A stretch of 64,000 bases of DNA, from assembly GCA_023078555.1 (NCBI GenBank), contig CM041199.1, forward strand, positions 3,468,513 through 3,532,512. Direction: 5' to 3'. The DNA is from Ulva prolifera. Its lineage: Eukaryota; Chlorophyta; Ulvophyceae; Ulvales; Ulvaceae. Made by a program: the position numbers and the translations under genes. Below are positions 1-64,000 of this stretch, one piece after another (the first letter of the stretch is position 1; every line of letters begins with the position of its first letter). The notes under the pieces were generated by a model. That model did not search any database. It was not told the origin of the DNA and saw nothing but the letters and a program-made list of their open reading frames with translations.

Positions 1-484
1 TCAATCTCTTTCTCCGTGGTTGTTTCGGTGTGCTGAGCTTGTCGATTTGCCTGAGTGTAAGCGTCAGGTGCGGGTGTGAATCGGCCACGTTGGTTCTGGG
101 CTCCATGCAAATCGGGCACGCTTTAGCAGCACAGAGACAGGGTGAAATGTGCCGCTCGCGCTATGCCGAGTGACAGTGGCGTAGGTGATGACACAGGAGA
201 TATTTGAATTGCGTTACCCTGAGACTAGTGTATTTCCTACAAGAGGATTGTGGCATTACACTTCATCGGGACTGTATCTGCTGTAATCTGTTCCTCAGAC
301 GTATCACAGGGGCAACAATATGCCCACAGGCACTGTGACGTGTCAGACGATGATGATGCAGTGATGCAGACGCCTGCCACTCATCGCGGCATGCTGCTAT
401 ACGAGCACCAGTGCACACCAATTACAGACTTGGTTCTATCACATCCAATATCATCATGTAATCTCATGAGACAAATTCAGCTGT
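1..484. other. Intergenic, no gene seen
   Basis: No reading frame here looks coding. On the minus strand a TGTAA (TTACA at 422-426 on the plus strand) lies about 60 bases past the stop of the small gene starting at 880 and could be its poly(A) signal. Confidence 0.5.
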
Positions 485-880
485 TCAAGAGGGAACCATG
501 AGGCGCGTTCCCGTCGACGTGTCCGCCCGTGCATCCGCACACGGCCCATGCACCCGCGCAGGCCCCCCCGCGAACTCCAGCGCCGTGTCGTCGCAGAGCC
601 GTTCCACGACAACTTCCCCAGATGCCGCGGCCCCTTCTTGCTGCGCGGGTGGAGCACCTCGTCTGACCCCCAGCGTCTTCCAGAGCCGCTGCAGCTTGGG
701 CGTGTGAGGCAGAGCACCGATCGCCCGGAAGCCCTGGCCTGGCACGGCGTCAGAGAATAACGTCTCTACAACCTCTGGCGGTTTGCCCGGCATGGTGCGG
801 ACGGCGGTGGCGTAATGCATGTGCCCAGCCACCAGCAGCACCGCCAGGACAAGCACCCTGCAGCACCAACACCACACCAT
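485..880 (-). CDS. Possible small secreted protein, 131 aa
   Basis: I do not recognise this protein. The open frame extends further upstream, but the Met at 880 is chosen because it begins a typical signal peptide: MVWCWCC followed by the hydrophobic stretch VLVLAVLLVAG and then HMHYATA, a plausible cleavage site. The mature part of about 105 residues is polar, with a central GFRAIGALPHTPKLQRLW segment and an Ala/Gly-rich end. Codons are GC-rich like the nearby real exons. A TGTAA lies about 60 bases after the stop. There is no intron evidence and no family match, so it could also be one exon of a larger gene or a chance frame. Confidence 0.35.
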   Translation of the reverse strand: MVWCWCCRVLVLAVLLVAGHMHYATAVRTMPGKPPEVVETLFSDAVPGQGFRAIGALPHTPKLQRLWKTLGVRRGAPPAQQEGAAASGEVVVERLCDDTALEFAGGPARVHGPCADARADTSTGTRLMVPS

Positions 881-3133
881 CTGGATTGTCTTTGAGATAC
901 ACCATCCTCGTTCCGCGCGCCTTTGACGAAAAATGCTGCGTTGACACAGTTTCAGCTCTGAGGAGCGCAAAAATGAGGGAAAGTGCGCTGCGTGGTGTTC
1001 TTTTGGTGCATTTCGGCTTCGTCTCAATGCCACAAAGTGGCTGGAAGCACAGTGCAACCCCCGAGCAGATGACGTCGCATGGGACTCCAAACAACCAACC
1101 GAATGCATGGCTACACAGGTTCCTGTGCGTCCTCATAGCGCGCCCCTCTCAAGCACGCAAGCAGGAACGATAGGCTGATAAACGAGTGATTGCGATTCTG
1201 CTTCATGCTTTCGAATTGCTGCACGAAAGAGAGTTCATGCGTAAACAGAAGAGCCGCTGGTGCGATGTCCACATGCCAACTGGTAGCGAAGCTCTGTGCA
1301 GGTAGTGAATCACAGGATGCGCGGATAGTGATTCGCACAGCAGCTGCGAGCAGTTCATCACCATCGCCATCGAGCTGGCTATCTTGCACTGAAGAGCTGC
1401 AGTCGTGGTCGAGTCACAGCTGGAGTGAGGTCACGCCACCTGCATGCTGCCAAGGAGGCACCTGCACAGCACACCAGAAGGTGGCGGTGGCAGCATCAAA
1501 GTAGTTGCAGCGTAGAAATGTCATAGCACAGAGGTTCAGAGTGAAGGCTGTGCTGGCATGTGTGTGCGCGACTGAGACAGGCTGCTGCTGGCACCGTCAT
1601 GGCCAGCATGACTCTGCTACACTGCGCAGTGCTCACGTTCACCCATCTGCACTCAGATCAGGCAGCTATCTCAGAGACACGGGAAAGCCCTGCTGCTGAT
1701 GTCGGCATGCTGGGGAGCTCGCAAGCGATAGCACCAGGATGCGCTAAACCAACGCAGCTGTTGCACAGGGCTTGGCCAGTGGCAGGACTCCGGGACAGCT
1801 TCAATGCAAAAAATCTCAAATCATAAATAGCAATGCACAGCGAACCACCCATCACATGCCCGAGAGCTTCCGGGGCCAGCAGGCATCGCGTGGTGCCTTG
1901 GACACGATGTGGTGCGTCCGAGATCCACTGATCACGACGTTGCGATTGTTATGTTTTAGCACTATGCAGGGACACAGTTTTTAGTTCTGGTTGTTGTTGA
2001 CAGGGCTCTGCAGGCGGGTTCGTGGTGCTGGCGCTCGGCGATTGCCTTGTGACAATTGCTGGACCGAACGAGCGAGCGCCCCGGCACCGCTTACGGAGAG
2101 CTGCAAAACGAAAGAGGACACTCAACATGCACATTCAATAGCCTGTGATGATACATTGTGGTCTAGTGTCGCGCACCTAACGGCAATTCGTGCTAGCCGG
2201 GGTCCCCACAGTCGGCTACGCAAGTGTGCACACACACAACAGACACAAACGACACCTATCACAAAGTGCCAAACACGGCCTTCTCCATGTCGATCGCAGT
2301 CGACGACGTATCCAGAAACTGGCTGTCTGAAGGCCAAGACAGTGGTGACTAGATAGACTGGATTGATTGTGAACGTTAGTGTACCCGATTAGACCGCGAT
2401 CGAAGCGCCTAATGCGCCATGACGAGTGAGCGATTGATAGACAAGGTTGTCGCATACCACATGAGCTGCTATACCTATCAAATCCGGTGCTGTTGTTGTG
2501 TGAGCGCAAGCCGGTGGTGGCCACAAGTACAGCTGATACCGGTGCCCCGATCTACGTGTTGCGGCCTCGGTGTGCTCACACACAGACGAGCTGAGGTCGC
2601 CTGCATGCCCAAAGCAGTTGAAAGGCAAGCGCCCCTATTCACATCTTCATTGCATCTCATCGAGCCGCCTGCTGAACGCCCGAGCGATGATCCGTGTCAC
2701 TACTGTGAAGCGTGCGGCGGTGTTCTCACCGTGATGCTGACTACTTCCAGCGGCAATCTGGCGACGCTGCATGCACAGCGTCAAACATATCATTTAAGGG
2801 CCTGCGGTGTCCGTCAGAAGGTGCTCACACGTTGACGTCTGCGACATGGGCCACAGCTGCGGCAGGCTGCCTTGCATGTGGTCCTATGGCGAGGCGTGTA
2901 GTTGCAAGGATAAACGGCACTGCTGAAGTACATGTACACCGGAACTGCTCCCTTGGCCGCTCGCATGTCAAGTCCACACCCACAAACAAGGGATGGCGAG
3001 TCCACTGGAGATGGATCTGTTACCAATTTAGGTCGCTTGACATCCAAACTTCATGCTAGCCATGCATGCCTCTCCATCCATGACCATGACCACCTGCTGA
3101 AGGTGACCTGTGCCATCAGCGAAGGCGAAAAAG
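881..3133. other. Intergenic / 3' flank of clathrin gene, nothing recognised
   Basis: Short open frames occur on both strands, but none has a recognisable domain, clear splice sites or the GC-rich codon use of the neighbouring gene. I see no repeat array or RNA gene. The right edge is the 3' untranslated region of the clathrin gene. Confidence 0.4.
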
Positions 3134-3138
3134 TTACA
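3134..3138 (-). terminator. Poly(A) signal TGTAA of clathrin gene
   Basis: TTACA on the plus strand is TGTAA on the minus strand, the usual chlorophyte poly(A) signal. It lies about 280 bases after the clathrin stop codon, a normal 3' UTR length for green algae. Confidence 0.5.
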
Positions 3139-3417
3139 GAGTTCAGGTTATACTAAACTTCACTTCCTCACTAGTATGGCCGGTCCATCGACCACCACAG
3201 TCAACCGCAAGCACTGCAGCTTTCAGACGGATTGTATTCGTCACACCCTGTCGGAAGCACCAGCCGGGGACTACCACCAAGGCGGGAAGATCTGGGATTC
3301 CAACACAACCCTGAAGCGACCCACGCGTCGGCCCCACACCCTGCTACCCCCTCCCACGCCGCGCCCTCACATCGCTGCGTGCTGCGGCGGTTCTCGTGCA
3401 TGTCGGCACGCAGCGCT

Positions 3418-6138
3418 TCACATGTATGGCTGCCCCGGGGGCATGCCCATGCCCATGCCGTTGGTGGGCGGCGGCCCGTACCCTGTCGGCGCGTACCCTG
3501 GCGGCCCGTACCCTGTCGGTGCTGCGCCGTACCCTGTTGGCGCGGCGCCGTAGGGCGCCTGCGGGACGTACCCGGTGGGTCCGGCGGTGAGCATCAGGGG
3601 CGCATGCATGCCCTGCGCCATCTGCTGCGGGCCCTCCTTGCTGGCGGCATCTTGCGCCTCCAGGGCTTTCGCACGGTCTGCCATCAGCAAATCGACCTAC
3701 ACACCAACCAGTCGTCAGAGGAAGTCGTCAGAGGAAGTTGTGAGTGCGCAGGGCGAGAGAGAGAGCACCAAATCTCATAGGTGTTCGAGACATGCGGGCA
3801 TGCGGCGTCAGACTCAGTGGCTGAGCTGGATTACGTCGCGAGCGTCGCAGCACAGAACATCATGCATGAAAACAGCCAGCACGGAGCTGACAGGGTACGG
3901 GGTTCACGTGCAGCGGCATCATTTGCGTCTTGCAGGCAGCCCCACCTAAAGGGGGAAATGTCACTACGACACGGGCCATCGCGTCGCAGAGCACACAAGA
4001 AAACCTACCACGCATCGCAACGAAACACAGCGATCTGGAGTTCCACACACGAGGCGGCGGGCAATGAGGTGCTGAGGGTCACACCTTGCCGGTGTACTCC
4101 CGGATCGCCGAGACGAAGAACGGCATGCAGAGGCTGAGGACGCCGGGGAGGTCCTGCTGGTTGAGCCACGCGAGCTCGACGGCGGTGTGCAGGTCGACGA
4201 GCGCCTGGCAGGTGAAGAGGCACGCCGCGAAGCAGTGCTGGTCCTTCGCGTCGACGAAGAAGGCGAGGAGGTCCTTCACGAGGTCGCTCGAGCCCGACTG
4301 CGCCGCCGTCTCCATCGCGTCCGTGAACAGCCCGTCCTTCGTCGCCATGTTGACGGCCTTCTTCCACTTGAGGTTCTTCTTGTACACCTTGGCCGCGATG
4401 CGCCGGAACGCGATGAGCTTGTGCTTCTGCACACCAGGCCGCCACGGTCACACGGCGCTCCACAAGTGGCGCGGGTTTGCAACGATGACATGGCACGGGC
4501 GTGCAACAATGAGGCCCCCGTGGAGCACGTGCCCACCTCGACCCCGACGGTGTGCAGCACCATCCATCGTACCGGAGGAAACTGATTTTCTGCCCACAGC
4601 ACACACAGCACATATCATGTAGACAGCATAGCACGCGCACATCCACATTGCTGCATGAACGATGGTCAGGTCTCCCCAAATCAGCACAGCACGGACCACA
4701 CAGCATGTGCATCATAGAACACAACATGCACAGCCCATGTGTCCAGATCTCGGCATGAATAGCACTGGTACATTCCAGACTCAGCAAACTTTGCGTCGAA
4801 AGGACGCAGCGGCCGCACCTCGAGCTCCTCGGCGAGCTTGAGCTGGTCAAAGTTGTCGTAGCCCTCAACGGAGGCGTCGAGTGAGGAGTAGTCGTCCTCC
4901 GAGATGTGGAGCTCGTTGACGGCCTCGTTGACGCTCGGGAGGTTGTTCTTCTGGACCGCAATGAGGTAGTCCTTCACAACGCCGAGGTGGCCGCCACGCC
5001 GCACGAGCGACACGACGCGCGTGTGGTCGACGCGGCCCTCCAGCACCTGCACGCGCAGCACGCACAGCGTGTTGAACCGGCGGGGTGTGTGGAGTTGGGT
5101 TGAATTCCAGTGGCGGAGGATCGTGGCTGAAGGGTCGCGAGTGCACCGCCGTATGCTCCACCTCCACACCTGGCTCAGGAGCAGCGCTGCTCGACACCTG
5201 TCTCTCCCTGCCACCGGCGACCTAAACAGTCATGAACAGCGGGGGCGTGGGGGGGGGGGGGGGCATACATCAGCACGGACCATCGCATTGCATCAAGTAT
5301 CCGCAGCTGGGCGTTAGCCTGACAGCACAGCGCCGGGCGTGGGGGGGGGGGGGGGGGGGGGGGGGGGGCATACATCAGCACGGACCATCGCATTGCATCA
5401 AGTATCCGCAGCTGGGCGTTAGCCTGACAGCACAGCGCCATGGCCCCTGCTGGATCCAAGAGGCAAGGGGAAGAGGGGGAGGGGGCAGCACCTTGAGGAG
5501 GTCGACGACGAGGTCGGGGTGGTGGTCGAAGTAGTGCTGCACGGCCTTGTAGAAGATGTCGACAGTGGAGCACTTCACCGCGACGTCCTTGAAGCGCACG
5601 TGCTCCCACGCGACCGCGTCGTGCGCCATCATCACCTCGAGCGCGTTGTCAAACTCGTCGTACTGCACAGCACGCGCAGCACGGGTGTCGCGTCTGGTGG
5701 ACACGGGCGGAGCCTGGCGATGGGAGGCCGCGCAGGTGCGACGACCGGCATGCCGTGTTCAAGGACGCTGGTGTGCGTTTTGGCAGGACATGGCCAGGAC
5801 GCAATCAGGCCGTGGTGGTGCTGGCAGGGTGAGAGCAGGACAGTCTTGTGGGACACGGCTGACATCCTTGCATGCATGGAAGCGCTGTCCGGGGGCTGTT
5901 GCATCGCATGCGGTGGAGATGGACCAGGCACACAGGAGGACGCCAGCCGCCACAAGCTCCGATTAATCACAAAATACGACGCACGTTTTACCGTGTCGAG
6001 GGATTCTTTTGTTTTGGAACACAGACAGGCTGTTCGATTGATCGACAGGCGCACAGGCGTGCTTAGTACTGACACGGGGCAGCACCGATCACCAATCATA
6101 TCACGGGGCATGGATGCGGCTGCATGTGCTATGGCGAG

Positions 6139-6170
<32 letters not shown>

Positions 6171-9100
6171 CTTCTCGTAGAGGAAGTTGAGCTCTCGCCA
6201 CAACATCTGGCGGTCGCAGATGGAGATGAGGCGCGGGATGTTGACGCGCGTGCAGAACAGCTTCAGGTGCTCCATGAGCTTCGGGGGCTCGTGGTTGGCG
6301 TACATCTCGCCGAGCGCCGTGAAGATGCCCATGTGTGCGCGCTCCAGCCCGATGCCGCTCTCGAGGAGCGCGATGAGCTCCGAGAAGTGGCCGCGCATCA
6401 TGTAGAACTCGCAGACCTGCACCGACGTCGAATCAGCGCTGAGCCAGCGTCACGCATTCGGGAAAGACGCATCAATTTATACGAAAGCAAGAGCCCGGGA
6501 CTGGCCGGTCTTCAGCATTCAGGACAGCACTCCAAAATAGTCGATTCGCGATTACGCCAGCATCTCTTGAGCCTCACACCAGGGTGCGGACACATACAGA
6601 TATTGTGCCGCAGCAGTAGCAACGACAGCGGCGCAAATGCCGGCCACATCGCTGCTGCTACTGTCGCTGTCACCACATCAAACATATCACACGCCCTCCC
6701 TTACACGACGTCACCGCAAGTGCGGTGTAAACGCAAGGCCAAGCAGCAGCGGCTCGACACAGCGGTCGCCACGCCCTCAAGCCGGAACTCAGCGGTCCCC
6801 GCCCAGCGCGCAGCACGCACCTCGTTGAGGTCGTCGGCCGAGGTGATGATGTTGAGGCCGCAGAGCTGCGCGAGCTTGAACTCGCCGACCTCGACGCACG
6901 CAAAGCAGACCTCCTTCCACGTCGTCGGGGAGTTGGCCTTGCGGGCGGCGTCGACGGCCTCGTTGAAGCGCGTGAGGTGCACGAGGCACGACGCGAGGCG
7001 GCCAAAGTTCTTGATGTGGAGGTACAGGATGCGGGCGGCCTCGTAGCGCGCCTCCTCGTAGCAGCGGTCGCCGCACTCCTGGACCTGCGCCTGGTTCGGG
7101 CCTACACGCACACGCAGAGCTGTCGTCGAGTTCTGGAATTGGGAGTTCTGGAATTGGGAGTTCCGGAACGGATCCGGAACGGTGTGGCAGGTACCACGAC
7201 GGCAGGGCGTGTGGACATGCGTGTACGACGCATGCGATCGCCGTGTGCCGTTCAGGACGCGGCCCCGCCGACTGGATGTTGGAGGTATGCCAGTATGCCG
7301 TCGCTGACAGCACTGCCGAGGCTGCCGTGCAAGACCAGATCATCCTCAACAGGTGTAGCGGTATTTGGTATGCACGAAACAGCACAGCAACGGCTGCAGG
7401 GAGACCCAGCCGCATTGCACCGACAGGCCGTGCCGGCAGATACTGTGTGGTGAGCACGCAAGTGCGCACAGCGGCCGACCGAGAGGCGTGTGGCTGCTGT
7501 CAGAGGAGGCGGGGTTGGGCGCGCACTGGTGATGAAGGCCTCGAGCTCGCCGAGCTTGTCGGTCATCGCGTACGCGATCGCGATCTCCGTGTCGACCTTC
7601 GGGTCCTTGATCTTGTCGCGCACCATCGTGAGGAAGCGCACGAGGTCGTCGTACTGCTTCGTCTCCTTCGCCATCGCCGTGACCTCGAGGTACCTGGATA
7701 CACCGCGCACAGCATGAGCACAGCACAGCAGACCGCAAACGGCCCGGTTGCATGGTCGGTGGACCAGGCGGCGGCGGCGGTGTGAGGGCTGCTCCTTCTG
7801 GTCCCCGGCGCCCCTGATGGCAGGCACACGGAAGGAAAGCAGGAATGTGCACTCGAGGCCGTTGCTGCGATACTCACGGCAACGTGCCGACTACATCACT
7901 CCGCAGGGCAGCAGGAGCTACATACGGACCCACACTGACGAGATGAAAAAAACACTGCGACTCACAAACGCTGCTGACGGAATTCCTGAGAGCCGCGGAG
8001 GCACGATCAGTCTGCGGCATCCCCTCCCTGACATATGGGGGCCTGATGCGGAAGAAATAGCAGGTGGGGCACATGTACAGCGTCCAGCAGCACAGGTGCA
8101 GCGCCGCAGGCGGGGGGCGCAGGTGTGGCCGATGCGCACTTGCTGCTGTCCTTGGCGAGGAGGTAGCTGCCGATGGCGTCGTTGACGTAGCCGCGCGCGA
8201 GCTGCGCGTGGCCGAGGGTGCTCCAGGTCGCGGGGTCATCGGCCTTGGTGGCGTACTCGTGCGCGCGGTCAAAGTCCTCGATGCGCTCCACGAGCGTGTT
8301 GAGCGCCTCGATCTTCATGCCCGCCTTGCGGTAGATGTCAAACGCGGCCTCCGGCTGGTCGTTGTCGAGCGCCACCTGCACTCACGGCACTGTCACCGGC
8401 GCATTCACCGGCCAGAATATCACTGTGGCTGGGATGATGTCCACACAGTGGTGTCTAGATGGTTGTGTAGAGAAGTCTCAGATGTGGCCGTGTGAGACTG
8501 ACGCTGGACTAAGAAGGCCGGCAGATCGCGTTGGGTACAGCATTGGGCCAAAAGTAGAGGAATCGTGACCTTCACAGTGTAAAAAAGTTCAGAAATGGCA
8601 GGATAGCGCACCTGCGCGACGGCCTTCGGCTCGAAGCCGTCGAGGCGGTGCACGTAGTCGGCGACGCGGCTCGGGTCGCTCTTCAGCGCAGTGATGATGA
8701 GCAGGTTCTGCAGGTTCTGGTTGCTGCTGAAGGCGCTGTCCTGCAGCACGATCATCTCGAGGAGCTTGATGAGCTCGGCCTGCAGGCCGGCGGCCATGAA
8801 GGCCTTGACGCACGTGCTCACCATCTCTGGGTGCTTCGACTCCGGCAGCGCGGTGTTCACGAGCTGCTCCACGACGGCCTTGCGGTGCTCATTCTCGGGG
8901 TCGAGCACCTTGCCATACACGTCGAGGTCCTGTCGCTCGACGAGGTAGCGCGCCTGCAGCACGGAGGTGGAATTGAGAAATTCTCATTCAGTGCAGCCAG
9001 AGTTGACACCGGGATCGTGCTCGTAGAGCCTCAGAGCGATTGGCTCAGACATACATGACGCTGCTGATGTGCGCTTCCTTCACCTTGAATAAGTTAAGTG

Positions 9101-12100
9101 GGACCACAGCTGAGCAACACGAAACCGGTGCGACATAGCAGAGGCAGACAGTGTTGACGCTCGCAAGACAAGCGCGCGGAGAGGTGGCTGTCGGTAGGAG
9201 CGAGGCTGGCAGGGGCAGCACCTGCAGCTTGTACATCGAGTTCTTGTTGGTGCACTCGATGAGCTCGTCGTCGCACTGGCCGCGCTTGTACGCCACACAC
9301 GCCAGGTGAGGGTCCCTGCACGCGGCCGCGCCTGTCACAGCGCCCTTGCGGGTTCGCCTCAGCGTGAGCGGCACACGGTGCTCTGTGTGCACCACTGCCA
9401 ACACCAAACACAGGCACCGCCCACAACCACCACCACGGACTGTCTTCACCATCTACCAGGGTGAGCAGCATCGGAGCAGCAAGACCAGCCCAGGGAGGCC
9501 ATGCATCAAGATGCTACTAGCACACGCCACTCCTGGTGCGGTCTCCGGGAAGGCACGGCGGAGGGCACGGTGCATGCATGGAGGAGTGCAGGAGCGCACC
9601 GCTTCTCGCAGTACTTGCCGACGACGGCGGGCTGGTAGAAGGGGTTGGACTGCAGGAAGTGCTCGGGGTTGGAGTTGGCATCGATGAGGATCTTGCCCAT
9701 CGCGTTGTGCACCTCGGGGTCCTGGCTGCCCTCCTCCACGAGCACCTTGAGGAACTTGTCGAGGAGCTTGAGCTTGTTGCGCTTCTCGACCTCCTCGCAC
9801 AGCTCGGCCACCGGCAGCAGCGATCGCACCTGCACGCCACCAGTGGGCCTCTCGGCATGCTGGCACCCAGTCCTGGGTCGTTGGGCCCGATCCCATTCAA
9901 CACGTGTGCATTGTCAGGTCTACTTTCTGGATGGCAGCCATGAAAGCAATTGCAAGGCGCCTCGATGGTGCTCCCAGGAGGGACAGGTGGCGTCACATAG
10001 ATCCTGATCCCATAGCAGTGAGACAATATGTGAGGGGGAGATTCAACACAGAAATCCATGCTCGTGGTAGTGCCGATTGCGCACGATGCTCAGCAGGTTT
10101 GAGACAGATTTGAGGGGCACCAGCGCAGCAGTGTGCTCCCAAAAGGAGCTACAATGGAACAGTGACTCGGCGGGGCATCGCATGCGAGGCTAGTGCAGGC
10201 AGCAGCAGAGGTTGAGGCAGCACGCACCGACATGATGAGGTCCGACATGAACTTCTCGTCCGCCTGCGAGTCGAGCAGGCCGCCGACGACCTGCGGCGTC
10301 TTGGCGGGGTTGACCTTCTGCACGTAGCCCTCGATGTAGTTGCGCATGTTGTTCTTGTACAGGAACGCCGTGAGCTCGGTGACGCGGTCGTAGCGGTCGC
10401 AGATGTTGATCAGGGGCCGGCTGTCCGCGAGCTTCGCGTCCATGAGGTAGCCCATCACGCGGTCCACGTCCAGGAAGTTGCTCTCACGCGTCATCTGCTC
10501 GACCACCTGCAGCGCCATAGGACAGCAGTCACATCGCAGCCGTGCTGTCTGGATTATGGATCATCAAGGCCAATTGCATGTTGGATGCACAGGATTCACA
10601 TGGTCAAGTCGATCCAGAAAAAGGACCGGGAGCAACTGTGCACGGTCGGCGCCCGGTGCAGGTAGGCAGCGGGTACAAAATATGCATTGTTGCCATGCAC
10701 AGAGCGGCAAGGATCAGGTCTGGAGGCCACTCCGGCCCCAGGCCGCCGAGGCTCCACCGCACCTGGAACTGCTGGCACTGCGAGGCGGCGACGATGTAGC
10801 GGTAGTGCTCCTCGGGCTCCTCGCTCGTCGCGATGCGGCGTGCGAGGTACGCAAACTCGACCTGCGACGCGTTGGGCGCCTTCTCGAGGACCGCGAGCAC
10901 CTTCTCCCAGCCGCCCATCGCGTCGGTGTACTCAACGGCGATATCGACAACGAGGTTGACATTCGCGGGGTTCTGCACGAGGTCTCCGAGGCACTCGCCC
11001 GCCCAGTCGGCACTCAGCCGCTCGCCGAAGAACTCCTTCAGCGCCTCCTGCACCAAACAGCGCCACGGCGGTCGGAGCCAGGTTCTCGATATGTGAGACG
11101 CTGCTACACACGCTGTCGCAACATGGGATCACCATCTTCATAGGTGGATGCTGTCTGAACAGGACAAACGTAGGTAGTGTTCTAACATGCATTCGGGATA
11201 GAACAAACAACAGATGGCATGCCGGCCAAAACGCGCTGATCTGTAGCTACAAGGGACTTTGCCACGCCCAAGCATGGCGTCAGGCTGCAGACCTCAGTCA
11301 ATATCCCAACGAAACGGCAACCAGCCAGTGCACGGAGAGAGAGGCAGAAAGGACGGGCGGCGCACGGGTGGGATGGCGTGGGTGTTGGCCATGACGCGGC
11401 GGATGTCGGTGAGGTCGTTGTAGTGCTCCATCGCGCGCATGTAGAGGCCGGCCTTCTCGCACAGCTGCGCGATGCGGGGGCGGTCGTAGTGGCTGAACTG
11501 GCCGCCGCTGAGGATGGCGTCGGCGACCTCGGGCTTGAACATCAGGTTGATCTCGATGATCTTCGTCTGCACAACATCCCGCCGGCGCTGTGTGGTGCGT
11601 GCACATTGCGATTCATCAGAGGTGCATTTGACAGTAAGAGAGTCGCAGCGTGATAGCTGATACATCATGGGAAGCAGCGGTCTGGATGTGGATCTCCTGG
11701 GCTCCAGCACTGCATGGCCACAGGCCCCAACAGGCCCCGGCGGCGGTTGAACACGCTGTCGCGCCTGCACGGCGTGAGTGGGCGAGACAACGCGGCTGTA
11801 GTACCACAGGGCACCCACGAGGCTTGCTGTTCACGCTTCCTCCCGCACGCCTCGCCACGGCCGAGTTCACAAGGTGCCAGTGGATGTACAAGCAGACACC
11901 GCAGCACCTCGACTCGCTCTCCCCCGCCCCTGGCACCCCGGTCGCAGCCTCATGTCCGATCGACCTCTCATGCGCGCTCCACAAGCGACTGTGGGATCCA
12001 TCCCCACGCACCCAGGCCGTCACAGCCACGGCAGTGGCCTCACAGGTCGCTGCCGGCGACAAAGCGGTGGCACAGAAGCAGTGGAAACAGTGGCTCAGAA

Positions 12101-14759
12101 GCAGTGTTGCAGGAGCAGTGACTCAGGAGCGGTGGCACAGAAGCAGTGGAAACAGTGGCTCAGGAGCAGTGGAAGTAGTGGCTCAGGAGTAGTGGCTCAG
12201 GTACAGTGGAAGCAGTGGCTCTGACGCAGCGGAAGTAGTGGCTCACAACCAGTGGCTCAAAACCAGTGGCTTAGGAGCAGCGGCGCGCAGGCCGGGCCGC
12301 ACCTGCATGGCGCCTTCCTCCGCGACGTCCTCGCTCAGCGCCTCGAGCGCGAAGCTCGTCGCCTCGGCGTACAGCTGGCGCGAGATGAACTCGTTCGCGA
12401 TCGTCGCCTTGTCCATCGGGGGCCCCGGCTGCTTGATGATCGCCTTCGCGAGCGCCACCGCGCCCTGCGGGTTTGTCATCAGCAGGTTCTGCAGCAGGTA
12501 GGTGTAGTTCGGGGCCTCGCCGGCCTTGCCGCCTGACGCCGCCACGAGCTGTTCCACGTTGCCCTCCTCTGCGTAGATCATCGTGAGCTTGTCGGTCGCA
12601 CCCGCCGTCTCGTAGATGCTGCGCGCGAGGTCGCGGTTGCTCTGCAGATGCACGCACAAACCGTCAGCGTCCGGACGCGGCAGCTCTGTCACCTAGGCTT
12701 CGACCTATAGTCGGCCGCCGGGACGCGCAGCACTCATATGCCATGGCAGCTCATGCACAGCTTCCGCAGATGCCCGGACTGTTCTTGGGCGTGAACAAGG
12801 GACAGAAAGGGCCTATGGTAGCCTGTATCAGCCCGGAAGCAACGAGGCATGTGTCAGCATGCGACCCAGCACAGCACATGCTGAGCAGCCCACATCCACT
12901 TGACAGGAACCTCGCATCTTGTCTCTGCTTACCGCATCAAGCTCAAAGCGAGAGGAGCATCATGATTCTAACACCGGGTCGGACCGGACCACTCCCAAGA
13001 TGTGTGGAACTAGACTGAAATACCGCAGACTGCACACGTATCGCCAGGGCTGCTGCTGCCGGAGCGGAGCGGCCGCGCACCTCCTTGAGCAGGTCGCCGA
13101 GGGGCTCGCTCGCGGTGAGCTTGTTCTGCTTCATCCAGTTCTGCACGAGCTCCGGCTTGTTCTGGCTGATCGCGATGCGGGACATCTCCACCGACTCGAC
13201 GGCGTTGAGGCCGCCCTGCTGCAGCAGCGACCCGAAGTACGCGAGCACCGGCGACTTCTGGCCCGGCACCGCCGGGGCGGCCTGCAGGCGCGTGATGGTG
13301 GCCTGCGTGCGCAGCACGCCCGACGGCGCGGACGCCGCCGTCTCCGCCGCCTCCTTCCACTTGCCCTCATTGCACTCCTGCACCCACCGCCCGTTGCGAC
13401 GAGAGCACCGGTGCGCTGCGGAATGTATACCCTTCGCTTGCGGGGCTTCGCTCGTTGTGGGTGACGCGCTGCCGCGGTCGCCTGGCATGGCAGCCCCATG
13501 CCCTGTGCCGGCCCAGCGCAGGATCGGCGATGCCATACATGCATGTGAGGCGTGTCACAGCCCACCGCACGAGTGGGAGTGTGCGGTCAAACTGCTGCAG
13601 AATGCAGCAGCCCCCGGCAGGGGGACATGGCGTCAGCTCGCATCAGCTGCAAATGCGCATACATGCATGCATATCACCTAAGCAACATCGATGACTTACG
13701 GCTGTCGGCTACACTGGCAGGAACGCAGAGCGGGAGGCGAGGGGGAGGCGCACAGTCTCGAACTTCTGCACAAACAGAGTCTCTGCGCCTGGGAGGTCGC
13801 CGCGGCTGGCGATCTTGAGAGCCAGCTCCACGTTCTTCAGCGAGTTTGCCACAAACGGCACCTGCACAGACAACGCATGGCTTTGCTGGTCTGCAACTGC
13901 GGGAAGCATGATGGGGCCCCTGTACGCCTCACAGGAGCGTTTGCGGGCCCCTAGTAGCAGCACTCACTGCCATTGTGACTTGTAGCCACCAACAGAACCC
14001 CCCATGCACATTTGCCGGCGCCCTGGAGCTGATCAGATTCGCTAAAAGTAGCACCAGATCGGCTTGTGGGGACATGATGAGATGCGGAGACATCATGCTA
14101 CACACAAACATCGGGACGCCCCTGGCAGTACACACCAGCGTCCACACAATTCCGTGTTTCATGGGGCCAGCCTGCAGGCACCAGTAGCCCCGCAAACGGC
14201 CACAGTGCACCGCCACAGAGCGCCTCTGTGATCAAACACTAGCGTACACTGCTGGACAGTGGACCAACTGCTCTGTGGCGGTACGCTGCTTGGGTGTCTC
14301 GTTCGGTGCCGCACATTTACAGGTTTCAACGTCCCTGTGGACATGGCTGTAATTACACACATACGTACAAAAATGTGCTGGGTTGCCGAAAGGGTTCCTG
14401 ATCTGCTCGCTGTCACCGCGGTGCCGCCGCCCTGTCGCCTAACCCTTGTAATACACACATGCATGCACATGTACGGTCGGTGCTTGTGACCGGCTGTGCC
14501 AGGGGCAGGGCGGAGGCGCACCACAGCCTCGCGGGAGACGTCGACCTTGAGGATGGAGCCGCGGCGGGTGATCACGTAGGCGCCGCCGCTGCTGGGCGCG
14601 GCCTGCGCGAGGAACACCGGGTCCGCGCTGATGCGCTGCCGGTACACCGCGGCCAGCGTGTCGACCGCGTACACGAACAGCAGGCCCATCTTCGAGATGA
14701 CGTACGCCAGGCCGAACTTCTCACTGCACGGCACCGGTGGCGCTCTAAGCTTTGGGGCC

Positions 14760-14796
<37 letters not shown>

Positions 14797-16564
14797 CTGG
14801 ACGGCGGTGGCTGTCTCTCGAGGTGCAGCTGCACCGGTGCACCTGGCGGCGGTGGCCTGTGGTGGTGCAGACGTGGCGAGGGGGACCACGCCAGCGGTAC
14901 GGGGACGTGGCTGAAGAGGCTACTGCTGTGGCCCAATAGCAAGGCAGTTGGCCGAAATGCATGAGACATGCGGCGGGGCTGCACTACGGGAGAAGCTGTG
15001 TCTGCTGCTGTCTGGTCATGAGCAGACTTGAGCCGGAGACTGAAGTGTGGAAGCCACGTAGTATGGAGCAGGGCTCGTTCAGGCTTGTGTTGGAGCCCCA
15101 CATAGACCAGGGCTGCAGAGGACTGGATGAGGAGGCGCCCACGCCCATCCTCAGCTATGCTATCGTACATCGCACGAACGTGTAACAAAGCACCGCCAGC
15201 GTGTATTGTTGCAGAAACATACGAATCCAACATCTCTGGCACATAAAGGCCACTTCAGCAGCTGTTGACACCCACCTGATGTGCAGGGATACTGGGAAGT
15301 CATCTGTGAACTCCGTGGGGAAGAACAGTTCTGCGTTCTTCTTGTGGGCGGCACCAGCGCCAAGCGCGATGCAGTGGATCTTGCTGTTCATCACACCATT
15401 GGCATACGTCTTGGTGGTGAAAACGATCGCCTGCGTCTGCTTGCCAGCATGGTTCAGTGTCGTGAATGCTGCAGAGTGAGCCTCGAGTGCCTGGCTGCGC
15501 TTCTGCTCGACACTGTAGAGCTGCATGCAGCCTTTGATCAAATTCGGCCTGCACCAACAGCCCACACCACCGTTAGCCACTGAATGCTGAATGCCAGTGC
15601 AGCACACGCACAAGCTGTGTGCGGATCAGATATGACGGGTCATACACATGAAAATCATACATGGACCACGGAGCAACTACTGCTGCATCTATCTGGAAAC
15701 ATAAGCAGCCACCATGCACTGGTGCATGTCACCTGAGGAATCAGCAGGGCACACTTTTCAGCTGAGCCAGGGGCAATTCCGACAAGCGTGCTCCACTTGA
15801 GATCAGGAGAGACTCGGTAGCTGATGATCTGAGTGCCACTCAGGTTTGGTGTCCGGTCAAACACCTTGCTGGGTGGCTCGGGGCTCTGCAAAAATAACAC
15901 ACTTTGCGACATCTGGCAGAAGTATAAGTGTACCATCAAGATGAAGTGACAAACCCAGCTGCGGGGCGATGTAGTTACGGGTGATTGCCCTCTCTGCTTG
16001 GAGCGAGCTGCAAGTACATTGCAATGACAGCCAGGATGAGTGGAACAGGATCGTACATTGACATCCCAGTGAAATACTGCACTGTCAGTCACCAGGGCAA
16101 TGACGTCATCAGATATCCAGGCCCAGAATTGGACCTTCACCGGATTCAGGTATGCTCTGACCTTCTGCTTGGTATCCAGGTTGAAGACTTGCAGATTATC
16201 ACCCTGAGATCCACCCTCCGCGGCTGTCGCTGCTTTGAGAGCCAGAATTTTGCTGCTTGGAGCAATGATGGTTGAATCAGCGGTGATGGGCTTCCGCAGT
16301 GGCACCGATGGGTTGGCCATGTCGACGATGACAACATTGTTGGTCGTGCCCGTCTCCCGCACGCACACGTACTTTTCACTTTGCATCGTGACATGGGTGA
16401 ATGCCATACAGTTTTCGGGAATACCCATGGATGAAAGCTGCAGCACAGCACTGGCTGTTAGGAAAGCAATACGAGCGTGGCAGTGGAGTTGTTGTCACCA
16501 GCAACAGCCGGAAGCATACCTCCACGGCCACGTTGACCGTCATTGGGGCATTTTGAGCTGCCAT
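3418..16564 (-). CDS. CHC: Clathrin heavy chain (22 exons, 1718 aa)
   Basis: Heavy chain of the clathrin triskelion, the coat of endocytic and trans-Golgi vesicles. Exons (high to low): 16564-16520, 16437-16057, 15885-15755, 15548-15276, 14723-14522, 13861-13754, 13377-13081, 12641-12303, 11566-11366, 11047-10763, 10506-10228, 9829-9600, 9315-9222, 8953-8612, 8375-8140, 7693-7527, 7101-6821, 6416-6171, 5662-5492, 5046-4819, 4426-4085, 3696-3418. All phases agree and the sum is 5157 nt. The start [11 protein letters not shown] matches plant MAAANAP. The N-terminal propeller ([22 protein letters not shown]) is followed by the seven-repeat leg ([61 protein letters not shown]). The C-terminus is a Gly/Tyr/Pro tail ending GQPYM. 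Length fits plant chains of about 1705. The first four exons are less GC-rich and use other donors than exons 5-20. Confidence 0.97.
5249..5439. repeat. Tandem duplication of a G-run plus 71-bp unit (clathrin intron 19)
   Basis: Two 71-base copies, 5264-5334 and 5369-5439, each start CATACATCAGCACGGACC and each follow a G-run (5249-5263 and 5341-5368). The copies look identical by eye, so the duplication is recent. It lies wholly within the intron between clathrin exons 19 and 20. Confidence 0.9.
6140..6167. repeat. 28-base G-run beside clathrin exon 18 donor
   Basis: On the sense (minus) strand the exon ends in AAG followed by GTG and then an unbroken C-run, so the homopolymer starts at intron position 4. 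Confidence 0.9.
12066..12290. repeat. Degenerate minisatellite in clathrin intron 8
   Basis: About a dozen imperfect copies of a CAGTGGCTCAGGAG-type unit (AGCAGTGGAA / CAGTGGCTCA) run in tandem up to a few bases before the exon 8 donor. Unit length varies around 12-24 bases. It is intronic and not coding. Confidence 0.8.
14762..14796. repeat. 35-base G-run in clathrin intron 4
   Basis: The longest homopolymer in the window. On the sense strand it is a C-run about 39 bases upstream of the exon 5 acceptor, where a polypyrimidine tract would normally sit. Confidence 0.9.
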
Positions 16565-17011
16565 TTTGTCTGCTTCTACACCTAGCGGCAGAATCAAGAA
16601 CAAGACGAGCGCGGGCCCGCCACGCAACTTGGTGTGTCGCCTGTCTGCGCTCTGCTTCGCTGTCTGCGCTGACAAGCACGATCAACGAACCTGCTTTCGC
16701 TGACGATCTTCGGGGTGTGCAGGTATCAATCAAGCCTGGTCAACATCGATTCAACTGCCCCGCGATCATCTCGACCAGAGCTCGGCTGCATGCATGGCAG
16801 CGAGTTTCCTGCTCCAAGATGCCGTGTCCGCGGTAGGAGGAAGGCTGCGCAACAGCACGCCTGTCTACGGTTTAATCCACCTACGTTCACTTCAGACGGT
16901 GTATGCAAGTCCTTGTTTCACAGATGCACGTCACGTGTTGAAAAGTCCAGCTTTAGCACATCTGTGATCTGCATCATGCTGAAACCGACACTAAGGTGAT
17001 CGGAGCGATGT
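16565..17011. promoter_or_regulatory. Probable shared upstream region of clathrin and a divergent gene
   Basis: About 450 bases separate the clathrin start codon (minus) from a plus-strand ATG at 17012 that opens a plausible exon. No coding frame stands out between them. I do not see a clear TATA box. The region is assigned by position only. Confidence 0.35.
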
Positions 17012-17742
17012 ATGCCTACGGTTGAGGTAACGCCTCAGTCATTTAACGAAGTCGAGTCTTTCGTGCGGTCTTTCGATACGATGTCAGGTGGCGTAATCTC
17101 GCAGGGGCCTGTTGCAAATGCAGCGACAATAGCTAATCTTGAGTACCTTGTAAAGGTGCACACATCGTCACTGTGCTACTTGCTGCTGTCGTTGAAGTTG
17201 CTGGGCTGTTCGTGCACTGGGATCCTTTGCATTTTTTTGTGTTGCCACTCGAGCACCGCTACGCTGACTCCTCACACGGCCGGTAATAGATGAGGTCAAG
17301 TTGTAGCAGCAGAAACTATCCTGCCGATGAGCAGCTGGGGTCTCTGGTCATCGAGCTGACAATCGCCTCACTGCTCGTGCGACACACTGGTGTTCGTTCG
17401 TAGCAGCGGTCGCCTGGCCGGAACAGACTATGCCGTACCCTGTAAAGTATAGCTTTGTACTGCAAAGCTGATCTATGCTGTGTCGATGCGCCTTCCTTTA
17501 GCCCTCCGAAGACACTGACGCGGTCAGATATATCCATTCTGGTGGAGGTTGCAGCCTGCCCGAGGCGTGCAGCATGCCATGAAAGCGATAGGTTACGAGG
17601 ATCTCTGCTGAGTTTTAAGATGGTTCTAAAGATGCTAGGCAGACTGAACTGGTATCTGAGACTCTGTCACATCACGTCCGCTGGAAGAACGGAACAGGTA
17701 CGCCTGAACCTGCTGAGTCGCTATCGATGGAAACAGCAATAA
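17012..17742 (+). CDS. Unrecognised gene, possible multi-exon
   Basis: The first candidate exon, 17012-17155, encodes MPTVEVTPQSFNEVESFVRS and about 28 further residues, ending at a GTGCAC donor in phase 0. A second, from an acceptor TAATAG at about 17290, continues in phase with RNYPADEQLGSLVIELTIAS and can leave at GTGCGA. A third open stretch up to a stop at 17740-17742 includes TLTRSDISILVEVAACPRRA. The first two pieces look like real protein and the third is weaker. No domain is recognised. Exon edges are guesses, and the gene may be longer or the third piece unrelated. Confidence 0.3.
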
Positions 17743-19106
17743 TTCCAGTCTAGCTATGGTGTGGGTGTTTTTCATGGGCGAGAGCCAGTCACCGGATGAA
17801 GACTCCGTGGTAACAGGTGTGCACAGCACTCAAGTAATAAGTGCCGGTACGCTTCCAGATCGTTGCCAGCGATTAGCTTCTAATACAATTATGGAAGTAA
17901 GAATCCTGTCCTGACACGTCATACAGATAATTCATACACAAAAGAACAGAATTACATCTCTGGTACCAGTTGATGAAAGACAAGACATCCGTACCAAGCC
18001 GTGCTCCAGCTCACCACCCGCAAGAAGGACACCATGTAGTTCACCTGGGTGTTGGTCCTGCCGCATTCAGGATCTGTTGCCCTGTGTGCTGGCATTCGCA
18101 TAGCCTGAGCCCCTGCTGGAGACAGCAGCAGATCGACAGTCCATGTCAGAGACAGCCCACCCAAAGCAACTTGCCCCCAAATGTTGCGGACATTCTGGAC
18201 ACAGCGTCAAAGCACGCTCCATGGCGTCCTGTGACGGCACCAAGATGTCGTAACTGACAGTAGTGCTCTCCGTTCGCTATGATTCTGCCCTGAATGAAGT
18301 GCTGTATTCAGGTATGTATGGTATACATATGCGACGGGGGGCATCAGTCAGATAGTGATGACACTGTAGGCCCTGCACGCGATTAGGACTACGTGGGACT
18401 TAAACTTCACAAGCACATAAGTTACGCATACCCGGCCATTGTATGGCAAAGCAAACAAACACATTGCGACAAACCAGTGACCGGCTGCCACACAAGCAGC
18501 CACCAAAGCTGACCGCAGCAAACAACCCAGACAACCAAGCACAACTACATCAAACGCTCCATGAACAGAGCTCTCAACCCAGAAACTTCACAATGGTCAC
18601 CTGTAGGCGGCATCACATGCAAGCCTGCAGATGTTGCTGTCCTCCCACAGAATTGCCAGAGTTTATCAATCTTGCTTCAGCTTCCACTGCAGCTGATGCC
18701 TTCAGTTCGCAAGAGAGGAGATTTTGAAGTGAATGTATGAAACAGATATCAAACGATGTTGTAAACAGCTTCAAGTGTATATATCTGTTCGATTCGACAT
18801 TAGGAGACATCCGGAGTGACTGGTATTTGCACCGGTAGCTACAAACACATGTCTCTGCGCTCGGTCCACCAACCGGCACGCACTTGGGACTGGCGTATGC
18901 ACTGCAATCCATGAGCTATGATATTTTGCAGCGGTCCTACTGTTTGCTGACGGATTGATAGGAAGATGGAGAGATTGGTGCCCGTGCAATTGCAACCAAG
19001 TGATCGGCACTTCGCACCGATACGCCGTTGCTCCGATCCCGTTTGTCCACGTAGCGGAACAGGACGTCAAATACATGCCGCTGATGCTTAGGCTGCAGAC
19101 GGTATA
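17743..19106. other. Intergenic, nothing recognised
   Basis: Lower GC than the genes. Short frames occur on both strands but without domains, splice support or repeats. It would contain the promoter of the acid phosphatase gene at its right end. Confidence 0.4.
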
Positions 19107-22100
19107 ATGCGCGGTCTCTTTACGGCCTCGTATTGGCTTGGCCTGCCTGCGTGCACGGCAGGGGCTCAGCTGACGCACCAGCTATCTGAGGCACACGACA
19201 ACCAGGTTGCCGAATCTGCTCCTGGCTATGAGAAGCTGTGCACCGAGGCAGTGAAGCCTCCAGTGGCTGGCGCCACGCTGAAACATGTGCAAGTGCGTCC
19301 GGAGTAGTCGCTTCAACGTGATTGCATCCCCTCCCAGGCTAAACCGCGACCACCCCTTCCCTTGATCATGATCAAGAGGCTAACGGTCAATGTGCTCGTC
19401 GGTGCTTCGAGAATGCTTTTGCATCTGCGCCAACCCTTGGCAGCTTTGCCCTCACTCCTGCCCCGACTGGTCCCACATGTAATCGCGCGACACCGCAGGT
19501 ACTGTTCAGACATGGTGCACGCACACCACTGACCAAACGCTATTGGGAAGGATCTACGTGGGACGATTGTGGCGATGCATACACGCACGCGGTCGCTGCT
19601 CAATGCGCTGACGATGGTCGATCAGCGCAAGTCAAACTGCCCAAAATGAATGTCTTCGACAGGCACTCGCAGAAGCGGCAGGAAGCCTTCATTGACGGTG
19701 AAAATCTTATTCACTACCCGGGGGGATGCACTCGCGGCGAGCTCACCAAGGTTGGACAGCGCCAGGTGGGACTTCAGTCTTGCAGGTGCCCTGGGCACGA
19801 TGCTATGGGCAATCTGGCGTCGGTACATCCACAGCAGACCGCAAAATCTCAGAGCACCTCCCCTTTCTTATCTACCTGTATCTTCGTTCTTGGCACATAT
19901 GAGGCAATAGAAGTATGGCGTGGATGTGATGCTGTACTCCGTAACCTGGCTGTTGCCTAGTGCCTATTGTCCAGATGGACGATACCCTCACTGTCTAGGA
20001 TCAGAAGTGCATCATAGCGTTGAATGCTCCTTCCGATTCATGAGTTGTGAGCGATGTACCGCAAGAGCATGTGCACAAAGGTGGGGTTCACACCGCTGTG
20101 ATCAACAGCAAACACCTACCACCCCTGCAATGGTGTACAGGCGTTCCAACTAGGGCAGTGGCTACGCCATAGATATGTCGCTGGCAGCACAAGTATCCTT
20201 CCAGAAGCGTTTGATGGTGCCCTCATCCAGGCACACTCCACCAACTACCGCCGCACACGGGGCACCATGTATGGTGTCCTGTTGGGGATGTACCCCGACA
20301 ACTCTGCCGACATTCGGGTGGAAACGAGCACCCACCTAGAGGAGATCATGCTCGCGCAGGTCAGCACGTGCTCCAAGCTCGGAGCATGGTACAAATCTGC
20401 AAGGGCACACCTGGCCCATGACGTGCGACCTCCCTCCCTCCTCGGCCCCTGCCATGCCTTCAGTACGCGTGAAGCAAGACACACTACAAGAGCATCTGTT
20501 GTGCATACACCAAGGGCCTGTGCGCCTGCAGTGCCCATCATGCGCGCCGACGCATGCAGATTCAGGGTCGGCACCCACAGCGTTGCACTGTGCCTGCAGC
20601 AACAATTCAAGGCCATCCTACGCGTCGCATCATATGCTATCGTATGATATCATATGATGTCATATGATATCGTGCCATATCGCCCGCGTCACTCATGAAA
20701 CCTAGCTCAAACCATGTTGCCAGTCACAATGGCTCAGTGTCCGACATGCCGAGGCATGCTTCCTGGGGCGGTTGGCCCCGATGAATGTCACAATGCGCTC
20801 GAATTGGTCAATGTTACGAATACAAACGCTGAAAGCGAGTATGACATGCGGTCCTGATTGCATCACACGGATGAGAAACCATGACCAGCCCATGCCCGGC
20901 ACATCAGCCATTGCTCATCACCTCCAGCAGTACTTCTCCATGCAGTCTGTTCCGAACCTCTCCAGCTCGCCGATGCATGTGCAGCATGCACGCACACGCC
21001 CCACAGCATCACGTCTTTCACATCTCAGCGCCATGAGCCTCCAACCTCCTCCCATACATGCGCCACATGTGGCCACAGTGCTTCGTCTCCCTGGTCCCCT
21101 CCGAAGACGGCAATGTGCGCTCTGCCATTCAAGCTTGTAAGCTGGATCTAGGCATCATCCATCGGCCCTGTTCCTGGTGAACGGCGCCGGGGTCCCCGCG
21201 CTGATGTCTCCACATGCCGCCCTCTGATCGCGGATGCGGGCTGCAGGACCGGAACGACAGCAGGAAGGTCGGCGCGGACGCCCGCATCCGGCGGCTGCTG
21301 GGGATGCCGGCCGGCGAGGAGCAGCGGCTGGCGTGGACGGAGCTCCACGACGCGCTGACGTCGATGCGTGCGCACGGGCAGCGCATTCCAGAGGCCCTCA
21401 CGCCCGACACGCTCGACCTCATCGACTCCCTGGTACAGCCCTCCAACTTGGCGTGTCAAGTCAATTAGCGTGCAAGGTCAATTAGCCTCAGATGACTGTC
21501 GGCTCTTCTCTTCAGCCGCTCCCTGCAGGCATGGCCGCTGGCAGTGATGACGAGCCCGCCCCAGACGAGGAGGAAAGCCGGGTGCCATTTGACCTGGATG
21601 GGACAGATTTTGTCCCACGTTCGCAGGGCACTGGCATGACCTTACAAAGGCCCTGAACCAGGGTTGGTTAAGGCAGCTAGGCATGTGAGTGGCCTTGACA
21701 TCATATGCTTTCTCCCCATTAATTGAGCCGTACGACAGCACTCCACCCGGGATGCACAAAGGCTGGCCTGCATCTTGCCCATGCTGCTGCCGCTATGCGG
21801 CGTGCGTCTACACCTGCCCGCGCTGCCCCACAGAACTAGCACGCGGCAGTGTGTGGATTCCCAGCACCCAGTTCCCCTCAGTACGATGAAGTGGGTCTTT
21901 GCGCCACAAGCACACCGAGGCAGGCCAACGCCTTCCGAAGTGCATGCTCTGGCACTCTGACAGCCCCAAAACGCCTTTTCAAGCGCCCCGCCAAGCGCGC
22001 GCGACTGTGCCCTGCGTACGCGGTCACATCACCGATGCGCTCAGCCGGGCGCCGGTTGCGTGCAGGCGACAGCGAGGGTGGTGCAGACACTGCAGGACGC

Positions 22101-23031
22101 GACCGACACGACCGTGCTCGGCCTCGCGCTGGGGCGGCTGCTGCAGACGATGGAGGAGCTGATCGACCGCGCGGCGCACCTCGGCCCCGGCGGCGAGGGC
22201 CTGCCGCGCGTGTGGCTGTGGTCCGGCCACGACACCACCATCATCCCCGTGCTGCTCATGCTGGGCCAGGATGTGAGCAGGTGGCCGCCGTACAGCAGCA
22301 GCGTGGTGCGCTCCGCCGCCGCCGAGTAGATGTGTGGGGGGGGGGGGGGTAGTTTTGGGTGCGGGGTGGGGCGATCGATCTCGCCGCATGAATGCATGCA
22401 TGCATGGCGTGGCTCTGTCCAGGTGCATGATGCGACCACCGTGTTCCTGTCAAGCAGGCAGGGCAGGTGGTATGGTGGTGAGGGCGTTACTTGCCTTATG
22501 AGTTAAAAGGTATAGCCGGCTTTATGCTGCCGACGCCGCGCGAGTCGTGCGAGCGTGCGATCGCGGTGCACCCTGTGCACACATCAGTGAGAAATGGTAC
22601 AGCAGCCCGAGCCAGAGTTCCCACACGTCCCCCATGCATGCACGCAGGCGTGCCGTGTGCATCCTGCACCCATGCACCGGAAGCATGCCCGCGCATGTGT
22701 ACATGCGACACACATTCTATGGGACCGCGGCGCCTCCTGGAGTACAGGCGGCGATGTGCAGGTGCTGGAGCTGTGGGAGGACACGGGCGCGGCGGCGCGG
22801 GCGCGGCCCGTTGACGACCGGCACTACGTGCGCGTCCTCTTCAACGGCCGGGAGGTCGCGGTGCCGCCCGAGACGACGGACCCAAGCGAGCCTCTGACGC
22901 TCGCACAGTTCAAGCACCACGTGCTGCGGCCCTACGCCCTGACGGAGGAGGAGCATGCGGAGCGGTGCATGATGACGTTTGAGCATGAGACGCGGGGTGG
23001 CACACCCGTCGACACCTCAGCCATCATGTGA
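19107..23031 (+). CDS. Histidine acid phosphatase, ACP6 / lysophosphatidic acid phosphatase type
   Basis: Histidine-phosphatase superfamily enzyme that removes phosphate through a phospho-His intermediate; the closest family I recognise is ACP6, which hydrolyses lysophosphatidic acid. Exons: 19107-19292, 19499-19765, 20159-20359, a tentative exon from 20738, 21247-21432, 22066-22305, 22762-23031. Exon 1 begins MRGLFTASYWLGLPACTAGA, a probable signal peptide. Exon 2 carries the catalytic VLFRHGARTPL (RHGxRxP) and GELTKVGQRQ. Exon 3 has LRHRYV and a HSTNYRRTRGT motif. Exon 6 has the second catalytic motif SGHDTTIIPVL and RWPPYSSSV; exon 7 continues VLELWED, YVRVLFNG and a Leu-rich end. Phases agree for all exons except the tentative one, whose donor I could not fix. 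Without it the protein is 449 aa. Exons 5-7 are much more GC-rich than 1-3. A TGTAA lies at 23534, about 500 bases after the stop. Confidence 0.9.
20636..20676. repeat. AT-rich palindromic ATATGATRTCATATGAT block in phosphatase intron
   Basis: Overlapping CATATGATATC / GATATCATATG words form a self-complementary stretch of about 40 bases within the intron after exon 3. Confidence 0.7.
22336..22349. repeat. 14-base G-run in phosphatase intron
   Basis: It starts 30 bases after the exon 6 donor (GTGCGC at 22306). Here the G-run is on the sense strand. Confidence 0.85.
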
Positions 23032-25489
23032 TCGCGTGGTTCTGATGGCAGTGGGCATGCGTTGCCTGTGTGGTGTGTGTTCGTCAGCGCGGTGTGTCAA
23101 GCTGTGGACACGCCGGGTGGGTCTGGTGCTGTGTGCGCCTGAGGGTGGTGCCCGTGATCGCCGTTCCTAAGTCGGACCGCAACATGAGGCGATGTTCACA
23201 GGTCCCAGGCTCCTCGAGGTCGGGGATGAGTGTTGATGCGCGGGAATGAGCGCAGTGCGCCTGGCTGCTGAAGCAATATTCCTGCAGTGTACCTCGAGCG
23301 ATGCAGCCACACGTGCACGGCCTGCCCATGTGGCAGTAGTCGCGAGGGGTGGTGAGCACGTGTTGAATATCGAGGCCGGGGGAAGCAATGGTGCCACTTG
23401 GAGGCGGCTCGAGTCCCAGCATCAGTGCAGTCAGTCTCCTTTATCAGAGCGCAAGGGTCACACATGCCGACTGCGTGGGGGAACTGAGTGGACCATAGCA
23501 GAGCACAACTGTTGCAGCGGCTCGCTGTCCTTGTGTAACGATCCCGGGCGTATGCCGGCAGCCTGACAGGAGGCGCACGCCTGTGTGGTCATGCATGCAT
23601 GTCTTGACACATGTGTACGCTGGCAGCCTGAGGGGGCCCCCATGTGGGTGGTGTGGCGACTGGAAAGCGGCTGCGCCTCGGCCATTGCGGCATATGTGCC
23701 AGAGAGACGCACCACCCGCAACACCGGCAGCTCTTGAGGCGCTGTGGATCATGACTTATAAATCAGTTATGATGCAATTGCTGTTTACATGTACTCCATG
23801 TGTACCTCGCAGTTCTGTTCTGCGGAGGCGTGTCCTGAAGCCATGATGACTAATCATATCATGTGCAGCTAGCTTCAGGTAGGCCAGGGCTCCGTTGCTG
23901 CGTTGTTGCAGTGGCCTGTGCCTCCTCGGCCGCAAGGCTGCGTGGCAGCTGCAACTTCTTTTTTCCCTCAGTCCCGCTGCGTGATGTATTGATGCGCAAG
24001 ATGGGTTTGATGTGCATAGGTACATGCCCGTTGGCACTTTCATAGCGTGCGCATGGCGGTTATTGCGGAGATGCCAACAGCGCTAGCAGTACTGCCCTGT
24101 CCTGTGGCCCTACAGTATCGTCCGACACAGCAACTTGGAGGCCAATCGGATAAACTTGCATGTGTTGATATTGCGCCGGGCCTGTGTCGTGTAGTGACTG
24201 CGCAGTTTGCGCTGTACGTGCGCGCTGAGGTAATCGGGCAGCCACGAGTGACAACGCTTACCGTCCCCTAAACGCAGCAGAAGTAGATGTGGTATGCCAG
24301 ACATTTGTTTCTATTGTTTTTTGTTGTGGTGCCCGCTGGTGGCGATGCCCCGAAGTGGTTGGGTATGGGAAGTGAGCATTTGCCGTACGCAGATGTTGCG
24401 TAGCAGTCGAGACTGCAATGTTGGCAGGCAAGCATCAACAAATGACACGAGGAGATAGCTGTTGTTGTGTCGAGAGTGTGCCAGCCCAGTCAGCTTGTAG
24501 AGGCAGGCCTTTATGGCCGACAGTGCTCAGTCTCCCTGCCAGCGCTGGCAAGTCAGCACGCAGCGCAACGCGCAGCGTCGTTCCTGAAACTCGATATACT
24601 GATCAGCGGCAACAGAAATCGTTATCTTACGTGTGTTCAAGCTGCCCTGTTTTCACTTTGTGGCGGTGGCAGCGTACAGCGCACGGTCGATGCCGACGTG
24701 CATCCGTGTCTTGCGATAGCTGCACACAGCTTTTCATCCGATGGCGCCTGGCATTACCTCTGCATGTAGATGTACTGTCTGCATATGGCCATGCCTGTGT
24801 CATAGAGACGAAGCTCCAGAACAGGGCACTCAGTCGAGGCCAATCTGCAATGGGACATGCATGGTCGCGGCGGCGCATGCAACACAGGACAAGACGGCGG
24901 ATCGGTCCAAGGCTGGGTCCGCGGGGATTCTGCAGATGCCATTAGACGGCAGAGGCCCTGTACCTGAGTACCGACACCGAAGATGCCACGAATTTATGTC
25001 TTGTGTTCACGTTTGTTGTTGCCGCAATCAATCATCATCGCAAAGCAATCATTGGGCACGGCAGCGATGGAGGCGACGGCCGTGCTGGAGTGCCAGCCAC
25101 GTGCGCATTACACGTGTGCTCATGGGGGTGCTTATGAAACTGAAGCCACGGGTTTCGGAACAGAGATCGCGCAGTTTGCTTTTGGCCGATCTTGCCTGTA
25201 CGGTGTGCATGCACATATCTCAAGAGGTAGGCCATACACCGACGCACCTGTATGGGGCAGAGGCAGTGTTTGCATCTGGTGCACGTTGTCAGCGATAGAC
25301 ATGATTGCGTAGGCATGTTCGAGTGCAATCGCAGCATCGAATATACCTTGCCCAGAGAGGAGTTGACCGCGTTTGCCTTCCTACCCTTTCCGTCGCACAC
25401 CCACCTGGACGGCCATATCAGCGCCATCAGCCCGTTGTGGCTTCATAGTTCTGCAGGCTGTTGGAATTTCTCGAAGAGGGCTTGTGCTC
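23032..25489. other. Intergenic, weak unsupported frames only
   Basis: Plus-strand frames at 24047-24271 (74 aa) and 24467-24769 (100 aa, with LKLDILISGNRNRYLTCV) look faintly protein-like but have no domain, no convincing start and no splice partners. The 175-aa frame at 24418-24945 overlaps the second in another frame. Nothing here can be named. Confidence 0.35.
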
Positions 25490-25937
25490 ATGGTCCCGAA
25501 ATGCGTCGTTTGCTTCAGGCGCTCCTCTTTGTTCTGCCTTGTCGACCAGGCCTTCCTGTGCGACCAGTGCGACAGCATCGTACACGACTCCAACACTGCA
25601 GCAGCCTCACATCCTCGTATAGACTCTTCCAGCGCCGTGAATGTGCGCCTCAGCTGCGTCAGTGCTGCTTTCTCCCTCAGCAACTGTGCCGTCGCCGCAT
25701 CAGTATCCACGCTGTCATGATCTGCGAAATCTGAGCATCAAATCACCTGACGTATCTCGTATGACCTTTTCTGGAGACGACTATGCCCTTTGTCCTGAAT
25801 TGAGTGCCAAGCGACGAGGCCTGTCCGCGAGCAAGGGTACTGCGTGCAGGTCTCCGGATCCGGAACTGACGAGATGGATTCGGGAGGATGGCGCGTAGAC
25901 GTGTCTTTAGACGAACACTCTCATATGTCCCAAGCGG
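25490..25937 (+). CDS. B-box zinc-finger protein, N-terminal exons
   Basis: The start at 25490 opens MVPKCVVCF and leads straight into one plant-type B-box: C-x2-C-x7-C-x2-D-x-A-x-L-C-x2-C-D-x3-H-x8-H, ending HPRI. This is the zinc-binding fold of CONSTANS-like / BBX regulators. The frame runs on to SSSA, where GTGAAT is a possible donor (about 25638). A possible next exon, 25850-25937, follows a GTGCAG acceptor and encodes MDSGGWRVDVSLDEHSHMSQ before GTCAGC. I found no second B-box and no CCT domain, so only the N-terminal part is secure. Further exons may lie to about 27.6 kb. An overlapping minus-strand frame of 109 aa is judged a shadow. Confidence 0.6.
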
Positions 25938-28900
25938 TCAGCGACAGAACCAATCTGGCGACTTCATCTGACAGACTCGATGCAGCGGTACGCTCTCCGC
26001 GACGTGTAAGCAGGCCTGGCACCGAACGCCTCTCTGCCAACGCCTTAGATGTTGAACCGACTCGCCTCCAGATGCTACCATCATGTATGTACACTGCGGC
26101 TGCGAATTGCGAGCAGCGTCAACGCAATGCTCTAAAAAGCGGCCACGAGTGATGACGTCGTGCTTCAGCTTGAGCACAGTGCGTTGTGGAGACGTCTACT
26201 GTATGACACCCACCTGCACCTATTACGTCCTCCATGCCTCACCAAGCGACCCTTCTCAGTACAGCGGCAACTGCTACTTGCAGGAGATGGATATGTGGCA
26301 CACCAACGTCGGTTGTGGCCCGTGTTGCTGCGCATGCCGAGTTGACACGAACTTGCCATCATCCATTCAGCACTTCGGCACGCAATGCAACGATAGCTGT
26401 CACTAGACGGTGTTCGCCTAGACTGTGTAGGAGACATCAGCGATACCTAGGCACGTTGTACACGCATGGCAGGGCAGCGCTACGAGTCTGCTTGACGGCA
26501 CTCGCTGCTCGCATTCAAGGGTGCCGCATCCACGAGAATCGTTGATATCTTGATGCGCTCTCCGGGCAGCCGACCATCGCAGTGCCTGCTCGTATCTGCC
26601 ACATTCTTAGATATGGCTGGCCTCGCATCTGTCATATGGAGGTAAAGGACGGTCGTCCTAAACAGTCCCCCACAGTCCCCCCACCCCTCCCCACCCCTCC
26701 CCATCGCGTGCGATCGCTGTGACGGCTAACGTAGCTGAATGCAATTGCTGTTGCTCCGGGTGCTCTCCCCTTGACACATATGTGATTTGGTGTTTGTATA
26801 CTGTCCCTCGCATACAGGGATTCGCATCCTGCGTGTGCGTTTCAAACAGTTTCACCCCAGCCTGCTCCTTCCCCTCCGCACCACTCACATAGCAATTCTT
26901 TGCAGCACCTCACCGCGGCTGCAGTGTCCGGCACCACTTCCTCAGCGCCCCTGCACGGCCGTGAGCTTCCCGCCTCCGCCGGACACCCCCACTCGGACCA
27001 GCGAGCCCTCCACGCCCGCCCGCACCCCTCTGCGGAGCGCCAGCTGCTGTCTGATCCAGCATACCCGCCCGCCGGGGCCCCCCCCACCTCCGCAGCCGCC
27101 GCCGCACCTGGAGACGGCTTCTCGCCCGAGCGCCTCGCGCTGCCGCGGCGCCTCCGCACGCGGGCCTGCTCATGCATCGCCCCCTCCGGCGGGATGTCCA
27201 CGGCTGTCGACGCTCCGCCTTTTGACTGACCTGGCACAGCACACAGCACACCCGTGACATGTTCCCATCTGGTGGCGTCTCCTTGGTGCAGCCTGAGCAC
27301 CCCACATGGGCATACCCTCGAGTATGCAGAGGCGAGCGCGGCACACAGCACACAGTGTGCTCGGTCTTTGTGACTTTGTTCCTTGCCGGTCCGGCTTTGC
27401 GGCGGGCGCGGCACAACCTGTTTGGTGTTCCCCGCAGCGAATCTCGGGGCCCGGCACCGCGCATGAGTCCTGCCGCGTGGCGGTCAGCTGCGGCCGCAGC
27501 CCCCCCGCCTCTGACCCAATCTCCAGCGGCACATGCAGCTTGTCAAACCCGCCGCAGTGCTGCTGTGGGTGCGGGAGGACAGGGGCGTGAGGAGTGCCGC
27601 TCTGGTGCGGAGAGCGGCGGGGCACCTGGCCACTTTGCGCGCATCATCTCCCACCCGCGGCCCTGTTCTCCGGAAATAAGCACCCAGTGCGTGATCTGAT
27701 GATGCTGTGTGCGAGATGCGGGCAGGTGGCCGGTCGGTACGCGCGGCGCCAGCATCCACAACTGACAGGGTCAAGGCGGCAGCGGCCGCCCGGACAGCAG
27801 AGGGCGGCGCTGCGGCGCATAGAAGCTGCGGCGCCCCTCCGGCGATCCTGGAAGTCCTCCCTCCGGCGCCGCTGTACCTTCGGCGCCCCTGTTCCTACGG
27901 CGCTGCCTTGCAGAGCGTCGCTGCGCCGCCGCGTTTGTGCGCTGGTACTGCTGTGGGGTAGGGACTAGGGAAAGCTGGTACCGGGTGCTTCCCCCGGGGC
28001 ATGCGTGCCGCGCGTTGTGCATGGAACGGTGGAGGTGCCTTGGTTCAGGGGCCAGCGGTTCAGTTGAGCGCCTGTTCGTGCCTGCGCGACCTGCCCACAT
28101 CGGGATTGGGGGTGGACGGGGAGGGGTCAATTCCCCGTGCGTCCATAGCCAGAGCTCCGTCTGTAGCCAGAGCAGCGGTGGCCCCTGGGCGTAGACATTC
28201 CGCTCATGGCCCATCCGGAAACGCACATTATCAGGGCAGGTCTGTCTTTGAGCGTGTCGGGTTGTGTGGCCGTCCAGGGCAGGGGCACGTCGTGGTGGAC
28301 TGTGCGATTAGAAACATAAATAGCCAATCAAAAGTGTGAGTTGATGTTTGATTGAGTTGATTGAGTTGATGTTTGATGAAATGCGGAGATGGCGTTTTAG
28401 GAAAGGAAAGAGATAGTGCAGCGCCAGACGGGTGCTAGGTGCAGCCCGTGTCTGGCAGCCCCGTTTGCATGCATGCGCAGTGGCACAGTTTGTGAGCGGG
28501 CATGTGGTCAAGTTTTTACGTGACATGTTAAAAGCACCAAAAGCAGCTTTTCGAGGCGACGATGTGACTGCGTGTTCTCGTGGAGGTTGATGATTAGAAT
28601 TGTGGTCGTGAGTCTCGTGGCGCAAGCTTCCAATGTTTTTTTTTGGTGTGACAGAGGCAGTTGCAGGTTCAGATCTGCACGGCTCGAGAACGTCGCGGCC
28701 ACGGCACCAATCGCACGAGCCACATGAATGTTTTTGTACTTTGCAAAACTGGCATGTCGATAGCTCAGTCCTGGAGGTGACCCCGCGCCGTGTGCCACAT
28801 ATGCGGCCGCAAATGTTTGGTTCAAAACAAACATGATATGTGCTACTATATTGGGCATCACACAGCCAATTCTGACCAACGATTGCGTGTAGTCACGTGT

Positions 28901-31177
28901 AAACTGGCCTTTGTACAAACATGCTGTGGTGTACAGTGGCCAGGCGATACAAGGCACCGCAAAGTGTTACGCACGGCTACAGGTGGCGCCGTGAGGTGTG
29001 GTGTGCCATCAGGCCGCATGCGGCGTGGTGGTGGTGGTGTCGGCGCCGTGTGGCAAGCTGTATGACCACTAGCCCTGACTTCCTCACAGCCATGGCGTGC
29101 AACGGTGCAGTGGTGTGCAGCGGGCATGTCACCGAATGCCCATCCTCCTGCGAGGCGCAGGACTGTCTCTGGACGTTTGGCGCCTCGGCCACAGGTGCCG
29201 CGGAATTGCTGCGGCTGCAAGCCAGGGCAGCCCCGGGCGGCCAGGGCGCATATGTGTAGCAATGCGGTGCAGTTTAGCAGGCAGAGGAGCGCATGGCTCG
29301 GGGTATACCTATACCTATACCTATAAGGTTCTACACATCAAGGTTCTACACATGTTCCTGATGGATGATGTTCCAACTGGGGCATGCGTTCAGAACCCGA
29401 TGTGCCACGCACTGGGGCATGCGTGGCACATCAGGTTTCGTACGTGATGCGCCCTGCAGCTCCAAAGCACCTTGTAAAGGAAAGTTAAGGTAATCTGGAA
29501 TTCCTTCGCCGTATCCATAACAGGATATTGACAACTTCGAATGGACGGGTCCGCATGCCGAAGGGGTGACCCACCTGGAAATCCCCCGCAGACACGTGTA
29601 CTGTACAACAACTCGCAGGGCCGCTTCCTGTGCTGAGGTGGTGTGTGAGTTCACCACCAGGTGTTTGTTCATCACCAGTGGCCGGCCGGCCTACGCTTCT
29701 GCCTGGTTCCATGTCACCCCGTGTACTCATGGGCCTGTTCTGCCTGACATCTTCTCAAGTCCGGGCATGCGTACGCGGCAGTACCCAGAGACGTGGTGGT
29801 GGTGCACATACATAAGAAATGCCGAATTCAAATGCCTGCAGCGCATGATGTTGTGGCAAAGCTCGCCACATACACTCAACATGGCGGGCGCGCTGCCAGC
29901 TCCGAGGCCAGTGCTTTCCGTTGGTCCGGCACTGCGGGCCGCATTCAGACCAGACAATTCCAGCCCACTGCCCCGTTCAGGCCCCTTCGGCCCGGTCTGT
30001 CCATTCCTGGGCCTGTCCATGCTTTAGGTAACCCGTTCCATCGATCTCCATGCGATGAGTGTGTGTGCCAGCCAGCCATTCTGGGGCTCAACACTGCTGG
30101 CTACTGCACCTGTCGCTGAAACTGTACCTGGGAACTCTGACCAGCTTCAGGCATTACTCCAGTATCCCTTTTGAGACGCGATGTAGGTGGATGTGACCGG
30201 TACTTGCATCTCTAGTACTCTGGTGTTCATGCCGCAAGCGTGCAGCCATGCTGAGATCTTGTTGCGGGCAAGCCTGTCGATGTGGGACAATGGCTGAGAC
30301 ACCTGACTGCCAGGCTCCACAGACAACGCATTGACGCTGCGATTCGGAGCAGTTGGTGGGGCAATCGGACGCACAGCCGCACGAATGTTAAAGGGCCGGT
30401 AACACATGTGCGAGGTACGTCGATCAGCTTGTTTTTCAATGTGGCGCAAGCTTGCGTGACATTGGATTGGTTGAAGCGGACCATATCATGAATGATTTGA
30501 CAGCTGAATTACAAGCCATGCGGTAGTGATCAGCTGCGCCGGTCCGCCGGGCTTCAACAGATCGCTCTTGCTGCTGCCGGCAATGTCAGAAACCTGAAAC
30601 CTCTACCGACGCGCTCGATAGCGCGCGGAGGCCGCTGATGACAAGATGCTGCATATGTATGTCAAATTCTGTGACTGGCACAAGACAGGCGCGAATAGCT
30701 TCTGAACTGGCGGAAACCTAGATTTATGAGTGCCCCATCGCGCTGGGTGCACAGGCACGCTGTATACGTACTATTTGGAGGATACGTAATGTAGTAGCGC
30801 GTGATCAAGCACATGTGGGAAATAAGGTTCTCTCCAACGGAGTCTTGCGGACGAACTGGTCCGACCGATGCAGCAGTACCATTGACTCCGTGGCTTGAAG
30901 CACCGCTTGCGTGGTTTTGAACAACCGTGGTGGCGACTGAGCCATGGCAACGAGGTCAGAGAGGCCGGCAAAGCGCTGTGGGTAGAAATGCAACATTCCT
31001 TTCTAAGCTGTTGGCGCACTGCTGTCAGGCACCGCATCATCTTGAATTCACCTGCAATTGAGGACGGTTGAGATCACCCCGTCACATGGTTCTCAGGCCG
31101 TGTTGCCTGCAGTTTCGTAACAAGTCACCGATTGATACATAGGAGTTGAGTCTGCTGCCGATCGACGTTTCGCCACG
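25938..31177. other. Mostly unassigned; possible 3' exons of the B-box gene, then gene-poor DNA
   Basis: From 25.9 to 27.7 kb there are open plus-strand stretches (about 25978-26152, 26900-27229, 27432-27590) that could be further exons of the B-box gene, with Pro/Ser/Ala-rich translations and no domain. A C-rich stretch lies at 26667-26703. From 27.8 to 31.1 kb I see no gene. There is a short ATTGAGTTGATG repeat near 28350, three TATACC units near 29305, and a hairpin at 29399-29432. A short minus-strand frame near 30.8-31.0 kb looks protein-like but has no recognised family. Confidence 0.35.
29399..29432. repeat. Hairpin, 13-bp perfect arms
   Basis: GATGTGCCACGCA and its reverse complement flank an 8-base loop. 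Outer bases AACC / GGTT nearly extend the stem. Confidence 0.8.
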
Positions 31178-31471
31178 ATGGCGTCCGCCCAGCGGCGAAC
31201 TTCGTCCGGGCCCAGCCCGAGCAAAGTGTTGCCGCAAGATCTGATGACAAAATGCATAGATGAAAGAGTCTGGATTATCATGAAAAACAATAGGGAAGTA
31301 GTAGGCACACTGAAGGGCTACGACGTCTACGTCAACATGGTGCTGGAAGATGTGACTGAATACGAGACGACATCTCAAGGCCTAGTAAAGAATAGCCTCA
31401 AGAAGATTTTGCTGAATGGAAACAACGTTGCCATGCTGGTACCAGGCGGGGATCCTGAGAAGGTGAAGTAG
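31178..31471 (+). CDS. LSM5: U6 snRNA-associated Sm-like protein LSm5 (97 aa)
   Basis: One of the seven subunits of the LSm2-8 ring, which binds the U6 snRNA 3' end in the nucleus, and of LSm1-7, which promotes cytoplasmic mRNA decapping. A single exon carries a whole Sm fold: Sm1 with VGTLKGYDVYVNMVLEDVTE and Sm2 with ILLNGNNVAMLVPGG, matching LSm5 (NMVLEDVTE, ILLNGNN) better than other LSm proteins. The first 16 residues (MASAQRRTSSGPSPSK) are a short Ser-rich extension before VLPQDLMTKCID. It has no introns, unlike its larger neighbours, and its GC is moderate. Confidence 0.97.
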   Translation: MASAQRRTSSGPSPSKVLPQDLMTKCIDERVWIIMKNNREVVGTLKGYDVYVNMVLEDVTEYETTSQGLVKNSLKKILLNGNNVAMLVPGGDPEKVK

Positions 31472-31564
31472 CAGCTGGCCATGAGTGTGCTCAGAGCATG
31501 TATTTGATTCGGTCCATCTCTGGCAACCACGAAGTTGCCGTTGGTACAAATTGTCCGTTTTTTC

Positions 31565-31569
31565 TGTAA
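31565..31569 (+). terminator. Poly(A) signal TGTAA of LSM5
   Basis: TGTAA about 95 bases after the LSM5 stop, following a T-rich stretch, as expected for a chlorophyte gene. Confidence 0.7.
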
Positions 31570-32598
31570 CACATGAGCTCATAATCGTGCGCTTTCCTGC
31601 ATTTGTACTGATGGATGTATCTTTCGCACTGAAGCCATGCACTGATGCTGTAGCATTAAGGAGCCTCCATACCGAGCGCCCAGTGTCACCCGCTCGAAAA
31701 AGGTTGTTGTGGAAGAAGTTTTGGATCGTTCAGCACAGCATGTATATGTCATAGAGGAAGTACAGCTCCATGATGGTTGCTCGCGCACACACTAGCTGAT
31801 GAACGCTGTGCCCGGCACATGCTGGTGGTGGTGGCAGTATTGCTGCAGCACCAGCTGCAAGGACTGCTTTCTGATTGCTTGTGTCCTGAAAGAGGCGTTT
31901 GGTAGGTCCCCAGTCCGACGGGCACTACACCGTGGTGAGAGGGACTTCTTGCAGCGAATCCTGCGCCACCAAGGCGAGCGCGCGTCGACATGTCATGACA
32001 GCACATGCAGGATGCGGACCAGCTTGCAGTTGTGGTGACGTACTGTTACGGCGCTATGCGCGAAACACCGTCCTTCCTCGACCGCTGGACTAGAGCTATA
32101 CACCTGCAGGCGACGCATTGTTGAGGGTTCAATGACTCGCCATGCACCATCCAGAGCTCCCTGCAGGCGCACATCGTGTCGAGACTGGGCGTGGCAGGAA
32201 GCGTGCCCACCCGAAGTCAGCCGCGTGATCCAAGGGGCACGTGCGAACAATTCCGAGCGAAAATGCGAGAAACTGAGTCGATGCCGCAAGCTGTGTCATG
32301 CCGCTTGATGCAGCCTCTGTTCTGTCACACAAAGCCGATTTCGAGACCGCTCGCTACGCTGAAATCTGCGCGGCACACCTGCATCTTGCTTGCAATCCGC
32401 CCAAGACGACAACGGGACCAGCATAGCAGCCTGGTATCTATGTACCAAAGGCTCCATTTGTATTCGCAAAGAGTTGGTTTAGTCCTTGTAAATTGGTCAA
32501 GCATTGAAGTGTCGCTGTAGGCATTGCGTTGCTGAGTATGTTCTCTGATCTGCTTCATCGTTCTTTGTTCACCAGCGTACGGACGTGACTTGCGCGGA
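31570..32598. other. Intergenic between LSM5 and IRE1
   Basis: No supported gene. It contains the presumed IRE1 promoter, but I see no clear box or ER-stress-type element. Confidence 0.4.
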
Positions 32599-35500
32599 AT
32601 GCCGGGAGTATCCGCCCGGCGTTTGTGGGATGTCGTCATTGGAATCTATGTGGTCTTGTATCACCTACTCATTCGTCGCGCATCTGGCGCAGAAATCCGC
32701 CAGGCAGTTTCCAAAGGAAGGTAAGCAGATCCTGAGGTTTAACCATTATGTGCAATCCGCAAGCATGCATGATGCCGATCAATGTGTATTGTGTGAATAA
32801 ATCACGTTGGCGTGGTGAACTCTGTGCCTGGACGCTGTACTGCAGTAGATCATCCGGGACGTGGCTCATTGCTGCGTCCCACCGCCAGGTGCCCTGCATT
32901 GATCATGGGGAACAGGCCGCATTGTCATTACTTGACATTGTTCATTGTCAATCGCGGCCTGGGTGGTATGGTGACAACTGATGCGATAGAGTAACGTTAT
33001 TCAGGACAGAGCAAGCTGGCCGAGGTGGCGATGACCTGTTTCTCGTAGGCCTTTTAGATGGAAGCCTCAACGCCATTGATCCTGACACGGGGGCTATGTT
33101 GTGGCGCTATGACTCCGGCAGTCCGATGCTGTCCGTCCAAACACTGGAAACGCTGGTCCCAGGCCAACGATCCACACCAACCTTCTTCCCCGGCGCTGAC
33201 GGAGGCCTGTACCACTACAAGAAAGATGACGGCGCTCTCGAGGTGCTGACATCAAGCCAGCGTTCGCAGTGCCCTTTAATTCAGACAGTACCGATCATGT
33301 ACACCAGCACATGCTCTTCCACTGAATCAACAGGCCGTTCCCGTCAACCTTCATGATAAACCATACAATTTTCGTCTTTCTCGTCTTTCCGCTGACGTTC
33401 CGGACACGCCACCCAGCACCGGCCCCACCTGCTTTCCACCTTCATCCCGATTTGGAATCTGCCTCACCCACACCCAGGACCGCACTGACAGCAGCGACGC
33501 CACCGACGAACATGAAGAGGCATTCCATCACATGTCTTTACCCATGTAGTATCATATGCTGTCGCCACCTGCCACACTGTACAGCCACTCCCTGGCTACT
33601 TGTGTGAGCGAGGCTCTTACGAGCATAACCTACGGGCATAATGTGTACAATACGTGTCGTGCTATACATTATGCAGCGGTCAGGGACTGTGCACCGCTGC
33701 CACACGCTGACCTGTGCCCGTGTGCCTGTCACCTATCTGCCTATGCACTGACCCCGTCCATTCTTGCACACGCTACATGGCAACACAGAACACGATGTCC
33801 ATATTCCATATTGCTTACAGTAGGATATGCCCGGTGGGCACAATCGATGCGATTTCAGGCTTGACCACCCCAGCCGGCTTCTCTACCCGCAGCACACAAT
33901 GCGTACCCACCACCACACCGATTGGTTCGGCATTCCCCAGACACCAACGTCCCTGTAGACACGGCTATGCCGTAACGCATGCCTGCTCCCACAGCTACCT
34001 ATCTACTGCAGAAGCTCCCGCTGTCGGTGATGGACCTCGCAGAGCAGTCGCCGAGCATCACGGGCGACGGCGCCCCCGTTCTCGGCGAGCGCCACTCCTC
34101 CATCCTCTTCCTGCACCGCCGCACTGGCCAGCTGCTCAGCAGCTTCCACACGGCCGGCATCGACAAGGACGCCGCGGAGGCGCCGCTGCGGCCGGAGGAG
34201 CTGCAGCACATGCGTGCGTCAGACGTGCTCGCGGTCGGGCGTGTGCGCTACGCCGTCGAGGCGAAGCATGCGCTGTCTCGCGAGACGATCTGGAACGTCA
34301 CGTTTGCGCACTGGCAGCACATCCCGCTGCCCGGCACGCCGCACGACGCCGAGGCGCTGATGAACATCGGCGAAGGTGCGTGCCATGGCCCGCCTGGTGC
34401 TGCGAGTCTCCGTGGCTTGGTGCGCCTGTGGCCAGTGACGTGCTCCATGTGCAATTGTCTGTGCACAACTGCTCACCCGGCGGTCTGATCTGCGTGCGGA
34501 CGGGCGTGGTCGTCAGATGCCCGGGGCCTGCTGGATGTCGGGGCGATGTGTCCGAGTGTGCGTGAGCATGCATGCGCCTGCAGGCAAGATGGAGCTGTTC
34601 TCGGAGGAGGAGCATGGCTTTCCGCACGTCGATGGGCAGCCGTTCGGCCTCCGGGTCGACCCCCGCAGCGTAGCGCGCCTCAGCCACAGCGCCGACGCCG
34701 CACCGCTGTGGGCACGCAACTTCGCCACCGCGCCGACGTTCGTCGTCGCGAGTGTGCGGCCGCAGCGCGCCCGCCTGCCGGCGGCCGCCGGCGCGGCCGA
34801 CGCGGCGGCGGACGCCGCCGCTGCGGACGCGGCGCTGCAGCCGCACCAGATGTCGGCCCTAGCCGAAACGGCAATGCGGAATGTGCCGCAGCGGTCCGCC
34901 GGAGGCGGCGGCGGCGGCCGCTGCGGCGGCGGCGGCTCCCCCGTCATCGTCGGCAGCCTCGATGGTAGCCTCTACGCGTTGCCGGTGGTCCGCCCGCATG
35001 CGGCGGGCGCGCTCGCGCCGGTTGGCGGCGTCGCATGGGGCGACGGCGGGGACTGGGACGGGGAGTGGGAGGCTTCCGCGGCTACAGGGGTGGAGGATGT
35101 GTATGCTGGGAGGCGGGAGGTGGTTGCTGTGCAAGCAGCGGAGGAGGGCGTGCAGGCGATGGACGACCTCATGTGCCCCCTCGGTGCGCCGCGTTCTCCC
35201 CCCCGGGACGTCTACATTCGGTCTGCAGCATCTGGTGCCGGCACAGATGGGTGTCGCCTGTGAACAGCTGTGGTGGTAGCACGCGGTCATTTCGGCGGCA
35301 CCACGAGCGCATTGCGCTCTGGCATGCAGGAGCGAGATACAGATCACCATGCCCTACAGGGACACCATCTCCCCCGCCACCGCGTGCCGGCGGGGTCGTC
35401 CGGTCAGCTTGCTCTCGGTAAATGTCTCGCTCAGGATTCGGTCGCGCTGGCAGATGCTCCAGGAGCCGCTGCTGTGGGATCTGCCGAATCCAGGATGTGC

Positions 35501-38500
35501 ACATCGCGCCATAGCATGACGCCGTGGCTTCGCGGCTGCACTCGTGCTGCGTCGTGCTGCGGACCTTCATTTGTCATGTCATGCCTCCAGTCATGTCCCC
35601 CCCCAGCGTATTTCAATGACAGCGGTGCCTGCTCCGAAGGCCGTCATTAGCAGCCCGATACCGCGCGCGAGGGCTGAAGGTCCGCCTGCCGTACACACTG
35701 CAGCGTGCGTGTCTACAGGGGTTATGGACGCCGCCCCGGCCACAAGCGACCTGCCGCAGTGGCTGCCTCAGCTACCGCCGCCGGCGCCGCTGCCGCTGCC
35801 GCCGCATCCGACAGGCGCACTCGTGGACAACCCATGGCCGCCGGCGACCGTCGTGGCCCTTGCCATTGCCGCGCTCGCCGCCGCCCTCGCTGCCGCGTAT
35901 GTCACCACATCCCGCAACTCCCGACGCAGTGCGCTCCCCTCAGGCTTATCAATGATTCGTTATTACATCATATTTTAACCAAACTTGTGTTTCAGCTAAT
36001 GTGCTTCTTTAGGTTGTTTTGTTTAAATTAAGATGCGTTTTTGCTTCGCTATTTGTGGTCAGAACTGGGGTTTGGTTTGAACCTGGAGACATGGCATGCA
36101 CGCCTCAGGTGAACTCCAGGGCAATGCCCACACAGCTATGACCCTCCTTGGAACAATCAGTCACTGCATTCATTGAGCACAGCGCGTGGCCGCCTAAGCA
36201 GCACAGATCGGGGTGTGTGTCTCCATGCGGTGCATCCAGGCCCCTTTGTGGTGCTTACTTACGCCATGCGTCCCGTGAAACCGCATTGCTAACTCCTTCG
36301 ACAACACGCTGACGCGATCTGTGCTGTAAGCTCCTGCTCAGCGCACACATACAGCGAGCCTGCTCACCTCACGGAGAGACAGGAGTGCGCGCCGTGCAGA
36401 CTCGCGTGCACACCATCACACCACCCACAAGCTCCCCGACGGCAGCTCCCGCATCGGCAACCTCCACATCTCGACCGAGGTCCTCGGCCACGGCAGCTCG
36501 ACGCACGGGACGGTCGTGTTTGCGGGCGTGTTTGGCGGCGCGCGGCAGGTTGCGGTGAAGCGCGTGCTCGCGCAGTTCACCGACGTCGCGGAGAAGGAGT
36601 TCGAGGCGCTCATCAAGAGCGACGAGCACCCGAACGTGCTGCGCTGCTTCGACTGGGAGCGCAGCGGCGACTTTGTCTACCTCGCGCTCGAGCGCTGCGC
36701 GCGGACGCTGTACGACGCGCTCGCGCCGGGGGGCCGCGAGGCCGGGTGGGCGGACAGCGACCCCGACGAGGACGACGACGCGCCCGCCGCGGAGCCGGAC
36801 ATCGATGACGCCGGGCTCTGGGCGATCGCGCGGGACACGGTGGAAGGGGTTCACGTGCGCTGCTGCGCGCTGTGCGTGCTGCGATGTGCTGTGCTGTGAT
36901 GCGTGCATGCGTACGCCGCGGATGCCCTCAGCCTGCGCATTGCGTTCCGCTGCATGAGCATGATCCGGGTGAGGCTGACCTCGGTTTCAGTGTGGTGGCT
37001 TGTACAATGGTGCTTTACGGCCTACCTTGTCGACCGCTTTGTACCACGCATTCGCTCGAGCCCGTGTGAAGTTTGTCGACGTGGTGGCTAGGGGGGTGGC
37101 AGTGCAGGCGCTACATGAGAAGGGCATTGTGCACCGCGACCTCAAGCCGCAGAACGTGCTGCTCACGGCCGGCGGCCAGGCCAAGGTGTCAGACATGGGC
37201 CTCTCAAAGACCCTCCCCCAGCACGTCTCATCCTTCGTGTCCAACGGCGGCTTCGGCTCGTCCGGGTGGCAGGCGCCAGAGCAGATCCGGACGCTGACGT
37301 CGAGTGGCGACAGCAGCAGCCGCGGTCGCGAGGCCGCCGGCCGCAGCGGCAGCAGCGACGGCCCTGCGGCGCTGGCCGCGCCGGCGCGGCAGAGCAAGGC
37401 GGTCGACATCTTCTCGCTCGGGCTGGTGCTGTTCTGGACGCTGACGCGGGGGGCGCACCCCTTCGGCGGGGACCGGTTTGCGCGCGACGGCAACATCCTC
37501 CGGAAGGACCCGGACCTCACGGCGGTCGCGCACGACCCAGAGCTCGAGAACCTGCTCCGGGCGATGCTCCACCGGTGCGGCGCTCCCCCCTTGTGCATGC
37601 ATGTGGCTGCGACCCAGCGTGCTCATTCATCGCTGCCGCGTGCTGTGCCGCGTGGTGGCTGAGGAGGATGAGGCCGACACATTACACAAGCAGGCATGGC
37701 CATGTCCTGAGCAACGCGTGTGTGTCCGACGCACCCGATACCACTGCCACACTGATATCACGGAAGTATGCTGCGTCCTGCACGGCGGACAACTTCATGC
37801 CCCGGTTGCTGCCTCACCCCACCTCCTTGTGATGGGGTGCTGTGCGGTCAGGAACAGGCGCCTCTGTCCGTGCAGAGGTGCCATGTCGCGCGCTCGCCGC
37901 TTTTCCTCCTGTGCTGTGCTGTGCTGTGTGATCACGGCTTCTACCCGCCGGCGGTGTGTCGCCTGATAGCTGTGAAGCGCAGCGCACAACGCGCCGTGCA
38001 CCGCCTCCCTGCGCATCGGCGATGCCTGCGCTCCTCGCCAGCTTTGCCCATGCAGGACTGTGTAGCGGTGCACGGCTCGGGAGTGCCACACACGCACCCA
38101 TGCGTGCGCGCACTCTGCGTGTATGCACCCATGCGTGCGTGTGTGGCACTCCCGCACACGCGAGATTGTGTGCGCGCTCTGCGTGTCTGCACCCACCCCC
38201 GCCTCACTGCAGAGTCGTTCTCGCGAGCGTGAGCCCACCACCGGCCGCACAACCCCACCGCCGCCCGCCGCTGCAGGGACCCAAAGCAGCGGCCAGACAC
38301 CGCCGCGATCCGGGCGCACCCGGCGTGGTGGACGCGCGAGCGCAAGCTCGCCTTCCTCCTCGACGTCTCGGACCGCTTCGAGCTCGCGGACCGGGCGCCG
38401 GACGCGGAGACGCTCGCGGCCCTCGAGGCGACCGCGCACTCCGCGTTCCCCCCCGGCACCAACTGGGCCACCGCCCTCGAGCAGCAGCTGCTGCACAACC

Positions 38501-39504
38501 TGTACCAGTACCGCCGGTACAAGTACCACAGCGTGCGGGACCTGCTCCGCGTCATCCGCAACAAGGCGAACCACTACCGGGAGCTGCCGGCGTCGCTGCA
38601 GGCGCTCGTCGGGGAGCCGCCGGACGCGTACCAAGCGTTCTTCGCGGCGCGCTTCCCCAGGCTGCTGCTCACGATGCTGTTCTTCGTCAGCGACCGCGGC
38701 TGCCTCGGCGAGGCGGCGTTTACAAAGTACGGGATGACGGAGGAGGGCTGTGCGCGGTTCGCGGCGGCGCACGCGGACGCCGCGGTCGCGCCGCCGCCGC
38801 CGGCCGCCGCCGCGGGCGGGTCGGGCTCGCCCGCAACGCCCGACCGGAGCGCGCGGTCCGGGTCGGAGGGCGGCCCGTCGGGAGCCGCGGCGCCGCAGGC
38901 CCGCGCTCAGTCGTCACCGACGCCGCCGCCCCCGCACCCGCCCCCGCCACCACCCCCACACTACGCCCCCGGCATGATCGAGATGATGCCGATGACGCCG
39001 CTGTACGGGTCCGTCGGGCCGGTGCACGCGCCGCGGCCGCCGCCGCCGGCCGCGCCGCCGCCGCCGCACCTGATGCAGGTCGGGTGGAAGGACAGCGGCA
39101 ACCCTGCATGCCAGGCGCAGTCGTTCCCGCAGAACCCCGGAGCGCACCTCTGCGAATTCTACGTCCGCACCGGCAGCTGCAAGTACGGCGACGCGTGTTT
39201 CAAGGACCACCCGCCGCAGTATCAAGTGCCTCTCAACCTCGCAGGGTACCCTCTGCGGCCGGGGAAGGAGGCGCCGTGTTCGTACTACCTGCAGTATGGG
39301 GTCTGTGAGTTCGGCCCCGCGTGCAAGTTCCACCACCCGAACCTCGAGCCGGTGTACGCCGCGCAGGCGGCGGCGCCGCGGCTGACGCCGCAGCCGCCGG
39401 CGCACCCGCCGCCGCCGATGCTGACAATGGACGCCGCCGCGAGTGACTTCCGCATGGGCGGCGGGGATGTGCAGCCCGAGGATGCGGCCGCGGCAGTGAG
39501 GTAA
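32599..39504 (+). CDS. IRE1: IRE1 ER-stress sensor kinase/RNase with two C-terminal CCCH zinc fingers (8 exons, 1227 aa)
   Basis: Senses unfolded proteins in the ER lumen and, through its cytosolic RNase, splices a bZIP mRNA and cuts others. Exons, all in phase: 32599-32720, 33005-33242, 34012-34375, 34584-35183, 35719-35928, 36400-36854, 37108-37574, 38277-39504. Signal/anchor start [20 protein letters not shown]; luminal blades [12 protein letters not shown] and [14 protein letters not shown]; Ala/Gly-rich insert; membrane helix near residues 484-502 ([20 protein letters not shown]). The kinase has the [11 protein letters not shown] loop, [24 protein letters not shown] and [11 protein letters not shown], all typical of IRE1. 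The KEN RNase has [28 protein letters not shown] and the conserved NHYRELP, with the catalytic R-N and His in place. After a Pro-rich linker come two C-x8-C-x5-C-x3-H fingers near residues 1110 and 1150 ([40 protein letters not shown]). Confidence 0.95.
38079..38153. repeat. Inverted repeat in IRE1 intron 7
   Basis: GGGAGTGCCACACACGCAC at 38079 is the reverse complement of GTGCGTGTGTGGCACTCCC ending at 38153. Arms of about 26-28 bases with two mismatches surround a loop of about 20 bases. A related GCGCTCTGCGTGT word recurs just outside. Confidence 0.8.
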
Positions 39505-40972
39505 CGCGGCCGGGATGCATGATGATTCGAATGGACTCCGTTGTGCTGGGCTTGTATATTTGGGAGGGTATGTGCTGTGGGGTGGGGAGCAGCGAAGAAC
39601 GGCGTGCGTGCGTGTCTGTGGTCGTCCGTATGCTGGCGTCTCGCGGCCAACCCTGTGCAGGGGCAATGTGTGGCGGCGCATGGGATGCGTGTAGCTAGGT
39701 GGTTGGGCCGGTGATTTTCAAGGTGGCCAAAATTTGTTTTGACGTGTCTCGAGCCTTTGTGTTGCACGGGGGACGTCCGCTGGTCGCTCGGAGTTGGCGG
39801 GCGCGTGCATGCTCGTCCCTGAGTTTGTTTTTCCTTCCCGAAACCCCTTCGCATGCTCAGCCGTTAGTTTCTCTGAACGTCCTTCTTCGGCGGCGGTGGC
39901 TGCTGCGCTGACGGCTGTGTGGACCCACACTGACTGTGTGATCCCAGGCTAATTGTGTGCCACAATGCAGCTGGCGTAGTGATGATTGATTCTGATGGTC
40001 GTGGGTCTTTATTTCCAGTCGGGGGGCTGTTTGCGCGTGGCTCTGTTTACACTTGACGTTGGTGTCGAGATGAGACGCTCTGCGCTGGTATGTGGGTGCG
40101 CCTATGGCTTACCAAGAACACGTCGGTGGAGCTGGTAGCGGGCATCGCCCAGCAACACAGCGGTGCTCAAATGCACCGGTGTTGTCCGACAGTAGGATGC
40201 TTTTATAGCACCCCAGGGGCTCTGGTTCCCTTCGCTGCATCCCTCTGTGAAACCCATACAACGCCGCCACGCTTCAGACCCACGCATTCAATTTGATTGT
40301 GCCCGGCAGGGCAAATTATCTCTCACTTTGTGTTCACCTTATTTACAGCATTAAGGCTGGCCCCCGGAGCTCACGTGCATCAGCCAAGACTGTAGCTAGT
40401 TCTTATGAAGCACCGAGTACAGCCCCGGCAAAGTGGGACTGTATATCCTCCGCACAACGGTGTTGCTTTGTGAGTCTACATCAATTCTTGTACGGTCTAC
40501 GAGACAATTCCCGCTCTGCTATGAACGAAGTACATAGCTACCCATACAAGCTGCAAACATCTGGATCGAACACCACTGTCATGCCCGGACTGACGAGCCA
40601 GGACCTAGGCTGCACAAGGTGTCTAGAGGTCTCTGCAGCATCCCCAGCCTCGCAGACATTCCAAAACATGCTGTCTGAAGCAGCCTGGCTGTCAGCATAT
40701 GCTACGACTCATCAGCAGGCTCGTAGCCGCTTTGCATGGCTAGATCCCTTCAGAACGGATGCAGAAGCATACACCAGTCATTCGCAATCACCTGGTGCTG
40801 CCGGGACGTCTTGCACTGCACACACCCGATGCACTCGGTTGTGCATAGATGCTGCTATGCTATGGAGGTAACTGCATCCAACCCGGCAAGCTGGTGCCGC
40901 AGCCGCAGTATCCATATCCATCCAGCATATCCACGAGCTGCGTGCTGCCGAGGCGTGCCTCTAGGCGGCGGT
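39505..40972. other. Intergenic / 3' flanks
   Basis: Between IRE1 (plus) and a minus-strand gene that converge here. A plus-strand frame of 192 aa at 40293-40871 has no domain and unbiased codons and is not called. A TTACA near 40344 could serve the minus-strand gene as TGTAA, but it is about 630 bases from its stop. Confidence 0.4.
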
Positions 40973-41371
40973 CTACACTGCCAGAGCAGCCAGGCCTGCA
41001 ACTGCAGCAGAGACAGCCACCGCAAGCACAGAGGAGCCAGGGGCGCTGTCTGTGAAGACCTCCTCAGTCTCATCGAAGGCCTCTTCCCCAGCATCACCGA
41101 CCTCGTCTGCTGCCTCCTCTCCGGCATCAGCAGTCTCATCGACAGCTGTCTCGGTGCCATCCTCGATGTCTGCTCCTACCTCCTCAGCCTCCTGCTCCGT
41201 CTCGTCCGCAACGTCTTCTGCAGAGTCGATGTCATCTGCTGGAGCAGGCGCCAACGCTGCGTTGGTGAGGCTGCGCCCGGTGCTGGTGACAGCAGTGGCC
41301 TGGGAGGGCATGCTTGGGACCAGGACTGCTAGAGCGCAGATGAGCATGATGAGAGCTGAGGTGCGAGCCAT
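40973..41371 (-). CDS. Small acidic surface-type protein, signal peptide and hydrophobic tail (132 aa)
   Basis: I do not recognise the family. The start at 41371 is chosen because it opens a clean signal peptide, MARTSALIMLICALAVLVPS followed by MPSQATA; an upstream in-frame Met would bury it. The middle is almost wholly Asp/Glu/Ala/Thr, in repeats of the type DETADAGEEAADEVGDAGEE. The last 20 residues after DSAPGSS are hydrophobic (VLAVAVSAAVAGLAALAV) with no basic residues after them, as in GPI-anchored proteins. The whole gene fits one exon. It could be a cell-surface or wall protein, possibly metal-binding; that is inference from composition. The plus strand of the same segment is open but Ser/Thr-poor in signal and judged a shadow. 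Confidence 0.6.
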   Translation of the reverse strand: MARTSALIMLICALAVLVPSMPSQATAVTSTGRSLTNAALAPAPADDIDSAEDVADETEQEAEEVGADIEDGTETAVDETADAGEEAADEVGDAGEEAFDETEEVFTDSAPGSSVLAVAVSAAVAGLAALAV

Positions 41372-43498
41372 TGTGACGGGGGGAGCTTGTGAGGTGAAAT
41401 CTGCAGTCACCAGAAATGTCATTTCCTGGAGATCAGCTGGGGATGATTGCTGTGGACAGTAATGATCTTGAGTGAGATTTGGTGGTTGCGCCTCGCGTGG
41501 ATGCCGGTCGTTGCTGTGTGTTGGTTGATTCGAGTGTTTGCTCTGCCATACAATGGCCCAACATTCGCGAGGTGATGATCTCGCCGAGCCAGCTACAGTT
41601 CGACCTGTCCTTGGAGATATTTCATCATTCTCTAAAAACTACAGGATAGTGGTTTGAAGTGTGCAGCTTGGAGCGAGGAGTGAAGCCGGAGTCTCGGTGG
41701 TGTTGGCGTGCGCATCAGTGTATGATCGCAGGTGCGTGAGCTACTGAAAGAACAGGCACGGACGGACGATGCGTCCACCTCAACGATGACCAATATACAC
41801 TACTAATCGGTCACGTTGAAGCTTGCGAGGGGCGCTGGCTGACGCATTTGCTGAGTGGGGAATTCGCCACCGACCACAGATGCATCGTTCCGTACGAGAT
41901 CGTCGCTAAAAGCCAGTACCTACGACTTCGGAGCACAAATTTCAGAAATGCTGTGGGCTACAAAGCACTACAGCGGCGGGCGTTCCAAACAAGTTTGTAT
42001 CGCAGGTACAAGCCACGCAGAGCACAACATCGCTGACAAAGCACTCAGCGGCGACCGAGCCCAGCGGAGCTCGCACACGCAGCATGATAAGCAGCCACGT
42101 CAATGTCAGTAGCAGAGGCACATCTGTTGGGACTGTGATGGCCAGCACAATCATTTGCCAGCTCTCTGCGACTTTCAGGCGCGGTGTGCAGTGCACTGCA
42201 CGCCACAAGCGGCAGGTGGTGAGCGCAGGAGCGAAAAGCGCAGAATCATCAAATAGGCGACGTTAGGCCAACGATTGCAAATATGGACACTGGTATAGCC
42301 ACTTATGTTCACGAAGATGCTCTTCATGATACGTCACGTCGGTCTTGAAATAGGCACTGCATGCGCACGTTGCATCGGCTCTGACGAGCTCGAGCATCAT
42401 TCGCAACGCTTGGACGCATGATATTTTTACAATGTGCAATTGTGTGGCATACTGTTGTGATTCCATAGAAGGCATGCGGGCAGCTCACGCACGCAGTCTG
42501 TACAGCGGAAGCGCACATGTAATTAAAAGGCCAGAGTGCGGGGTCGTCAGGATATCTTGGTGCTGAGCTTACCGGATTATTCGAAAAGTGATACAATGCG
42601 GATGCGCAAACAGCTTCCTGTCTTAAAATCGCGTGACATGCTCCAAAGCCGGACCCGTGCCAAACAGTTCAACATGCCGAAATACCTGCAGCAAGCACTG
42701 CTCACAGCCCAGAACAATCCTGCTTGCAGGACCACGAGTTTGCATGAGCCATGTACTCCGTGCGGTGGCGGTGCACGTTCGCCGCATCTCAAGGCTGGGC
42801 GCCACACGACTGCGCCACAGTTGCTCCCGCAGACGTGAGGTCGTTACGTGGTGTGACACAAGTCCTCCTCTGCGGGCCACAGTCGATGGACACGTGCACC
42901 ACGAAAACGTGGATACTACTACATAGCTGGTATCTCTTCGAGCGCCCTCCTGCATGAATTGCGAGGGCGGTGCAGCTCTTCGGTCAGTTGTACAATCGGA
43001 TGTGAGTGCCAGGGATGTCCCACCTGGTTCAGGGAGCAGCGGTTTTCCTAGGCTTTCAGTACCCGTCTCTAAGCGATTGAAACAGCCAAAGGTATTAATT
43101 GCCTGCTTTAGCTCAGCGCATACGGCTTGGAAACCTCATATGTACTCTTTTGTCAAGGCAGCCTGGACATCCCATCTCTGATGCTCTCCGCAACGTCAAG
43201 ACAACAATTCTGTTCGCTCAAGCTGCTGTGCCTACAGCCCACTGAAGCGGAATTACCACAATAGAGGCAAGCGATTGTGGATCGCATGTGTTATTTCGGC
43301 ACTTGCTTTGCTCTCGATATGTGAGTGCTAGCTTTTATTTATTGTGCGGTTTGCTCACGATGAAGGGGGCCACAACTACCGATTTTTTTTTGCTTATTTC
43401 ACCTCCAAGTTTCTTACTTTACTGCTGGTAAGCTACACATCGCTTCCTGGATAAGCAATGTCAGGGAGCCCCATGCCATAGCATAACTGTGCAAGTCT

Positions 43499-43592
43499 AG
43501 TGATAAGACCGCTCTACCACTGGACTTTCACAATAACAGGTAGCACATGCTGTGCACCACAGCAATGTGCTATTATCACCATACCTTGTTGA
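43499..43592. repeat. Foldback sequence with tRNA D-arm-like word
   Basis: GTGATAA near the left end is answered by TTATCAC near the right, and GTAGCACAT...CAGCAATGTGCTA form a second inner stem. On the minus strand it includes TCCAGTGGTAGAGCGGTC, which resembles a tRNA A-box, but no matching B-box or cloverleaf could be drawn. Related 35-45-base words occur at 49.35, 50.5, 51.65 and 59.78 kb. Confidence 0.55.
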
Positions 43593-44288
43593 CTGCACAT
43601 ATGTTGGTTCAAGCCTCAGGGTGGACTGTCGACGTGCGTTGTTGTTCTGGCTAGGGTAGTACTCCTTGGAGGGGAAGCTTCCATAGCAGAACATAAACAT
43701 GCATGTACGCTCATAGGCTGATGTGTCACCTGACGCTGATGTGTCACCCGCTCATGGCTGCATGCATGGGTTACAAAAGACGACCAGAGGCATCCAGGGC
43801 GGCTCCCCTCAGAAAACGTGCAGCAGGGCACCGAAGCATGCGCCACAGCGGCCGCAGCTGCGAGCTCTAGACGTGTGTATGTTCTCATGAAGACATAGCC
43901 ATATCCATGGGGACACTGACAAATCCTGCAAATCGAAAATGCGGGACTGACGCTGCATGAGTGAACGGACCTCATCGCCCACAATACCCAAATCTCCACG
44001 GATGAAAGCGCCCGCGGGCACAGTGCCCCGGCACCGGTGGCCACCTCGTGCGTCACCTGATCACATGCATGTACAGACCCCCCACACCATATACTCCAAG
44101 TGAACACGCATGCGCATGCTAACGCCAAAAAAATGCCAAACCCTATGAACTACCTATCAACTACCTAATACATAGTATCAACTACAAAGTATACACATTC
44201 ATGCACAACAATCTCACTTCGCGAGGCCCCGCAGCTCAGCGGGTGCGCCCCTGTGCGGTGCGACGTGGCGCCTGCATCCCCAACACCC

Positions 44289-44390
44289 GGCCTGTGTACA
44301 TCGGCCTGTGTACATCGCCACTATCTGGGCACCGGCCTGTGTACATCGCCACATCGCCGGCCTGTGTACATCGCCACTATCTGGGCACCA
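44289..44390. repeat. Short tandem repeat, GGCCTGTGTACATCG x4
   Basis: Copies start at 44289, 44303, 44334 and 44359. Two are followed by CCACTATCTGGGCACC, so the array grew by duplication of units of different length. Confidence 0.85.
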
Positions 44391-44740
44391 CGGGTAGGGT
44401 ACCCTGGCCAAACGGCGAACGCTGCGACCTGAATAGCCACAGCACGGGCCGCACACAGCACGCCCGCCACGCGCCTCACACAGCATGCCTCACACATAGC
44501 CCTCCAGAGCATGGCGACCCTTCCCATCCCATCTAACATAAATACCCGAAACTTGAGCGTCGCTCAGAGGCGGTCACCACAACTTGGAAATCCGCAGCGT
44601 TACCGTCGCAAAACAGGCACCATGACACGGCACTGTAGAGCAATCGGAACAAATCTGGGCCAGGGGCCAGTGGCAAACTGCCGACGAAGCTGTAACATCC
44701 TATGTAGGTCAATACCTGTACGTATCGCCACACACACTTC

Positions 44741-47700
44741 TCATTCCACAACTGTAACCAGGCGGGACTTCCCCCGGCCTCGGCCGATCAAACATCGTGA
44801 CGCGGCGGCGCCTGCTCGCCCACGACGAACTTGGCGCATCTCCTCCAGATCTGCGGGGCTGCGCTGCAGCACATCGTGTCCCTTCATGTCCCGCCCGTCG
44901 CGCCCACGCAGCATGGCGCGGAAGTGGGCCCCTGCCCTGCCGCCGCTCCCCCTGCATACACCCTCGGGCCACCCGGGGCCTGAGCGACTGCGCTGAGGTC
45001 GCTGCGGTGCTGACGTCGCTGCGCGGAAGTCAGCAATCCCAGCAACGAATGCGTGGACATGCGGACGCCTCGGGGGCCAGAAGCTCGATCCAAACATGGG
45101 CAGAAGCTCAAGCATCTACCCTTGTGCCGGCCCCCACCAAAGCGGAGGCCTGGCGGCCGTGGTACGGAGCATGGGGGGAGTCTGCGCACCACATCCCAGC
45201 GCCGGCAGGCATGCCGCCCATGCATGCAATCCCAGCAAAGTCGTGGCTGTGGGTGTGGCCGCCGGGGCCGGGCTGTGATGGGCTATGCTGCGGCGCACAT
45301 GCCCTCATCAGGACACGCTGCAGCTCCCTGCACAGCATGCGAAGTGGTCAGGCGCGGTAAACACGCGCATGCATGGGCTGACATGACGACCAGGGCTCGA
45401 CATCCCGATCAGTTTCTGGAAAAATAAATGGGAAAGGGCAAAAAAACCCGACGGCGAGCGAAGCGAGCCTTCGGTTTTCCCGACAAGCCAGGGGGGTGCC
45501 GTCTGGCGTGCCCGACGGCCGCCAATGGTGCTTTTCGGGTCCCCGGGTTCCCGAAATCCGAACCTGAGGGAAGCCCCGACGGAGGGAACCCCTGATGGAA
45601 CCTGAGGGGGTTGTCGGGAACCCCGACAACCAGCAGGCTGCATATCTTTTCCTGACAGGAAGAACCTGGCCTGTAGAGCCCTGATGAAGACCCCCACGGG
45701 ATGCATGGAACTGCATGCATGTGACGCTGCAAGCAATCACGTTGAGCACATGCGCAGTTGCTTGGGGCTCACATGCATGGGTCCCGGCCCCTGTCGGCTC
45801 CCGCAGCGGCACACAGTGTTCTACCAGACCGATTTGTGTGACCTGCAGCCTCGCGTTTGGCCACCGGTGGAACAGGGGGAACTTGGGGCACCGTGTTCAA
45901 GTGCATAACGCAGAAACCCAACCGAAGAAGGGGGGGGGGGGGGGGGGGGGGGGTTGATGATCAAAGGGAGGAAATTCGCACTCGGGCGAGACGCTGCTCT
46001 CGGTGACCGTCTGTCTCTTCTCCATCCGCAGCATGCCGTTCAGCCCCTCCGCGAGGGCCTCCTGGTATGGAGATGGCTCAAACCGCGGCAGCCGCAGAGT
46101 CTCCGCGACCACAGCACACGCAGCACGCAGCGGCGTCTCCTGCGCCACGCCGTTCCCGCCGCACCCGCCCACAAGCGCATGCCCCGTCGTGCCCACGAGC
46201 ACCTGTGGCCACTCCGGCGCGGCGTTGAGGCTGCGCCGTGCACATGTGAGGGCAGCTGCGGCGACGAGGGACGGCGGCTGGCGGTGCAGCGCGGGCGCGG
46301 CGGCTAGGGTTTCCAGGTGCGCATCGCGGAAGCGCTCGAGCGCGGCACGCGTCACGCTGGGCATGCTGTCGGTGAGGGAGATGTAGAGGTCAAAGTACTG
46401 CCACATGGACGGCGGCACCGCGAGGTCGGCGGATGCGGCGCCGCCTCTCGGCGCCAGCTGCACATGCATGCGGTGCCGTCTGTCTCTGACATGTACTGTA
46501 ATGCTGGACAACAATGCCTGTGAGCACTTGTAGCACCTTCAGCACCGCGGTGCACCGCACGTTGTATATGCATGCATGCATACAATTGGGGGGGAGGGGG
46601 GGCGAAGACAGTTCAAGCAGTTGGTGTCGAACACGTGAAGGGCCACAGGAGTGACTCCATTGGGGAGCACATGCTCAGCGGGAGGTGAGGGGAAGCAGGG
46701 GCAATTAGTTGTACGTGTGTGTTGCAGGGACGAAGGCCAGCAGGTAGGCATACCTGGTAGCTATCGCACACCGGGAAGGGCATATATATATACAGCAGGT
46801 ATGTATATACAGCAGGAGCACGAGAACACGGGCACAGCAGGCAGCTGGTCTGCCACAGGGGTTGCGAACAGGGGTTGCGCACCTCCGCGGGGAGGCGCAG
46901 ATCATACAGCAGCTGATGTGCCGCGGCCGCCGCGTGCGCAATGCACAGGCTCGTGATCGCCTGCGCCCTCCACGAGTCGGCCATCCACCCGCCGCCGCCA
47001 GCAGCGCCGCAACCGCTCGCGCGTGCGGCGTCGCTGCTGCGCCGTCTGACAGAGTCGGTGGCGTGCCACATGGGCACGGCGTCAGAGGGGGGCGGGCCGT
47101 CGCTGGAGGGGGCTGTGTTCCTGAGTGTGCGCGTGCTGCTGGCGGTGCTGGCGGTGGTTGCAGCGGCGCTGCCGGATGCGGAGTCCGCGGAGCGCCCCCC
47201 CCAGCCACTGCTGGCCGCCCCCGGCCTGCCCGCCACCCCTGCACCCCCAGCACGTGTGCAATGAGAGTTCCAGAACACACAATTGCCTGGATGGCCGGGT
47301 TTGACGAAGGTAAGTTTCTCCTGCCGTGCATGCGTTGGGGCGTTGGCATGCATGTGTACATGTTGGCATGCATGTGCGTTGCCTTGGTTATGCTACCAGC
47401 CACCCCGACTTTGTCCTTGAAACACAATTGCCTGGATGACAAATGTGGGTGCCATGCCCAAGAGATGCAGGAGCCACACACCACACACGTGGGAATGGCA
47501 GTACAACTCTTCAGGCGGAGGTAGGGCGCGCACCAGAGCTGCAGCACGGATTTGTTTTTTAAAAAACAAATCCGTGCTGTATTGAAATTTTAATATGTAT
47601 AATAAATATATCATGACGTTGATAATAAAGTTTGTCGCGTGATCCGAACAGGCACAGCGCAGCATGCATGGCGTGAGAGCGGCAGAGGCAGTACCTGCGT

Positions 47701-50700
47701 GCCCGTGGAAGCTTCTGGAACCATCTAAACGTGCCATGGCCACGTGTGACTCCAGCACCAGGCTCGCACCGCTGTAGCAGCCATGCAGGCTGCCACTGTG
47801 ACTGCATGCATCGGCGCTGTGCTCCGTGCTGTGTGCTGGCACACCGACCCCCCGTAAACCGGTCTGTGGCCAAAAGCCCTGTGGCCCGCAGCGCGAGACT
47901 GGCGGCCGGCCGCCGTACCCCAGCGCCTCCCGAAGCTGAACTGCACGCAGGCTCTCCACGAGCTCTGAGATCTGCAGATCGTGCTGCGCATGCTGCGCTG
48001 CCGCGGCCGGTAGAAAAGAGAGGCGGGAGGAGGGAGGAGACGGCGGGTCGAGCTCATCTGCCGGAAGGAGGAGAGTCAGCAGCTGCAGTGCGCGCACGAC
48101 GACGGGGGCCGGGAGGCCGAGCGCGTTGGCGGCGCCGGCGATGGCGGAGGCCGCCGCTGGCCACTCTGCAGCTGCCGGCGGCGCCGCGCGCTTCCAGTCG
48201 CCGTCCCGCGCAAGCGCAGCATGAAGGAGGCCCTCCGCGGCAGCCCACCGCTCCAGGAACCCTGACACCGCGCGCGGCGTACGCTGGGATTCGAGGGATT
48301 CAGGTAGCGGCACGCCCAGCACATGCGCTCCGGACGCACGCCACCGGGACAGCTCCGCGCGGCTGCATGACACGAGCAGCGTGGACCCCTGCACCTGTAG
48401 CCACAACGGCCACCCGTGCTGATCGATTGCCGCCTCAACGGTCGCGACTATCACAGCCGCCATATGCCCCTGCTGACTCACATCTAGCCCAAGCTGGAGA
48501 ATCTGTGCGGCGTGCGGGGGGGCGGCCGGGACACCCCCACGCTGCGCGGACCCTGGCCGTGACGGGGGGTGGGTTTGAGATCCGCAGGTCGGGATGCATG
48601 GGTACGCATATGCATTGCCGGCGCACATCGCGATGTCAGGCCCGAACGCACACCGGGGCGCGCCTGAGGCGCGGGCGTGACCAGGGTGGCGGGCGTGACC
48701 AGGGTGAGCTGTCGGGAACTCTAAGTCTTGCGCGGACAGCAGGGGAGGCGACATTCTTGATCCCACGTGAGGCTGTCGGCCGGCGTACGGAGGCAACGGC
48801 ATTGAGAGGTGCAGACCGTTAACATTCTGTTCCCGCGTGCTGAGGTGGTGGCCTGGCGGCTTCCGTGAGGAGTGGTGGCCATGCACGCGTGTGAGGGCCG
48901 CATGCGTGCGCGCAGACGCGCCCCCTGCAGCGGTCGTGGGCGCCCACACGGCCGCCACAGACAGGGTGTGGGCGGTGAAGTCGTAGGAGGTGAGAAGACA
49001 GTGTAGCCACAGCGCAATGCATGCAACGGCGGGGCCGGGCTGCTGTGAGGACACGCTCCAGGTCGACACAACCTCCGGGGGGCCTGCTCCGGACAGGGGG
49101 GCCTGCGCGGGACCCACGGGGGCCCCGGCCGCAAGGGCCCCTCCGGATCCAGAGGGGGTTGCGGCGGAGACCTTCCGGATGGTGTGCTCCACCCGAGACA
49201 TGTTGACTCGGGCTCCTGGCAGCGCTAGGGCAGCACAGCGGCTCTCGGCCGATCCTGCAGGGTGCTGTGGCAATCAGGTTCTCGCAAGGGGCCGTACAGC
49301 GCCGCATGCACCATGTTCCATGCTGTGTGTCAATGCAGTGTCGTGGCCATACCACTGGATTGCACATTCTGCAATTGCCCAAGATCATCATGATGTGAAA
49401 TTGTGGGCTGGAAACGGCAGCCTCAAACGGCACACGCAAGCAAACCACCCGACTTTGCCGGCGCGGCGAGGTGCGGGCTGTGCACAGTTGTTGGAGCCTG
49501 CTCCCACCGTGAACTCCCGCCGAGAGGTCGCACCCGCGCTCCACAGGGCTTCACAGAGCTTGCCTTGCAGGATGGGGTCCTTGCTGACGGCGCGGGGCAG
49601 CCGCTGCTGCAGCGCCAGCAGCACCCCCGGCCAGCAGCCGGCTGCATGCATGGCGGCGATCCAGGCGCGCACGCTCACGATGTCAGGGCGGAGGCCGCAG
49701 TCGAGCATGAAGCTCCAAAGGTGGACGGAGAGGCGCCAGGCGCGGGCGCGCGCGCACGCGCGCAGCAGCGTGTTGAACGTCACCACGCTCGGCTCGCACC
49801 CTGCTGCCTGCACCTCGCGGATTGCTGTGGAAGTGGCCATCCATCCGCCATGTACAAGTGATGTTCTGGCAGTGATGCGCGGCGCCCCTCATGACAGCAC
49901 TCATGATCACTCCGTGCCGTATACCTGCGTGTTGTAAGCCTCCTTGGCTGTGACCCACATGCATATGTGAATTCTAGCATTTGGAGTTTTCACTGTCCAG
50001 GAACCATGCGGCTCAACCCCACTTGTGACGGGATTTGCGCATTCTCCATGACAGCTGAAATCTAGAAGGCCGTGGCAGAACTATTGATCGCACTATAGTA
50101 TACCACCAGCTGGCCAAGTATGCCAGCATTTTGATTCATATCAATCTGTATAGGGGATGAACCGAGTAGAACCGCGTTTGCTGGACTGCCCGTGCACATG
50201 GGCACAGCCACCACGCAGCAGCCACCACGCTGCCGACTGCATGGAGTACTCCATGCAGTCGTGCACGTGCACTCAAAGGACATCGCTCATGATCAGTGCA
50301 CGGGCGCGACACATCATGGCATTGCAAAGTGATGTAACCGCATGGGCACCAGCACTGATGGTCGACAAGCGTTGTACAACACGTGCACCATGGTCACGGG
50401 ATGGAGACGGGGGCTGTTCGTGTGTAAAGCAGCTTTAACTTGAATGTACAGCACATTGATCTGCACTCATCTGGTTGCCTCGTTGTTGCTGTCCAGCGAT
50501 GTGGCAGATACACCACTGGACTCCTATACCACTGGACCCCTATAGTTCTATGGCGCCACCGCAATACCGTACTTAATTAAAAGCATGGACATGCGACGCG
50601 TAACGCTGGGTTTTCTAGGTACTTGGCTAGGTATAGTTGATAATGATTATTTGGCCCACCGAATATTACAAGTTTTAGACCTAGACCCCATGTAACGCTA

Positions 50701-53700
50701 ACCTAGATGTCCCTGCTTTCAATTTATAAATTGAAAGCAGGGACATCCCTGTGGCCGTACTACCCTACTACAGTAGGGTAGTACGGACACAGAGGACATA
50801 GAGTACATGGGGCGTCATGCGCCACCGCCCTAGTGAGGCAGCATGGCTGGCAATGTGTGACTGTTGCAAGGACAAATTCAGAGATGCAGGTAGCATAGCA
50901 TCATGATGTCTCTGGGGTTCCTGTACTACATGGACAAAGCCGGAGTGGCTTGTAGCACCGCCAGGTCAACGGACAAGCACGCCAGCTCTGGGGGTGCCCA
51001 ATGCACGCACGCCTCTGGGGGTCCTGTGTGTTACAAGGACAAAGCAAGCAAGGCAGGTAGCACCGCGAGCAGCAACCAGGGGATCCGCACACCACGCAGC
51101 AAGCCACACGCAGCACACACCAACACACCCACGCACCAGCAGCACCCGCGCCGGCCACAGCCACACAGCCACACAGCCACAAACACTCACAAGCATCACA
51201 CCCAAGACCCACAAGCACATGTACACCGACACCGGGGGTCCTGTGTGTGGGGGTCCCTGCCATTCGAACCGTGGTGCTAACTAGTGTGAGAAGTTGCTGT
51301 ATGGTCCAGTGATGGCCGGTGTGGTATCAATTGCCACTGTGATATCTAGACTGGTCACTCCCACGCTGTCAATCGTATTCACCCCGTTGTCATGACAGAT
51401 GTGATATCAATTACCACTGTGATATCTTGACTGGTCACTCCCACACAGGTCCTCCTGTCATCGCAGCTAGGACATGGCGTCAGCATGCATGAGCGCCCAC
51501 CACATGAGAGCGTAATCCCTGACCCCTAATGCCAGTGTTCAGCAAGCCTTGCCAGCAGCTGCAGCCAGAAGTGGGGTATGCTTGTTGTTTGCCAGTCAAA
51601 CCTGTGTTGGGTCATACGCGTGAGATCTGTGCCTCTGATACAGTACCTGTGGCAATCCAGTGATATCGATATCGCTGCAATGCCACAGCACCCATCTTCA
51701 GGTAGGCCACATGTGTGGACACAGGCAGGTCACAGGCGGGTCACTCATGACAGTTGCTGTTTGGAGGAGTGCTTCAGCATGCTGCTCTGCAGCTGGCTGA
51801 TGACATCTTGCAAGGTCAATTGAGCACAGGTGGCTCCCAGGTATTGAAGGGACACAGGCCGGTAAGGTGTGCTAGGTGTGCTGCAAGGTAGCGCCAGTAG
51901 CCATATGGGGAGGAAGGTAGCACCAGTCAGGGCACATCATTTGGAAAAGGCAGGGCCCATCATTTGCCAGCGTGGACGTCACAGCCTAGCATGGATTCAG
52001 GGAGAGTTTGAGCTTTTCATGCTTTTTCAGGTCCATCCCTGGAACATAAGCTGACAGATGTGCTATCTAAATCAGTGTCCCTCTCCATGCAATCTAGATC
52101 AGGGCCAGGTGGGAAGGGTCTAGCCACCAAGTTTGGTGCAGTTTGTGGTGGCTAGCTGACCCAGGTCGAACGTGCTGCAAGACCTTTAAAGACCCCTCAG
52201 AGCTGATGAGGACATGGACATTCAAGCCAGAATGTCATATACAGATAAAAGGTGACAGAGACAACACTGCTGAAATAGATCACGGTGTTCCGGGGTGATG
52301 CCTGGGTGTTACCTGCTAGAGCAGTGGTGCACCATGGTAGCTGCAAACTTCAGACCACTGCAGGACCGCACGTACTAGTTTGGTGCCTGTTCGGTGTTTC
52401 GGAGAACGAATGCACAAGTGTTGATGATAAAATGCACTCAGATGAGTGCACTTATCCGACTGCATGGATAAGTGTATGTGACTACAGGCTGTCAAGCCTG
52501 TGCTATATTGGGCTGTGCCACACAGAAAACTTGTGCATGTGTTTTGGGAGTACATAGTCTGAGCTTGAACTCGTCACTGTCATCAGAGTGACGGACACAC
52601 CTGACCAACACCTACAGCCTGATTGTCCTCTCCGTCCACGCAATTGTGTTCAGTGGTCAGATTGGGAGGTCAAGCACCGAATCCACATGATTGCATAACC
52701 CATAGCCACGCACCACACAAAAGGGATGGCACCAACCCGCACTCTGCAAACAATCGTGTGTGCACATGCAGTCTATCTCATTTCAAGTGTAGTCAGCGTC
52801 AGGGCTGTGCTCCAGCACATATCAGATCATTTGTGGCTGTGCATGGTGGTGCAGATGATAGTGTTGTGCTTTGTGGCTGCAGACAACATGTGCACAGGAC
52901 AGAACCTCAGATTTGATCACACACACATTGCTTCGACGGGTATTTCGTTGTTGTTAATGCTCGAGTGTATGCTTGTCTCCCTTCCATGGTCGTTTGCAGC
53001 TAACCTCATGGTGGATCCAGACGCCTACACAAGCACTGCCACAAGGCGATGTGGTGCAGACAACCAAGATTGCTCGACTACAGGATGATCAGCTGCCCAG
53101 ATTGTCTACTTCATCTGAATTGTGAGGCTGTGGATCTGCAACGTTGGGCACTGGCATGATGTTGCCAACTGGCCAGGACAGACGCATACCCTCTCTTGTC
53201 CCGGAACAGCTCACCTACTGACCAGCCAAGCATTACATTTCGGCACATGCTTCTGCACTTTCTGGCTATCTCGTCGTGGCTTTGCCAGGTACATGCCGGT
53301 GGGCTGCCTGTCTGATGTTGGTGGTTTTGGAGTCCGCTCGAACGCTACCACTCCACTTCAAGACGCTATTCGTGATCGTTACATGGTCTCGCAAGTTCAT
53401 CCGTGCTGGTGAGTAGTTGAGATGACAGAGCGAGCCGATCGAAGCCCAACACGCTCGAGAGCACCGGTGAGCCAGTAGGTGCACGAAAGTGTTCCTAGCT
53501 TAGAACAAACATTCAGAGCCGGATGTATTGTGCATTGCAAGCGTATCGCGGCTCGCTGCGACTCAGCGCATAGCAAGAACATACTCATGCACGTACAGAA
53601 CAGGGCAGCAGTTCGCTGCAGCTGCGCGCCATTGCCAACGGTGAAACGAATCAGCAGAGGTAAGAACGGCCACTTCTCGCTGGCATGCGTTGAGCGAGCG

Positions 53701-56700
53701 CCAGGCAGTGAGCTGTTGCTATCTGGGCTAGGAAGCGGGTGAATTGGACAGCTTGATGGTCATTGCGGTTGCGTATCAAGTGCCGCGGCGTCGAGCGGTC
53801 ACCGAGCCGGACATCTTCGGATGGCAGCACCAACAGGCAAGCCCGACGCAATCGATTGCAACTGATGAGCGCCGTGTCGCGGGCTGGAAGGCTGCTGCTT
53901 TTGATAGGCTTCGATATGCTCGTCAAGCGTTCAGGAGATGTGCCTGTCGCGCGCTTGATGGAAACATTGATTGCGAAAGCTTTGACACAGACGACCGCAC
54001 GAGTAGCTGCTGTCAAGTCTTTGTATCCATCCTGTTGATCGGTGGCGGCGGCCGGCAAAGGTGTCTATGATGAAAAGCCAATCTCCTGGGCCCCGGGCGG
54101 CTAGGCTTGGAACACTAACGAATTGGCACAGGAGCACTGTTTCGGTGGCAGACCGTGCCCATGCGCAGCGTCAAGTGCTGAGATATTGATCACAGGCACG
54201 AATAATGTGTTCGAGCGGTGTCTTATGAGAGTTGTACCGCTGGTGGATTGGTCAAAGGCCAAGCATGAAGAGCTGCAGGCTTCAGGTATATGCCTGACAA
54301 GTAATATATAACTTGTAGCGATATCCCGGAGAGCTGCTGCGCGGATCACCGGGATGGCCCCGGTGGACGCTTGCAGCTCATGGGGCAATCCGGGTGGCCG
54401 GCTGCGCCGGCCGCCGGGACTTGCAAAAAAATCTGCCCAAAATTCCGGGATTCCGATCGGGATGCACAACCCCGACTGTCGTGTGTAGGCCGTGGGGTCT
54501 GTGCGTGCGCGTGTGGGTCTGGGTTTGTGGGTTTGTGGGTGTGCGTGGCGGTCTGCGGATCTGTGTCATTTGCTGCGCCGGTGATGGGTTTTTTTTGGGC
54601 GTGGTGGGTGTCGCGTGCGTGGGTGTCTGGCTGTTTGCTTCTTTCGCGGTGCTGCTCGTCTTGCTGCCTTTGTCCTTGTAACACAGCCCCGACTCGTGAG
54701 GTATACACCGCGATGCGTGATCCCGTGACCTCGGACGAACAAGCACAATCTTCTCGGACCACTTGGCGCCAAACAGCAGTAACGCACATGCAGTGCAAAA
54801 GGCTGCCGAACACCTCTGTGCGATGAAGCCTACGCAGGTCGATAAACTCCCTACCGATCCTGGTAACCTGTGGCACGCTGGCTAAGACTGCCCACACCGG
54901 CCTAGCAACGTTCGTCAGACCGTTTGGAAACGAGTTTCTGATTGCGTCCGGGCACGGCGCGCCGCGGCGGTCATCTTTATCCGGTCCTAAAGCCTCGACC
55001 TGTCGCATGTGAAAACGATCGAAAAGGCACCAGGGCATGACGTCTGCTGACACCGCTAGTTGCCACGCAAGCACCGGTTGCAGCGCGCACTGCGTGCAAC
55101 TAGCTGTGCAACTGTCATAGACGGGCGTACAGGGATCTTTGAGCGATGGTTGACCTCAGAGGAAGGTAAGAATAACTGAATAGTATCTAAGCCACATGGT
55201 GAGGGTCGTAACGAGCGAAACGTCACAATCCAGAGTGTTTGCACCGCGCACTGGCTCTGATGTCGCCCACGACTCCAGCTCTGATCAGACTGACCGTTGC
55301 TACTTCGCAGCTGCACAGTCTAATGTCATACAATATTAAACTGGCTGTGAACGCAGGCCTGGTTGAATTTCCGCGCTTACGCGTAAGCGCTGCAGCGTCT
55401 GGCGAGCTCGGCAACATTGTAAACTCATTAACAGCCTCACAACCAGCCCAGACGTCGCTCAGGCACAGCAAAACAACAAGGCAATGTGGCTCAATTCAAA
55501 GGATGTCAACTCGCACTATGCGTGGCCGTATGTGCCCTGGCATGGGGACATGACGGAATGGACTGCACTAGCAACGACTTGCACTCACCCATACATCATG
55601 CACGCTCAATATGAAAATAGCCTTTAAAATTTATGCTTGATCATTAGAGTAGGGCTTGACGCACAGTCGGGGTCGCGATGGGCAGCCGCGCGGCAGGTCA
55701 GCAGTGCGGTACTTGCATCGCAAAGTCTAAAGAGCCGCTGCTAACCCAGCTAATGCACGTCTACATGAAGAAATATTTGTTCCCCACAGTCGCAAATGTG
55801 TGCTGCCTCCGGCGTGCTGCCTCGCGGCCGTAACAGTAGAGCGGTCATGATGGCACTCTGTGCATTTACGCATCGTTAGCCCAGCTGTGTCACGAGACAG
55901 CTTTACTGATGATCCTCATTCTTTGATATCCATAAGCACTACTGGGGGCACATAGCGCGCTAGGCGGGTGGTGGTGGCACCAGCCTGGCTGTGCAGGCTC
56001 CATACATTGTGAATGGCGTGCCGCTGACGACATGTAAAGTGAAGCACGTGGGCATGCCATGAGACTTCTGGAGGCTATAGGACAGGTTGTGGAAAACCGG
56101 CACGTCGAGGAGCCCAACGGCATTCGATGATCCTAATGGACTACTAGGACTCGATGGATGCACATGGCCACCATGCATGGTCACCATGTGTTGCTGTGGA
56201 ATCGGATGAGATTCGGTTTTGGTGTTTGTCTTCTCCCGTTCACTCTTTTGTAACTTCATTGTCTTCGGAGATGAGGGCAGTGGATTGGGGCTCAGCTGTC
56301 GATGCGACCTTCCGCGGCTCCTGGTGCGTGGCTCGTGAACGACAATTCACATCCAGTGGCGCCAACGTGTATGAGCGTTATGACGTTCGCCCGCGGCCGC
56401 GCTCTAGATCACGCACAGGTTCCCGCATGAACACAGCACGCGTGCAGGAGAAAGCTGCGCATGCGCGCTCTGCTGAACGGTTCTATCAACTCGCCGTGGA
56501 TATCGGAGATCAGCTCCATTCTATTGCGATGGCACCGCGACATATGGCACCGCGACGGCGCCACTGCCGGCGCGGCGATACACGTTCGGGTCGCAAGGGC
56601 CTGCTGATCATCGACGGTTCACAAGGCATCGCGACCGTGAGTCCAGGTGAATATACATGCATGGGTCGGGATCGTGAGTCCGGGTGTATGGTTACAGCAT

Positions 56701-58574
56701 AGTGCGCATGCCCGCGGGCAAAGAGTCTATGCCATAGTCAAACACGGCAAAAGAATCTCTCCCGAGTCCACAGCCACACACACCAGGTATATACGTACAT
56801 GCATGGGTCACTGGATGAAAGGGAAGATGTAGCAGCGCCCCACGCGCGAGTGGCGGTCACCTGAGCACTTGTACTCTGACCACATGTAGTGTACACAGCC
56901 TCTACATGCTCAGACGCGTGTATTGCAAAAGCACTTCATCCAAGCGGTGCATATGGCTCAATTCGTACACGGAGTCTGGTCACTCATGTCCACTGTATGC
57001 CCCCGGAGGCCACGCTCCGGCCCGGCGCAGTTTTTTAACAGGCTCGGGTGTTGCTCATGCGTGAGCAGGGATATCGATGGCGGCGCACGTATCGTGAGCG
57101 TGTGATGTTCCGAGACCTACCGTCCTGTTAACAGGGGCAAGGCACTGCTAGCCACTGCCGTACATTAGCGGCACCCAGAATGACAGTCTCCGATCGCACG
57201 GCGACGACGGCGACGAACAAGGTCACCCGGTCGCAACACCGGGCCCCGGCTCTCGCGCAGATACATAACGCGCCGGCAAGCCGATGCCGCAGTTCAGACT
57301 ACACCTGCCGGTTGCTGTGAGACGCTCTCACCACCAATAGGCTGCATGCAGCTGCACGGCGGGAAATCAGAGCAACCCGCCGCCCGGGCGGTGGCCACGC
57401 GGCGCCGGGCGCGCGGCCGGGGAAGCGCCGCAGGCAGCCGCGCATGCATGAGGCCGGTGCACGCACCAGCATCTCGTCAAAGTAGTGCAGGGCCTCCTGC
57501 AGGTTGCCGGCCTTCTCGCAGCCGTTGATGAGGCTCGAGAAGACGATGGTGTTGGGCTGCAAGGCCGCGGCCTTCATGCCGTCGAGCACGCGTGCGGCCT
57601 CCGGCAGCGCCCCCGCGCGGCAGAACAGCGACAGCAGCGCCGTGTACGCGGCGAGGCCGGGCCGCAGGCCGGCGGCCATCATGCCGTCAAACACGCGCAC
57701 CGCCTCCACAGCACGCCCAGCACGGCCGCATGCCGACAGCGCGAGGTTGTAGCACCACTCTGCGCGCACGCCCTGCATGTTCGCACCGCGACTTTCCACC
57801 CTGATCATGACGGCATGCCTCGACCAGGCGGCGCCAGCGGTCCGCCGCATGCGTTGACGGTAGGGACCAGTTGTTTGACCTCATGCATGCATATATCTAT
57901 ATGTTAAAGAGGTCGGACGTGAAGAAATGCGCTTCTGGTTCTATGGGGCCGCGTCGCATGTGTAGCTCCCTGAAAAGTGATGCGGCAGAATATGCACTTG
58001 CAAGGAGAGGGGGGGGGGATTCGAGACCGCCATGGGTTGGGGCCCCCACTGGTCGCGCTCCTGCCCGCATGGGGGGGTGCGCGCCTTGTCAACAATCATG
58101 TTAAGCGTCTCGAGTGCTCCCTCCCACTGCCGCAGCTGCCCGTACGCGTCCATCAGCGTGCGCAGCGTCGCGACGTCCGGCTCGAGGCCGTCGGCACGCA
58201 GGTCGCCGTACAGCTGCAGCGCGGCCGCGCACCGGTCCGCGCGCACACACACGGCCAGCGCGGAGGCGTACATCGGCACGCTGCGCGACACGCCACGCGC
58301 GCGCGCCTCCTCCAGCAGCTGCTGCACTGCCGTGACGCCGCGGGGGCTGCTCGGAGCCTGCAGCGCGTGTTACCATACTCATGCGGACCTCGTGCCAGGT
58401 TGATCCGCACAACAGACCCCTCCAGATTGTCATGGAGCTTCATGTGGACTGCGTGATCGGGGAAATTCAGCGTCTGCGGGGCTTTGTTGGTGTTCACGTG
58501 CTGGGAGGGGGGGGGGTTGATTATGAGCTCGAGCGATTTCATGGCAGATCTAGAGCACTTCAGCAGTCTGCTTG

Positions 58575-58607
<33 letters not shown>

Positions 58608-58905
58608 TGCCAGGGCGATCACGCTAGCAAACGTGGTCGTGTCGCACAGCGCAGCGAGTGGGTCAGACGGCGGCAGCGTGCGCAGCACGCGGAAGACGTC
58701 GAGAGCGCGCTGCGTCGCGCCGCGGCCGTTCAGCACGGCAAACGCGGCGGCGAGCACATGCGACGGGCACGCGGCCAGAAGCAGCCGCAGCCGCCCGGCT
58801 ACGATCTTGCCCTTCTGAAGCGCCTGCAGCAGGGTGGCGGTGTGCGCGGCCGCTCCCATTACCTCGCTCCGCTGCTGTTGGGGCATCGCCTCCTCGGTGA
58901 GCTGC
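44741..58905 (-). CDS. PPR-SMR-cyclin protein (probable organelle RNA/DNA-binding factor)
   Basis: Pentatricopeptide repeat protein with an SMR-like and a cyclin fold, as in the chlorophyte PPR-cyclins. Exons: 58905-58611, 58357-58085, 57772-57467 (PPRs, e.g. CYNLALSACGRAGRAVEAVR), probable 23-nt 49947-49925, 49824-49534 (CEPSVVTFNTLLRACARARA), 49224 to about 48.85 kb, 48472-47919, about 47253-46881, 46457-46008, and a tentative last exon about 44935-44741. The SMR-like part is split: AVACIALWLHCLL and ALTRVHGHHSS, then PLWLQVQGSTLLVSCSRAEL and SRW. The cyclin N-box is ANALGLPAPVVVRALQLLTL; the C-box is PPSLVAAAALTCARRSLNAA before WPQVLVGTTGHAL. The true start lies upstream of 58905 and was not found. 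At least one exon is missing between 57467 and 49947, and the junction 47919/47253 does not fit in phase. Two introns seem to have GC donors. Confidence 0.8.
45425..45650. repeat. GC-rich island like organelle spacer DNA, in PPR-cyclin intron
   Basis: Self-similar words crowd this stretch: GGCGAGCGAAGCGAGCC, CCCGACGG, AACCTGAGGG and CCCCGACAACC, many with inverted partners. Such GCGAGCGAAGCGAGC palindromes are typical of spacer DNA in green algal chloroplast or mitochondrial genomes, so it may be transferred organelle DNA. No coding sequence is seen in it. Confidence 0.5.
45930..45953. repeat. 24-base G-run in PPR-cyclin intron
   Basis: It lies 55 bases past the proposed end of the cyclin C-box exon (a C-run on the sense strand). 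Confidence 0.85.
47542..47579. repeat. 38-bp perfect palindrome
   Basis: Arm CAGCACGGATTTGTTTTTT meets its exact reverse complement with no loop, within a PPR-cyclin intron. The flanks are AT-rich, unlike the surrounding exons. Confidence 0.95.
50706..50747. repeat. 42-bp perfect palindrome
   Basis: Arm GATGTCCCTGCTTTCAATTT followed by TA and the exact reverse complement. It sits 7 bases from a second palindrome. Confidence 0.95.
50755..50786. repeat. 32-bp palindrome, 15-bp arms
   Basis: CCGTACTACCCTACT and its reverse complement around a 2-base centre, next to the palindrome at 50706-50747. GGACA words follow both. Confidence 0.95.
51026..51234 (-). mobile_element. Short non-autonomous element, 209 bp, 8-bp target duplication
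   Basis: Starts GTGTGTTACAAGGACAAAG, then an AC-rich body with CACAGCCACACAGCCACACA. GGGGTCCT lies at both ends (51018-51025 and 51235-51242; the identity extends to 15 bases). A second copy of the same length lies at 54478-54686. The 8-bp duplication suggests a hAT-like DNA transposon derivative; the terminal inverted repeats are poor, so a different class cannot be excluded. It has no coding capacity. Strand is assigned arbitrarily. Confidence 0.65.
51322..51451. repeat. Direct repeat of a 44-base unit
   Basis: Copies at about 51322-51365 and 51407-51450, each reading TATCAATTRCCACTGTGATA and on to GACTGGTCACTCCCAC, with few mismatches. Confidence 0.8.
53240..56702 (+). CDS. Possible nested plus-strand gene (coding islands only)
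   Basis: Unrecognised. Several plus-strand stretches look protein-like and some end at good donors: to 53408 (MPVGCLSDVGGFGVRSNATT, donor GTGAGT); about 53480-53659 (donor GTAAGA); about 53858-54030 (GDVPVARLMETLIAKALTQT); 54132-54285 (SAEILITGTNNVFERCLMRV and VDWSKAKHEELQAS, donor GTATAT); about 55260-55480 (SYNIKLAVNAGLVEFPRLRV); 55679-55831 (QQCGTCIAKSKEPLLTQLMH); about 56290-56700 (AERFYQLAVDIGDQLHSIA). They do not show one known domain, and the minus strand is also open in places, so the strand and the joining of the pieces are uncertain. If real, the gene lies inside an intron of the PPR-cyclin gene. Confidence 0.22.
54478..54686 (+). mobile_element. Short non-autonomous element, 209 bp, target duplication CCCCGACT
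   Basis: In the opposite orientation to the copy at 51026: it ends CTTTGTCCTTGTAACACAG. CCCCGACT flanks it exactly (54470-54477 and 54687-54694). The body is GT-rich on this strand. Same length as the 51 kb copy but strongly diverged inside. No coding capacity. Confidence 0.7.
56193..56254 (+). repeat. Dispersed repeat, ATTCGGTTTTGGTGTTTGT ... TTTTGTAA
   Basis: Same sequence as at 63228-63277 and, shortened, at 62748-62777. The reverse complement occurs at about 63500-63575. A shared core is CTCCCGTTCACTCTTTTGTA. No target duplications could be defined. Confidence 0.75.
58578..58605. repeat. 28-base G-run beside a PPR exon donor
   Basis: On the sense strand exon 58905-58611 ends in CTG, followed by GCATG and a C-run. 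The run begins at intron position 6. Confidence 0.9.
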
Positions 58906-59892
58906 CTGCATGCATGGGTGCCATGCGTTGAAGGCGGGGGCAGTTCTTGCGAGGCCCGGCCTACCTCTGGCATGGGGCACTGAGGGGGAAGGGAGCCCTC
59001 CCTACTAGGGAAGGGAGCCCCCCCTACTAGTAGGGCCCCGGAGGAAGGGCGCCACCTAAGAGAGATGCACGGCATGAGTTCAGGTCCATGTGAGGACCTG
59101 TTGGGGGGCTGTGTGGAGGTGCATCAAGGCTGGCCGTGTGGATGCGACCGCAAGAATGGATATGTGTCTGGCTGGTGTGTTTGATGGTGACGTACAGGTT
59201 TGACGGTGTCAGCCTCCATTGGACTTTGATCCAAGAGCTTGGCCGGGGGCCGGGAATTCTGTCGGTTTAGCCTGAGGATGTCGAACTGCGGACCTGTGTT
59301 GCAACGTTGCTCTGTGTCTTTTGTATGAGGGCACAGGCGGAGATGTGGAGGGACTCCCGGATGTGGAGGGATGTGGAGGCAGGCACCCTGACTAATTATT
59401 ATTTTATAAAACGCATCGCAATTGACTTGGGACCACCACCAACCCAGCCTGCGTCTGTTTTGCATCAACAGAGTGAGCTATAGCGAGGCAGGTGCCACAT
59501 GGGTGTTTCCTTGCAGCTGTGCTTGTGTTGGAGAGGCAAGGTCAGGATTGCGTGCCGGCCATGCGTAGCAACACTGAGCAACAGACAACCGACCATGTCG
59601 ATGGTGCACATGGTGCACATGGTGCTGTACACAACTGCATGCATTATCACATTATCATCCTGCTAGAGGCAGCTGATTTGATTCAATGGTAATATCGGAA
59701 ACGCATAGACATCCGCCTTTCTAGACGTACCGGATGCTGGTGATGTTGTGCCTTTCTTTGTTGATGCTTTGTGGCAATCCAGTGATATGGCCGCTGTACC
59801 ACTGGATTGCCACATGCTTTCTGTGCCTGGCTGTTCAGTGTAAACCAGAGAGTGCAGCAGTGCTTCAAGAAACCTGGCACACTGATGCAATG
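58906..59892. other. Upstream of known PPR exons; no gene supported
   Basis: The 5' part of the PPR-cyclin gene should lie here or further right, but no frame shows PPR features. There is a short duplicated GGGAGCC[CT]CCCTACTAG motif near 58995-59030 and a hairpin word at 59775-59815. Confidence 0.35.
59774..59818. repeat. Hairpin word, TGTGGCAATCCAGTG arms
   Basis: TGTGGCAATCCAGTG and CACTGGATTGCCACA enclose ATATGGCCGCTGTAC. This is the most perfect member of a small family also seen near 43.5, 49.35, 50.5 and 51.65 kb. Confidence 0.8.
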
Positions 59893-60157
59893 TGATACAA
59901 GGACAAAGCAAGCAAGGCAGGTAGCACCGCGAGCAGCAACCAGGGGAACCGTACACCACGCAACAAGCCACACGAAGCAAGCCGCGGGTGTGCAGCAGCA
60001 CACCCGCGCCGGCCACAGCCACACAGCCACACAGCCACACACCCACACACCCACAAGCGCTTTTGGTGTGCGCTTCGTGTGGCTTGCTACGTGGTGTGCG
60101 GTTCCCCTGGTTCTTGCTTGCGGTGCTACCTGCCTCGCTGCCTTTGTCCTTGTAACA
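59893..60157. mobile_element. Foldback element with inverted arms of about 85 bp
   Basis: The left arm, from ACAAGGACAAAGCAAGC, is repeated inverted in the right arm, ending CTGCCTTTGTCCTTGT. The arms share GGCAGGTAGCACCGC and AACCAGGGGAACCG with a few mismatches. The centre is CACACAGCCACACAGCC-rich and contains a second palindrome (CGGGTGTGCAGCAGCACACCCG). The arm is the same family as the elements at 51.0 and 54.6 kb. CTGATGCAATGTG occurs on both sides (59880 and 60221). No coding capacity. Confidence 0.75.
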
Positions 60158-61068
60158 CACACCCACACACCCACAAGCATCACACCCAGCATCACCCCCC
60201 TGCACATTGCATCAGGACCCTGATGCAATGTGGCATCACATGCTGGTCCTGCTCCTGGACTTCGGAGTTGTCAATGTTCCTGTGGATAAGGCTATGTGAT
60301 GTATGTAGTCATGCATGAATGATACAGCTGCGTGTTTGCACCAGAGTGACAGTTATGTGCTCAGCAGCATCCAAGACACCTTCTGACCGGCTCCGGATGC
60401 AGCAGTAAGCCACAGGCTGTCATTGCCTGGATAGCTTGTGTGAACGCACAGGATGGTAGGAGTTGCTAGCTGTGGCACTCGCCGTGACTGCATGTCAGAT
60501 CAAGCTCCAATCACGCTCTGAACAAAGCCTAGCAGAGCACTGCAGAGGCGGCAGCTGGCCAGAGCACACCAAAGCAGGCACCACAGCCTTGGAAAACACC
60601 CAACAGACCTACTGCGTGAGGCGTGTCTGTGTCTGCAGCTTCTGCCTGATCGTCATCACGTCCGAATGGCCTGAGAAATGAAGGGAACTAAAAAGCAGTT
60701 AGAGTGGCGCATCAGCGGACGGAGTCGGAGTCGCCCGTGCGGTTTAGGCACAGTTTAGGCACAGGCACGGGACCAGGGCAGAGACATTGCAACAGCATTG
60801 TGTGAGATGCAAGGACCTAGAGCACACGATCGCAAACGTAAGCGCAGGGGCGAAGGGAGGCAGAGACGAAGGGAGGCAGAGAGGCTGAGGGGCAGAGCGA
60901 GTGTGGTGTCCCCAGCGCACCCCAGATGGTGATATGCCCCACATGCCGCCCCGCATGTGCACGGTGGTGCAGCAGCTGTTGGATGCAGCAGCTGTCAACG
61001 CCAGGCTGGCCATGCACAAGTCACATGAATTCATTTGAAGCAGCACCCATGTGGTGATGTGACGGAAA

Positions 61069-61091
61069 GGGGGGGGGGGGGGGGGGGGGGG
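61069..61091. repeat. 23-base G-run
   Basis: Intergenic; no exon adjoins it that I can recognise. Confidence 0.85.
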
Positions 61092-62424
61092 CACGGGTAT
61101 GCCTGGCCTGGCATCTCTGACTCCTGCGGCGGCGCAGAGGCCGTTCTTGGGAGAGTCGAATTGAAACCCTGGCCTCACTCCATAACAACCCCAATTACAT
61201 CGTCACAAACCCAATTACATTGCCACGGTAACACATCACCACCAAGGTACATCAACACTGGCCTCAAACACAATGGCAGTCCAATCCACATCAGCAACCC
61301 CGGCGTTTATATGTCATATGTGGCAACATTGGAATTCTCCCAAACTATAAATATAGTCATGCATGATAATGCAGATACATGGTCATGAGGCCACAGGGGT
61401 CACCATGTGGCAGTCTAACATGTGGCAGTCTAACACGCTGGTTTTGCTGCTCATTGGGTGCCATCCAACTGTCAAACTGTCACTGCACCGTTGCAGTGGA
61501 ACTGTGGTGCTGACAGTCTGTTGGCATCACCGTGAATTCGGGGTTTCACACATCACTGTGCACCATCACTACATATTGCATCATGGTGGTTCTGTGCATG
61601 TGGCTACAGAGGGCAATAGCTACCATGGGCTAGCCTGTGATATCATGAAAGACTGGCATACGCGTGCACCAGCTGGGGTTTGATAGCCACACGCTATCCG
61701 TGTGGCCTGCGCATGCGGTGCTACCGTAGGTGTCCTGCCTCTTTGGCTATTTTCTTGTAATACAACGCAATCAGCCACAGACTGTGAACGTTCCAGGTAG
61801 CTGGGTCCCTAGGCTGGGGTGCAGACGGCTTGCAGGCTCATGTACTTACATGACAAAGCTGTGCAGGTGTCTTGACGTAGTGTGGCAATTCGATGCAGTG
61901 GTGAGGCCGAAGGTCAGGCTGGAACGTTACATATCACTGGAGCTTAGCACGTTGAAAATTCAGTGAGGATTCGAGGCATAGCATCGGAGTGGTCATAGTG
62001 TTTGAGCTCGCCGCTGCATGCATGCGCAGTGTGTTGAGAAGCTCTTGGGGGACATTGGTTTGTGAAGCATGCATGCAGACGTCCAGGGGAGCATATGCCA
62101 GGCCGACAAACTGTGCAGCAGCTGTGTGCCAGACCAAACCACAGCAAGTAGTGCCCTTCAGGAGCGCCCTTCACTCCTGAAAAGGGGTGTAACAACAGCA
62201 CGGTGGAGGGCACCGCGTATGCCGCTGAGGCGGAGTTGTCAATGTCGTTGCCAGGACGCGGCTCGGTAGATTCAGGTTGACTTTGAAAGCAGGGTCCGCG
62301 CAGGATCATGCACACAGACTGCAGAGACCACAGACTGTATACGTGTATACATACACGCGTGTATACATACACGGACACCACTGTATAATACACTGGCAGA
62401 GGTGGCGGGCGTGCGCACAGCACA

Positions 62425-62456
62425 GATCTAGACAACATTTAAATGTTGTCTAGATC
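62425..62456. repeat. 32-bp perfect palindrome
   Basis: GATCTAGACAACATTT followed by its exact reverse complement, no loop. A third half-copy, TCTAGACAACATTTGCGGTA, begins 13 bases further right. Confidence 0.95.
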
Positions 62457-63227
62457 AATTGCGGTATAGTCTAGACAACATTTGCGGTATGTACGTTTGT
62501 GCATCATGTGTGCAGCGGACCGGCGATAATGCAATCATACTAGAGTGTAGTTCTGAGCGTTGCACAGCTCTAGATCTGCTGCAGAGTACATGCAGCCTTG
62601 AAGCTGAGACGGCACATGCCGCTGCAATGACCCGGCAACACATGTGCATGCAACACATGTACATGCAGCCTCGCTCCAGTCAAGTATGCAACGGTGTAGA
62701 CGCTCTGGCCATTGGCCGCTCTGGCCAGTGGCCAACGTATTACGTGTGTTTGATTCTCCCGTTCACTCTTTTGTAACACTTGTGTGTGATTGCATCCACG
62801 GTAACGGCGCACCCGCGGGGGTCCCATGGCCAGCGGCTTGTTGCCTTCACGCTGTCGACCCGAAGGAGCAACCGTCGTGCTTGGTTCGCAATGTACGAGG
62901 TATGCGATAGTGATCCAGCTAGCGAGCGATCGACTGATCTCTTTAGGCACGTCGGTAACACAGCCTGAGGCTGCTGCCCGTACGGAGAGCTGGAAGGGTA
63001 CAGAATTCTTCGTTCGAAGGGGTAAAGAGAGGGCGACGTACTTTAAAGTCATTATCAGTGTGTACCTGATTACCAGCTACAGCTTACTATAGTAATCTTG
63101 AATGACTGGACGACCTGACCCCGGAGTTGGGTGCCCGTGTGGCTGTGCTGTGCGTAAGTGGCCACGTGTGGCCAGCACAGCATGCATGCAGCCCCCCTCG
63201 AGCGCTGTGATACATGTACAAATGCGT

Positions 63228-63277
63228 GCATGAGATTCGGTTTCGGTGTTTGTTTTCTCCCGTTCACTCTTTTGTAA
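63228..63277 (+). repeat. Dispersed repeat copy, ATTCGGTTTCGGTGTTTGT ... TTTTGTAA
   Basis: Nearly identical to 56205-56254 over about 45 bases. Downstream, about 63500-63575, lies an inverted, more diverged copy (GAACACAAACACCAATACCA), so the pair could form a long stem. Confidence 0.7.
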
Positions 63278-63575
63278 TCACAAATGCGTGCATGAGCTTG
63301 CATCACACGTGAGAACATGACATGCGCACGTCCGTGCAGCAGTTACCATCAGAGCTCTGCAGAGAAGCATCGCAGACATGGAGAACATGCCGTGCATGTA
63401 TGGTAGATTAGTCTTTGAGTAAATACACACTGCTTCTACTGCTGGGCGCCGTCTCGAGATATCTGGAAAGAGCACAGCAGCTGTGCCGTGCTTTGGAAGA
63501 ACACACGGAAGAACACAAACAAGAGCGAACGGAAGAACACAAACACCAATACCAAATCTCATCCGAATCAACAGC

Positions 63576-63610
63576 AACACACACACACACACACACACAT
63601 ACACACACGA
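63576..63610. repeat. CA microsatellite
   Basis: Eleven or so CA units with one interruption, directly after the inverted dispersed-repeat copy. Confidence 0.9.
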
Positions 63611-64000
63611 ACAAACTACAATCGGAACAAACTACAATCGCGCCCACACCTCAGTCCGGCAGGATGCCTGGGAGGGACGTGTGACGTGGCAGATGTGATG
63701 GTCAGTCAGACCATGCTCTCACTCTGGGCCTGCCTAGGAGCTGGCTATATATCCTCAGGATTAATTATGCCTAAGCAGCTTCAGCTGCAGCAGGTGGCTG
63801 CTGCCTGCTTTGCCAGGGCCCTGGCGACGCACCGGCACTAGATAACTATACACACATGCTGACACACATCACAACTATGCTTACACATACGACGAGTCAC
63901 CACAGCCCGCTACAATCGGGATCTTAAGATCCCTTGCCTAGGAGGACCAGGAATCCTGCAGGAATTCTGGGGCAGTGGACTTGCACTCCTCATCCACTCC

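What the first reader, a model, noticed from the sequence alone, without database searches (positions are those of the whole stretch)
44741..58905. PPR-SMR-cyclin protein
PPR repeats, a split SMR-like segment and both cyclin boxes lie in order on one strand. PPR-cyclins with SMR domains have been described only in green algae, and no role of the cyclin part is known. Here the usual SMR DLHG start is not visible (WSVS stands in its place), so the nuclease function may be lost. A cyclin on an organelle RNA-binding protein hints at a link between cell cycle and organelle gene expression.
Basis: partly seen in the sequence, partly recalled or inferred. Interest (0 to 1): 0.75.

Follow-up and report, generated by a model that had tools for sequence, protein, structure and literature searches.

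The report
Algal PPR protein with cyclin-like end
This is most likely a green-algal RNA-binding (PPR) protein ending in a cyclin-like fold, a further member of a small known algal family whose cyclin part has no known job, so it is a modest addition rather than a new kind of protein.

Summary
A minus-strand gene at about 58.9-46.0 kb of a eukaryotic (green-alga-like) window encodes a clear PPR array: Pfam PPR_2 E 1.5e-38 when four exons are spliced by hand. The PPR exons at 57 and 50 kb belong together: the strongest splice sites near them join across 7.66 kb in exact PPR register, with no coding signal between. The last large exon, 46457-46020, is cyclin-like: Cyclin_C E 7e-4, just under Pfam's cut-off, absent from 10 controls, with weak fold matches headed by cyclins; a PDB sequence search found none. 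The first cyclin box has no profile or fold support. The SMR segment has no profile support in four assemblies and four pieces. PPR-cyclin proteins are already annotated in Chlamydomonas (PPR4, PPR6; PMC9368121), and PPR4 is a photosynthesis candidate from acetate-requiring mutants (PMC8448359). Best reading: an organelle RNA-binding factor whose cyclin fold is a protein-docking module rather than a cell-cycle switch. New member of a known kind.

The parts
58611..58859 (-). PPR exon 1 (5' end uncertain; an acceptor at 58905 or an ATG at 58859); ends at a GC donor in my model
   Evidence: codon score 58 with the gene's own table, 26.5 with the independent table; gene finder; the GC donor CTG|GCATGC scores only -1.3 bits (GT alternative at 58623: -1.6) and was chosen because only it keeps the repeat 35 residues long
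58085..58357 (-). PPR exon 2; acceptor CTGCAG|, GC donor AAG|GCGCGC
   Evidence: PPR_2 8.9e-06 on the open frame around it; splice scores 8.7 and 5.0; codon score 51.2, independent table; gene finder
57467..57772 (-). PPR exon 3; start set by repeat register (acceptor 1.1 bits; the gene finder preferred 57703, or 57800 without GC donors)
   Evidence: PPR 9.9e-20; codon score 65, independent table; donor 7.9 bits
49808..57466 (-). intron of 7659 bases with dispersed repeats, no coding signal above chance
49534..49807 (-). PPR exon 4; acceptor GTGCAG|, donor |GTGCGACC
   Evidence: PPR_2 1.1e-06 on the open frame around it; codon score 35.7; splice scores 9.3 and 7.4
48950..49254 (-). possible exon: end of the helical region and first half of an SMR-like segment (..EVVSTWSVSSQQPGPAVACIALWLHCLL..)
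   Evidence: best of three frames but negative independent codon score (-40.7); splice scores 3.7 and 4.6; skipped by the gene finder; no Pfam match except the PPR joined to it
47921..48439 (-). probable exon: SMR-like second half (VEAAIDQHGWPLWLQVQGSTLLVSC) and helices placed where cyclin box 1 would be
   Evidence: codon score 84.7 for 48397-47903 with the gene's own table, -5.7 with the independent table; the gene finder keeps only 48165-48098 of it, in some settings also 47971-47919; no Pfam match; low-confidence model, no cyclin match
46883..47238 (-). possible exon: Ser/Ala/Gly-rich linker and one helix (WRAQAITSLCIAHAAAAAHQLLYDLRLPAE); the helix part from 46960 is the better supported
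   Evidence: acceptor 12.4 and donor 7.6 bits; 46960-46883 in all 4 runs; codon score -2.5, best minus frame, against 28.0 for the plus-strand frame over it
46020..46457 (-). exon with cyclin box 2 (..PPSLVAAAALTCARRSLNAAPEWPQVLVGTTGHAL..); may run to 45982
   Evidence: Cyclin_C E 7e-4; 0 of 10 controls match; codon score 43.3; weak cyclin/TFIIB fold matches

Best explanation
A nuclear gene of a green alga encodes a P-type PPR protein whose array of about eight repeats (my count by eye) binds an organelle transcript, most likely in the chloroplast, and helps its stability, processing or translation. The degenerate SMR-like stretch after the array, if it is one, is a structural remnant without clear nuclease motifs. 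The C-terminal cyclin fold acts as a docking surface for a partner protein, as cyclin folds do in TFIIB-like factors, rather than as an activator of a cell-cycle kinase. Shown here: PPR array, one gene across the long intron (by splice sites and repeat register, no cDNA), a cyclin-like last exon. Inferred: single transcript to the cyclin end, organelle location, RNA target, docking role.
For: PPR array. Exon joining by splice consensus and repeat register. Cyclin_C match with clean controls. In the Foldseek list for the cyclin exon, 26 of 42 matches are by entry title cyclin or CDK-cyclin structures (21, counting P-TEFb and a CDK8-module entry) or TFIIB/Brf2 (5); 4 more are pre-initiation complexes. 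Chlamydomonas Cre12.g511400, a cyclin-related PPR protein, is among 253 higher-confidence photosynthesis candidates from acetate-requiring mutants (PMC8448359). The four characterised Chlamydomonas PPR proteins act on chloroplast RNAs (PMC8635915, passages).
Against: No transit peptide could be read; the 5' end is not fixed. Cre12.g511400 is marked O for subcellular localisation in PMC8448359 Table 2 (the footnote was not seen, I take O to mean neither organelle), and the passages seen report validation only for LPA3 and PSBP4. No homologue could be aligned. Cyclin_C is below Pfam's cut-off, the best fold match has E 0.76, a PDB sequence search with the joined cyclin region found no cyclin (one match, E 1.3), and box 1 was not found. 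The gene finder gives a split before the cyclin exon an edge of 2.2 and 6.0 bits in 2 of 3 settings.
Confidence: 0.5

Rival explanations
1. A true cell-cycle coupler: the cyclin part binds a CDK-like kinase, so that organelle RNA handling is tied to the division cycle.
For: Cyclin_C match; CDK-cyclin entries are 21 of 42 in a weak fold list, the first three included.
Against: Box 1, which carries most kinase contacts in classical cyclins (recalled), has no profile or fold support; the literature lead points to photosynthesis (PMC8448359); TFIIB-like proteins are in the same fold list (5 of 42).
Confidence: 0.1
2. Two neighbouring genes: a PPR gene ending near 47 kb and a separate small cyclin-like gene at 46.5-46.0 kb, joined by eye.
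For: The split at 46.7 kb scores 202.9 against 200.7 and 172.9 against 166.9 in two settings; the Cyclin_C exon has no box 1 on it; a plus-strand frame of 107 codons (46941-47264) outscores the minus exon just before it.
Against: The third setting favours joining, 248.7 against 242.1; donor 46883 (7.6 bits) and acceptor 46457 (8.5 bits) join in frame and are joined in all 4 runs; PPR-cyclin proteins are annotated elsewhere (PMC9368121); the scoring charges nothing for a second promoter.
Confidence: 0.2
3. A decaying gene: GC donors, unrecognisable SMR and box 1 show loss of constraint after the PPR part.
For: Two GC donors in the PPR part against 0 of 16 in the clathrin gene model of the same window; independent codon scores are negative from 49.25 to 46.9 kb.
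Against: The four PPR exons and the cyclin exon are open and score 26.5, 51.2, 65.0, 35.7 and 43.3 with the independent table; GC-AG introns are functional in many eukaryotes (recalled).
Confidence: 0.1

Closest known systems
PPR-cyclin proteins of Chlamydomonas (PPR4 Cre12.g511400, PPR6 Cre10.g437150; annotated in PMC9368121; family survey Tourasse et al. 2013 recalled, not held)
   Same: PPR array and a cyclin-like region in one protein, by annotation
   Different: No sequence of theirs could be compared here; domain order, an SMR segment and intron positions in them were not seen
PPR-SMR proteins of land plants (GUN1, SOT1, pTAC2, SVR7)
   Same: PPR array first; a stretch after it has an SMR-like pattern by eye
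   Different: No SMR profile match in four assemblies and four pieces; no TGxG in the frame read; a cyclin-like end is not part of those (recalled)
Cyclin / TFIIB fold proteins
   Same: One helical box with the PSLVAAAALTCARR core (Cyclin_C) and weak fold matches
   Different: First box not found; on a gene with PPR repeats

Membership tests
P-type PPR protein | Tandem 35-residue PPR repeats found by profile | tested here: met
   PPR_2 1.5e-38, 6 stretches; PPR 3.2e-31, 5 stretches
P-type PPR protein | Targeting to an organelle | not testable with these tools
   5' end not fixed, no targeting predictor on hand
PPR-cyclin family of green algae | Cyclin-like domain together with PPR repeats on one strand | tested here: met
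   Cyclin_C E 7e-4 on the exon downstream, 20 bits against cut-off 22: weak
PPR-cyclin family of green algae | Both parts in one transcript | tested here: inconclusive
   joined in all 4 runs on this gene, but a split at 46.7 kb scores better in 2 of 3 settings
PPR-cyclin family of green algae | Sequence homology to PPR4 or PPR6 | not testable with these tools
   no eukaryotic protein collection; viral and prokaryote scans with the cyclin exon found no relative
Cyclin | N-terminal cyclin box | tested here: not met
   no Cyclin_N match; 0 of 29 fold matches is a cyclin by title (model pLDDT only 52, exon model uncertain)
Cyclin | C-terminal cyclin box | tested here: inconclusive
   Cyclin_C below cut-off; 26 of 42 weak Foldseek matches are cyclin or TFIIB-like by title; no cyclin by PDB sequence search
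PPR-SMR | SMR domain by profile | tested here: not met
   no SMR match for the open frames, for four full assemblies (2, 2) or four pieces (1, 3), nor for one assembly in PDB sequences and NCBIfam; the exon model is uncertain
PPR-SMR | LDxH and TGxG nuclease motifs | tested here: inconclusive
   by eye STWS stands at the LDxH place; an in-frame IDQH at 48427 fits the pattern loosely elsewhere; TGxG occurs at 48398 and 48011 only in another frame, and SGSG and SGAG only upstream of STWS (motif table PMC6662315)

The most novel reading that the evidence does not exclude
A PPR protein in which a nuclease-dead SMR remnant and a one-box cyclin fold have become a regulatory dock, so that a cell-cycle kinase or a transcription-type partner controls an organelle mRNA directly.
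Probability: 0.08. Interest if true: 0.7.

Novelty: new member of a known kind. Interest (0 to 1): 0.35.

Why it matters
I found no tested function for the cyclin part of the PPR-cyclin family in the held library. A further member with an unrecognisable SMR part would suggest that the nuclease is not what keeps the family, and that the PPR array and the cyclin fold are. If the cyclin part is a docking site, the family would give a simple handle on how algal nuclei steer organelle gene expression.

Tried and rejected
The plus-strand frame at 46941-47264 (107 codons) scored higher than the minus strand with the gene's own codon table (58.0 against 23.4 at best) and with the independent one (28.0 against -2.5). 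It could be a small nested gene. It has only one weak Pfam match (E 0.06) and one weak PDB match (E 1.6), and the minus strand has a strong acceptor and donor around it, so I lean to an antisense shadow, without proof; it remains a point against the linker exon.

GC donors as a general habit of this genome: no sign of it. All 16 donors of the clathrin gene model are GT. But the donor model was trained on 14 clathrin donors that were all GT, 13 of them among those 16 by my count, so it scores GC low by construction; the test is largely circular.

The first Viterbi run allowed tiny exons; of its 3 finished settings 2 left exon 3 at 57406 and inserted micro-exons in the long intron, the third used 57467 and 49807 with an empty exon between. 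It then stopped with an error. I replaced it with a minimum exon length and a higher intron cost, that is, after seeing the result. SMR assemblies with different mini-exons were tried and none matched; the mini-exon splice sites score -6.4, -6.6 and -9.3 bits. Relatives were sought in viral contigs and genome contigs with the cyclin exon only: 24 and 593 pattern matches, no relative. PDB sequences: no cyclin for the joined cyclin region, no match at all for the SMR assembly; NCBIfam, a prokaryote library, none for either. A cyclin-like reading of the 48439-47921 exon was tried by fold and failed.

The comparison of one gene with two used 5 cut points and 3 intron costs: 15 comparisons, of which 13 favour joining and 2 favour a split, both at 46.7 kb.

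Full report
What the sequence is. No whole genome is held for the window. It holds a clathrin heavy chain gene (PDB clathrin, E 1.5e-96) whose exons follow a tight splice pattern, donor |GTGCGN and acceptor TGCAG|, so it is eukaryotic. I call it green-alga-like from its composition, splice pattern and the PPR-cyclin architecture; that is inference, and no call named the organism.

PPR part. The open frames around exons 2, 3 and 4 match PPR profiles, the one around exon 1 matches nothing. The hand-spliced tract of exons 58859-58611, 58357-58085, 57772-57467 and 49807-49534, with 17 residues of the next exon, gives PPR_2 1.5e-38 and PPR 3.2e-31. The joins were chosen so that repeats stay 35 residues long, so the gain of the spliced tract over single exons is partly by construction. 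Two joins need GC donors: 58085 (5.0 bits) and 58611 (-1.3 bits, no better than the GT alternative at 58623 with -1.6). With GT donors only, the gene finder changes the exon ends there but still joins 57467 to 49807 (third setting). The exon 3 start by register (57772, acceptor 1.1 bits) differs from the gene finder's choice (57703, 7.8 bits); cDNA would decide.

One gene across the long intron. With codon statistics from the clathrin, IRE1-like and phosphatase-like genes of the window (2262 codons, none from this gene) and splice models from clathrin (14 donors, 10 acceptors), all 4 settings on this gene join 57467 to 49807. The same program recovers 17 exons of the clathrin gene, a control that is partly circular because clathrin trained it. 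An earlier, cruder version did not make the join in 2 of 3 settings. Between 50.0 and 57.3 kb there is no coding signal above chance on either strand, but there are dispersed repeats. Against a cut at 53.5 kb, joining wins by 6.3 bits in each of 3 settings. The repeat register, which the program does not know, is separate support: exon 3 ends and exon 4 begins inside one repeat, and the join completes it; the best PPR_2 stretch covers the whole 50-position profile across that junction.

SMR part. The stretch EVVSTWSVSSQQPGPAVACIALWLHCLL and, further on, VEAAIDQHGWPLWLQVQGSTLLVSC follow the PPR array as an SMR domain would, but that is a reading by eye against a recalled pattern. Pfam gives no SMR match for the open frames, four assemblies and four pieces; one assembly has no match in PDB sequences or NCBIfam. 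The independent codon table gives both halves negative scores, though the frame is the best of three, and the splice sites of the mini-exon needed between them are poor. In SOT1 the LDxH motif serves DNA cleavage and TGxG RNA cleavage (PMC6662315 section 3.2, read). A pattern search of the three minus frames of 49300-48000 finds TGxG only at 48398 and 48011, in a frame other than the one read; SGSG and SGAG lie in the right frame but upstream of STWS; an IDQH at 48427 lies in the right frame and fits LDxH loosely. So loss of the nuclease is likely if this is an SMR domain, but not shown.

Cyclin part. The exon 46457-46020 matches Cyclin_C with E 7e-4, 20 bits against a cut-off of 22, with similar values in one longer assembly and three (E 4.5e-4 to 1.4e-3). 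None of 10 controls, 9 shuffles and 1 reversal, matches any Pfam family. A PDB sequence search with the joined cyclin region found no cyclin, only a phycobilisome linker at E 1.3. AlphaFold2 from the single sequence gives a helical bundle, mean pLDDT 65.4, pTM 0.61. Foldseek finds 42 PDB matches with E up to 10, the best at 0.76. By entry title 21 are cyclins or CDK-cyclin complexes (counting a P-TEFb and a CDK8-module entry), 5 TFIIB or Brf2, 4 pre-initiation complexes whose chain is not named, and 12 others, 8 of them serum albumin. The first match is a CDK4-cyclin D1 structure with probability 0.60 and TM 0.37. This is weak but consistent with one cyclin box. The exon 48439-47921, where the first box should be, gives a poor model (pLDDT 52.2) and no cyclin by title among 29 matches. 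The exon at 47238-46883 has strong splice sites but is low in complexity, and a plus-strand frame over it scores better.

Is the cyclin exon part of the gene? The donor at 46883 and the acceptor at 46457 join in frame, and all 4 runs do so. But when the program may end one gene and start another at 46.7 kb, the split scores 202.9 against 200.7 and 172.9 against 166.9 in two settings and loses 242.1 to 248.7 in the third. The fusion is favoured because such fusions are annotated in Chlamydomonas, not by the window alone.

Literature. In PMC9368121 (one passage) a table lists Chlamydomonas PPR4 (Cre12.g511400) and PPR6 (Cre10.g437150) as PPR-Cyclin protein, as counterparts of Arabidopsis SMR11 and SMR4. 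Those are SIAMESE-related cell-cycle inhibitors (recalled), so I take the pairing for a clash of the letters SMR; if so, it hints that the algal entries carry an SMR-domain label. In PMC8448359 (passages) Cre12.g511400, cyclin-related protein with PPR domain, is one of 253 higher-confidence photosynthesis candidate genes from acetate-requiring mutants, localisation O, with entries Zm and At for other mutant libraries (footnotes not seen). PMC8635915 (passages) lists 14 Chlamydomonas PPR proteins, 4 of them characterised, all in the chloroplast; PPR4 has 10 motifs and no known target, PPR6 a target, psbF, suggested by the PPR code only. Passage searches of PMC13126933, PMC9459714 and PMC10226603 found no cyclin. 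The family survey of 2013 is not held. Searches for PPR-cyclin, the two gene numbers, and cyclin with PPR and algae (one search listed 25 of 29 papers) showed no functional study of the cyclin part by title and opening of the abstract, in a library that lacks most subscription journals.

PPR code. Read by hand on the spliced tract, two of about eight repeats carry a standard pair at the code positions (T,N for A and N,D for U; code recalled). That is too few to name a target.

Verdict. A real PPR gene with a probable cyclin-like end, a doubtful SMR remnant and an unproven first cyclin box: a new member of a known algal kind. The cell-cycle idea is open but has no support here.

Noticed in passing
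window 34006-39498 +: IRE1-type gene: kinase (Pkinase 1.6e-18 on one piece), then an RNase domain (Ribonuc_2-5A 9.9e-36) and two CCCH zinc fingers (zf-CCCH 8.4e-14, 2 stretches) in one open segment 38296-39498. A paper search (9 papers, 8 listed) showed nothing on this fusion by title.
   Followed up: partly
window 4079-14689 -: Clathrin heavy chain gene, 17 exons found by the gene finder, all 16 donors GT and 13 of them GTGCG; its 5' part lies outside the stretch searched or was not found.
   Followed up: partly
window 58611 and 58085 -: Two introns of the PPR gene need GC donors to keep the repeat register, against 0 of 16 in the clathrin gene model, which was built with a GT-trained donor model.
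   Followed up: partly
window 46941-47264 +: An open frame of 107 codons from an ATG on the opposite strand inside the cyclin region, with a higher codon score than the minus strand under both codon tables; no convincing relatives.
   Followed up: partly
window 51025-51123, 54615-54690, 59891-59979, 60063-60161: Copies of a dispersed repeat of up to about 90-100 bases in both orientations, two of them inside the long intron.
   Followed up: no
window 45926-45968, 58574-58606, 61066-61097: Runs of 20 or more G (C on the minus strand), two of the three beside exons of this gene; a shorter C run follows a donor at 6171 in the clathrin gene.
   Followed up: no
window 22078-22992 +: Segment with HDTTIIPVLLMLG, like a histidine acid phosphatase by eye; Pfam gave no match with E up to 0.01 on two pieces.
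   Followed up: partly
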